A DNA stretch of 37,873 nt from a virus, in IMG/VR virus record IMGVR_UViG_3300032299_000346, positions 1-37,873 of that record; one strand, given 5' to 3'. A program made the translations under genes and the position numbers. The notes beneath the pieces were generated by a model. It was not told where the DNA came from. It worked only from the letters and a program-made list of their open reading frames with translations, and did no database searches. The first letter of the stretch is position 1; every line of letters starts with the position of its first letter. Positions 1 through 37,873 of the stretch are shown here, one piece after another.

Positions 1-2473
1 TAGATACGAATGTACCAACGCCAGACTTGTTGATAGTAACTGTGTAGGCATTGCTTGAACGGTCTACAAATGTAGTCTGAGATGGCAGTGTAATGACTGA
101 GGCATCAGCATCTAGGACTACTGGACCATCAATACCGTTAAGGACTTGAGCACGGAAGAACTTACCCTTGGCTGGAGTTGCAGTTCCAGCATTGTATGAA
201 CCAATTTCCTGTACGGCTGTTCCAGAATATATGCTTGTAGTTCCTGCTGTAACAACTGGTGAACCTAATTGAGTCCAAGTAGTTCCATTAGTAGATGTGT
301 AGAATGTAACAGTATTACCACTGGCTCCATTGTCTACGTCTAATGTTGCACGTACCCACAGTGTTGCACCGTCAGTTACTGTAGGAGCAACAGTTGAATT
401 AGCAGTAATTGCTGCTGTTCCATTGGCAGACCAAACAAAAGTTAAAATACCAGTTGTTGCTGAAACATCTAAACGATAAGAACGTTGATTGCCAGTTGTA
501 TTATACTTTGCAAATAATGTATTTGTTGTACTAGGTGTCCAGTCATCTAGTGCCACATTGACTCTTAGGTCCAAGTCACCTGTAATATCCAAAGGTGGAT
601 TATCAGGGATAGACATATAGTTGCCAGAGGCACCAGAGAGGTAGACATAGTTCTCGGCTGCAGTTGAATGAGCCATATAGCGGTTGTTGACTTCCATATA
701 GTCATCAGTACCAAAGAGCCAAGTAGGTTGAGTTACAGCAACAGTCTTGCGTCCAGAGGTGGAACGGTTGATGGTAACTGTTTGACCAGTAACTGCGGTC
801 AAGGATGTAGCAGCACCAGTAGTAATAACTGAGGTGTCTACATCGAGGACTTTGTTGGTCTCTGTAATGTCTGAGTAGATTTGGGCGCGGTAGATTTTAC
901 CTGCAACAATCCCAGTGCCATCTCCTTCTTGCCCAATGATTAGATTCTGAGTGCTGTTAAAAATACTTGTTACACCAGCAGTTGTAACCGTTGAACCTAG
1001 TTGAGTCCAACTGGTTCCATTATCTGATAAAAAGAATTTAACATCGTAACCAGATGCTCCATTGTCAACATCTAATGTTGCACGAACCCATTTAACTGAG
1101 CCATCGGCTAAACCTGTAGCAACAGTTGATGCTTTAGTAATTGCAGTGGTTCCATCGGATGAAAAAATAAGAAGTAATGTTCCATCAGTATTTACACGCA
1201 ATACATAAGAACGGTCTGACGTTGATTTCCATTTTGAAATCAAAGGTGCGGTTCCAGCAGGTGTCCAGTCATCCATTGCAACTTGGCAACGCAAATCAAT
1301 GTCACCTGTAATTTGTAATGGTGCTGCATTTGGTGTTGAAAGATTATTACTTAATACACCAGGTAGATACACATAATTAGTGCCAGTATGGTCTAGGAAC
1401 TTAGGGTCGTTAGAGTCTGCAGCAAGGCTAGAGCCAACAGTAGTTGGTAGTAGTGAGCCAGCAGTGCCATAGTTAGCAAGAGTATTTAGAGCAACTACAG
1501 ATACAGTCTGACCTGTTGTTGCAGTAAATGAATCATAATTTGCTGCCTTGTAGTCAGTAGCAATGTTAGTATCTAATACTGGGTTACCAGTAAATGATGC
1601 AGCATTCCAAATCTTTGTTCTGTAGTATTTTCCAGTTGGACCCTTGGCACCAACGTTTGTACCACCAATGCCTATCCAGCCATCACTGTTTCTAAATGTA
1701 GTTCCTGCTGTTGCTGCAACTACAGTTGTTCCTAACTGAGTCCAAGTACTCCAATTTGTTGAAGTATAGAAGTTAACGTTTATATTTGAACCACTCCAAG
1801 AAGCGGTTACTCCAATAATAATTCTATTGTTAATTATATTTGTTGCAACAGTTGGGATAAAGGTAAGTCCCGCTCCGCTTGTATCAGTCATTGAGAAGAA
1901 AATATTTCCAGAGGTTCCAGAAGTAGCAATTCTCCAAGTAGTAATTCCTGAATCAATACCAGATTGTCTTTTAAGAAGCAAAGGTAAAGAGTCTGCTTCA
2001 ACAGCGTCTAAGTTTAATTCTAATGCAACCGCAAGGTTGCCAGAAATGTTTAATGAACCAGAACCTGGAACTGTTAAGTAAGAAGTAGTATCTGGATTAT
2101 TCAATTGAACATAACCAAGGCTACCCCAGTTAGTAGGAGTAGCAGCATCTACATAGTAGGAAGCAGAGCGTGCAGTAGTTCCCTTAAGTAGCACCTCTGC
2201 TGGGTGATTGATGGTGCGTAACGCATCAACATCAGATAACCCTCTAGTTCCTGCTAGTTCATTACAAACTGCAGTAAGTCCCTTGTAATTATTATCTGTA
2301 CGGTTAGGGTCAACAATGTAGTTTAGAGCACCCAATAACCCTTGACCAGTGGTACCTGCCCAAACGTTGGCAGCACCTTGCTCTTCTAGGAAGTCATCTC
2401 TATCTGGGTATACGCCATAGTTTGCGATACGGTTGAGTTCTGCACATAACGGACTACCAGTATTACCAGCCAT
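1..2473 (-). CDS. Tail fibre/appendage protein with repeated LamG-like modules (3' end off window)
   Basis: The frame opens at an ATG at 2473 and stays open to base 1 (824 codons plus one base), so the C-terminus lies outside the window. After about 120 residues with no obvious domain, the protein has three related units of about 244 residues, each beginning near phrases such as ITGDLDLR and carrying WTQLGS and RATLDVDNGASG. The beta-rich pattern is that of LamG/concanavalin A-like lectin domains, which bind glycans in phage fibres. Linkers between units carry a TVTINRS-type segment. It is the last gene before the left edge, after the capsid and small basic proteins. A likely role is receptor binding on the virion surface. 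The reading frame is certain; the domain name rests on pattern recognition only. Confidence 0.85.
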   Translation of the reverse strand, partial: MAGNTGSPLCAELNRIANYGVYPDRDDFLEEQGAANVWAGTTGQGLLGALNYIVDPNRTDNNYKGLTAVCNELAGTRGLSDVDALRTINHPAEVLLKGTTARSASYYVDAATPTNWGSLGYVQLNNPDTTSYLTVPGSGSLNISGNLAVALELNLDAVEADSLPLLLKRQSGIDSGITTWRIATSGTSGNIFFSMTDTSGAGLTFIPTVATNIINNRIIIGVTASWSGSNINVNFYTSTNWSTWTQLGTTVVAATAGTTFRNSDGWIGIGGTNVGAKGPTGKYYRTKIWNAASFTGNPVLDTNIATDYKAANYDSFTATTGQTVSVVALNTLANYGTAGSLLPTTVGSSLAADSNDPKFLDHTGTNYVYLPGVLSNNLSTPNAAPLQITGDIDLRCQVAMDDWTPAGTAPLISKWKSTSDRSYVLRVNTDGTLLLIFSSDGTTAITKASTVATGLADGSVKWVRATLDVDNGASGYDVKFFLSDNGTSWTQLGSTVTTAGVTSIFNSTQNLIIGQEGDGTGIVAGKIYRAQIYSDITETNKVLDVDTSVITTGAATSLTAVTGQTVTINRSTSGRKTVAVTQPTWLFGTDDYMEVNNRYMAHSTAAENYVYLSGASGNYMSIPDNPPLDITGDLDLRVNVALDDWTPSTTNTLFAKYNTTGNQRSYRLDVSATTGILTFVWSANGTAAITANSTVAPTVTDGATLWVRATLDVDNGASGNTVTFYTSTNGTTWTQLGSPVVTAGTTSIYSGTAVQEIGSYNAGTATPAKGKFFRAQVLNGIDGPVVLDADASVITLPSQTTFVDRSSNAYTVTINKSGVGTFVS
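130..2000 (-). repeat. Tandem coding repeat, about 733-base period, in the fibre gene
   Basis: The phrase complementary to cctaNttgagtccaa occurs at about 264, 996 and 1731, spacings of 732 and 735 bases. The surrounding sequence is also recognisably related, for example the segment around caacatctaatgttgca. The first (N-terminal) copy is the most diverged and the two nearest the window edge are closest to each other. Such repeats can recombine and can break short-read assemblies. Confidence 0.8.
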
Positions 2474-2506
2474 TGTTTTGCCTTCCTTGTTGTACGATTA
2501 AATTAC

Positions 2507-2764
2507 TTACCATTTAACTTTGTCAGCCCAGTAGGCTGCGCTCATTTTACCTTTTTGGATATTGGCTTTGTGACGAGCCTTGAAAGAAGCCTGTCTTGCA
2601 GTTGGTTTCTTATCGCCAGTAACACCCTGTTGACCAAAACGAATAGTTTTGACCTTATCGCCTTCTTTTGCTACAACAACGTGTGACTTAGTTGGATGAC
2701 TAGGTGTACGCTTTGGCTTGTTAAAACCTGCGACACCAGCCCGTTTTAGTCTTGAGTCTTTCAT
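2507..2764 (-). CDS. Small basic conserved phage protein
   Basis: This 85-residue lysine/arginine-rich protein has an N-terminal stretch KRTPSHPTKSH, a central VKTIRFGQQGV and an aromatic C-terminal segment ending YWADKVKW. Small proteins of this type occur widely in environmental phages, usually near capsid or packaging genes, without a proven function. Its start overlaps the stop of the upstream gene by four bases (ATGA), indicating translational coupling. Its high positive charge suggests nucleic-acid contact, perhaps inside the virion, but that is inference. Confidence 0.8.
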   Translation of the reverse strand: MKDSRLKRAGVAGFNKPKRTPSHPTKSHVVVAKEGDKVKTIRFGQQGVTGDKKPTARQASFKARHKANIQKGKMSAAYWADKVKW

Positions 2765-2997
2765 CTGTACTTAGCCGTTTTCTTTGCAATAGATTTAGGT
2801 TGTTTAACAAACTGCTTACCTTTAGAGTTACCTTGAGCCTTGGCTTTATTGGTAGCAGTCTTTTCTGCTGGGCTTAACGCAGCCCAAGCAGCAGATGGTA
2901 AGTATCTTTTCTTGCCCTTAGAGGGCTTACCATCAGAGGTCTTCCACTTTTGTGCGGTCCACTTCTTGAGTGACTGCTGTGATTTAGCCAGTGCCAT
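2761..2997 (-). CDS. Small basic conserved phage protein
   Basis: This 78-residue protein reads as SLKKWTAQKWKTSDGKPSKG, then a central KRYLPSAAWAALSPAEK and a lysine-rich tail ending KSIAKKTAKYR. The pattern matches a small family I remember from marine phages and viruses, but I assign no family number. The tail is strongly basic. It overlaps both neighbours by one to four bases, inside a run of six tiny genes between the capsid and fibre genes. Confidence 0.8.
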   Translation of the reverse strand: MALAKSQQSLKKWTAQKWKTSDGKPSKGKKRYLPSAAWAALSPAEKTATNKAKAQGNSKGKQFVKQPKSIAKKTAKYR

Positions 2998-3182
2998 TAT
3001 TTGTAACCTCCGCCTGCCTTTTTGTACTGAACTGCAAGCAACTGTGCTTTACGTGCAGACCATTCACCAGGGTCTCCACCTTTGGAACCAGCCTTAATCT
3101 TCTTGAAGAGTGAGGCACGCATACCAGGTTTAGTATAGTTCCCAGCAGCGTTTACTTTAGACTTTGCTGCTTTTTTTTTCAT
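2997..3182 (-). CDS. Small basic conserved phage protein (DUF5872-like, unverified)
   Basis: This 61-residue protein has the motifs YTKPGMRASLFKKIKAGSKG and PGEWSARKAQLLAVQYK, ending KAGGGYK. This combination recurs in many environmental phages and I recall it under DUF5872, which I cannot check here. The N-terminus MKKKAAKSK is coded by a run of nine adenines on the coding strand, a likely place for sequencing or replication slippage. The stop overlaps the next start by one base. Confidence 0.78.
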   Translation of the reverse strand: MKKKAAKSKVNAAGNYTKPGMRASLFKKIKAGSKGGDPGEWSARKAQLLAVQYKKAGGGYK

Positions 3183-3183
3183 T

Positions 3184-3357
3184 TTATCGCTTAGTCTTTT
3201 TCATATCTGCAATTACTCTTTTAAGCATTGCATCATATTGTTTTGGAGTCATTACGACTGGAGAAAAAGTACTCTTTGATTTTGATGGAGTAATCTGACC
3301 AGTCTTGCTGTTCTTGCTTCCTCCACCTGGAAGTGAGATTTCAAATCCTCTACCCAT
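3184..3357 (-). CDS. Small protein of unknown function (57 residues)
   Basis: The frame starts at ATG 3357 and ends at TAA 3184, one base from the start of the next gene. The N-terminus MGRGFEISLPGGGSKNSK is glycine-rich, and the C-terminus holds a predicted helix around PKQYDAMLKRVIADMKKTKR. It is basic like its neighbours and fits exactly into the gap between them. I do not recognise a family. Tight packing in the same direction is the main evidence that it is a real gene. Confidence 0.65.
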   Translation of the reverse strand: MGRGFEISLPGGGSKNSKTGQITPSKSKSTFSPVVMTPKQYDAMLKRVIADMKKTKR

Positions 3358-3359
3358 AA

Positions 3360-3500
3360 TTACATACCTTTCTTACGGACCATACTCTTTTTCTTTACGG
3401 TCTTCTTTACCATCTTCTTGCCAGACTTTTTTGCTTCTGCTTTAGCCATTGCCATACCCTTGGCGGTATATGGGAACTCTTTTCCGTTTACCTTTGGCAT
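3360..3500 (-). CDS. Small lysine-rich protein (46 residues)
   Basis: The frame begins at ATG 3500 with MPKVNGKEFPYTAKGMAMAK, a pattern found in many short phage proteins, and continues into a lysine-rich tail (KKSGKKMVKKTVKKKSMVRK). It sits flush between its neighbours: its stop is two bases before the next ATG at 3357, and its start directly follows the preceding stop at 3501. A role in DNA or RNA binding or condensation is inferred only from charge. Confidence 0.7.
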   Translation of the reverse strand: MPKVNGKEFPYTAKGMAMAKAEAKKSGKKMVKKTVKKKSMVRKKGM

Positions 3501-3620
3501 TTACTTCATCTTCTTCTTAGCGACAGACTTCTTTGCAACCTTCTTGGCTACAGCCTTCTTAGTAGTCTTCTTAGCAGACTTCTTCATCATCATATCCATC
3601 ATCATATTCTTGTTCATCAT
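3501..3620 (-). CDS. Tiny histone H1-like lysine/alanine repeat peptide
   Basis: This 39-residue peptide begins with a methionine-rich stretch (MMNKNMMMDMMM) followed by KKSAKKTTKKAVAKKV and a further AKK-type repeat. The composition resembles the C-terminal tail of histone H1 and bacterial H1-like proteins, which condense DNA. Its start codon shares a base with the stop of the upstream gene. Low complexity means homology would be hard to prove, but the compact operon position supports translation. Confidence 0.6.
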   Translation of the reverse strand: MMNKNMMMDMMMKKSAKKTTKKAVAKKVAKKSVAKKKMK

Positions 3621-4048
3621 TATATTGTTCCTACTTCCTTTAGTACCTCGGTTGTGTTTTTATTGATGTGTTGTGCAGGAGGCATCTTCTCAGCGTTGTA
3701 AGGTTTGTTAAGAACCTCACTAGCATTGTATGCTGCTTCCACGTGTTGCCTTGTTGTACCACCTGGTTGCATACCCTGAGCACGTGCGTCTCTGTATGCT
3801 TGGAGTTCACCAGTCCATTTCTTATCAGATATGTCTCTGGTTGCATCTCCTGCATTCATCTGTAAAGTTTTTACTTTACATCCGAAGCAATCTTCATCAC
3901 AGGTTGTGTGGTCTATCTCAACTTCTTTATGCTCAAAGGGAGCATTTGAAGTTTCATCACACAAAGAACAACCCCACTTAAGTGCCTTGAAGTTGTGGTT
4001 CTCATCAAATCCAAAATCTAATACCTTGCTAATATGGATATGTTCCAT
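3620..4048 (-). CDS. Zinc-ribbon-like protein of unknown function in the head module
   Basis: This 142-residue protein has two pairs of cysteines in its first half (a CSLC pair and a CFGC pair) with intervening histidines, a likely zinc-binding fold. A conserved-looking second half carries WTGELQAYRDARAQGMQPGG. Proteins with this arrangement are common in actinophage structural regions with unknown role. It is followed by six tiny basic genes and preceded by the 89-residue protein and the capsid. I infer a late, possibly virion-associated role. Confidence 0.75.
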   Translation of the reverse strand: MEHIHISKVLDFGFDENHNFKALKWGCSLCDETSNAPFEHKEVEIDHTTCDEDCFGCKVKTLQMNAGDATRDISDKKWTGELQAYRDARAQGMQPGGTTRQHVEAAYNASEVLNKPYNAEKMPPAQHINKNTTEVLKEVGTI

Positions 4049-4056
4049 TGTGTCCC

Positions 4057-4326
4057 CTACTGTGCTGTAAAGTTTGCCTCTGTTACTCCGACATTGCCAG
4101 CAATTAATGCTGCCTTTGTTGCTTCACTTACTGTGTGGTTATATCCACCACGATAAACTTCTTGATAAGTAGCCAAGTCACCATCAACTAAATAACGTTG
4201 TTGAGAGTAGACACCATCTTGACGCACGATAGTTATGCCTCTGTCAATCTTGTAAAAAGAAAATAGGCGATGAGCACCAGAAGGTCCTTCTGCAACCACT
4301 GGTGTCTTGAATGTATATGTTGTCAT
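4057..4326 (-). CDS. Unknown small protein downstream of capsid
   Basis: This 89-residue protein begins MTTYTFKTPVVAEGP and contains GVYSQQRYLVDGDLATY. No domain is recognised. It lies 65 bases after the capsid stop, behind a perfect hairpin, and precedes the zinc-ribbon protein by 8 bases. A short protein directly after the major capsid gene could be a decoration or head-completion protein, but nothing in the sequence proves it. Confidence 0.72.
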   Translation of the reverse strand: MTTYTFKTPVVAEGPSGAHRLFSFYKIDRGITIVRQDGVYSQQRYLVDGDLATYQEVYRGGYNHTVSEATKAALIAGNVGVTEANFTAQ

Positions 4327-4354
4327 TATTCTCCCTAGTTAACTTACTGATAGA

Positions 4355-4372
4355 CAGGGGATTGCTCCCCTG
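4355..4372 (-). terminator. Perfect 7-bp hairpin after the capsid gene (no U-tract)
   Basis: CAGGGGA (4355-4361) and TCCCCTG (4366-4372) form a perfect stem with the four-base loop ttgc, 20 bases downstream of the capsid stop codon on the minus strand. No T-run follows, so it is either a weak or partial terminator or an mRNA-stabilising hairpin of the kind often found behind major capsid genes. Confidence 0.55.
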
Positions 4373-4391
4373 CCCACCCGTCAATCAACTC

Positions 4392-5600
4392 TTATAGAGC
4401 GCCGATTGATGAACCTGATTCGATTCGGTATAGTGCTTCTTCGCGGTAGCGAGCAAAGCCAAGTACGCCGTACCAACCCATTGGGCGGAAGCGCATCAAC
4501 TTGTCAACTACTGGTCCGATTACTACGTGTGGCTCTTCGGCAACTGCCTCAGCCATTGCTTGCTGTCCAGCAAGGATTGTGTCGTAGACACGTGTTACTG
4601 GAGTTACTGTAACTGTTGTTGTTGCAGTTACTGCAGCAGTGTGTGCTGTGTCAACTGTGAATGTTGTTGTTGAACCTGATGTAGCAATAGCAGTAATCTT
4701 GGCACCTGAAGCGATACCTGTTCCTGCAATCTTGTCACCAACTTCAGCACGTGTTGCGATAACAGCAGATGAAGCAACGCCGAATGTAAATCCAGCAGAT
4801 GTTCCTGCAACTGTTACAGCAGTTGTTGTTAGTGCGGTCTGGTCTGCACCAATCTTGTCAGAAGCAATACGTGGTGACTCGATGAAGTATGCACCTTCGT
4901 ATGAACCGATTTCACCAGCCCAAATGTTTTCATTTGTCTGGTAGTTGTGTGGGTCGCGCCAAGCAGCAGCACCTGTCTCAGCACGAAGGTCGTGTGAAAC
5001 TTCTGGGTGAATACCTGCCCAGTACATTGCACCCTTGCGGTATGCAGCCTTGTTGGCACGCAACTTTGCAACAGCCTTACGGATGTTAGCAGAAGTTAGT
5101 GTTGCAGCAGCAGTAATTGTTGCTGATGATGTTGCAGTTGAACCTGAGTAGATTACGTTAGTTCCTGCACCCAGTGTCGCCATTGCAACTGTGTCGATAG
5201 AATCGGCAAGGTTGAATGCGATGATGTTAGCAACTGCTGGGTCTACATCTGCAAGTGAGAAGAGTTCCAAAGCACGTGTTACCAATACAGAGTTACCGTA
5301 CTCGTTAAGAGTAATTGTAACTGTGTTTGGTGTTGTCAATGAAACTGCATCTGGGTCAGCAGTCTCTGTGAGAGCAGTAGTTGCCTGTGATAGGTCGTTG
5401 TACTTTTGTAGAACGACTGTTGAACCTGGTGTTGACTGGTTAGTTGGACGCTTATCTGCAACTGAACGAATTAGTGGTTCGGCGCGGAGAGCGAATTCAA
5501 CTAGGCGGTCATACGCCTTTTGTACTAAACCAGCACCGCCTGCTGTTCCTCCAAGAGAAGAAGCACCAGTGTTGGTTGTGCCTGTGTATGATGTAGGCAT
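4392..5600 (-). CDS. Major capsid protein, N4-gp56 family
   Basis: This 402-residue protein begins with a Gly/Thr-rich arm and LVQKAYDRLVEFALRAEPLI, followed by the KRPTNQSTPGSTVVL and LNEYGNSVLVTRALELF segments typical of the N4-gp56 capsid family (HK97-like fold). It ends with a conserved WYGVLGFARYREEALYRIES. An apparent insertion of about 84 residues (roughly 251-334) is Thr/Ala/Val-rich and looks like a separate beta domain, possibly a surface decoration. It follows the scaffold gene by 34 bases and is expected to be the most abundant virion protein. Confidence 0.92.
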   Translation of the reverse strand: MPTSYTGTTNTGASSLGGTAGGAGLVQKAYDRLVEFALRAEPLIRSVADKRPTNQSTPGSTVVLQKYNDLSQATTALTETADPDAVSLTTPNTVTITLNEYGNSVLVTRALELFSLADVDPAVANIIAFNLADSIDTVAMATLGAGTNVIYSGSTATSSATITAAATLTSANIRKAVAKLRANKAAYRKGAMYWAGIHPEVSHDLRAETGAAAWRDPHNYQTNENIWAGEIGSYEGAYFIESPRIASDKIGADQTALTTTAVTVAGTSAGFTFGVASSAVIATRAEVGDKIAGTGIASGAKITAIATSGSTTTFTVDTAHTAAVTATTTVTVTPVTRVYDTILAGQQAMAEAVAEEPHVVIGPVVDKLMRFRPMGWYGVLGFARYREEALYRIESGSSIGAL

Positions 5601-5634
5601 TAGTTTGTCACCTCCAAGTGACTATGAACGGACA

Positions 5635-6114
5635 TTACGATTGTGAGCGAAGGATTGACAAGATGTCGTCTGCACTTTGTGCAGCACCTAACTTGTAATC
5701 TAAATCTTCTGCTCTGTCAGGCGTTATAGCATTGCTAGTTAATGAGTCTTGCTGGCGCAACTCTGCGCGGTCAAACTCATTAGTCTTTCGTGCCTCTTCG
5801 GCAGGTGTTAATCCAAACAAATCTGCATTATCTTCAAGCCAGTTACTCACTGACTCTTCGCTAAAGTCTTCAATGTCTTTCATAATTAACCGTGCTGCTT
5901 TTAGGTTAACGCCTTTCTTTTCAAGGACTTCTTTGACAGTTCGCTCACGCTGCTCTTTGGTATAATTCTCAAGTTGCTCAGTGAGTTCCTTAATACGCTT
6001 TTCATCAGAACGCTTAGCCTTCCGTAACTTTTTAAGTAAGTCACTTCCGTCTGGTTGCGTCTCGATTTCGGTATCGAGGTCATCGTCTTCTTCATCCCAG
6101 TAGTTGTTGCTCAT
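5635..6114 (-). CDS. Scaffolding protein
   Basis: This 159-residue protein has an acidic N-terminus (DEEDDDLDTE), a charged coiled-coil around residues 25-65 (KKLRKAKRSDEKRIKELTEQ), and a C-terminal helical region. Size, charge pattern, coiled coil and position immediately upstream of the capsid gene are typical for phage scaffolds that direct prohead assembly. A Shine-Dalgarno AAGGGTGG precedes the ATG at 6114. The assignment rests on context and composition rather than a sequence signature. Confidence 0.82.
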   Translation of the reverse strand: MSNNYWDEEDDDLDTEIETQPDGSDLLKKLRKAKRSDEKRIKELTEQLENYTKEQRERTVKEVLEKKGVNLKAARLIMKDIEDFSEESVSNWLEDNADLFGLTPAEEARKTNEFDRAELRQQDSLTSNAITPDRAEDLDYKLGAAQSADDILSILRSQS

Positions 6115-6160
6115 AGCAACGCCACCCTTCTATTCGTAGTTAGTTCGCAAGCCACAGTAT

Positions 6161-6176
6161 CTAGTCGGGGAACTAG
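6161..6176 (-). other. Short hairpin in the 127-base gap upstream of the scaffold gene
   Basis: CTAGT (6161-6165) and ACTAG (6172-6176) flank a six-base loop in the gap between the 409-residue protein and the scaffold gene. This gap is the longest in the left part of the late block and might hold a capsid-module promoter or processing site. I could not find a convincing -10/-35 pair. Confidence 0.3.
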
Positions 6177-6241
6177 GCTGGCTCTTGCTACCAGTCTTTT
6201 ACTCTGACGGGGCTGGTGGGTCCGTTCAGGATTCTTATAGG

Positions 6242-7471
6242 TTAAACAATGCCCTTAGTTGGTGTACCAAAGGCTCTACTTCCAGATGTTCCAGATTCTC
6301 CACCGAAGCGTCCTAGTTCTTTATTAACTATGGCTGCTTGCTTCTTCTCTGCTTCAACATTCTTACGGAATGCAATATCTTCTGCTAAGCCTTGCGTGTA
6401 GTTGACATTCTCTTCAGGCGAAATGGCTGCAAGGAACTGTCCACGTGGTAGAGCCTGAGCGATGTAGCGATAGCCAGTCTGTGCTCCAGCCTTATTGATA
6501 CCAAATGCAGCAAGTGATTCAGCAGATGCCATTGATGTCTGCAGTCCTTGTGCTAATGCAGAACCACCAATCTCAGCAGCAGCAGCCTTACGCTTAAGTG
6601 CTGGAAGTTGCTCTTCTGGGTCAAGCATTGCTGCAACAATGTCGCCATTGCTAAGGCTTGGATAGAACTGACGGAATGCTTTCTCTGCAAATGGGTCAGC
6701 CTTAAGTCTGTCAAAGCCAATCTGTAGACGCTCAGTAACATCTACCGCATCCATTGAGTTGCCAATTAACTTGGCATACATTGCACGATTGGCAAGACTA
6801 GTTGTGCCATAAGCCTTAAAGATATTCTCGTATTCTTTTTCAGCCTTTAGGTAAGACTTATCGTCAAGAGTTGGTAGACCCTTTTTCATAAGTTCGGCGT
6901 TACCAGCAAAGCGAGTTAAATATGCAGTGTTGTAGCGTGGGTCTGTCTTAAGTAATGCTAGTAAATCAGCAGATGAAATCTCTGGATTTTCTCTGCGGAT
7001 GGTTGCAATAGTTTCAGCAATTCCCTCTAGTCCGTAGGACTTAAGGGTGTTTGCAAGAGCAGCATCTCCACCCGTCATTGTTGTTGCTCCAGTTGGTGTT
7101 ACTGGTGTGATTGGAGTAACAGGAGTTACTGGTGCGCCACTAGAAGATACTGGAGTTGATGGTTTTGCAGTTCCCGATGTAACAGTTCCACCAGATGGTG
7201 ATGCTGCCTTAGTTCCTACAAGTGGAGAACCAATAGGCATAACAATTCTATATTGACCTTCACCTGCAGCACCTGTACGTACCCAGCGAACTTCTCCACC
7301 ACCTGCAATTTGCTCAGGTGTCATTACTGGAACTGGTTGACTATCTTTGTACCATTGTGTTAGGCGAGCATTGAATGCCGTGTTAGTTTCACCAGATTGC
7401 TTAACTGGTATATTGGTACTAGCCACCTGTGCTGCTAGTCGTGCCTCATTTGCTGCATCTGCTGCTGCCAT
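6242..7471 (-). CDS. Probable virion-associated protein (409 residues), unknown function
   Basis: The N-terminal third is alanine-rich and ends in a proline/threonine linker (PVTPVTPITPVTPTG, around residues 117-131). The rest is mainly helical, with motifs such as YGLEGIAETIATIRRENPEI. It follows the 389-residue protein directly (adjacent stop and start) and precedes the scaffold. The three consecutive long Ala-rich proteins between portal and scaffold could be internal or ejection proteins. No catalytic motif is visible, so the role is inferred from position only. Confidence 0.75.
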   Translation of the reverse strand: MAAADAANEARLAAQVASTNIPVKQSGETNTAFNARLTQWYKDSQPVPVMTPEQIAGGGEVRWVRTGAAGEGQYRIVMPIGSPLVGTKAASPSGGTVTSGTAKPSTPVSSSGAPVTPVTPITPVTPTGATTMTGGDAALANTLKSYGLEGIAETIATIRRENPEISSADLLALLKTDPRYNTAYLTRFAGNAELMKKGLPTLDDKSYLKAEKEYENIFKAYGTTSLANRAMYAKLIGNSMDAVDVTERLQIGFDRLKADPFAEKAFRQFYPSLSNGDIVAAMLDPEEQLPALKRKAAAAEIGGSALAQGLQTSMASAESLAAFGINKAGAQTGYRYIAQALPRGQFLAAISPEENVNYTQGLAEDIAFRKNVEAEKKQAAIVNKELGRFGGESGTSGSRAFGTPTKGIV

Positions 7472-8641
7472 TTATAGGACTCCAAAGTTGCGTAGTACTG
7501 CCTGTGTATCATTCATTGTTATTGCTTTGAAAGAATCACTCTCAAGGTATTCCTTGCTTCCGTATTCTTTCATCTTAAACTTGTTAAACGAAATCGGATT
7601 ACCTGACTCATCAAGAACGTCTGTCATAGTTGAGATGTCAATAGACTCTTCAGGTATACCACGAATCTGTGAACGAAGGCTGATGTAAGGTTGTAGCACT
7701 CGCTTAATTGTCTGTCCTGGCTTAAGTTGTAAACCTAGTTTGCCCCACTGTGTTATAGCGTTCTGGTTAATCTCATCTAGTACATTATCGTAGGCATCTT
7801 GGTTACGGATAGATGCAGATGCTTGCTTGTATACAGTTGCATCTGACACAGGAATACCATTGTCATAGTACTTTGCTTTAATCTCACGTACTCTGCGACC
7901 TAGTAGACCACTATCTAGTACATCCTTGGCTTTAGCATCTCCTGTTACAGCCAACTTCGCTGCTCCTGTGATGCGCTTGTTAGCAACACTAAGGATAATG
8001 TCATTGACTTCTAGTGATGTGATTCCACCCTTAGCAGCCTTCTCCTTATTCTTAAGGATAGTCTGGAACTCTGTAATCTCTGCAGGAGTTGGTTTGTCAT
8101 TAAAGATACTCAGGAAGTTATCAGTTAATACAGCCTTAGATTCAGATGGGTTAGTGTAAGAAACCTTTGGCGCAGTAGGTGTATATCCACCAGTCTGAAG
8201 GAACGAACGAACCTTTGAATCCTTCTTAGCAAGATTAATAACAGCATCAATGTCACCAATGGCACGCTGTTCACCAACAGCCATAAGATTCTGGATAGCA
8301 TTAAAGTCTTCCTTGGTAACCATTCCATCTAGCGTTGGGCTAAAGCCCTTTGGATATAGGTTAAGTCCAAGCATCTTCTTCTGAAGAGCAATGCGGTCCT
8401 GAGGTGGAAGGTTCTTAATGTAGTTCTGCTCATACCCTGCTGGGTAGATGACCTGTGTGATTGGCTTACCAGTAGCAGGGTCAATGCCCTGTGCTACACC
8501 TTGAATGATTGAACTCTTAGCGGCTGCAATGGAACTAGGAATCAACGCTGTCGCTGCTGCTGCAGCCTTAGCAGATACTTGACCTGGTGTCTGAGTACCA
8601 GAACTGGTTACCTTTGGTAAAGGTTCTTTTCCTGTTGTCAT
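7472..8641 (-). CDS. Probable virion-associated protein (389 residues), unknown function
   Basis: A Ser/Thr/Ala-rich start (MTTGKEPLPKVTSSGTQTPG) leads into a largely helical protein with IYPAGYEQNYIKNLPPQDR, GLLGRRVREIKAKYYDNGI and ISLRSQIRGIPEESIDI. The start codon overlaps the stop of the 1820-residue gene by one base (TAATG), so the two are probably translationally coupled and function together. It is a candidate internal or injected virion protein. No enzyme signature is seen. Confidence 0.75.
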   Translation of the reverse strand: MTTGKEPLPKVTSSGTQTPGQVSAKAAAAATALIPSSIAAAKSSIIQGVAQGIDPATGKPITQVIYPAGYEQNYIKNLPPQDRIALQKKMLGLNLYPKGFSPTLDGMVTKEDFNAIQNLMAVGEQRAIGDIDAVINLAKKDSKVRSFLQTGGYTPTAPKVSYTNPSESKAVLTDNFLSIFNDKPTPAEITEFQTILKNKEKAAKGGITSLEVNDIILSVANKRITGAAKLAVTGDAKAKDVLDSGLLGRRVREIKAKYYDNGIPVSDATVYKQASASIRNQDAYDNVLDEINQNAITQWGKLGLQLKPGQTIKRVLQPYISLRSQIRGIPEESIDISTMTDVLDESGNPISFNKFKMKEYGSKEYLESDSFKAITMNDTQAVLRNFGVL

Positions 8642-11600
8642 TACTTACCTTCCAATTCATTAGCAAAGAATCCATAAAACATCTTTTGGAAATCAGGATT
8701 GTCTTCAACAATCCATACTGCTTGTGCTGCAAGCCAGTCTCTTGCTGCTTGCTCATTCTGAGCACCAGTAAATGTTGGCTTACCAATAGACTTAAGTGCC
8801 TCTGAACGTAGGTACATATAGTCACGAAGACCAGCAACAGAAGGAACATCTACAAAGCGTGCATCTTCTGTCAGATTTTTCAACTGAGACAAGACACGAC
8901 CACGCTTGTTAGGGTCAAACTCTGTTACAGGTCCGCCACCCATAGACTCCTTGAGGTATCTCAAAGCCTCTGCGTACTGCTTAGCATCTAGTTCACCTGC
9001 ATCTACCTTGGTAAGTAGTGCATCCTTGGCTGCATAGAAACGTTGACCATTAACTTTTTCAATGATTTCTTCTGGAGATAGTTTTGCTTTCTTGCCATTG
9101 ACAAGGTTCCACTTGTACATCTCAGTAGATAATCCACCACCTGGCATTACATAACCCCAGACATCTGAGTAAACAGATGCTACGTCAGGGTTCTTAGTAA
9201 CAAACTTGTATGAATCCCAGTTGCTTGGACCATTACCTGCTGATGAACTAATGATTGCAAATGCTTGTGATGGACCGTATAGGTTAAGGAAATCAAACCA
9301 AGCCTTGTTCCAGTCATTGTCATTGTTCTTTAAGATAGTCTCAAAGTCATTGTACAAAGCCATCTGAGTAGTAGCATCGCCCTTATCATCTGTACCTAAG
9401 CCCTTAGAGATAAGCGCTGCAGGAGATGTAAGACCGATTAAGCCACGCATCACACCAACAAAGCGTGCGAAAGCATCTGCTTCATTAGCAAGACGTGCTT
9501 GGTCTGCTGGGTCATCTAGGTTGTAGTTGCCACCTGCTGCAAGATAAGCCAAGACTGGCTTGTATGATGAAGCATATGTCTCTTCAATACCAAAGGTTGC
9601 ACCTAAGATACGGTTCCAGTTAGCAGGTAATACTGCAGATAGTGGACCTGATGAGAAGTCTGAACGACCAAATGGGAACAACCAGTTCTTGATTCCTTCA
9701 GGTAGGTTATCAACCCAGCCCTGTTGGAATGTTCCAAGTAGTGAGATAGGGATTGTTACACCTGGACCTATACCTGGAAGGATAGAACCTGCACCTAATG
9801 CAAAGTTAAATGACAGTGGGCTGGCAGCAAATGCTACGGGAGCACCAGCATAGTTGTTACCTGACGCTGCACCTGCCAACTTAGACATTACTGTTCCTGT
9901 AAATGGAACCCAGAATAGACGCTGACCTGAATCTGGGTCATTAAAGAAGAACCCTTGGTTAGGGTCATAGATATCACGAGCATCTGTTAACTGGTAGATA
10001 GCAGAAGACTCTGGCTTTTGTAGCCATTCAAGAGTCTTAACTCCCTTGTATACCTGTAATGGATTCTCAATACCAATCTGTGACCAACGCTTAAGGGTAT
10101 CTTCCCACGCTGCCATAAATGGACCAATCAACCGTAGTTGATGGAAGATAAGACGCTTCTCTTGTGCGTTGTAGAATAGGTTCTTTACTGAATTACGTGC
10201 GTAGTTATCAGCATATTGGTGTGCATCTTGTAGTGTAAGAGGACCATCACCTGTAGATGCTTTGAATGCACTCCATACTGGGTGATTCTCACCTATGTTC
10301 TTGCCACGAAACATTAGTGGCTTCAGCGAGTTCTCAGCAGTTGCACCTAATGCAGCCTTAGCCTCAGCATTAAGGGACTTAGCAATCTGATTGATTGCAT
10401 CCCAGTATGCTTGACGGAACTCTGGACCAAAGGTAGAATTCTTCTCAAATTCAGTAGCCTTATCAAAGAACCAGTTAACAACTGCCCTGGCTCCACGACT
10501 ATCCATCTCGCCTTCTGCAAATGCTACATTTCGTGATGGAACATTCATAAGAACGCCATCCCAGTTACCAGCATTCTTAAATGTTGAGGATAGTTCCTTG
10601 GCAAATACTTCTTGCTCTTCAAGAAGAGCCTTCTTGCCAGCCTTTATAGCCTTAGAGTTATTAATTGAGTTGGCTGCACTGCGTGATGCACGTGGAATTG
10701 CGTATGTCTTACCAGCAACTGTGGTTTTTCCAGTAGCAATCATCTCCATTAGAGACTTATTACCACCAGCAGCCTCTGTTACACGGGCTAATACTGATAT
10801 ATCCTTATTACCTTGCTTGGCAGTGTAGAGATATTGCTTCAAACCCTCAGGAGTTTTAATAAGTGCTGCAAAATTATCGGGTGTTGCCTCAGCAAAGTCA
10901 TCTAAACTCTTGCGTCCTGCACCATTGAGGAAGTAATCAACGACTGCATCCTCACGTTTCATACCATTTGCTACCGCTTTAGCGATTGAAGGTGTATTTG
11001 CACCTGCAACAACACGAGCCATCTCATCTGAGTTAAGAATTCGTAGTGCATTTGCTACACCATCAAAGAATCTACGGTGACCAAAGGCTACTGCACCAAC
11101 ATTCTTGAACTGAAGTACCTTGATTGCACGCTCATCAAATGAACCTGCCTTGTCAATCGACATCATATCTACATAAGAGTTCTTTGCACGATGTCCAAGT
11201 GTCTCATTTAGTAAATCTGCTACGTCATCTCCGCTAGAGAATGAATCGTTGAACACTGTATTGCGGTATTGGTCAAACTGGTTGAGCATCTTGCGCCAGG
11301 CTGGTCCTTCTTGGCGACCCATCCACATAGCCATAGCCATTGCTGGGTGATTAAAGAATGAAATGTGACCAGTTCCAAATACACGCAACTGCTCTTCTGC
11401 AATGTTACGGATAATGTAGGCTGGACGAACTAACTGTAGGTTCTTCCAGAAGTCATTGATAGCAACATCTGCGCCTCTTGTAAGTGCACCAGTTGTCTTG
11501 AATCGTGAGACTTTAGAAGTCAACGCTAAGATGTCACGAGTAGGTGGCAAGTAGATAGTTGAGTTCAATAGTTCAGATGATAGGTGTGGTCCTGGTAGGA

Positions 11601-14103
11601 CAACCTGCTCACCATTAAGAGTAATGTACTTAAGTTCTGCACCTGCAATATGGCGTGATGCCCAGTAAGAGGACATCTGCTCAATACTGTCTCTGAAAGA
11701 AGTAGTTGCTTTCTTCAGTGCTGGCTGTAGATAGTCAGGTAGTTTATCTGCAGACTTAGCAAATACTGCGTTCATCAATTTAACTGAAGCAGCATAACCT
11801 GCTACTGAGTTAGATGATGCTGTCGCAATCTCATCAATGATGTCGTCAAGAACTTTCTTGTCAAGTTTAGTTGCAACACCAAACTCTTCTGCTGCACGCA
11901 GCATTTCTTCTCTATCGTGAATGTTAATGATTGAGCCAGAGCGAACCTTGGTCTTGTATTCACGAGATAGGAAATCTTTAGTCTTAGTTGACGCAGTATT
12001 GAATGCCTCAAATAGTGCAGCAACCTTCTTGTGCTCAACTAGGCGAGACTGTGTACGGGCGCCTACGCCACGTAGTACGTTAACTGCTGGAGCAGCAAAT
12101 GCTGTACGGTCTGCAATACGCTCACCTGTACGCTCAATAAGTCCTGGGCGCAATGCGCCTTCTGCAATATCTCCACGCTTGATAAATGGAGCAAGGATAT
12201 CTACAACTTCATCTTTAGTAGTTGCATCCGCTAGAGCACGTGCTGTGGCTGAATCAATCTTGCCACCTGACTTACGCCAGATTGTTTTCCAGTCAGTCAT
12301 AGCAACCAGACGGTCAACTGCAACTGTTCCGTGTCCACCTGTAAGGAACTCTGCAACCTTTTCGTAGGCTAATCCTGGACGCTCAAATGATTCCTGGATG
12401 TTAGCAATGTCCTTGAGTGCATTAACCCAAGCAATGTTCTTATCTTGCAAGGTTGAGTTAGCATCCTTGAGAACCTCAGAGAGTTTGCGCTCTGCTGATG
12501 TCTTCTTAAGAGTGTCCTTTGCTGCTATCTCACGAGCACGAGCAGTAATTTTTGCTGTGCGAGTACGCTCCGCAACCTGAAGGCTAGATGCTTTGAGTGC
12601 TTCCTTTGCTTCCTTAAGTCTTGCTTGTGCAGACTTGAGGTTGTCCTGAGCCTTAAGTAATTCTTCAGTTGTATCAACTGTTGCGTTAGGTGCTAAAGCC
12701 TTGGCTTCATCTAATTTAGCCTTGAGAGAATCAATGTTTGCACTAACTGCAGCAATTTCATCTTGAGTGTACATCGGTATACGACCAGCATCTAATGCTT
12801 GTTGTGCACCTAAACGCATCTCTTCAAGTTGCTTTGTCTGCTTGTTTAGCGCAGTCTCAACACGTGCAACGGTTGTTGGTGCCTTAGCAGTAGATGATAG
12901 TTCTGCAATAGAAGCCTTGACTGTCTTGATTTCTTCTGTTGTGTTCTCTACAACCTTAGCAATCTCATCATAGCGTGCAGTAGCAGTACGAACCCCAACA
13001 GATGCCTTAATAGCATCCTCTGCTTTACCACTCCAAGCGTTACGAGAGGCTACAGCCTCTTCCTGAAGTTGAGTAATCTTAGTGTCTTTAAGTTTATCTG
13101 CTTGCTTGATAGCAGCATCACGAGCAGACTTTGTTTGATTTACTGAATCTTGTACACGCTTTGCTTGCTCTTCTAACTTAGCAGCAACATCCATCGCACC
13201 TTTGACGCGCTCTTGTTGTGCAGCCTTACGCAGTGCCTTAACTTGAGTTGCTCGTGCAATACCTGGGTCGAATACAAATGATGCTGTGATGTCTGTTGCG
13301 AGTGCTACAGCCTGTCCAGCACGGGACTCAGGGTTACCTAAAGTTACAATAGTAGAGAATGTATCTCCGATAGCAGAACGTGGGCGATAGCCAATGACTT
13401 TGCCCTTAGAGTTACGTACTGCAATCTTTGCCGCATCTAGTGATGCTTGACGTGCAGCGTGACCAACTCCGATTTCCTCAGAAGGAAAGAATCCTTCACC
13501 CATCTGGATGTCTGGAAACTTTCTATCTTTAATGTCGGCAATAGACTTAAGGATAATTTGACCAGCAATCGTCTGCTCAAAGGCAGATGGAACAGGCTTT
13601 TGTACAACTTTTACATTAGGTGCTATCTCTGCAGCAGCAAAACCTAATGCTGCTTGTTGGGCTGATGCTGCACCAGTGCGGTAGCCAGCATTCATCCAAG
13701 AAAATGTATTGCCTAAAGCAATAGACGTTGAGCGAACACCACTTTTAAGAGCATTCCAAAATTGTCCACGAAGTGTTTTATTAAATTCATCTTTAGTGCG
13801 TTGCTGTGCAATTTCTTTTTGATTCGCTGTGCGAACTTCACGAGTCTGAGCATCAATGTTTGCAATGCTTCTTGCTACTCCGCTTTGTGCATCTACGCCT
13901 AGCGCACTAAGAGACTGAAGTACGCCAGGAGACATAATGTTTCCTTGTGCATTCTTCTTAATCAATGCTGCTTGGTAAGGATTAATCGCTGAAGCCTGAG
14001 CATAGATAGCCTCAGCCTTGGCACGCTCTGCAGTAAGGGTTGATGTTACTGGGTCGTTAGAATTAATCTGTCCATTGGCATCTATGTTGTACTTTTGTGC
14101 CAC
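8641..14103 (-). CDS. Giant 1820-residue protein, probable internal virion/ejection protein
   Basis: This is the largest gene in the window, starting at a GTG at 14103 that overlaps the upstream stop (TAGTG). The first 280 residues are mixed. Roughly residues 285-570 are long charged heptad-like helices rich in Ala, Lys, Glu and Gln, a coiled coil. A middle region contains VRPAYIIRNIAEEQLRVFG and HPAMAMAMWMGRQEG. The last 500 residues include glycine-rich, partly hydrophobic stretches (SILPGIGPGVTIPISLLG) that may contact membrane. No protease, lysozyme or transferase motif was found. In size and position it resembles the large internal proteins that podoviruses eject into the cell. A tape measure is less likely because no tail tube or tail assembly genes accompany it. 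Confidence 0.75.
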   Translation of the reverse strand: MAQKYNIDANGQINSNDPVTSTLTAERAKAEAIYAQASAINPYQAALIKKNAQGNIMSPGVLQSLSALGVDAQSGVARSIANIDAQTREVRTANQKEIAQQRTKDEFNKTLRGQFWNALKSGVRSTSIALGNTFSWMNAGYRTGAASAQQAALGFAAAEIAPNVKVVQKPVPSAFEQTIAGQIILKSIADIKDRKFPDIQMGEGFFPSEEIGVGHAARQASLDAAKIAVRNSKGKVIGYRPRSAIGDTFSTIVTLGNPESRAGQAVALATDITASFVFDPGIARATQVKALRKAAQQERVKGAMDVAAKLEEQAKRVQDSVNQTKSARDAAIKQADKLKDTKITQLQEEAVASRNAWSGKAEDAIKASVGVRTATARYDEIAKVVENTTEEIKTVKASIAELSSTAKAPTTVARVETALNKQTKQLEEMRLGAQQALDAGRIPMYTQDEIAAVSANIDSLKAKLDEAKALAPNATVDTTEELLKAQDNLKSAQARLKEAKEALKASSLQVAERTRTAKITARAREIAAKDTLKKTSAERKLSEVLKDANSTLQDKNIAWVNALKDIANIQESFERPGLAYEKVAEFLTGGHGTVAVDRLVAMTDWKTIWRKSGGKIDSATARALADATTKDEVVDILAPFIKRGDIAEGALRPGLIERTGERIADRTAFAAPAVNVLRGVGARTQSRLVEHKKVAALFEAFNTASTKTKDFLSREYKTKVRSGSIINIHDREEMLRAAEEFGVATKLDKKVLDDIIDEIATASSNSVAGYAASVKLMNAVFAKSADKLPDYLQPALKKATTSFRDSIEQMSSYWASRHIAGAELKYITLNGEQVVLPGPHLSSELLNSTIYLPPTRDILALTSKVSRFKTTGALTRGADVAINDFWKNLQLVRPAYIIRNIAEEQLRVFGTGHISFFNHPAMAMAMWMGRQEGPAWRKMLNQFDQYRNTVFNDSFSSGDDVADLLNETLGHRAKNSYVDMMSIDKAGSFDERAIKVLQFKNVGAVAFGHRRFFDGVANALRILNSDEMARVVAGANTPSIAKAVANGMKREDAVVDYFLNGAGRKSLDDFAEATPDNFAALIKTPEGLKQYLYTAKQGNKDISVLARVTEAAGGNKSLMEMIATGKTTVAGKTYAIPRASRSAANSINNSKAIKAGKKALLEEQEVFAKELSSTFKNAGNWDGVLMNVPSRNVAFAEGEMDSRGARAVVNWFFDKATEFEKNSTFGPEFRQAYWDAINQIAKSLNAEAKAALGATAENSLKPLMFRGKNIGENHPVWSAFKASTGDGPLTLQDAHQYADNYARNSVKNLFYNAQEKRLIFHQLRLIGPFMAAWEDTLKRWSQIGIENPLQVYKGVKTLEWLQKPESSAIYQLTDARDIYDPNQGFFFNDPDSGQRLFWVPFTGTVMSKLAGAASGNNYAGAPVAFAASPLSFNFALGAGSILPGIGPGVTIPISLLGTFQQGWVDNLPEGIKNWLFPFGRSDFSSGPLSAVLPANWNRILGATFGIEETYASSYKPVLAYLAAGGNYNLDDPADQARLANEADAFARFVGVMRGLIGLTSPAALISKGLGTDDKGDATTQMALYNDFETILKNNDNDWNKAWFDFLNLYGPSQAFAIISSSAGNGPSNWDSYKFVTKNPDVASVYSDVWGYVMPGGGLSTEMYKWNLVNGKKAKLSPEEIIEKVNGQRFYAAKDALLTKVDAGELDAKQYAEALRYLKESMGGGPVTEFDPNKRGRVLSQLKNLTEDARFVDVPSVAGLRDYMYLRSEALKSIGKPTFTGAQNEQAARDWLAAQAVWIVEDNPDFQKMFYGFFANELEGK

Positions 14104-14555
14104 TATGCACCTGCTTGCTGTGCGTCAATAGTTTCTACTAAGTAACGCAAATCCTCATTGCGTGGATTCTGTTGGTATAGGGCGCGAATAATCTGTGCTG
14201 ATGGGTCTTGCTCGTAAGGAATAGCCACAGGAAGTGGATTAACTTCTGGTCCTGCTCCCTCACCAAATGACATACCGTAAGTAATTGGACGGTCAGGGTT
14301 ATCAGATGGAGCAGTGATTGGCTTTACTGGTGGCAAATCTATGTTGGCAGCACTCGGTGATGCTGTAGGTGCAGGTGTTCCCATTGGTGCAGATGCCATT
14401 TGTTGGTTAGTTGCTTGGTTCTGACCATAGGCAAAGCCTGTGTAGTCAATGTTTGGTACGCCATCTTTAGAACCATTGCCACCTGTTGCTGATACTCCAG
14501 TGTTGTTCTGAGGTGCAGTCGGGCGCATACCGCCACTGTTTTCATTTCCTGCCAT
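14103..14555 (-). CDS. Disordered Pro/Asn/Gly-rich protein, unknown function
   Basis: This 150-residue protein is low-complexity for the first 110 residues (MAGNENSGGMRPTAPQNN, then Pro/Ala/Thr-rich) and ends in a short ordered helix (QIIRALYQQNPRNEDLRYLV). Its stop overlaps the start of the giant gene and its own ATG overlaps the stop of the preceding gene by one base. This suggests a small cofactor or chaperone co-produced with the giant protein. No family is recognised. Confidence 0.68.
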   Translation of the reverse strand: MAGNENSGGMRPTAPQNNTGVSATGGNGSKDGVPNIDYTGFAYGQNQATNQQMASAPMGTPAPTASPSAANIDLPPVKPITAPSDNPDRPITYGMSFGEGAGPEVNPLPVAIPYEQDPSAQIIRALYQQNPRNEDLRYLVETIDAQQAGA

Positions 14556-14809
14556 TATTCATCCTCTTCTTCCATTGGAAAAGCGTCTTCAAGTTCGCTG
14601 TTGTATTCTTCTGCTAATCTCATCATTCCTGCTGCATTCCAAGGAGTCATAGACTCACTTACCTCTGTATGCAGGAAACGATTTCCTTCAAAATCTGCCC
14701 ATTCGGATATTAGAATCCAGTTGGCAGCAATATAGTTTTTTCCTTCATTGTCATTATCTACTAATAAACGAAGTGCATCGCCTACCATCTCACGAAATTC
14801 TTCGTTCAC
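14555..14809 (-). CDS. Small acidic protein, unknown function
   Basis: This 84-residue protein begins MNEEFREMVGDALRLLVDND and has a very acidic C-terminus (DAFPMEEEDE). It is translationally coupled: the ATG at 14809 overlaps the end of the peptidase gene by four bases, and the stop overlaps the next start. Similar short acidic proteins appear in actinophage head modules without assigned function. Pairing with the peptidase gene makes a regulator or substrate of it imaginable, but nothing shows this. Confidence 0.68.
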   Translation of the reverse strand: MNEEFREMVGDALRLLVDNDNEGKNYIAANWILISEWADFEGNRFLHTEVSESMTPWNAAGMMRLAEEYNSELEDAFPMEEEDE

Positions 14810-15351
14810 TTCTTCACCTGAGTTTCGATAATGAATGGCTCTGATGTTTTGCTATCAAGTTTGGCGCAAACTGCCATTGCTTCTTCAGGTGTAATTCCAG
14901 CGTATAGTGCACCTAGTGCATAATCTCCACCAGAACCGATTCCATAGCAACCATTGTCGTTACGGGAGATTGCAAAGTCAGAATCAATTTCAAATAATTG
15001 ACCATTGACTGCAACAATCAGTTGAAGTTCAAAGTTGGAATCTTTGTCATCTGATGACTTAGAATCAAGAACTCCAGATTCTGTTAATAATTGCTTGAGA
15101 GATGGAACTACCTTTGCAATCATAAATGTAAATAAATCAAGTTTGTCTTTAGCCAGCGGAACTGGCGGTTTCCAGGTATGGAGCACAACTTGAAGTGCTC
15201 GTACATCCCCTGCTGCTCCAATGATAAAATTACCATTGTTAACAACCTTGACCATATCTGGATGGTTGTAAATCTTTGACTCTCCAACTACACGAGAATC
15301 TGCAAGTACGACAGCGTGGTTTGAATACTCAACGCCAATGATGGTTGTCAC
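14806..15351 (-). CDS. Proteasome beta/HslV-like Ntn-hydrolase peptidase
   Basis: This 181-residue protein begins M-TTIIGVEYSNHAVVLADSR, which aligns by eye with E. coli HslV (TTIVSVRRNGHVVIAGDG). Removing Met leaves Thr1. The Asp of LADSR is then residue 17, and the Lys of MVKVV is residue 34, against catalytic Thr1/Asp17/Lys33 of the family. A second block, GIGSGGDYALGALYAG, matches the GSGG region with the accessory serine. The length also fits HslV. It uses a GTG start after AAGGGGAC. No HslU, ClpX or Mpa ATPase is visible in the window. It sits between portal and the giant protein, where many phages encode a prohead maturation protease, and no other such protease was seen. That role is inference; host-protein turnover is an alternative. 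Confidence 0.85.
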   Translation of the reverse strand: MTTIIGVEYSNHAVVLADSRVVGESKIYNHPDMVKVVNNGNFIIGAAGDVRALQVVLHTWKPPVPLAKDKLDLFTFMIAKVVPSLKQLLTESGVLDSKSSDDKDSNFELQLIVAVNGQLFEIDSDFAISRNDNGCYGIGSGGDYALGALYAGITPEEAMAVCAKLDSKTSEPFIIETQVKK

Positions 15352-15367
15352 GCTGTCCCCTTACTTT

Positions 15368-17176
15368 TTATTGTCGAACTTGTGTAGTTACTCGTCCACC
15401 CGCTTTGCCTGATGCGCTCAGACTTGCAAGGATTGTTTGAATGTCAGGTCGTGGTTGTGCAATTTCAGGTGCAGGACCTTGTGCCTCTGGAGGCATTGGT
15501 TGACCTTCAGGGGTAAGAGCGCCTCCTGCTGGAACGCCTTCGGGAACAGGGGACATTTGCTCAACCATAGTTGGTGCCCCAGCAGGAGGAACTGGTTGCT
15601 GCGGAGCGAATGTGGCTTCAATAGCGTCTTCGAGTGCTTGAACTTTTTGACGAGCCTTGATAACCGCAGCAATTTTATTTACGATATCCGATGGGTCTTG
15701 TCCCTGTGTTGCCATCTGAGGAATCGCTTGTGTCATTGCAGTAAGCGAGCCAAGTAGTGCAGCACGCATATCTTCAATTTCAATCTTTTCTAATTCTTGT
15801 GAAACGTTAACTGTAAATGGTAGTTCTCTCATAGCCATATCTCGGCTGATGAGTTTTCCTCCAAGTGCTTGAAGCATAAAGATAAGACCTTGCGCTGGGT
15901 TAAGACCAGCAAGCATACCGTAACGAACGTCAGCAGAGTAGTCGTTCTTGATATCCTTGGAAGGCTTGTAAGTAATTTCATATGGTGAACCTGAATCTAC
16001 GCCACGGATTGTTTTCTCTTCTGGAAAAATCATCTCGTCTGTCTCAAAGCAAATCTGGATTACATCACGAAGTGCTGATGCAAAGATTGCTTGTGCAGAC
16101 TTAACCTGTGTATCAAAGGCTCCCATAAGAGCCTGTACGCCTTGACCTGTAACAATCGATGCGTCGATGTTTCCTGTACGTCCCTCAGGATAACGAGCAC
16201 CAACTCGAAGTTCTTGGTTAAGTAGTTGCTGTTCGGTGAATGCACCTTGTGGCAGCGTAAGTTCTACACGGCGTACACCTGCTGGGTTAGCAGTACGAAT
16301 AACTGCATCTCCACCAAGTTGCAGTTCCTGTACATCCTGTGGAAGTACGATTGGAGCCTGTACAGATTTCTCTGCAGCCTCCATAGCAAGCAGTGCGAAG
16401 CGATTGCGTAGTAGTTGGATACCTAGAACATCATCAAACTGTCCACGGAGTTCACCATCAATAGATGGCTTACGTGCTACTACTACCATCATCTTACCAA
16501 GTGGATTCTTAGCCTTTGATAAAATTAAGTTATCTTTGCTTGGAACATAAATGACTGATTGGTCTTTATCGTAATAGCGAATCATCTCAACCTGAGCATT
16601 AAGGTCCTGCTTGTAGCCAAAGCCACCAAGTAGTTCCCTATCGTATTCAGGAAATTGTGTGACGAGTTCGCCTAGTGTCATTATGTATCGCTTTGCAAAT
16701 GCCACACAACGTCCGTAGCGGTCAAATTCTGGGTAAGCCCCAATAGGATTTTCTACGCGGATACGTGGCAGGTTTGCTTCTTCGTCCAATTCAATGATGA
16801 AAGGAACGAAACCATAGGTGATGTACCAATCTGCACCTGAGTACATTTGTACTGCTAGGTCAGAGTGTTGGAAATAGTTAGATGCAATGCGTGTGCGCTT
16901 GTCAGCGAAGGCACGGGCACGGTCATTGACTGAGTTTGCTGCAGAACAGTTAACTGCTGGCAGTGGTGCCATAACTTCTGAGAGGTCACGGGCTACAATG
17001 TCAATGAAGTTAGCAACTACGTTAGCGTCAACGCCATCTGGGAAGAAGTCAGGGTATACCTCAGCGATTTTTCCTCGGCGTACAGCAAGGACATCAAGGT
17101 TGCGAGCATCGCGCTCAGCATTGCGATAGCGTAAAGAGTCAACTCTTGCTGCTACCTGCTCCATATTTAATGCCAT
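15368..17176 (-). CDS. Portal protein
   Basis: This 602-residue protein follows the terminase by 9 bases. It has the typical mixed alpha/beta portal core (VENPIGAYPEFDRYGRCVAF, then the RNRFALLAMEAAEKSVQAPI helix region) and a Pro/Gln/Ala-rich, probably disordered C-terminal tail from about residue 525. The N-terminus contains RNAERDARNLDVLAVRRGKI. Portal proteins form the dodecameric ring through which DNA is packaged and ejected. The call rests on size, order after the large terminase and overall pattern; I saw no short diagnostic motif. Confidence 0.85.
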   Translation of the reverse strand: MALNMEQVAARVDSLRYRNAERDARNLDVLAVRRGKIAEVYPDFFPDGVDANVVANFIDIVARDLSEVMAPLPAVNCSAANSVNDRARAFADKRTRIASNYFQHSDLAVQMYSGADWYITYGFVPFIIELDEEANLPRIRVENPIGAYPEFDRYGRCVAFAKRYIMTLGELVTQFPEYDRELLGGFGYKQDLNAQVEMIRYYDKDQSVIYVPSKDNLILSKAKNPLGKMMVVVARKPSIDGELRGQFDDVLGIQLLRNRFALLAMEAAEKSVQAPIVLPQDVQELQLGGDAVIRTANPAGVRRVELTLPQGAFTEQQLLNQELRVGARYPEGRTGNIDASIVTGQGVQALMGAFDTQVKSAQAIFASALRDVIQICFETDEMIFPEEKTIRGVDSGSPYEITYKPSKDIKNDYSADVRYGMLAGLNPAQGLIFMLQALGGKLISRDMAMRELPFTVNVSQELEKIEIEDMRAALLGSLTAMTQAIPQMATQGQDPSDIVNKIAAVIKARQKVQALEDAIEATFAPQQPVPPAGAPTMVEQMSPVPEGVPAGGALTPEGQPMPPEAQGPAPEIAQPRPDIQTILASLSASGKAGGRVTTQVRQ

Positions 17177-17185
17177 TAGTTATCC

Positions 17186-19042
17186 TTAATTGTACTGGCT
17201 AGACCATTGGTCAGCGAATGCGTCATCTAGGTTGATTGAGTTACGGCTTGACATCTGAGCACGAGTTGCCCATCTGTTATTTTGATACTGACTTACTTGA
17301 GAAGACTTCTGCATCATCTCTCGGATACGAATTACTGCAAACCATAGAGCCATAACTACGTCAGTAGGGTTTCTGGTGTCAGGTTTCCAGGTGATGAGTT
17401 CTTGTACTAGCGTCTTAAGACCTTCAGAACCTTCGTTGCTGGGTAGTTCGATAATGTTGTTATCTTGGAAGCGTCCATCTCTGGTGTTACCAAAGAGAGT
17501 TGCCATAGATGCCACACCAAAAGATGTGTCCCACTTGTTCTTGCCAGTAAAGTGCGAATTAAGTTGCGTACCGTAACCTGCTAAGAAGTTACGTAAGTTG
17601 TCGTCCAGCGCATACGCCTTCTGGTGTGCGTTGATTTCGATACGCAATTCCTGGGGTCTGTACTTCTCCACCCAGTCTTCGATAAGATTTTGAATCTTGG
17701 CTGGGGTAGGCTCTGTCATATTGACAGCATCTAGTACATAAATCTTTCCGTCAGCCTTGTTGTAGGTACATACGACTGCTCCTGTGGCACCTGCCATAGC
17801 AGGGTCAAGACCAATGATGGTGTAACCCTCAACGTGCTTAGGATGTCCTGGGACACCTGCCTTGAGTGGTCCACGCTTTCGCATACCGTTGACAGAACCT
17901 GCAACGCAGGTGGGAGAAAAGATTGAATCTTCTTGTACATCTTCCTGCTGGTAGACCATAGCCCATACAGATGGGGCAACCTCTGAGCGTCTTGTGAACA
18001 ACGCTGGTCCGTCCCACTTGGGATAGAGTCCGTCAGCATCAGGTTGGTCTACATCGCCTTCAGGGCGGTCTGTGCGTGCCCACAATGTTTTCCAACTTGT
18101 AGGCTTTTCATCAAATTCTAATACCGCTGGCATAGCCATATAGGTGAATGGGGATTTACCACCAGTCCACTGTGAGCCATCGCGTAGCATCTTGTATAAG
18201 TCAACTGAGGCTACACGGGTTCCTACGATAATTAATTTACCGTAGCGACCAAGACGGGTGATAACTTCTTTCTGAAGCCATTCCATCTGCTTTTCCCACT
18301 CGTGGGCGTTAGAACCCATAACCGCGTCATCTACAATAATCAAGTCGGCACGAGCACCGTAAATCTGTGAACCTAACCCTAGTGCTTGGACCGTAGGGTC
18401 CTTCTCGCCAGAGTCACGACCTGTGCCTAGGTAAATCATATCTGCAGACCATTGGGTAGCATCGGACTTGTATCCGCCTTGTGGACCGAATGCGGTCTGG
18501 AGTTTGATATAGGCAGGGTGGTTAAGTCTGGTCTTGATAGCACCTAGGAACTTACGAGCCATACCCTGGGTCTTTGAGACGATAATGACTCGTGAGTTAG
18601 GGTTGGTGACGATTTTGTAGACCACGTAGTTGGTGGTGATTACTGTAGACTTGGCGTGCTCAGGTGGTACGTTGATGAGCACACGGTTGGTAGCACCTAC
18701 CTCGTAGGTCATAGCAGGATGCTGCCACCTAGGCTCACGACCTTCAATCAGGTCCACCCAGTTGAGGTGGTGCTCGAAGAGTTTCGTATCTAGGAACTGC
18801 TCACAAAAGTCGGGGAAGGAGATTTGCTTCAAGTCGCCTAGGTCTGCGATAACCCCTTTGCCAACCAGGCGTGCCTTGTCTGCGCGTTCCTTGAACTTGG
18901 GGTCTTGCATTGACCATTGGCGGAAGGTGACATCATTTCGGTCAACCGATGCCATAGCAGCGGTGATAGTGGAGCCTTGTTCTAACTGTAGTAGTACTCG
19001 TTCTTGAGCCTCTACTTTGCTCAGATTCTGCTTCTTAGCCAC
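17186..19042 (-). CDS. terL: Terminase large subunit with an N-terminal HTH-like (small-subunit-like) region
   Basis: This 618-residue protein starts at GTG 19042 after AGGGGAC. Residues about 10-60 resemble a homeodomain-like HTH as found in small terminase subunits (LEQGSTITAAMASVDRND, then FRQWSMQDPKFKERADKAR). The ATPase domain carries a Walker A-like VPPEHAKST (125-133) and Walker B LIIVDD (234-239). The nuclease domain begins with IIGLDPAMAG (catalytic Asp about 413). It cuts and translocates concatemeric DNA into proheads. No separate small terminase gene was identified, so the N-terminal region may supply DNA recognition. It is the first gene of the late minus-strand block. Confidence 0.93.
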   Translation of the reverse strand: MAKKQNLSKVEAQERVLLQLEQGSTITAAMASVDRNDVTFRQWSMQDPKFKERADKARLVGKGVIADLGDLKQISFPDFCEQFLDTKLFEHHLNWVDLIEGREPRWQHPAMTYEVGATNRVLINVPPEHAKSTVITTNYVVYKIVTNPNSRVIIVSKTQGMARKFLGAIKTRLNHPAYIKLQTAFGPQGGYKSDATQWSADMIYLGTGRDSGEKDPTVQALGLGSQIYGARADLIIVDDAVMGSNAHEWEKQMEWLQKEVITRLGRYGKLIIVGTRVASVDLYKMLRDGSQWTGGKSPFTYMAMPAVLEFDEKPTSWKTLWARTDRPEGDVDQPDADGLYPKWDGPALFTRRSEVAPSVWAMVYQQEDVQEDSIFSPTCVAGSVNGMRKRGPLKAGVPGHPKHVEGYTIIGLDPAMAGATGAVVCTYNKADGKIYVLDAVNMTEPTPAKIQNLIEDWVEKYRPQELRIEINAHQKAYALDDNLRNFLAGYGTQLNSHFTGKNKWDTSFGVASMATLFGNTRDGRFQDNNIIELPSNEGSEGLKTLVQELITWKPDTRNPTDVVMALWFAVIRIREMMQKSSQVSQYQNNRWATRAQMSSRNSINLDDAFADQWSSQYN

Positions 19043-19141
19043 TAGAAAAGTCCCCTAAAAGTTGCCCTCTGGTGAGGGTTAAAAACGCTGTATAAACGGT
19101 ATCTGCCAGACGGCATAACTGTGGCGGTCTAGGACATTAAG

Positions 19142-19170
19142 TCTTAGATATCTAATTAGTTATATCTAAG
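19142..19170. repeat. Inverted repeat CTTAGATAT/ATATCTAAG
   Basis: CTTAGATAT (19143-19151) and ATATCTAAG (19162-19170) form a perfect 9-bp inverted repeat with a 10-base AT-rich spacer. A related repeat with the outer sequence TCTTAGATA occurs at 30355-30420, upstream of the other early operon. It could be an operator or, if transcribed from the promoter at 19241-19269, a leader hairpin of the late mRNA. Confidence 0.65.
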
Positions 19171-19200
19171 AACTTGCGTAGTCCCAAACGAAGCAAGTTC
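19170..19200. repeat. Inverted repeat GAACTTGC/GCAAGTTC
   Basis: Perfect 8-bp arms at 19170-19177 and 19193-19200 are separated by 15 bases. It is immediately adjacent to the preceding inverted repeat, sharing one base, so the two would form consecutive stem-loops in a leftward transcript. Confidence 0.6.
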
Positions 19201-19218
19201 GTTTAGAACTATTAATTC

Positions 19219-19240
19219 GTAGTTAGATAAAAATAACTAC
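19219..19240. repeat. Inverted repeat GTAGTTA/TAACTAC
   Basis: Perfect 7-bp arms at 19219-19225 and 19234-19240 surround an AT-rich 8-base loop. This is the third stem-loop in a row, directly next to the candidate -10 at 19241-19246. Confidence 0.5.
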
Positions 19241-19269
19241 TATATAAGATAACCTGTTCAAAGTACCAA
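19241..19269 (-). promoter_or_regulatory. Candidate leftward late promoter
   Basis: On the minus strand TTGGTA (19269-19264) lies 17 bases from TATATA (19246-19241). Each hexamer matches 4 of 6 bases of the sigma-70-type consensus, with ideal spacing. It would produce a leader of about 190 bases carrying three stem-loops before the terminase GTG. Another TATAAT on the minus strand (19377-19372) lacks a good -35. Confidence 0.4.
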
Positions 19270-19440
19270 AACCGAACACTTGATTCCAATATATTTTTAT
19301 TTAATCGGGGTATATATATAAAAGCCCTGTTCAGAGGGGGGTTTATAACAGAAAATTTATTGGGGACTCTTATTATATTAAGGGACCCATATTAAATAAC
19401 CTCCCCCTCAAATGAATACAACTGTCGACTTATCTATATA

Positions 19441-19499
19441 AGCCCCTGACGGGTGCTTGATATTCTTGTCTCATTATATGAGACTCACCCTAGGGGGCT
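19441..19499. other. Nested long hairpin
   Basis: AGCCCC (19441-19446) pairs with GGGGCT (19494-19499), GGGTG (19451-19455) with CACCC (19486-19490), and GTCTCAT (19468-19474) with ATGAGAC (19478-19484), leaving a 12-base bulge on the left arm. The element is followed on the plus strand by a weak T-run (gtctttta), so it could act as a rightward terminator. It could equally be a cruciform or structured origin element. Confidence 0.5.
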
Positions 19500-19509
19500 C
19501 GTCTTTTAT

Positions 19510-19551
19510 AAATGGTTTACATATAAATCAAATATGTAAATGGTTTACATA
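19510..19551 (+). promoter_or_regulatory. Operator/iteron-like pair with a TTTACATA core
   Basis: The 14-base direct repeat aaatggtttacata occurs at 19510-19523 and 19538-19551, 28 bases apart. The second copy is part of the perfect palindrome TATGTAAATGGTTTACATA (19533-19551; 8-bp arms, 3-base centre). Paired helically phased sites of this type suit dimeric repressor or initiator binding. Confidence 0.55.
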
Positions 19552-19578
19552 ATAAGGGAATTTGTTTAAGGACACTAT

Positions 19579-19599
19579 CCCCCTGACAATTCGCGGGGG
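19579..19599. other. GC hairpin CCCCC/GGGGG
   Basis: CCCCC (19579-19583) and GGGGG (19595-19599) enclose an 11-base loop in otherwise AT-rich DNA. No U-tract follows in either direction. It sits between the operator-like palindrome and the second 17-base repeat. Confidence 0.35.
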
Positions 19600-19744
19600 T
19601 CATTCATAAATGAAATGTCGACAAATCTATATTCTAAAAGTAGTTTAACTTTCAACTATCAACCAACAGAGTGCAACTATTCTCAGGAATAACTCAGGTA
19701 GAATTCATCTTCTGTTCATCTTCTAAGCGTCATTTGGATTGGAC

Positions 19745-19796
19745 AGGTGTACACCTCTCGTGTAAATTGTGCTTATCGATAAGGGATTCACCCTTA
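19745..19796 (+). promoter_or_regulatory. Palindrome cluster before the first early gene
   Basis: Three symmetric elements lie within 52 bases: AGGTGTACACCT (19745-19756, perfect), CTTATCGATAAG (19772-19783, perfect) and TAAGGG/CCCTTA (19780-19796). They end 25 bases before the ATG of the SprT-like gene. They are likely protein-binding sites or leader structures that control early expression. A clear -35/-10 pair is not visible here; TTGGAC at 19739 with TGTAAA at 19761 is only a weak match. Confidence 0.5.
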
Positions 19797-19821
19797 CGAC
19801 TTAGGACGGGAGACTTAAGAA

Positions 19822-20484
19822 ATGAAGACAGCAACAGCAACCAAGAAGACAACAGCAGCCGACATATTCGCCAAGGGTGCCAAGGTTGAAAACCTTTCAA
19901 CAATCACCAAGGCATTAGAAATGGCTCACGAGATTATTGCCAAGGAAACAGGCGCACCTCGCGCCACTATCGTGACAGGAAGAAGCGACAAGGTAAACGG
20001 TCACTTCACCCCTTGGACACCTTGGGCATCGGGAGAAGAATCGTTTCACGAGATTTTTATAACCATCGCCAAGCGAGAAGCCCGCGAGATTCTTGGGACA
20101 TTACTACACGAGACAGCACACTCAATCGACAACAAGGAGGGAATCCAAGGAACAAGCGGGGACGGGTACCACAACAAGAAATTCAAGGAGCGAGCAGAAT
20201 CCCTAGGGCTTACCATCACTCAAGCACCGCGAATTGGTTTCAGTGTCACCGCCGTATCGGATGAATGCGCGACACGTTGGGCAGAACCCCTCCGCCTAAT
20301 CGAGGAAGCCCTACGCCTAACAGCAGACAGCGGACAAGGCACCGCCAAGCCTAAGGGCAGAAACAAGAATTTGCTAGTGGCAGAATGCGATTGTGGCGAG
20401 AAGATTCGCCTATCGGCAAAGACCCTGAAACTATGCGCCCCTCGTTGCCAGAATTGCTTTCACGATTTCGAGGTGAAGGGATAA
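19822..20484 (+). CDS. SprT-like zinc metalloprotease
   Basis: This 220-residue protein has the zinc protease motif HETAH at residues 96-100, followed by YHNKKFKERAESLGL with the likely third ligand His117. This is the arrangement of SprT/Spartan-like proteases. The C-terminus (about 184-220) has cysteines in CDCG and CAPRCQNC, a zinc ribbon typical of the family. GGGAG lies ahead of the ATG. It is the first gene of the rightward early operon, followed by a structured 148-base gap. SprT-family members in cells deal with DNA-protein crosslinks; in phage the target is unknown, perhaps host DNA-bound proteins. Confidence 0.85.
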   Translation: MKTATATKKTTAADIFAKGAKVENLSTITKALEMAHEIIAKETGAPRATIVTGRSDKVNGHFTPWTPWASGEESFHEIFITIAKREAREILGTLLHETAHSIDNKEGIQGTSGDGYHNKKFKERAESLGLTITQAPRIGFSVTAVSDECATRWAEPLRLIEEALRLTADSGQGTAKPKGRNKNLLVAECDCGEKIRLSAKTLKLCAPRCQNCFHDFEVKG

Positions 20485-20503
20485 GACTTAAGACATAAGG
20501 ACA

Positions 20504-20609
20504 GCCCCCGCCTAGCGGGTACGGGTTCACAATCCGACGGGGGCACGTGTGATGAGAATCACACCCGTAAATGATAGACATTCGCGGGCAGTTGTGCGAA
20601 GGTACAACT
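20504..20609 (+). ncRNA. Structured intergenic RNA: three consecutive hairpins
   Basis: GCCCCCG (20504-20510) pairs with CGGGGGC (20538-20544) and encloses a smaller CCCGC/GCGGG stem. GTGTGAT (20547-20553) pairs perfectly with ATCACAC (20558-20564) around a gaga tetraloop. AGTTGT (20590-20595) pairs with ACAACT (20604-20609). No T-run follows. They separate the protease gene from the next gene, whose Shine-Dalgarno follows at 20623. This could be a terminator/antiterminator, an mRNA-processing site or a small RNA. The first stem and an internal GGGTTCA resemble a tRNA acceptor and T-arm, but there is no room for a full tRNA. Confidence 0.5.
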
Positions 20610-20632
20610 ACACAAACAGACAGGAGAAACAA

Positions 20633-20968
20633 ATGCAAACAACAGTAGAAGATTTAGACCGCCTTGTTGCGGTATTGGAAGGGCTAGTTCAACCCTTGTT
20701 AGAGGGCGAAGTAATCGAGGCAACGTACGAGTCAAACAAACGCCCTCATCTAGTGTTACAACTAGGGAGCAAGACTTACGGACGCGCCTACAGAATCTTT
20801 TTCTCAGGCGGTAGCAAGTACGGCTCAGGACACTGGGAGCCACGCGGTTTCAGTGATTACCTGGGAGGCACCAAAGCAGAGGCAGAGCGCACATTGAGAA
20901 GCCTCATTGCAGGAATTAGAACGGGTCAGATGATTGCAGAAACTTCACTACTTAAGACAGGAAACTAA
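20633..20968 (+). CDS. Early protein of unknown function (111 residues)
   Basis: The start at ATG 20633 is chosen because GACAGGAGA precedes it. A longer in-frame extension upstream would run through the hairpins. The protein has an N-terminal helix (VEDLDRLVAVLEGLVQPLLE), a beta-rich core (RPHLVLQLGSKTYGRAYRIF) and a C-terminal helix with KAEAERTLRSLIAGIR. Its last residues, LLKTGN, are coded by the repeated start-associated element that serves the next gene. No family is recognised. Confidence 0.75.
   Translation: MQTTVEDLDRLVAVLEGLVQPLLEGEVIEATYESNKRPHLVLQLGSKTYGRAYRIFFSGGSKYGSGHWEPRGFSDYLGGTKAEAERTLRSLIAGIRTGQMIAETSLLKTGN
20951..20964 (+). promoter_or_regulatory. Start-associated repeat, copy 1 (CTTAAGACAGGAAA)
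   Basis: This copy lies 19 bases before the ATG at 20970 and contains the Shine-Dalgarno. It matches 13 of 14 positions of the element CTTAAGACAGGAGA found before four other starts. Confidence 0.75.
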
Positions 20969-20969
20969 G

Positions 20970-21143
20970 ATGAGTTACAACCCAGACACCCAACAGAGTA
21001 GCCTTTTACACGATTTAGCCGACACGATTACATCACCGCACGCACTAGACCAAGCGGTGAGCGTACTAATCGACTGGGGTTTAGTAGATGCAGACCTAGG
21101 CGCAGAGTACATAAAAGAGTTTATGGGGCGAGTAAATGACTAA
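20970..21143 (+). CDS. Small acidic early protein (57 residues)
   Basis: The start at 20970 follows the start-associated repeat by 19 bases. The protein, MSYNPDTQQSSLLHDLADTI through ADLGAEYIKEFMGRVND, is acidic and helical. Its end overlaps the next start by eight bases. I do not recognise it. Confidence 0.65.
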   Translation: MSYNPDTQQSSLLHDLADTITSPHALDQAVSVLIDWGLVDADLGAEYIKEFMGRVND

Positions 21144-21306
21144 TGACTTAAGACATAAAAACTATTACAGAGTGCGAACAATTGTTCGGGTTATGTTTTG
21201 GGCTGGAGTACTAGCCCTCACCTACACCCTGGCAACGCACATCAACTGGACAGAGGACGGCTATTGCTGGGGAACTATAACGAAATGTTATCTAGGTGAC
21301 GCATAA
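21136..21306 (+). CDS. Small membrane protein (56 residues)
   Basis: The frame runs from ATG 21136 to TAA 21304-21306. A basic N-terminus (MTNDLRHKNYYRVR) precedes one hydrophobic segment (VMFWAGVLALTYTLATHI), followed by an outside-type tail with two cysteines. It overlaps the preceding gene by eight bases and its stop overlaps the next ATG by one. The CTTAAGAC at 21147 is inside this gene. Translation is supported by fit, not by homology. Confidence 0.5.
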   Translation: MTNDLRHKNYYRVRTIVRVMFWAGVLALTYTLATHINWTEDGYCWGTITKCYLGDA

Positions 21307-21467
21307 TGGATGCAACCTTTAAGCCTCACACCATAGACGAATTGCTCACCACAATTTACGAGGACAACCTCAACCACTTTGAATTTATGGAATCAATGAA
21401 CGGCGGAGATTGTGATTGTAATCTACACCACACAATGGAAACTATTGTTAAGTATTGGGGCGAATAA
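21306..21467 (+). CDS. Small early protein (53 residues)
   Basis: The frame from ATG 21306 to TAA 21465-21467 codes MDATFKPHTIDELLTTIYED and ends IVKYWGE. A central DCDCNLHH segment might bind a metal ion. It shares one base with both the upstream stop and the downstream start (TAATG twice), a strong sign of translational coupling. No family is recognised. Confidence 0.55.
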   Translation: MDATFKPHTIDELLTTIYEDNLNHFEFMESMNGGDCDCNLHHTMETIVKYWGE

Positions 21468-21580
21468 TGTGTGGCGATTGCTTGGTAGAACTTAGCCAGT
21501 GCGTGCACGGTTACTACTTAAGACGTGAGACCAAGGTCACACTAAAGACACTTGACAACAGCAAGACAGCAGTACAATAA
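21467..21580 (+). CDS. Tiny early peptide (37 residues)
   Basis: The frame from ATG 21467 codes MCGDCLVELSQCVHGYYLRR and ends KTAVQ at TAA 21580. It has a CGDC pair and one further Cys. The segment YYLRR is coded over a CTTAAGAC copy. Evidence is only the TAATG overlap and the position in the gene train. Confidence 0.4.
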   Translation: MCGDCLVELSQCVHGYYLRRETKVTLKTLDNSKTAVQ

Positions 21581-21613
21581 TACAACTACCAACAACGACA
21601 GGAGAATAAGAAA

Positions 21614-21766
21614 ATGAAATTAGAAAACCAAGCCAAGTTAAATCAAGTCATCGACCTAGTGGCAGAGATTATAAAGGACGAAAAATTCTATAGCCCTAGA
21701 TTGTCACAGTCTTTGGTTGAACTACTACACACAAGAGACTTACAACTTAAGACAGGAGATAACTAA
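21614..21766 (+). CDS. Small early protein (50 residues)
   Basis: The start at 21614 has GACAGGAGA (21597-21605) upstream. The sequence begins MKLENQAKLNQVIDLVAEII and ends LQLKTGDN, the last residues being coded by the next start-associated repeat. It is predicted helical with no known family. The stop abuts the next ATG directly. Confidence 0.65.
   Translation: MKLENQAKLNQVIDLVAEIIKDEKFYSPRLSQSLVELLHTRDLQLKTGDN
21746..21759 (+). promoter_or_regulatory. Start-associated repeat, copy 2 (CTTAAGACAGGAGA)
   Basis: This exact copy of the consensus lies 21 bases before the ATG at 21767. The GGAGA part is the Shine-Dalgarno of the 105-residue protein gene. Confidence 0.8.
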
Positions 21767-22084
21767 ATGTTACCAAACGAAACACTAGATGCAGTCACTA
21801 AAGGACGCGAAGGATTCGACTACGATTCAGAGGGCAACTTTACTGGAGCAGGGGGTGTTGATGCGATGAACTTACTCAGACTACACACCTTGTATTCAAG
21901 TCTTAAGTTAGAAGTTAAGACAGGTATGAAGATGTCAGCCCGTATCAATACCCTGGCAGTAGCAAACGAAATGCTAGGCACCAACTATAAGCGCAAAGCC
22001 AAGGCACTAGAGCACGTAGAGGCAGTGCTTGTTATGGCTGGAGAGATTCAGAATCCACCACTTAAGACAGAAGAAAACAAATGA
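21767..22084 (+). CDS. Early protein of unknown function (105 residues)
   Basis: The start at 21767 is fixed by the start-associated repeat and the abutting upstream stop. The protein has a hydrophilic N-terminus (GREGFDYDSEGNFTG), then helices with LLRLHTLYSSLKLEVKTGMK and NTLAVANEMLGTNYKRKAKA, and ends LKTEENK. The middle resembles a short DNA-binding-like helical bundle, but no family is recognised. It overlaps the next start by four bases (ATGA). Confidence 0.75.
   Translation: MLPNETLDAVTKGREGFDYDSEGNFTGAGGVDAMNLLRLHTLYSSLKLEVKTGMKMSARINTLAVANEMLGTNYKRKAKALEHVEAVLVMAGEIQNPPLKTEENK
22061..22074 (+). promoter_or_regulatory. Start-associated repeat, copy 3 (CTTAAGACAGAAGA)
   Basis: This copy lies 20 bases before the ATG at 22081 and differs from consensus at one base (GAAGA for GGAGA), which weakens the Shine-Dalgarno. 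Confidence 0.7.
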
Positions 22085-22167
22085 CTGGTCTATTTATAGC
22101 AGTGCTACCCATAGTTTTACTGGCAGTATTAGGTTTAATAATCAACGACGAAATGATAGGAGAATAA
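22081..22167 (+). CDS. 28-residue single-pass membrane peptide
   Basis: The frame from ATG 22081 to TAA 22167 codes MTGLFIAVLPIVLLAVLGLI followed by INDEMIGE. Nearly the whole peptide is one hydrophobic helix with an acidic tail. It is preceded by a start-associated repeat and overlaps the upstream stop as ATGA. Tiny membrane peptides in early phage operons may modify host membrane functions, but the role here is unknown. Confidence 0.55.
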   Translation: MTGLFIAVLPIVLLAVLGLIINDEMIGE

Positions 22168-22168
22168 G

Positions 22169-22420
22169 ATGGCTGCATCACCACAATGGAAAGTTTATAC
22201 ACCACAAGGCGAGTACGTAGCAAGTACCAAGCACACAGAGGGCGCAAGTTTATTGATGAGTCTGTATGGAGATGGCGCGACCATTCGGTTCGACCATCGC
22301 AAAGTTGTATGGACAGAGGGGCTTGACGGTACAGCAAGTCAGTCCTATGATTACACAGCAGAACAAATACATAAGAAGTTACAGGGCAACACACTACTTA
22401 AGACAGGAGATTCAGAATGA
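22169..22420 (+). CDS. Small early protein (83 residues)
   Basis: AGGAGA precedes the ATG at 22169. The protein starts MAASPQWKVYTPQGEYVAST and continues with beta-strand-like stretches (ATIRFDHRKVVW), a compact fold of unknown family that could bind a nucleic acid or protein. It ends LLKTGDSE, coded by the next start-associated repeat, and overlaps the next start as ATGA. Confidence 0.75.
   Translation: MAASPQWKVYTPQGEYVASTKHTEGASLLMSLYGDGATIRFDHRKVVWTEGLDGTASQSYDYTAEQIHKKLQGNTLLKTGDSE
22397..22410 (+). promoter_or_regulatory. Start-associated repeat, copy 4 (CTTAAGACAGGAGA)
   Basis: This exact consensus copy lies 20 bases before the ATG at 22417 and carries the Shine-Dalgarno of the 36-residue peptide gene. 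Confidence 0.8.
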
Positions 22421-22527
22421 CAACAGAAGAACAGCAAGTCTTAGCACTTAAGACATTACACGAAGCGATTCAAGCACTCAAAGACCTAGGCTTTGTGACA
22501 GAGGGCGACGACGATGAGTTACGGTAA
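22417..22527 (+). CDS. 36-residue acidic helical peptide
   Basis: The frame from ATG 22417 to TAA 22527 codes MTTEEQQVLALKTLHEAIQA and ends EGDDDELR. It is a single predicted helix with an acidic tail. It has a consensus start-associated repeat, overlaps the upstream gene by four bases and the downstream gene by fourteen. Confidence 0.6.
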   Translation: MTTEEQQVLALKTLHEAIQALKDLGFVTEGDDDELR

Positions 22528-22633
22528 ATGCTGGGTATGTGGGTGTGTAATGTCAGGCGAAAGTCAGACAATGGAAAATAAAGTCACTTGCGATAGATGT
22601 GGCTGGGTATCAGGCAAAGACGGGAGTTACTAA
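22514..22633 (+). CDS. 39-residue zinc-ribbon peptide
   Basis: The frame from ATG 22514 to TAA 22633 codes MSYGKCWVCGCVMSGESQ and ends DRCGWVSGKDGSY. CWVCGC and CDRC form two cysteine pairs spaced as in a zinc ribbon. It overlaps the preceding gene by 14 bases and the next by one. The cysteine spacing makes it more than chance, but its partner is unknown. Confidence 0.6.
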   Translation: MSYGKCWVCGCVMSGESQTMENKVTCDRCGWVSGKDGSY

Positions 22634-22785
22634 TGAGTGAGCCACAGTTAAACGACCCAGTATTCTATGACGACTCAGACTTTATTCAATGTGACACTTG
22701 CTTTGAATGGTTTGACCACGACAAATACAACTCAGATACTTGCGAGAGGTGCGAGAATGAAACAACAATTCCAAGTGGTGTATGA
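22633..22785 (+). CDS. 50-residue zinc-ribbon protein
   Basis: The start at 22633 is chosen because it overlaps the upstream stop (TAATG). The protein has CDTCFEWF and CERCEN pairs, a second zinc ribbon directly after the first, in an acidic protein (DPVFYDDSDF). The C-terminus overlaps the next gene by 29 bases. Two consecutive different zinc ribbons may act as a pair. Confidence 0.65.
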   Translation: MSEPQLNDPVFYDDSDFIQCDTCFEWFDHDKYNSDTCERCENETTIPSGV

Positions 22786-22981
22786 AACTAAGGGCGTAAA
22801 GGTTGTCAATGTCTGGCTACCAGAGGGCACTGAACTACCCACTAACTGGCACACAATGACCTATGCACAGCAGGATGAATGGTTGTATGAACACCAAGCC
22901 AAGAGCGAAGACTTATGGCGTGATGAATACAAGGGTGAGGCAGTCAACATCTTACCTGTCTTAAGTCTTAAAGCAGTATGA
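22757..22981 (+). CDS. Early protein of unknown function (74 residues)
   Basis: I place the start at ATG 22757, after GCGAGAGGTGCGAG, instead of an upstream ATG that would overlap the zinc-ribbon gene much further. The product begins MKQQFQVVYETKGVKVVNVW and contains WHTMTYAQQDEWLYEHQ. It is acidic and aromatic-rich, with no known family. It overlaps the next start as ATGA. Confidence 0.65.
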   Translation: MKQQFQVVYETKGVKVVNVWLPEGTELPTNWHTMTYAQQDEWLYEHQAKSEDLWRDEYKGEAVNILPVLSLKAV

Positions 22982-23100
22982 AGTTAATAGGACAGAGCCT
23001 TTTAATTTACTTATTCTTTTTCTTTGGTGGTGGTGGCACGCTACTAATTCCCTACTTTACTTTAATAACAATTCTTTATTTGACAGGAGTAATCGGATGA
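22978..23100 (+). CDS. 40-residue membrane peptide
   Basis: The frame from ATG 22978 to TGA 23100 codes two hydrophobic stretches, LLIYLFFFF and LLIPYFTLITILYL, separated by GGGGT, a hairpin-like membrane peptide. It shares four bases (ATGA) with both neighbours. The final codons contain the AGGAG that serves the WhiB gene. Confidence 0.55.
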   Translation: MKLIGQSLLIYLFFFFGGGGTLLIPYFTLITILYLTGVIG

Positions 23101-23450
23101 CACTACCTGATAAACGCTGGCACGCAGAGGGCGACTGCAATCAACACCCTGACCCTGACCTATGGCACTACGAGAACAGTATCCACGCAGATGAACAACA
23201 ACTACAGGTGTTACGAAGTGTAGAAGCAATCACTCTATGTCGCACCTGTCCAGTCCAAGAGTTATGTCTTAAGGAAGGACTAGAGTCTGAGAACGTACAG
23301 TTCTGGGGTGGATGGGGCACCATCTGGGGTGGGTTACTGACATCTGAGCGTTATCAACTGCTTGAACACAGAGATAATCAGAAGATAGTGACAGCAGAAC
23401 AGCGTCATAGACGCGATGTTCGGCAGAAACTTGCTAAACTTTACGGATGA
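23097..23450 (+). CDS. WhiB-like iron-sulfur transcription regulator
   Basis: This 117-residue protein has four conserved cysteines (C14, then C48-x2-C51-x5-C57), which ligate a 4Fe-4S cluster in WhiB proteins. They are followed by GGWGTIWGG (71-79), the family's G-rich turn, and a basic C-terminus (QRHRRDVRQKL). WhiB proteins bind the host sigma factor and alter promoter choice. Phage WhiB proteins such as that of TM4 inhibit host WhiB function. A good AGGAG at 23085-23089 precedes the ATG. In this early operon it probably reprograms host transcription, and it is the best marker for an actinobacterial host. Confidence 0.93.
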   Translation: MTLPDKRWHAEGDCNQHPDPDLWHYENSIHADEQQLQVLRSVEAITLCRTCPVQELCLKEGLESENVQFWGGWGTIWGGLLTSERYQLLEHRDNQKIVTAEQRHRRDVRQKLAKLYG

Positions 23451-23866
23451 AACGACACATAGTAGTAATCATAATCTTAACAGGGGTAATCTTATTCGCA
23501 CCAGTGGGCAATGATGTTAATGTCAATGTCGGCTTAGAGTTTAAGCACCCAGTTAAGACGCAGACCAAGGCAACAATGGAGCAGAAGGCAGCCAACAAAG
23601 TAATGGCTATGAAGTTTGCCAAGGCAGGTTATAATTGGGACTTAAGACAGAGGCAGTGCATCTATAAGTTGTTCACTGCCGAGTCACGCTTCGACCACTT
23701 AGCAAAGAACCAACAAGGCAGTAGCGCATTCGGTATCGGACAAGTATTGAAGGAGACTAGCAAAGACCCAGCGATACAGATACTCAATGCGTATAAGTAT
23801 ATCAAGCACCGCTATGACACACCTTGCAGGGCTTGGTCGCACCACGTTTCCAGAAACTGGTACTGA
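23447..23866 (+). CDS. Secreted lysozyme-like lytic transglycosylase
   Basis: This 139-residue protein starts with MKRH and a hydrophobic segment (IVVIIILTGVILFAPV, residues 5-20), a signal peptide or anchor. The C-terminal domain reads LFTAESRFDHLAKNQQGSSA, FGIGQVL and ends AWSHHVSRNWY. This is the pattern of small actinobacterial SLT/transglycosylase domains, with a likely catalytic Glu79. It cleaves peptidoglycan. It is unusual that it lies in the early operon, away from the holin/endolysin genes, so it may act in wall remodelling or superinfection rather than lysis. It overlaps the WhiB stop as ATGA. Confidence 0.82.
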   Translation: MKRHIVVIIILTGVILFAPVGNDVNVNVGLEFKHPVKTQTKATMEQKAANKVMAMKFAKAGYNWDLRQRQCIYKLFTAESRFDHLAKNQQGSSAFGIGQVLKETSKDPAIQILNAYKYIKHRYDTPCRAWSHHVSRNWY

Positions 23867-24045
23867 TGTTAGACCTAAGAGGTACGCCTATCTTCACTTG
23901 TATTTGTGGTTGTAAGATGTTTACAATCACAGTAATGTGGGATGAAGAGACAAGAGAAGTATCCTGGTATGACTTAAGACAGGAATGCAAGGAGTGTGGG
24001 GCAATCAGCACCGCACCAACACCTATGGATTGGAGAGATGAATGA
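23866..24045 (+). CDS. Small zinc-ribbon early protein (59 residues)
   Basis: The start at ATG 23866 overlaps the upstream stop (TGATG). The protein has CICGC near residues 12-16 and CKECG near 46-50, two metal-binding pairs around a beta-rich core (MFTITVMWDEETREVSWYDL). This looks like a zinc ribbon of the rubredoxin-like type. It overlaps the next start by four bases. The partner is unknown. Confidence 0.65.
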   Translation: MLDLRGTPIFTCICGCKMFTITVMWDEETREVSWYDLRQECKECGAISTAPTPMDWRDE

Positions 24046-24176
24046 GCGCAAGAGAAATTGGAAACAGAAAATGGCTAACCTATGGTCGGGTATCTGGGTT
24101 TGCTATTGGTTTTAGTATTAACAGATACTTTACTGATGTACAACTAGGGTTCTGGTATGTAGGGTTGGAGTACTGA
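24042..24176 (+). CDS. 44-residue small protein, possible membrane association
   Basis: The frame from ATG 24042 to TGA 24176 codes MSAREIGNRKWLTYGRVSGF and an aromatic segment ending VQLGFWYVGLEY. It is basic at the N-terminus with an amphipathic hydrophobic remainder. Both ends overlap neighbours (ATGA and TGATG). No family is recognised. Confidence 0.5.
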   Translation: MSAREIGNRKWLTYGRVSGFAIGFSINRYFTDVQLGFWYVGLEY

Positions 24177-24349
24177 TGCCAACGTATGAGTATCGGTGCA
24201 ACAGGTGTCACTCACATACAGTCTTAAGCCGTAAGGTAGATGAACGCGATGAAGAAGTTGCTTGCATTTGTGGGCACGTTAGTAGTAGAATTTATAACAC
24301 ACCAGCCATTCGCTTCAACGGAAGCGGATTTTATTCAACAGGAGGATAA
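24176..24349 (+). CDS. FmdB-type zinc ribbon protein
   Basis: The 57-residue product begins MPTYEYRCNRCHSHTVLSRK, has a second pair CICG and ends IRFNGSGFYSTGG. This matches the FmdB family pattern (MPxYEYRCxxCGxxFE ... FKGxGFYxT), a single-domain zinc ribbon thought to be regulatory. It starts at ATG 24176, overlapping the previous stop. The full motif from start to C-terminus is present, so this small gene is well supported. Confidence 0.8.
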   Translation: MPTYEYRCNRCHSHTVLSRKVDERDEEVACICGHVSSRIYNTPAIRFNGSGFYSTGG

Positions 24350-24350
24350 G

Positions 24351-24506
24351 ATGTGCGAAATATGTGAGAACGGTGGTTGCAGTAATTGTGCGCCACAGAA
24401 CGAGACACTACAGTTTGCTAGCGGTAAAGAGATTGAAGAGTTCTACGACTCATATGGTGAGTCACTTTGGGTAGACCCAGCAGAGTCAACGCCTGAGTCT
24501 TCCTGA
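24351..24506 (+). CDS. Small Cys-rich acidic protein, last gene of the rightward early operon
   Basis: The start at 24351 follows AGGAGG (24339-24344). The 51-residue product begins MCEICENGGCSNCAPQNETL, with four cysteines in two CxxC pairs, and ends in an acidic tail. Its last 64 bases overlap, in antisense, the 3' end of the sigma-like gene on the opposite strand, so the two early operons converge without a spacer. Confidence 0.65.
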   Translation: MCEICENGGCSNCAPQNETLQFASGKEIEEFYDSYGESLWVDPAESTPESS

Positions 24507-25132
24507 GGGGCATCGTCGTAATCGCGGAATGGTTTGAACCCACCAATCTTGTTGATGAGTTTACGAATGGCACGCTTATGACGCATACGAACTGCATCTT
24601 CTGTACCCATATCTAATTCCTTTGCAATGTCACCGAAGTCCATTGACTCTGCATAGCGTAGGAATAAAACTTTCCTGTCATCCTTTGGCAGTTTCCAAAA
24701 TGCGTAATCAACTTCAATCATCATAGCCATAAGGTTGCCACCTTCGCTAGGTGCAGAGGGACGTCCTGGTCTACCAAGATTTAACTTATGGGTTACACCC
24801 CATTCACTTCTTAAGACAGGAGGAAGCAAGGCTTCAACCATATCTGCTTCATAATAGAACAAGTCGCTAGTCTCATAGCCACCAGACTTAGCCTTCCAAT
24901 GCTGACAGTAATCTAATGCTTGGTTACGTAGGCTACGATAGATAAGGTTCTTAGCATCCTTAACTCCGATTGCTTCCCAAGTATCCAACTTATTAGGATG
25001 TTCAAGGAACCACTGATAGAGTGCTTGTCTAATATCTTCTGACTCAATGTCATTAAACTTACGTGAGTATTCAGTGGTAACAGCATCTACTACATACTGC
25101 CAAGGTTCAATGCGTGACCACTCTAGGTTCAT
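24443..25132 (-). CDS. Sigma-factor-like regulator (region 4-type HTH)
   Basis: This 229-residue protein has a C-terminal block, FWKLPKDDRKVLFLRYAESM then FGDIAKELDMGTEDAVRMRH (about 145-195), that matches sigma-70 region 4. The N-terminal helices (IRQALYQWFLEHPNK, LIYRSLRNQALDYCQHW) resemble region 2. A disordered acidic tail follows (DAPQEDSGVDSAGSTQSDS). It may direct RNA polymerase to phage promoters. It is the last gene of the leftward early block and its 3' end overlaps the convergent operon by 64 bases. It also contains a consensus-like CTTAAGACAGGA at 24810-24821 on the opposite strand. The region-2 match is weaker than region 4. Confidence 0.75.
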   Translation of the reverse strand: MNLEWSRIEPWQYVVDAVTTEYSRKFNDIESEDIRQALYQWFLEHPNKLDTWEAIGVKDAKNLIYRSLRNQALDYCQHWKAKSGGYETSDLFYYEADMVEALLPPVLRSEWGVTHKLNLGRPGRPSAPSEGGNLMAMMIEVDYAFWKLPKDDRKVLFLRYAESMDFGDIAKELDMGTEDAVRMRHKRAIRKLINKIGGFKPFRDYDDAPQEDSGVDSAGSTQSDSPYES

Positions 25133-25515
25133 TTAATTCTAACTCCGTTATCTAGGTGGAGAAAACCTACAAGTTTCATCTTGTTATTCTTATTAGCAAA
25201 CTCTGTTGTACTAGGCAACCACTTCTCATCCCACTGTATAGGCATCATCATATGCAAAGGGAAAGCCCACACACCTTCGGGTGTTGAGTTAATGTACCAA
25301 GGTGTAAAGCCTAGTAAGTTTGCCTCTTCAATGAGGAAGTCATACTTCATCTTCTCAATCAACAGGTCAGGGTAGTGTGTCTTTCGTGACTTAAGTTCGA
25401 TAAACATTTTGTATCTATCAGTGGTGCAATCAAAGCCATCGTACTCTAGGGGTGAGTGAATCAAGTCAGGTAGATATGTTTCTCTCAGCCAATCAAAGAG
25501 TTCTTTTTCTTTCAC
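25129..25515 (-). CDS. PD-(D/E)XK-type nuclease, probable
   Basis: This 128-residue protein has Asp29 in YDGFDCTTDRYKMF followed by E40-L-K42 (IELKSRK), the spaced Asp and ExK pattern of the PD-(D/E)XK nuclease fold. The remainder is mixed alpha/beta. It overlaps both neighbours by four bases. It may process replication or recombination intermediates, or degrade host DNA. The motif is short, so the fold is likely but not certain. Confidence 0.6.
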   Translation of the reverse strand: MKEKELFDWLRETYLPDLIHSPLEYDGFDCTTDRYKMFIELKSRKTHYPDLLIEKMKYDFLIEEANLLGFTPWYINSTPEGVWAFPLHMMMPIQWDEKWLPSTTEFANKNNKMKLVGFLHLDNGVRIK

Positions 25516-25898
25516 TCAGTATCCCACTGTCCTCTTAGCACAAGCAATCCAATGATTGCATAGTTAGCCATATCCTTGAAGGAATCCTCAAGGCTTTCGT
25601 GCTGGGGAGATGCGTTGTTATCTATCAGGTGGTTAATTCTAGCAGACTTATCGTGCATACGCACACGCAATCCATTGAGTGCACCGCCTGGTGCTTGAGA
25701 TATATTCTTCGGTCCATAATCTTTATGCTTAGACAGCAACAACTCTGCCAACTCAGCCATCGTTTTAGACAGGTGTGCTTCCAGTCTTACCTCGCGCTTA
25801 ATAGAGGCACTGTAATTGTCACTATCAGTGAGGTATCCATCTGTTCCGTCCGTGTTACGTTCAACCCTAAATCTGTCAAATACTGGATAATCTGCCAT
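25512..25898 (-). CDS. DUF1599/Nmad1-like (nucleotide-modification-associated, MazG-like)
   Basis: This 128-residue protein has helical MazG-like features: AHLSKTMAELAELLLSKHKD, YGPKNI, RMHDKSARINHLID and HESLEDSFKDMANYAIIGLL. The KHKDYG, DKxxR and ESxxDxxxDxANYAI spacing resembles DUF1599 (nucleotide modification associated domain 1), a family linked to modified-nucleotide metabolism. The acidic residues could bind metal and a nucleotide. It may control dNTP pools or exclude non-canonical nucleotides. The family name is from memory. Confidence 0.65.
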   Translation of the reverse strand: MADYPVFDRFRVERNTDGTDGYLTDSDNYSASIKREVRLEAHLSKTMAELAELLLSKHKDYGPKNISQAPGGALNGLRVRMHDKSARINHLIDNNASPQHESLEDSFKDMANYAIIGLLVLRGQWDTE

Positions 25899-25904
25899 AT
25901 CTCT

Positions 25905-26276
25905 TCACTCCCTGCCTTCGTCATCTTTAGGTTCCTCCGCTAGTAATTCTTGTAAGTCTCTATCAAAATCTTGTAGTGCTGATTTAACTATGACATCTTC
26001 TATCAACTCATCAACCAACTCATATCCCATCTCACTTGCAAACAATGTGATGTAGGTAGACTGAGTAATCAATTTGATTTGGTCTGGGTTCTCTGCATTG
26101 CTGTGCATAAACCTTAGCAGTGAGCCTAACATAAGTTTGAACCCAGAGGGCAACAGGTAGTAAGGGTCGAACTGTTCATCCTCATCAAGCATATGGTCTA
26201 CTAATGCAAATGAATCGTCAAAGGTTATCTTGCATTCATTGCAGTAGTTATGTGGTGGTGAATCTTCAATGCTCAT
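25905..26276 (-). CDS. Early protein with an N-terminal C2H2-like finger, unknown function
   Basis: This 123-residue protein contains CNECKITFDDSFALVDHML (residues about 12-30), like a degenerate zinc finger. A helical body follows (LLPSGFKLMLGSLLRFMHS, TQSTYITLFASEMGYELVDE) with a very acidic C-terminus. It lies between the primase TOPRIM part and the DUF1599-like gene in the replication block, overlapping the former by four bases. No family is recognised. Confidence 0.65.
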   Translation of the reverse strand: MSIEDSPPHNYCNECKITFDDSFALVDHMLDEDEQFDPYYLLPSGFKLMLGSLLRFMHSNAENPDQIKLITQSTYITLFASEMGYELVDELIEDVIVKSALQDFDRDLQELLAEEPKDDEGRE

Positions 26277-26896
26277 AAATCTATACCCATCTTTGAATAG
26301 AAGTAGGAAGAGCCTTCTTGCAAGAACAAAGAATTAACATCGTGTCCGTCTGGAGATTGAACGATAGTAACTGGTAGTTCTCTGGCAAGACTACGGGCAA
26401 ATTCTGTGCCAGGTTGGTCTCCATCTGCGAAGACAAAGACCCGTTCAAAGTCTGCCAACAATCGTGTGTAATGTTTCTTCCAAGAGTTTGCCCCAGGGAC
26501 TCCAACACAGGGAATTCCAATGACGCGAGCCATAGTAAGTGTATCAATCTCGCCTTCACATATTCCAATGTAATCACTAGCACGCTCCACATCTGTGACG
26601 TTGTACATTCTAGTCTCTGCCCCTGTCATACCCATATACTTAGGTTCAACTGCAGGGTTAAGACTTCTAAATCGTAGGTCAACTACACCAGTCTTAGTGA
26701 TGTAAGGGATTGACAAGCGACCAACGTATTGTTCGTGCCCAACCTCAGGCTCCGCGACTACGCCTAATGATGCCAGACGTGCTACCTCTAGTGGAATTCC
26801 CCGACTTGCTAGGTAATCTTCCGCCAGAGAGATGCTTTCCGCGTATGTTGCTGCTGCTATCCCCAGTAATTCTTTCTGCAAAACGCTTTGCTTCAT
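26273..26896 (-). CDS. Primase TOPRIM part (split primase, C-terminal piece)
   Basis: This 207-residue protein has YLASRGIPLEVARLASLG (about 28-45), typical of the region ahead of a primase TOPRIM, then CEGEIDTLTMARVIGIP with Glu114 and VFVFADGDQPG with Asp158 and Asp160, the TOPRIM metal-binding residues. It overlaps the zinc-finger gene by 152 bases in the +1 frame. As an independent gene it would start at ATG 26896 with AAGGG about nine bases upstream. A +1 shift near CCCC at 26861-26864 would instead fuse it smoothly to the CHC2 domain. Either way it is the catalytic half of the phage primase. Confidence 0.85.
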   Translation of the reverse strand: MKQSVLQKELLGIAAATYAESISLAEDYLASRGIPLEVARLASLGVVAEPEVGHEQYVGRLSIPYITKTGVVDLRFRSLNPAVEPKYMGMTGAETRMYNVTDVERASDYIGICEGEIDTLTMARVIGIPCVGVPGANSWKKHYTRLLADFERVFVFADGDQPGTEFARSLARELPVTIVQSPDGHDVNSLFLQEGSSYFYSKMGIDL

Positions 26897-27134
26897 TAAA
26901 GTTTAGCCCTTCTTGACGACAGATGATTTGAATACTATTTCCTTGTACTCCACAGGCGAAACAAATGAAGATGTTCTTGTCCAAGTTCGCACTACCACTT
27001 TGGTGTGTGTCAGAATGAAAGGGACACTTGAGATTAATCTGTCCGTGTGTGCTTCTAAGTTTTGCTCCGTAGTGTTCAAGTATGGCTTTGATACTTGGTA
27101 GGTTGTTGTCAATTCTTATCACCATAACCTGCAT
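26745..27134 (-). CDS. Primase CHC2 zinc finger part (N-terminal piece)
   Basis: This 129-residue product has C37-x2-H40 in LKCPFHSDTHQ and C58-x2-C61 in ICFACG, a CHC2 zinc finger as in DnaG-type primases, followed by EGLNFNEAKRFAERITG. After that the frame continues into a Ser/Arg/Gly-rich stretch that does not look like a primase. The authentic protein therefore probably shifts into the TOPRIM frame. The start may be 27134 or a second ATG at 27125. Both overlap the upstream nuclease gene. Confidence 0.8.
   Translation of the reverse strand: MQVMVIRIDNNLPSIKAILEHYGAKLRSTHGQINLKCPFHSDTHQSGSANLDKNIFICFACGVQGNSIQIICRQEGLNFNEAKRFAERITGDSSSNIRGKHLSGGRLPSKSGNSTRGSTSGIIRRSRGA
26861..26864 (-). 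other. Candidate +1 frameshift site (GGGG on the coding strand)
   Basis: On the minus strand ACT GGG GAT can slip by one base at the four-G run to ACT G GGG ATA. This joins FAERITG of the CHC2 frame directly to IAAATYAESISLAEDYLAS of the TOPRIM frame. It could be a programmed shift, a biological indel or a sequencing error. Confidence 0.45.
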
Positions 27135-27456
27135 CTCTTAGCAACTTAACACCATCTTCTAAGCGCACTAACATTACCCAATCTCCCACTGATTTTTCTC
27201 CCTGTCCATTAAGTCTTAAGACTACTACGCCCAGGTCTTTGTCGTTTGCTCTGTCCTTTAATTGTGCTATCGCTGCAGCAGGATTAAATCCTGTGCGAGC
27301 CTTTACTTCCCAGTCAATACCAACAGTGCCAGTAACATCACTACCACTGCGACCAGCACCAGTACTCTCAGCAAAAGGGAAGCCATTGTCAACCAGATAA
27401 TTAGCCAATACTTTTTGACTACGATATCCACGATGCTTACGCGATTGTGAAGGCAT
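27109..27456 (-). CDS. Holliday-junction-resolvase-like PD-(D/E)XK nuclease
   Basis: This 115-residue protein begins MPSQSRKHRGYRSQKVLANY. It has D40 in SGSDVTG and E50-V-K52 in DWEVKAR, the Hjc-like arrangement of acidic residues and lysine. Size and N-terminal basic region fit archaeal-type Holliday junction resolvases also found in actinophages. It would resolve branched replication or packaging intermediates. It overlaps the upstream nuclease gene by 20 bases. Confidence 0.7.
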   Translation of the reverse strand: MPSQSRKHRGYRSQKVLANYLVDNGFPFAESTGAGRSGSDVTGTVGIDWEVKARTGFNPAAAIAQLKDRANDKDLGVVVLRLNGQGEKSVGDWVMLVRLEDGVKLLRDAGYGDKN

Positions 27457-27943
27457 TTAATTCCTGTCCTAAATCTTCTAAGTTGCATACGTACCTGACT
27501 CCATATCCAAAGTCTTTCTCAAAGCATACACTCAAGAACTTCTCTCGTGAGATATCTCCCCACACTATGAAGTGCGAGTTGATATGTGGCTGTGTTCTGT
27601 CACCAACAAGAGTCACAAGGATTGCATAGTCAGCAGAGAATAGTTCTTTGCTGTTGAATATCAGTTGCTTAGTTACAGTTGTCTTAACCTGAACAGTCTT
27701 GCCATTAACAACTAGGTCGTGACCTTCATCCCCACCAGTAAGCACTCTGTCATCTACAGATACATCATAAACTTTGGCAACTGCCTTCTCGCCTAGATGA
27801 CCCATCAGGTTTACCGCCCAAGAAGTATTCTTCGCATCAAACTTTCGGTCTGTTACGTTGTACTCTTGCTTGTCCTTACGCATAGCGTCAACGAATGCAA
27901 GAGAGGAATCAATCTCTTCTTGAGTTAGGTATACTTGAACCAC
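27437..27943 (-). CDS. PD-(D/E)XK-like nuclease (restriction-endonuclease fold)
   Basis: This 168-residue protein starts at GTG 27943, directly after the preceding stop. Its likely active site is E52 (GEKAVAKVYD), D76 (GGDEGHDLVVN) and Q85-V-K87 (VQVKTT), a variant of the PD-(D/E)XK motif with Gln instead of Glu. It may cut DNA as a replication or defence-related nuclease. Its context is a cluster of four such folds in the replication block. Confidence 0.65.
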   Translation of the reverse strand: MVQVYLTQEEIDSSLAFVDAMRKDKQEYNVTDRKFDAKNTSWAVNLMGHLGEKAVAKVYDVSVDDRVLTGGDEGHDLVVNGKTVQVKTTVTKQLIFNSKELFSADYAILVTLVGDRTQPHINSHFIVWGDISREKFLSVCFEKDFGYGVRYVCNLEDLGQELNAFTIA

Positions 27944-28141
27944 TTATGACGCGCTCTTATCCTTATTCAGGATACGAACCGCCCACTCTAATCCAGCGTT
28001 AACACCCTCAGTCCACTCATCAGTAATCGGTACCTTGGCTGCTTGAATCTTCTCAATTAACTTAGCAGTCTCTTGTTTAAGTTCAAGTAAAACAAAAGCA
28101 CGCATCTCTTGAGTCGTGTCGTCTTCTTCTTCTCTAATCAT
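27944..28141 (-). CDS. Small acidic helical protein (65 residues)
   Basis: The product begins MIREEEDDTTQEMRAFVLLE and contains EWTEGVNAGLEWAVRIL. It is acidic and helical. AAAGGT lies upstream of the ATG at 28141 and the stop abuts the next start. Short proteins with a WxxGVxAGLEWAVRIL-type segment are common next to phage nucleases and helicases. The function is unknown. Confidence 0.65.
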   Translation of the reverse strand: MIREEEDDTTQEMRAFVLLELKQETAKLIEKIQAAKVPITDEWTEGVNAGLEWAVRILNKDKSAS

Positions 28142-28181
28142 TACTTACCTTTCACGTATGGTTAGTGTTAATTGTACCACG

Positions 28182-28970
28182 TTATCCACCATTACCTTCG
28201 GGTATGTCACCTATCCACATAAACTCAGGGTTCCAAGATAACCAAGCAAGCATATTGCCATTAGCATCTGCTCTACCGTATCTATTTTTTACAGGGGCAA
28301 TAGCCATAGAAGTACCAACAACTCCAAGGGTACAAATAAGAGCAGGAAGTTGCGCGACCTTACCTTGAAGAGCCGACCTAGGCTGACAAGGATTTCCAGG
28401 TACAGCCTCAGAAGTGTGGTGAAGAATAATGATAGCAGCGTTAGTATCACGAGCAAGAAATTTCAACTCCTTCATAATCGCACGCATAGATGCGAACTCT
28501 TCGCCACCATCGGTGGCAATATCCATTAGGTTATCTACAAAGATTGCCTCAGGTGGACAGCCCCATAGTTCTTCAAAGGCTTGTACCTCTTCGTCAATAT
28601 CCTGCAAGGTAGGTGATGATTCAAATGACCACACAATGTGTGCACCTTTAGCAAGTACTGCCTTAGTCCAACCAGTATCAGTGTTCATTAGATGCTCAAC
28701 ATCTGTCTGATTCTTACCGCTAATCATTGATGCTAGGCGCATAGCCATAGTGTGTGCGTTAGTATCTGCTGAAATGTAGAGACTAGGCACCTTCATATTA
28801 AGGGCTAAAGCCAGTGCTAGAGTGGACTTTCCCACACCTGGAGTACCTGCAAGCATAGAGACTTCTGCTCTACGAAATATAATTTTATTAGATTCAAAGG
28901 AACGAAAGACAAAGGGTAATGGTTCACCACCAATGTCTGCTCTTCCTACACTTCTTACTAATGTTCTCAT
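28182..28970 (-). CDS. DnaB/RecA-type replicative helicase-like ATPase
   Basis: This 262-residue protein carries Walker A GTPGVGKST (42-50), a Walker B-like AIFVDNLMDI, and AAIIILHHTSE, which matches the DnaB/RepA helicase C-terminal ATPase. Only the ATPase domain is present and the usual DnaB N-terminal domain is absent, so a short RepA-like or loader-like helicase is likely. It lies upstream of the primase genes, consistent with a phage replisome. Its start is preceded by a consensus start-associated repeat (28989-28976). Confidence 0.82.
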   Translation of the reverse strand: MRTLVRSVGRADIGGEPLPFVFRSFESNKIIFRRAEVSMLAGTPGVGKSTLALALALNMKVPSLYISADTNAHTMAMRLASMISGKNQTDVEHLMNTDTGWTKAVLAKGAHIVWSFESSPTLQDIDEEVQAFEELWGCPPEAIFVDNLMDIATDGGEEFASMRAIMKELKFLARDTNAAIIILHHTSEAVPGNPCQPRSALQGKVAQLPALICTLGVVGTSMAIAPVKNRYGRADANGNMLAWLSWNPEFMWIGDIPEGNGG

Positions 28971-28975
28971 TTAAT

Positions 28976-28989
28976 TCTCCTGTCTTAAG
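28976..28989 (-). promoter_or_regulatory. Start-associated repeat, copy 5 (CTTAAGACAGGAGA, minus strand)
   Basis: This exact consensus copy reads leftward and lies 19 bases before the ATG of the helicase-like gene at 28970. It is the only full copy in front of a gene in the leftward early operon, on the opposite strand from the other four. Confidence 0.8.
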
Positions 28990-28995
28990 TTGGAA

Positions 28996-29030
28996 GAGGG
29001 GTAAATATCTTCCCCTAATAAATACCCCTC
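28996..29030. other. Intergenic hairpin before the helicase gene
   Basis: GAGGGGTA (28996-29003) and TACCCCTC (29023-29030) are perfect 8-bp inverted arms around a 19-base loop with additional partial pairing. It separates the zinc-ribbon protein gene from the helicase gene and is followed in the direction of transcription by the start-associated repeat. It may be an attenuator or processing signal. Confidence 0.5.
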
Positions 29031-29055
29031 CACCAATTTTAGTTTACATCAATGT

Positions 29056-29442
29056 TTAACCATTGACTGGTGAGCACTGGTCTGACCCCTGAGGTTGTGG
29101 GCAAACCCACATCTGATAAGGCTTTCCGTTCTTCTTGCTGATTCCCGATAGGAACTTGCGTGCTCCGTGTGTACACGTTGGTCCCGTACTTGACGGAGCC
29201 TGAGTCTGGACGGGTGCGGAGGTAGCCCAGACTGGAGTGTCTACTGTTGAAGTAGTGGTTGCCAAAGGGGCAACGTTGTATGCACCAGCAATCATCTTGC
29301 TAGTTGCTGCAATCTGTGTTGAGTAGTCAGAGACTCCCTCTAGCAATACGCTAAGTTCGTCTGCAGTGTTAGCGCGAATGTTAATCAAGTCACCATTAGG
29401 GGACTTAACTGACACCTGTAACTTCCAGTTTTCAGTAGTCAT
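29056..29442 (-). CDS. Zinc-ribbon DNA-binding-like early protein (SSB candidate)
   Basis: The N-terminal half (NWKLQVSVKSPNGDLINIRA) is beta-rich. A Thr/Pro/Ala linker (about 65-95) follows, then a C-terminal zinc ribbon with CTHGARKFLSG, WVCPQPQG and CSPVNG. Similar two-part proteins are found in actinophages between the RecB-like nuclease and the replicative helicase. It might bind single-stranded DNA, because no other SSB is seen. That is inference. Confidence 0.65.
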   Translation of the reverse strand: MTTENWKLQVSVKSPNGDLINIRANTADELSVLLEGVSDYSTQIAATSKMIAGAYNVAPLATTTSTVDTPVWATSAPVQTQAPSSTGPTCTHGARKFLSGISKKNGKPYQMWVCPQPQGSDQCSPVNG

Positions 29443-29561
29443 TACTTGTTCTCCTGTTCTTCTGCAAAGCCTAGTGCCTTGCGTGCTTCTGGAATCGAAA
29501 TGATTTTCATTTCAACTGCAACAAGAATGTCCTGTGCAGTCAGTGTGTTTACTGTAGCCAT
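29442..29561 (-). CDS. 39-residue helical peptide
   Basis: The frame from ATG 29561 to TAA 29442 codes MATVNTLTAQDILVAVEMKI and ends LGFAEEQENK. It fits exactly between the nuclease stop and the zinc-ribbon start, overlapping the latter by one base. Its C-terminal codons contain the AGGAG that serves the next gene. No family is recognised. Confidence 0.65.
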   Translation of the reverse strand: MATVNTLTAQDILVAVEMKIISIPEARKALGFAEEQENK

Positions 29562-30161
29562 TTATTTTCCTTTAGTAAATTGGCAATGCTCTGTGAGTCC
29601 ACAGAAATTGCACGATTGTAGGTTCGGTAGAAATATACCAGCCTTTCGTGCTTTGTCAAATCCATCCACAAAGTACTCAAGTGTGTCTAATGTATATCTA
29701 CTGAGGTCAATCATCTCCCCTGTCCCAGACTCTCTGGACATCCAGTAGTTCCCTAGATTGACTTCTACTCCAAGCATCTGCTCAACTCCTACTTTGTAGA
29801 AGCCCAACTGTAAGTCGGATTGAGGACGTGTTCGTGATGTCTTAAGGTCAACGATAACTAACTTACCATCTACCTCAAAGATTCTATCAATGAACATCTT
29901 GACTGGTACACCAGCAATGATTGGATTAAGTTCTAGTTCGATAGCCTTTGCACCCTGATGGGTAGTCCAGATTTTCCAACTAGGATTGTTCTTGCGCCAA
30001 GTGATGTAGTCATCCGTCCACTTGGAACCTTGTTCATACCACCAAGTGCCATCCTCTTTGTTGGGATTTAGTTTGGTTGCTCGTCCTGCTGTACGTGCCT
30101 TAGTAAAATCAAGTCCATCAATCTCTTTAATCCACGCATCGTGCCAATAAGTATTAATCAT
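29562..30161 (-). CDS. Cas4/RecB-like PD-(D/E)XK exonuclease, C-terminal part (split gene)
   Basis: This 199-residue product has Asp92 (FIDRIFEVDGK), D105-L-K107 (VDLKTSR) and Q118 (QLGFYK), the RecB-family nuclease motifs. The C-terminal cysteines C184, C187 and C193 (SCNFCGLTEHC), with the Cys of the preceding 62-residue piece, match the four-cysteine iron-sulfur arrangement of AddB/Cas4. It starts eight bases before the stop of the N-terminal piece, in the +1 frame. It probably acts in recombination or end processing. Confidence 0.82.
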   Translation of the reverse strand: MINTYWHDAWIKEIDGLDFTKARTAGRATKLNPNKEDGTWWYEQGSKWTDDYITWRKNNPSWKIWTTHQGAKAIELELNPIIAGVPVKMFIDRIFEVDGKLVIVDLKTSRTRPQSDLQLGFYKVGVEQMLGVEVNLGNYWMSRESGTGEMIDLSRYTLDTLEYFVDGFDKARKAGIFLPNLQSCNFCGLTEHCQFTKGK

Positions 30162-30342
30162 TTTCTTTGTCCCAGTTCTCTGCTGCTAAGTGGAACGCAC
30201 GTCCACCTACTGACCATACGGATGGTTCTTCTGGAACCTTAAGTAATCTTCCTAAGTAATACTGATAACCACAGGTTAGGAATGTAGTAAATGCTGAATA
30301 GGATATATGTTCTGGCAATTCATAGCCATCTAACTTAATCAT
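30154..30342 (-). CDS. Cas4/RecB-like nuclease, N-terminal part (split gene)
   Basis: I place the start at ATG 30342, after AAGACAGGGG. The 62-residue piece reads HISYSAFTTFLTCGYQYYLG and GGRAFHLAAENWD, the N-terminal signature of PD-(D/E)XK RecB/AddB-type proteins (SYSxxxxFxxCxxxYYL ... GxxxHxxxE), with Cys24 as first iron-sulfur ligand. It stops within AATGATTAA, where the C-terminal part starts in the +1 frame. The two pieces either form a two-subunit enzyme or one protein interrupted by a shift. Confidence 0.75.
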   Translation of the reverse strand: MIKLDGYELPEHISYSAFTTFLTCGYQYYLGRLLKVPEEPSVWSVGGRAFHLAAENWDKEND

Positions 30343-30354
30343 TTGTTTCCCCTG

Positions 30355-30420
30355 TCTTAGATAGATAGCACCCTGAAACGGCGACAGGAGAGAAGCCAAG
30401 AATCAGGGCACTATCTAAGA
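30355..30420 (-). promoter_or_regulatory. Leader hairpin with TCTTAGATA arms
   Basis: TCTTAGATAGatagcACCCTGA-type left arm (30355-30376) pairs with TCAGGGCACTATCTAAGA (30403-30420) around a loop of about 26 bases. The predicted transcript from the promoter at 30423-30431 would begin with this hairpin. The loop on the RNA reads ...TCTCTCCTGTCGCC..., whose TCTCCTGTC is complementary to GACAGGAGA, the start-associated repeat core. The Shine-Dalgarno of the first gene follows the stem immediately. Confidence 0.6.
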
Positions 30421-30422
30421 TT

Positions 30423-30431
30423 ATTATATCA
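30423..30431 (-). promoter_or_regulatory. Extended -10 promoter for the leftward early operon
   Basis: On the minus strand TGATATAAT (30431-30423) combines a TGn extension with a perfect TATAAT. The upstream -35 region is poor, as allowed for extended -10 promoters. Expected start is about 30416, at the edge of the leader hairpin and 74 bases before the first start codon. Confidence 0.55.
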
Positions 30432-30510
30432 TATTAAATTGTTATTACCCTGTGGGTAATCTGAATTAGGAAATGCCCCCCTACCCCCCATAATTTTTTT
30501 AATGGTTGGT

Positions 30511-30588
30511 AGTGTGCGAATCCCTGTGGTATAAACTTCATTGAGGTTTCGCCCCCCACTCTTGCGAGTAAGATAATTAAAGCACACT
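30511..30588. other. 78-base segment closed by AGTGTGC/GCACACT, with internal hairpin
   Basis: AGTGTGC (30511-30517) and GCACACT (30582-30588) are perfectly complementary 7-base ends of a 78-base segment, tRNA-like in length. Inside, ACTC (30558-30561) pairs with GAGT (30566-30569). Neither strand has a proper T-arm or anticodon arm, so I do not call a tRNA. It is a possible structured RNA or binding region. Confidence 0.35.
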
Positions 30589-30630
30589 TAAAGGGTTAAT
30601 GCAAGTATTTAGACACGCCGATAGAATGAC

Positions 30631-30674
30631 AAAAAGACCCCCAAGCCATAGGTAATCCTATGACCTGAGGGTCT
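30631..30674 (-). terminator. Strong intrinsic terminator of the late block
   Basis: On the minus strand AGACCC (30674-30669) pairs with GGGTCT (30640-30635), with an inner CATAGG/CCTATG stem (30662-30657, 30652-30647), followed immediately by TTTTT (30635-30631). It lies 40 bases beyond the holin stop codon and would end leftward transcription from the endolysin/holin genes. Confidence 0.85.
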
Positions 30675-30714
30675 AAGTGTCTTAAAACAGCCTTAGAAGG
30701 CTTCTAAAGGGGTG

Positions 30715-30921
30715 TTACTTGACTTGCATTGCCTTGCCTGAACCACGTCCGAAGGCTGTTTCCTTTGGGTCAAGAGCCTTTAGGACTGGACCTGCAACTG
30801 CTGCAATTCCTGCCATAAGTAGTGACTTAGGGTCAGTGACTCCAGATAGGTATAGGGCTAGAACTGCTGCGATTGCTGCACGTAGGTATGTAGCAAGGAT
30901 TGCTACTAACTTCTTGTTCAT
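30715..30921 (-). CDS. Holin, probable
   Basis: This 68-residue protein has two hydrophobic segments, about 5-26 (LVAILATYLRAAIAAVLALY) and 32-50 (SLLMAGIAAVAGPVL), joined by a short turn, and a basic C-terminus (PKETAFGRGSGKAMQVK). Small two-helix proteins of this form, next to an endolysin, are typical actinophage holins that time lysis. AAGGAG precedes the ATG. It overlaps the endolysin stop by four bases and is the last late gene before the terminator. Confidence 0.75.
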   Translation of the reverse strand: MNKKLVAILATYLRAAIAAVLALYLSGVTDPKSLLMAGIAAVAGPVLKALDPKETAFGRGSGKAMQVK

Positions 30922-31376
30922 TTGTTCTCCTTCTTTTTAGGTGCTGGCTTAACTGCTGCCTTTACCTTGTTGATGGTTGTTGGCTTGCCTAACCAAGGAA
31001 ACCAAGGGGAAGTGTCTTCTCCACAGATAACCTTGATTGATATATGTAAATGCTTATTGTGCTGGTTGATTCCCTTGTATACGAGTTCACCATTCTGAGA
31101 AGACCAAATCTTTCCCTTGAATATTAGGTACTTAACTCTGTCATCTTCTTGTAACTTCTTATAGATATCAACACAATCAATCCCATTTACTGGGTCGTGA
31201 GTTAAATCAACTGCATATCCTGTGTTGTGGTCTGAGTTAGGGCTTTGTGCAACGTGAGCCTTGGATGGAAGTAATCCATCAGATGCTTTATTTCTTTTAG
31301 GAAATAGTGCTGTTGCTTGTCGAAGCACTGCTTTAGCAGACGGTGCTGCTGACTTTGCAATAAATATCTTTGTCAT
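30918..31376 (-). CDS. Endolysin, M15-like D,D-/L,D-peptidase
   Basis: This 152-residue protein contains SDHNTGYAVDLTHDPVN, with His50 and Asp57, and KHLHISIK, with His109 and His111. This is the H-x(6)-D ... HxH zinc arrangement of M15-type peptidoglycan peptidases. A lysine/proline-rich C-terminal tail (PAPKKKENK) may interact with the cell wall. It overlaps both neighbours by four bases. It cleaves the peptide part of peptidoglycan at lysis. Confidence 0.82.
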   Translation of the reverse strand: MTKIFIAKSAAPSAKAVLRQATALFPKRNKASDGLLPSKAHVAQSPNSDHNTGYAVDLTHDPVNGIDCVDIYKKLQEDDRVKYLIFKGKIWSSQNGELVYKGINQHNKHLHISIKVICGEDTSPWFPWLGKPTTINKVKAAVKPAPKKKENK

Positions 31377-31576
31377 TTCTTTACCATTTCAATAACTAAT
31401 TCGTGAAGCATTTCAACTTTTTCTTCAAGTCTTACGACAGAATCTTTGAGACTTGACCCACCATTGGGCTTAAGTTCATATAGATAGTGCTTGACTAACC
31501 ATCTAACTGCACCACTAAAAGCGGTAACGATTGCGATTATAGATACGATTAGTGCTGCCCAGTTTGCTGGTGTCAT
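31373..31576 (-). CDS. Small membrane protein with coiled coil (possible second lysis protein)
   Basis: This 67-residue protein has one hydrophobic segment near the N-terminus (WAALIVSIIAIVTAFSGAVR) and a C-terminal coiled coil (VRLEEKVEMLHELVIEMVKK). Topology and place directly upstream of the endolysin fit a holin-like or regulatory lysis protein, as in many actinophages with two small membrane proteins. Confidence 0.68.
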   Translation of the reverse strand: MTPANWAALIVSIIAIVTAFSGAVRWLVKHYLYELKPNGGSSLKDSVVRLEEKVEMLHELVIEMVKK

Positions 31577-31594
31577 TGATTGCGCTCCTAAGAG

Positions 31595-33835
31595 TTATAA
31601 ACTACGGATGGTTAGATAAGCAATGCCACCAAACCCAGAAAATCTTTTATCTCCAGAGGTTTGGTTGTTAAAACTGATTGATTCAATTAGACCGATGAAT
31701 GATTCACCAGTTCTAAAATCATCAACACGAATAGAATCACCAGTATTTTCTAGTGCTTCTAAATCTCCAAGACGGTCATATGCAGAACCAGTGTGTCCAG
31801 TCTGAACATTGAATCTATCCTTCTCGTTGTCAAAGCAAGCAAGAGGATATTGGATGATTCGCTGACGTGGTACTGCAGGTAGTGACTTGAGTTGGTAGCC
31901 ATCAAAGATGGCACCTGACTCTGTGGCACTTGAGTTGCGTGAGATAGTAAACTTGAAAGACATATACTCTTGAGCACCTACTGGGTAGGATACGTTTACC
32001 TCAGGAACAAAGTCTCCCTTTGCAAAGTTACCAATAGTTCGTGCGGTTCCCATTGTGTCAATAGACTCAATAGTTAATCCACCATTAGTGTTGTCTACTA
32101 AAGCCTTCATCACCTTAAATACTTTAGGCTCAAGTGTTGAGTATCGAATTTTACCAGTAGTGATATAGCCCGAAGAAACTAAATCACTTGCTGATTCAAG
32201 ATAGGTGGCTCCATCAGTTACATTGTATGCTGTAGCAAACGCAAGACGATTGGTAGTGCCTAGGAAAGCAAGAGCGGTTGTATAGTGTTCTCCAGTTTGT
32301 GCGCTGTACAAGTCGTTTGCATAGGCAAAACGTAGCGGTTCAATCTCAGAACCTAAGTCAATTCGGATTGTTCCTGCGTCTGCTCCAACTCCAGTAGAGC
32401 ACCAAATAAATCTATCTCTTCCAGCAAAGTCATAAACTGGTTGTGATGTTTCAAAGATTAAAGGTCCATAGTTAAGTGAACCATCTTGGTCTGAAACAAT
32501 AGAGGCGCGAACGCCTTTGTTAGTACCAATCATCATATAGCCTAAGTAGTAGTACAACTTTTCAACTATCTCACCAGCAGGTAATTCTGCTGCTACTACT
32601 GCAGAAGTTAATGTTGGCATAGCACCAGATGTGTTAAGTGTATACTTTTGAATAGTAGAATAAATACCTGAGTGACCAGCAGTATAGATAGCAGGACCAG
32701 ATGCAGCAATAGATGTATAATGATAGTTGGTGTTTTGATTTGTGTATACTAAGTTTCCATCACCAAATGCATCAGTGTTGGTAGGAAATTCGTAAACTTC
32801 ATTATTAACACAAAGAACAATGCGGTCTTTAATAAATTCCATTTTAGCATAGAATATTTCTTTGTTTCCGCTGGTTTGGAACATTTGAGTTACATCACCC
32901 GTTGCACTTGGGTTTGATGAGCCAGTAGTGGAGTCGCCAGTCAGCGGTTTCTTAAACATAGTAAGGCGCTGGTCGCCACTTACAGTCTTATTGGTTACCC
33001 AGTAAGCGTTGACTCCGTCATCGCAAATAGCGTGCACTTTACGGTCAGTTCCTGAAATGTAATCAACAAAGTGAACTACTGGGTTTGTAACACCAGTGCC
33101 AACTGGGTCCACAACAGTGGATGTTACTGTTCCACTTGTTCCAGTTGTATAGGTAAATGTTGTTGTTGTTGGTACGGTTGTGATACGGTAAGTACCATTG
33201 AATGTTGCGTCAACACCTGTTATTAAAATGGTCATACCAACTGCAAGACCGTGGGCTGCAGTAGTAGTAAGAGTTGCTACGTTAGTAGTACGCGCCTTAT
33301 TGTTAATAGATACAGTAATTGATGGGTAAATTTTGTGTACATCGAACTCATCGTGGAGTAGTACAGCATTTACTCCACCCCATTGAATTGAACGCATATG
33401 TTGATTAGGGTGTTGATGGTCTGTGCCAACTACGGGACCAGTAGTATTGTGAACATTAACAACATCTTTAAGTAGGGTTGCTTGACCCTTAGTCCAGACA
33501 TCTACACCTTTGCTATCTGCAAAGCGATAGGAAACAGTCTCACCTGCTGATGGGTCATAGAAGTTAATGCCAGTTCCGTTGTGGAATGATGACTGTGAGC
33601 GAAGCCACCAACCAGTAAGCGTTTGCTCACCTGGTTCTGTGGATTGGTCAATCTGTTGCTTGCGATACTCAGCAGTTTGACGACGATAAGGAGTCTCATC
33701 TGTAGCATAGATAAAGAATGGAAGTCCATTGACAGACAAGTCATAGGCTGCGCCTGTTACCGTATAGGTTTTAATACTGTTGGGATTAGATAAGGCAAAC
33801 GGTATTGCTTCCGTAATATCATCACCATATGGCAT
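31595..33835 (-). CDS. Large tail/virion protein with beta-propeller-like repeats
   Basis: This 746-residue protein contains YRRQTAEYRKQQIDQSTEPG near the N-terminus, an inserted Thr-rich beta domain (about residues 180-245, with TYRITTVPTTTTFTYTTG), and many short repeated strand segments (IYTAGHSGIYSTIQKY, GYMMIGTNKGVRAS) typical of propellers or tail-tube-associated proteins. It follows the glycosyltransferase gene. It is probably part of the short tail or a receptor-interacting component. The exact role is not evident. Confidence 0.75.
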   Translation of the reverse strand: MPYGDDITEAIPFALSNPNSIKTYTVTGAAYDLSVNGLPFFIYATDETPYRRQTAEYRKQQIDQSTEPGEQTLTGWWLRSQSSFHNGTGINFYDPSAGETVSYRFADSKGVDVWTKGQATLLKDVVNVHNTTGPVVGTDHQHPNQHMRSIQWGGVNAVLLHDEFDVHKIYPSITVSINNKARTTNVATLTTTAAHGLAVGMTILITGVDATFNGTYRITTVPTTTTFTYTTGTSGTVTSTVVDPVGTGVTNPVVHFVDYISGTDRKVHAICDDGVNAYWVTNKTVSGDQRLTMFKKPLTGDSTTGSSNPSATGDVTQMFQTSGNKEIFYAKMEFIKDRIVLCVNNEVYEFPTNTDAFGDGNLVYTNQNTNYHYTSIAASGPAIYTAGHSGIYSTIQKYTLNTSGAMPTLTSAVVAAELPAGEIVEKLYYYLGYMMIGTNKGVRASIVSDQDGSLNYGPLIFETSQPVYDFAGRDRFIWCSTGVGADAGTIRIDLGSEIEPLRFAYANDLYSAQTGEHYTTALAFLGTTNRLAFATAYNVTDGATYLESASDLVSSGYITTGKIRYSTLEPKVFKVMKALVDNTNGGLTIESIDTMGTARTIGNFAKGDFVPEVNVSYPVGAQEYMSFKFTISRNSSATESGAIFDGYQLKSLPAVPRQRIIQYPLACFDNEKDRFNVQTGHTGSAYDRLGDLEALENTGDSIRVDDFRTGESFIGLIESISFNNQTSGDKRFSGFGGIAYLTIRSL

Positions 33836-33838
33836 TAA

Positions 33839-34603
33839 CTACTCCTTTGATTGTTGTTGTAACTTCTTTTTCATTTCAACCATACCCCAGTACAGGCTGT
33901 AATAGTCGTGGTCTAAAGCAAATCGTTTCATATGTGCTGCAATGATTCCTGTATGTGCGTGAACAGGGATGCCAGCACGATGAACCTTGTTGAAGAAGAC
34001 AATATCCTCACCAACAAAATTATCTCCCAATCCTTCTTGCTCTGCAAAGAGTGACTGATTAGGGAACATCTCACGTAGTTTTACAAATACGCTACGGTGC
34101 ATAATGACTAGACCCATACCTGCTGAGTCAATCTTCATTAGTTGATTCTCAGGTAGTGGATGAATATGCTGGATAGCATTATCTGTTACGCGATTAAAGA
34201 TACAAGGAACTGGGGAAGCAAGGCTTCCTTCTCTTTCTTTTGAGATAAAGTAAACACCACTTACGATTGGGCGATGGACTGCATCTGCTAAGTCCCATAG
34301 TTGTGCAATCATATTGATGTCAACTACGATGTCAGAGTCAATCCATAGAATCCAATCAGATTTAATCTCATCAACCCAATGGTCTGTTAGTGCTTGACGT
34401 TGACGACCAATCTGATTACCCTGCACACGTAGTGTGTGACTAATAGGGATTCCATTGGCTGGTGCTTGCACACCAATAGCCATCAATCCTTCTGTAAACT
34501 TTCCATCTACCATACCGTTATCGCACCAAGCGATAGTAAGTGTTCCTTTACCCTTGGGTGCTGGTGCTGGCTTGCCTATTACTGGCTTGTTATACTTAGA
34601 CAT
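33839..34603 (-). CDS. Glycosyltransferase (GT2/GT-A-like)
   Basis: This 254-residue protein has the nucleotide-sugar motif DSD at 89-91 (WILWIDSDIVVD), preceded by a Rossmann-like TLTIAWCDNG and followed by a central acceptor region (IDSAGMGLVIMHRSVF) and GEDIVFFNKV, the EDxxF type of late acidic motif. This is the GT-A fold order. It lies in the middle of the tail/lysis part of the late operon. It may glycosylate virion proteins or alter the host surface; which of the two is unknown. Confidence 0.82.
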   Translation of the reverse strand: MSKYNKPVIGKPAPAPKGKGTLTIAWCDNGMVDGKFTEGLMAIGVQAPANGIPISHTLRVQGNQIGRQRQALTDHWVDEIKSDWILWIDSDIVVDINMIAQLWDLADAVHRPIVSGVYFISKEREGSLASPVPCIFNRVTDNAIQHIHPLPENQLMKIDSAGMGLVIMHRSVFVKLREMFPNQSLFAEQEGLGDNFVGEDIVFFNKVHRAGIPVHAHTGIIAAHMKRFALDHDYYSLYWGMVEMKKKLQQQSKE

Positions 34604-34619
34604 TTTGTCCCCTATTTGT

Positions 34620-34817
34620 CTACCATTTGCCCAACGGGCAAGTTGCTGGTTGTAACTTAGTTTTCATATACATAAAGCATCCACACTTTTTACAAGTGGA
34701 GGTTAATTCTACCAATTCTGGGCAGGATTTGCAAGTATTAAATCTGCGTTCTGCCTCTTCTGGCGTTGCTCTGGGTGTTCCGTTAAACATATCCCAAGGC
34801 TTTACATCATTACTCAT
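34620..34817 (-). CDS. Small zinc-binding protein (DUF6171-like)
   Basis: This 65-residue protein has CKSCPELVE, CKKCGCFMYMKTKLQ and ends ATCPLGKW. The CxxC, CxxCGCxMxxKTKL and CPLGKW combination recurs in many phages beside tail genes, and I recall it as DUF6171. It lies between the glycosyltransferase and the Pro-rich protein. No activity is known. Confidence 0.78.
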   Translation of the reverse strand: MSNDVKPWDMFNGTPRATPEEAERRFNTCKSCPELVELTSTCKKCGCFMYMKTKLQPATCPLGKW

Positions 34818-34837
34818 TTGTTGCCTTTTCTATTAAA

Positions 34838-35275
34838 TTAACAAGGTATAGATGGTGTTCCAGGATATCCAGATGTTGAGCAAACTACTATTTCTATACA
34901 CTCTGATACACCTGATGAATCATATGTATTTGTAAAGTTTCCAGACCCAAAATCAATATGGTTGTATGTGCAATACCAAGTTGTTGTTGGTGGTGGTGAA
35001 GAACAAGCCTGAGACTCTGTTTCAGTATAAGATGTAGTCTCTGTATATATAGAGCAATCAGATGCTTGGCAAGTTCTTGAACCATTTACAGTACGGCTTC
35101 TAGTTTGAAGGTTATCTACACAGGCAGAGTAGGCAGACCATTCTCCGTATGTATAACTCCAGGCACCACAGGTAGGTGTACAAGTTGGTGGTGGCGGTGG
35201 CGGTGGTGGTGGCGGAGGGGGTTCTACGGGTGGGACAATCCCACCTGAAATAATTCCGTATAAAAGATTTATCAT
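34838..35275 (-). CDS. Poly-proline, Cys-rich thrombospondin type-1-like surface protein
   Basis: I place the start at ATG 35275, overlapping the stop of the upstream fibre gene (TAATG). A longer frame further upstream would lie inside that gene. After a short hydrophobic N-terminus (MINLLYGIISGGIV) comes a run of twelve prolines. A region with ten cysteines in total follows, including WSYTYGEWSAYSACVDNLQTR and RSRTVNGSRTC, resembling thrombospondin type-1 repeats (W..WS..C....Q.RSR). The proline run may act as a rigid spacer projecting a disulfide-rich binding domain. Nothing like an enzyme is seen. Confidence 0.65.
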   Translation of the reverse strand: MINLLYGIISGGIVPPVEPPPPPPPPPPPPTCTPTCGAWSYTYGEWSAYSACVDNLQTRSRTVNGSRTCQASDCSIYTETTSYTETESQACSSPPPTTTWYCTYNHIDFGSGNFTNTYDSSGVSECIEIVVCSTSGYPGTPSIPC

Positions 35276-36111
35276 TAGGCTGACAGGTCTCCAGTAGCAA
35301 TAAATGCATTGCTTCCAGTGCAAAGGATTGCTACTACTGAGTTTTGTGCACGGAAGTTAAGACCTGGAGTTGCAGAGATTGTTACGCCTGCACCTGCTGT
35401 CAGTGCGCTAGAACCAGTACCTAGTCTTGCGATGTAAACAACATCTCCTTGTGAGAATACGCTAGGTGGGACGGTTATGTTTGCTGTGCTAGATGATGTA
35501 ACCACAACCATTTTTGACTTATCAGTTGCTGTGAGTGTATAAGCAGATGTCTGTGAGTTAATTGCTACAGACGAGACTGGGAATGTAATGACTGGTGTTG
35601 TGATAGTTGGAGAGGTTAAAGTCTTTCCAGTAAGAGTTTCTGTTCCAGCAATAGTAGCAAAGTCATTGTCGGTAAGTGCTGTGTTAAATTGTGCCGTAGT
35701 TCCAGTGATTGTATTAGATGCAAGGCTAATTGTCTTGTTAGTCAAGGTTGAAGTAGATGCTGATGTTAACGCAGTATCTGCTGCAGTATTAAAGTAGTTC
35801 AAGTCATCAGATGTAAGGACGTGCTTGACTGTTGCTCCACCTGAATGTGCAATAGGAGATGTACCAGCACGACCACGAACGATAGTCAGAGTGTCGCCAG
35901 CGACTGGGTTTCCAGATGCTGATTTTACAAATACGATTTCTTCGCTTGCTGTATCTGGATTGATAGCAATAGTAAACTGGTCATTAGCAGCAAGAGTTTC
36001 TGGAACCAAGGTTGAACCTGTTCCTGTTGCTACGGTAATAGTAGCAGCAGAAGAAGATACGCCTGTTGCAAGAGTGGTTTCAATAGAAGTTGAACTGAAT
36101 ATTCTAGTCAT
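35275..36111 (-). CDS. Tail fibre or tail-spike-like structural protein
   Basis: This 278-residue protein is Thr/Ser/Ala-rich. It begins TRIFSSTSIETTLATGVSSS and contains EEIVFVKSASGNPVAGDTLT, the repeated LTNKTISLASNTITGT- and LTGKTLTSPTITTPVI-type segments seen in phage tail fibres, and a compact C-terminal domain (QGDVVYIARLGTGSSALTAG). It lies between the adaptor-like gene and the Cys-rich protein, with the latter translationally coupled. It is likely a fibre shaft or capsid-surface fibre. Confidence 0.78.
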   Translation of the reverse strand: MTRIFSSTSIETTLATGVSSSAATITVATGTGSTLVPETLAANDQFTIAINPDTASEEIVFVKSASGNPVAGDTLTIVRGRAGTSPIAHSGGATVKHVLTSDDLNYFNTAADTALTSASTSTLTNKTISLASNTITGTTAQFNTALTDNDFATIAGTETLTGKTLTSPTITTPVITFPVSSVAINSQTSAYTLTATDKSKMVVVTSSSTANITVPPSVFSQGDVVYIARLGTGSSALTAGAGVTISATPGLNFRAQNSVVAILCTGSNAFIATGDLSA

Positions 36112-36120
36112 TTATTTTCC

Positions 36121-37047
36121 TTAGCGGTTGTAACGAATCTTGGTTGGGAACTTGCCTTGCAACTTGCCAGCCTCTTCATTAAGACGCTGTTGATATAGAG
36201 CAAAGATGTAACGAGATGCAGATGTACCAGCAGTAGAAGGTAGTTTAGAATCTGCTGTGTCTGACTCTGCTGAGGCTAGGTTGATTCTGCCTGGGTCAAT
36301 GTATGAAAGCAGACGATAGGCTGCGCCAAGTGCTACAACATCTCTGCAAGATTCAGTTAGACCAGTAACTGTTGTGAACTCATCATTATTGTTAACAAGT
36401 AATGATGGTTCCTTGGTGTAGTAGACCTGAACTGTACGACCTGGAGTAATGCCATCATAGACAGTAATTGTGTGACCTGATGTAAATGCACCAGTGTTTG
36501 CCATTGGGTCTGGTCGCCAACGCTTTACTGGATACCATTCCTTAGATGAGCCAACTGACTGCCACGATACAGATAGTACTTCTTCTGCATTAGCAGGTAG
36601 TGTGTAGGTATTGACTACGCCATTGAATGTAAAGGTAGTAGATGCAGTACCCCACAACTTAGGAAACAATGAACCGATTGTATCGTTGATTGCTTTCTTA
36701 ATTGAAGCACGTGGGAAAGTTGGAGATAGGATTACAGGTGCAAACTTTGCGTGAGATGCAGCCTGTGTTCCTTGGAATCCACGACCAAAGCCAGAAGGGA
36801 TTACGTTGAGTGTGCTAGTTGTCTTATCAAATGAATCTACATAGATAAGTTCATCATCAATCTCAACGATACCTTTGGATAGGTTATCCTGTGAGCCTAC
36901 CTTGATAAATACATCAGTAGCGTTAATACCGCCATCTGGGTTAGCAATGCTAGGTTCGTTTGCAACATAGGTAATACGGTCTTGGTTAAGGGTGTAACCC
37001 TGCAGGTTTGCCTTAACTTCATCAACTAAGTCTGATAGTGTAGCCAC
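36121..37047 (-). CDS. Probable head-tail adaptor/connector protein
   Basis: This 308-residue protein starts at GTG 37047, overlapping the upstream stop (TAGTG). It begins MATLSDLVDEVKANLQGYTL and ends in helices (DVVALGAAYRLLSYIDPGRI) typical of adaptor-like virion proteins with a helical bundle and beta domain. A middle segment, VEIDDELIYVDSFD, is also seen in fibre genes, so a tail role is possible. The assignment is by overall pattern and position and is weaker than for capsid or portal. Confidence 0.6.
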   Translation of the reverse strand: MATLSDLVDEVKANLQGYTLNQDRITYVANEPSIANPDGGINATDVFIKVGSQDNLSKGIVEIDDELIYVDSFDKTTSTLNVIPSGFGRGFQGTQAASHAKFAPVILSPTFPRASIKKAINDTIGSLFPKLWGTASTTFTFNGVVNTYTLPANAEEVLSVSWQSVGSSKEWYPVKRWRPDPMANTGAFTSGHTITVYDGITPGRTVQVYYTKEPSLLVNNNDEFTTVTGLTESCRDVVALGAAYRLLSYIDPGRINLASAESDTADSKLPSTAGTSASRYIFALYQQRLNEEAGKLQGKFPTKIRYNR

Positions 37048-37262
37048 TAGATAACCTCTTCTTCATCTGGAGTAACGATTCCTGCTCTGTCAATAGTTCC
37101 ATTAGGAAAGGCTGAATCGTCCCACTCTGCTGTGTTAGGGTCGCCATCTATTTCAATAGGCTCACCTAGTAGTACACCATTGACTACAAGTCCTTGGGCT
37201 AGATAAGTCTTAGCCCCAGTCTCTGGGTCTGTCTCAATATCGTAACTGCGTAAAGTACCCAT
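37047..37262 (-). CDS. Small acidic structural-region protein (71 residues)
   Basis: The product begins MGTLRSYDIETDPETGAKTY and ends GIVTPDEEEVI. It is acidic with no recognised domain. It sits two bases after the fibre stop and overlaps the start of the adaptor-like gene. It is likely a late protein. Confidence 0.68.
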   Translation of the reverse strand: MGTLRSYDIETDPETGAKTYLAQGLVVNGVLLGEPIEIDGDPNTAEWDDSAFPNGTIDRAGIVTPDEEEVI

Positions 37263-37264
37263 AA

Positions 37265-37873
37265 TTAGTCTCTTCCCTGGAAGTAGTTAGTGATGTCTGC
37301 AAGGTTCTTGGTTGTTAGTGTTGCGCTACGGAATACTGCTGCGCCAACAAACTCAAAGTCTCCATATTGATTGGTACCAAAGGATGAGTTACCTATTCTT
37401 AATGGATGAATGTTGGAAAGAGTACCAACTGCAGAAATTGAAGTGTTTGAATTGAAAGTATTATTCATAACAAGATTTGCTACTTGAGTACTTCTATTAG
37501 TAACAAGACTTACAACAAATAATTGTCCAAATACATAGGCTGTACTGGTTGAAGGACCAGCACTTCCGCTTACACTAGAAGTTAAGTAAGCCTCTTCCGC
37601 ACTAGAAGTTCCACTATTTCTTATTGTCCAGCCTTCAAAAGAACCAGAGTTGGCGGCTTTGTTAATTACTCTTCCGCTATTTGGAGTAGTCCATTGTCTT
37701 ACGACTGCAAGAGCAGTAAACGAATCAGTAGCACCAAAGTTCAAGAAGTCTGTAGTGCTATTGGCAAAGGTGTTAGTTGCTCCTGGGTAGAGGTAACCAG
37801 CATCAATAACACCAGCACTGCGGAATGTGCTACCAGAACGGTTGATTGTTACAGTGGCACCATTAGTTGAGGA
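37265..37873 (-). CDS. LamG-like fibre module, C-terminal part (5' end off window)
   Basis: The frame ending at TAA 37265 is open through to base 37873 with no start needed, so it enters from outside. It begins TNGATVTINRSGSTFRSAG, the same linker type as in the left-edge fibre (YTVTINKSGVGTF). It continues with a LamG-like domain (GSFEGWTIRNSG, LVTNRSTQVANLVMNNTF, FVGAAVFRSATLTTKNLA) and ends YFQGRD. It is most simply the C-terminal end of the gene that leaves the window at base 1. Confidence 0.8.
   Translation of the reverse strand, partial: SSTNGATVTINRSGSTFRSAGVIDAGYLYPGATNTFANSTTDFLNFGATDSFTALAVVRQWTTPNSGRVINKAANSGSFEGWTIRNSGTSSAEEAYLTSSVSGSAGPSTSTAYVFGQLFVVSLVTNRSTQVANLVMNNTFNSNTSISAVGTLSNIHPLRIGNSSFGTNQYGDFEFVGAAVFRSATLTTKNLADITNYFQGRD

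Follow-up and report, generated by a model that had tools for sequence, protein, structure and literature searches.

A palindromic site array and a zinc protease gene point to an undescribed DNA-binding control system in phages with actinophage relatives

A large group of phages with actinophage relatives carries an array of palindromic DNA sites, and these sites are almost confined to members that also carry a SprT-like zinc protease gene. Together, the site array and the protease point to an undescribed DNA-binding control system. We analysed a 37,873-nucleotide stretch of one such virus (IMG/VR record IMGVR_UViG_3300032299_000346; hereafter the window) alongside its relatives. The 14-mer CTTAAGACAGGAGA, which a preliminary description had presented as a repeated start-associated element, is a fusion of two parts, the ribosome-binding site GACAGGAGA and a palindromic DNA element. 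Selection acts at the nucleotide level, even within protein-coding DNA.

A repeated palindrome in the early operons

The five copies of the 14-mer reported previously are all present, exact at 21746, 22397 and 28989-28976 (minus strand) and with one change at 20951 (..GGAAA) and 22061 (..GAAGA), each 19-21 nt ahead of a start codon. Shorter versions lie at 23641, 23973 and 24810, and the upstream proteins do end in LKTGN, LKTGDN, LKTEENK and LKTGDSE. The repeat exceeds chance: allowing up to 3 mismatches, we counted 19 matches, whereas 100 dinucleotide shuffles gave 3.8 on average and never more than 9. Within the rightward early-gene coding DNA, 13 matches to CTTAAGAC compare with a mean of 2.3 and a maximum of 7 in 200 synonymous-codon shuffles. 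The original list of copies was real but incomplete: CTTAAGAC, the top over-represented 8-mer in the window and likewise in most motif-rich relatives, occurs 22 times over the two strands, at 20 distinct places. The literature matches listed for CTTAAGAC were unrelated.

The full element is an 18-20 base palindrome, about TtaYGTCTTAAGACRtaA (duplex representations TTACGACTTAAGACAGGA and TTACGACTTAAGACAGGAGA), that reaches 6 bases farther upstream than the 14-mer and is also found inside genes, in both orientations. A palindromic profile built from 7 relatives, leaving the window out of the training set, located 28 window sites scoring over 10 bits, compared with 1.7 expected; 17 sites above 11 bits lie within 5.5 kb of the first early gene. 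Each of ten motif-rich genomes in which sites were counted holds 21-34 above 11 bits. Sites and relevant genes in the window are as follows.

17408..17425: site TAGCGTCTTAAGACCTTC, within the terminase gene; also present in certain relatives, both motif-rich and motif-poor
19794..19825: pair of weaker sites (13.5 and 14.5 bits) on either side of the protease gene's ribosome-binding site, with cores CTTAGG (19800) and CTTAAG (19814)
19822..20484, plus strand: gene for the 220-aa SprT-like zinc metalloprotease, which opens the rightward early operon
20481..20498: palindromic site ATAAGACTTAAGACATAA (17.7 bits), in the intergenic DNA 3' of the protease gene
20945..20962: palindromic site TCACTACTTAAGACAGGA, whose right half serves as ribosome-binding site for the gene that begins at 20970
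21141..21158: palindromic site TAATGACTTAAGACATAA (23.0 bits), immediately within the gene that begins at 21136
21511..21528: palindromic site TTACTACTTAAGACGTGA, intragenic
21740..21757: palindromic site TTACAACTTAAGACAGGA, containing the exact 14-mer; ribosome-binding site for the gene that begins at 21767
21896..21913: palindromic site TCAAGTCTTAAGTTAGAA, intragenic, opposite orientation
22055..22072: palindromic site CCACCACTTAAGACAGAA, ahead of what may be a 28-aa reading frame beginning at 22081
22391..22408: palindromic site ACACTACTTAAGACAGGA, containing the exact 14-mer; ribosome-binding site for the gene that begins at 22417
22441..22458: palindromic site TTAGCACTTAAGACATTA, intragenic
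22954..22971: palindromic site ACCTGTCTTAAGTCTTAA, in opposite orientation, ahead of the gene that begins at 22978
23262..23279: palindromic site TTATGTCTTAAGGAAGGA, within the whiB-like gene
23635..23652: site TTGGGACTTAAGACAGAG, within the transglycosylase-like gene
23967..23984: site GTATGACTTAAGACAGGA, inside a 59-aa gene, codons for DLRQ
24217..24234: site TACAGTCTTAAGCCGTAA, intragenic
24443..25132, minus strand: sigma-factor-like gene, in which the decisive intragenic site lies
24804..24821: site TCACTTCTTAAGACAGGA, within the sigma-factor gene at codons V106-L107-R108, minus strand
27209..27226: site TTAAGTCTTAAGACTACT (11.5 bits), within the RusA-like gene
28978..28995: site TCCTGTCTTAAGTTGGAA, exact 14-mer on the minus strand; overlaps the ribosome-binding site of the DnaB-like helicase

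The GACAGGAGA ribosome-binding site is widespread in all relatives and is used likewise by those without the palindrome. The upstream half of the palindrome is kept in 241 start-proximal sites (T-6 0.79, T-5 0.61, A-4 0.63, C-3 0.63) and also in 1215 other sites. This conservation at start-proximal sites is unexplained by ribosome binding; the earlier argument that ribosome binding does not account for CTTAAGAC stands. In aligned flanks, the copies share no sequence beyond about 10 bases from the core except the ribosome-binding site. We rejected a promoter element because these flanks show no second box at a fixed distance. The window contains no known RNA family or tRNA.

Placement of sites and selection on codons

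Across 13 relatives, 144 of 258 sites were intragenic and 94 lay no more than 60 nt upstream of a called start. Intragenic sites were unoriented (54 same, 57 opposite); start-proximal sites had a strong preference (66 same, 12 opposite), which stems from the overlap of one half with the GACAGGAGA ribosome-binding site. In the window, a site lies 8-32 nt upstream of the start of five rightward early genes and of the helicase. Sites are densest, at 2.5-3.7/kb, between +1 and +6 kb from the protease gene; late genes carry 0-0.7/kb. Gaps between sites are even (CV 0.61), with 2.7% shorter than 60 nt compared with 15.8% expected; their helical phasing is weak (0.15 vs 0.08 expected) and was not used as evidence.

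The clearest case of nucleotide-level selection is the site about 316 nt from the start of the sigma gene. Among loci of known protease status, V106-L107-R108 is encoded by GTC TTA AGR in 32/32 protease-positive phages, compared with 11/33 of those without the protease gene. In 36 distinct protease-positive sigma sequences, GTC was found in 34/35, TTA in 34/34 and AGR in 34/34, against a mean major-codon frequency of 0.59 in six-fold columns, and in 10 genomes without the protease the codons at the site are scattered. The GTATGACTTAAGACAGGA site occurs at the homologous place in all 7 alignable motif-rich relatives and in 1 of 11 motif-poor ones. Where flanks can be aligned, single substitutions, most of them synonymous, turn homologous coding positions from non-sites into sites.

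Association with a SprT-like protease gene

The protease carries the motif HETAH, a third ligand (H117) and a C-terminal CxC..CxxC zinc ribbon. Across 44 protease sequences H96, E97, H100 and H117 are invariant, giving HExxH and a third histidine. The four ribbon cysteines and residues R196 and S198 of IRxS are invariant too. The protein scored 15.9 bits with the Pfam SprT-like family PF10263, under the 25.6 cut-off, and its profile found no meaningful match among the sequences of solved structures. By fold it matched SPRTN (Z 8.1) and Wss1 (6.8) better than IrrE (4.7), with 6mdw/6mdx as the nearest structures.

No other gene family is both present in all complete motif-rich genomes and absent from all motif-poor ones. 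We rejected the WhiB, sigma factor, transglycosylase and small zinc-ribbon genes as partners, each being in rich and poor genomes alike or missing from some rich ones. After deduplication, early-region site density was 2.71/kb in the 35 loci with the protease gene and 0.15/kb in the 38 loci without. On a terminase tree, the site follows the protease gene in 8/9 supported independent contrasts, with 0 opposed (p = 0.008). One relative, L216, matches the window at 97.7% identity as far as 19658; beyond that it carries a different early module, with neither the protease gene nor any early-region site. The recombination point falls just upstream of the protease gene position. The preliminary description had taken absence from close relatives with the same genes as grounds against the element; such absence does occur, but it tracks the missing protease gene.

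Some phages without the protease gene (G026, G001 and L285) nevertheless retain several sites, and the helicase-start site TCCTGTCTTAAGTTGGAA is present in many such relatives. Thus, the protease is not strictly required for the site. Both the gene and the sites could follow a third factor, such as host species. We also rejected SprT-like genes in general as array partners, since 6 of 7 more distant cultured phages with one (4A, CB457P2, SuMoo, Crosby, JuneStar and PMBT24) show no dispersed palindrome; the seventh, phiAsp2, has one, with a different sequence.

Possible function and relation to known systems

On balance, we favour the explanation that the sites are operators for a dimeric DNA-binding protein that governs early transcription and is coupled to the protease. 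Within this explanation, the element is very probably a double-stranded DNA site for protein binding, functional coupling of the sites to the protease is probable, and a specific antirepressor mechanism is a tentative suggestion. The palindrome, its placement, nucleotide-level selection on it and its co-inheritance with the protease gene are observed, whereas protein binding, control of transcription and the part played by the protease are inferred. The 18-20 bp palindrome would serve the dimeric protein as its operator, the previously reported repeat being its visible half. Some 15-20 copies, one per ~350 bp, would cover the early operons at gene boundaries and inside genes, with one palindrome half shared with the ribosome-binding site at the boundaries. 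The bound protein would most likely block or tune early transcription, in the manner of a stoperator but at symmetric sites, and in the likeliest form of coupling the protease would remove the bound regulator, an antirepressor logic as in IrrE/DdrO or ImmA/ImmR.

Gene-content comparison, Pfam and the top 25 PHROGs families listed revealed no repressor gene specific to motif-rich phages, although small diverged proteins may escape such searches. Neither an integrase nor a repressor was among the families listed for accessory proteins of six motif-rich phages, no DdrO-like or HTH gene was found in the phages among the Pfam and PHROGs families listed, and two scans of cellular genomes found no related locus.

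Alternatively, the SprT-like protein may itself bind the palindrome, through its zinc ribbon or as a dimer of the whole protein, and shut the early operon as it builds up from the first early gene, with proteolysis being secondary. SPRTN-type proteases are DNA-binding, and the exclusive presence of the family in motif-rich genomes, its nearest structures and its invariant ribbon residues all fit. We nonetheless think this unlikely: proteins with only 40% identity (L205, L206) go with the same CTTAAGAC site; L146 and L147 have a quite different ribbon sequence, yet the same site is abundant; no helix-turn-helix was recognised; and sites persist in some phages without the gene. A host transcription factor could instead bind the sites, with the phages of one host group carrying both sites and protease, linked through host range. 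The failure to find a phage-encoded binder and the helicase-start site shared by phages with and without the protease gene are consistent with this idea, but close relatives differ in both traits jointly in 8 independent contrasts and the L216 recombination point directly precedes the protease gene, so we consider it improbable.

We give little credence to sites for replication, compaction, segregation or packaging rather than gene regulation. Their even spacing and placement inside genes would suit such a role, but they are concentrated in early operons and nearly absent from late genes, and the families listed include no recognisable ParA-, ParB- or nucleoid-like gene. It is very unlikely that the element is a start-associated sequence of the cluster K mycobacteriophage type, working on mRNA by controlling translation or through RNA processing. 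The sites before early-gene starts and the 66:12 orientation of start-proximal copies speak for that reading, but most copies lie away from starts, the intragenic ones are unoriented, the clearest selection is deep inside the sigma gene, and the ribosome-binding part occurs without the palindrome in relatives; we therefore rejected an RNA element as the main function, and as the sole function it is contradicted. Propagation of a functionless mini-repeat, also raised previously, would explain the numerous near-identical copies in one genome region but is scarcely credible and was rejected, because synonymous substitutions convert homologous coding positions between site and non-site and the copies lack common flanks beyond about 10 bases from the core, apart from the ribosome-binding site.

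If the sites are operators, a shared ribosome-binding site can disguise a DNA operator as a start-associated RNA signal. Codon-level selection across dozens of genomes of these uncultured phages defines a putative operator array, with the SprT-like protease as one candidate gene for it. SprT-like proteases are annotated in several phages without a known role, and a link to DNA sites would make their function testable. A SprT/Spartan-type DNA-associated protease and a palindrome array over early operons may form a previously unseen system in which the protease or a cut partner acts at the sites and times early transcription, although we lean somewhat against this.

Several known systems invite comparison. 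SPBRE elements are dispersed over the Bacillus prophage SPbeta. MrpR of SPbeta is a phage master repressor with this repeated DNA element (PMC10516654). MrpR acts in a prophage; in our phages, neither an MrpR counterpart nor an integrase was recognised.

The start-associated sequences (SAS) of cluster K mycobacteriophages are confined to non-structural genes, and some overlap the AGGAG of ribosome-binding sites (PMC3203893). The sites described here likewise overlap ribosome-binding sites in part and are restricted to non-structural genes, with an early density of 2.5-3.7/kb and a late density that is mostly 0-0.5/kb. However, SAS is an asymmetric 13-bp sequence, GGGATAGGAGCCC, different from our repeat in line with the preliminary description, whereas our element is conserved upstream as an inverted repeat. 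SAS copies typically lie 3-7 bp before starts, nearly always in one orientation; ours are mostly intragenic and occur in both.

In cluster A mycobacteriophages, stoperators have a cognate phage-encoded HTH repressor, which when bound stops transcription elongation. Those of L5 and Bxb1, sites for the immunity repressor, number more than 20 and are short, dispersed, located in short intergenic spaces and mostly promoterless (PMC9283540, PMC6550527). More than 20 dispersed sites per genome are found here too (28 above 10 bits in the window). A stoperator is an asymmetric 13-mer that follows the direction of transcription and binds a monomeric phage repressor; our sites are palindromic, with unoriented intragenic copies, and it is a zinc protease gene that tracks them, no repressor gene having been found by gene-content comparison or among the Pfam and PHROGs families listed.

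The RDR motif of Deinococcus is bound by the XRE repressor DdrO, which is controlled by the protease IrrE/PprI. The D. radiodurans RDR consensus is TATGYYHTTARCRKA (PMC8533742). Its half-sites are similar to ours (TATGYYHTTARCRKA vs TTATGTCTTAAGACATAA), and both systems include an HExxH zinc protease. The protease here is nearer in fold to SPRTN and Wss1 than to IrrE, no DdrO-like gene was found among the families listed, and RDR sites are at promoters whereas ours are dispersed through operons; we treat the resemblance as a lead only. If a SprT/Spartan-type protease does work with the palindrome array to time early transcription, these phages would add a further protease-operator logic beside IrrE/DdrO, ImmA/ImmR and CapP/CapH.

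A dispersed palindrome within the start-associated repeat

The preliminary description reported a 14-base repeat, read as a start-associated element. Its five copies were located where it had placed them, with start codons 19–21 nt downstream; three match exactly and the other two differ at a single base. When up to three mismatches are allowed, the 14-mer matches at 19 places, whereas 100 shuffles gave 3.8 on average and never more than 9. The top over-represented 8-mer in the window is CTTAAGAC (22 versus 2.5 expected), as it is in most relatives rich in the motif. The excess persisted in shuffles preserving the protein and codon usage of each gene: in coding sequence of the rightward early genes 13 copies stand against 2.3 expected (maximum 7 in 200 shuffles), and in the leftward operon 4 against 0.36, with no significant excess in the late genes (3 versus 1.06). 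Because almost all of the larger relatives, even those lacking CTTAAGAC, show enrichment of GACAGGAG, the sequences indicate that the 14-mer is a palindromic element joined to an ordinary ribosome-binding site (RBS), with GACAGGA common to both.

We built a symmetric profile, seeded with CTTAAGAC, from seven relatives, with the window held out. Its consensus is approximately yTyMyGTCTTAAGACrKrAr (77% T at -6, 77% A at +11), and 28 matches in the window exceed 10 bits, versus 1.7 in shuffles. Because symmetry was imposed on this profile, it has to be shown independently. The 241 start-proximal sites, whose orientation is set by their own RBS, keep the upstream half (T-6 0.79, T-5 0.61, A-4 0.63, C-3 0.63, A-1 0.77); the other sites, oriented by the right half only (n=1215), have G-2 at 0.70 and T-6 at 0.69. 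Sites before starts mostly follow gene direction (66 same, 12 opposite), and those inside genes are split (54 same, 57 opposite). Judged from sequence, this is the pattern expected of a double-stranded site, one half of which is usable as an RBS.

Site density is 2.5–3.7 sites/kb from +1 to +6 kb downstream of the protease start, below 1/kb farther along the leftward operon and mostly 0–0.5/kb in late genes. Neighbouring sites are on average 350 nt apart, with spacing more regular than random.

A SprT-like protease gene and site density

Across 12 motif-rich and 13 motif-poor genomes, a single protein family separated the two groups, present in 10 of the former and none of the latter; of the two leftover motif-rich fragments, one has a piece of the gene and the other none. 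In the window this gene is:

19822-20484, protease gene, 220-aa product

A HETAH motif, a third histidine and the four cysteines of a C-terminal ribbon are invariant in 44 sequences. The Pfam SprT-like match is below cut-off; the AlphaFold model (mean pLDDT 82) aligns with SPRTN (Z 8.1) and Wss1 (6.8), and the predicted fold is placed with these proteins. The nearest cultured homologue is Pas43 of Actinoplanes phage phiAsp2. In four loci (L146, L147, L195, L196) the ribbon is swapped for KAxCxCSxIRASxxVI..TCxxCGxxF, with the remainder little altered. Inspection by eye places a sigma-70-like promoter and hairpin upstream of the window gene, and the leader of many relatives has a variable-sequence hairpin followed by a site. 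The hairpin stem (window 19739-19822; leaders in L133-L206) varies, for example AGAGGGAAATTCCCTCT, GGCGGAAAGTTTCCGC and GTCGGAAATAGTTCCGAC, in what look by eye like compensated changes.

A protease-seeded search returned 78 viral loci, nearly all site-rich, including some with proteases only 39–42% identical. We then considered a further set, including loci fetched via the terminase gene (73 after removal of near-identical contigs). Early-region medians were 2.77 sites/kb (minimum 0.77) in 35 loci with the protease gene and 0.08 (maximum 0.77) in 38 without it. Throughout, the relatives are for the most part metagenomic contigs, often incomplete, gene calling was crude, and a fragment may lack the protease gene only because it is incomplete. 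The gene switches state 11 times on the terminase tree, and in nine supported independent contrasts density tracks it in 8 and opposes it in 0 (p 0.008). Two protease-positive loci with only distantly related terminases (L182, L206) are nonetheless site-rich.

Since the protease gene and early sites share one module, co-transfer alone would produce their association. One relative, L216, is 97.7% identical to window 9189 to 19658; past that point it carries a different early module without the protease gene, and no above-threshold site occurs in the 5.1 kb upstream of its terminase. The evidence that reaches past hitch-hiking comes from the leftward operon (1.14 sites per kb with the protease gene, 0.27 without) and the sigma-factor gene.

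Two features were noted in relatives lacking the protease gene. An approximately 100-aa gene (..SYGTPIAWH..GWYVVEQKFSVTTSKHQNYVRRAIAES..) occurs in 17/38 protease-negative and 0/35 protease-positive loci:

W01 23626-23943, ~100-aa gene
W02 1044-1349, ~100-aa gene
G002 21507-21830, ~100-aa gene; also in others

In three genomes, two adjacent ~280–300-aa genes each have a GTCTTAAGAC palindrome at a constant position, 18 nt past the start:

W01 1027 and 1870, GTCTTAAGAC palindromes
W02 23602 and 24445, GTCTTAAGAC palindromes
G005 14206 and 15073, GTCTTAAGAC palindromes

Conservation of sites inside genes

Selection was assessed by comparing homologous places across relatives. One such place lies in:

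24443-25132, minus strand, sigma-factor gene; intragenic site at codons V106, L107, R108

Among 36 distinct sequences with the protease gene at the locus, valine is GTC in 34/35, leucine TTA in 34/34 and arginine AGA or AGG in 34/34; the mean major-codon frequency at six-fold degenerate columns of this gene is 0.59. Ten genomes without the protease gene use GTA/GTC, TTA/CTT/CTG/TTG and AGA/CGC/CGA/CGT. Counting every locus whose status is known, 32/32 protease-positive and 11/33 protease-negative phages have the site string; several of the negatives retaining it adjoin protease-positive relatives on the sigma tree. That tree by itself yields just three supported contrasts, too small a number for a test. 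A site in a 59-aa gene (DLRQ codons) is retained in 7/7 alignable motif-rich versus 1/11 motif-poor genomes.

A possible regulator and known systems

These observations support a dimeric protein that would occupy many operators across the early operons. We infer a role in transcriptional control because the sites track early operons and, like stoperators, lie both within and between genes. The binder could be the protease itself, another phage protein that is small and escaped recognition, or one encoded by the host. No repressor or integrase was among the Pfam and PHROGs families listed for the window early proteins and 102 accessory proteins of six motif-rich genomes, and no DdrO-like gene was seen in such scans of motif-rich phage proteins.

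The nearest cultured phages infect Streptomyces, and four of these, scanned over 40 kb each, have no dispersed-palindrome array. phiAsp2 (AY576796.1) has a different dispersed palindrome, TGACN8GTCA, with 36 copies in its 58.6-kb genome (27 in 40.7 kb versus 0.77 expected), several overlapping a promoter-like TTGACA...TAATGT arrangement. Streptomyces phage Crosby, which has a SprT-like protease, carries an asymmetric repeat, CGTTTACACG (12 copies in 23.5 kb).

IrrE removes DdrO, and by analogy the phage protease may take away a bound regulator, although it looks like a different family from IrrE. The half-sites of the RDR motif, with consensus TATGYYHTTARCRKA (PMC8533742), resemble those of the phage palindrome.
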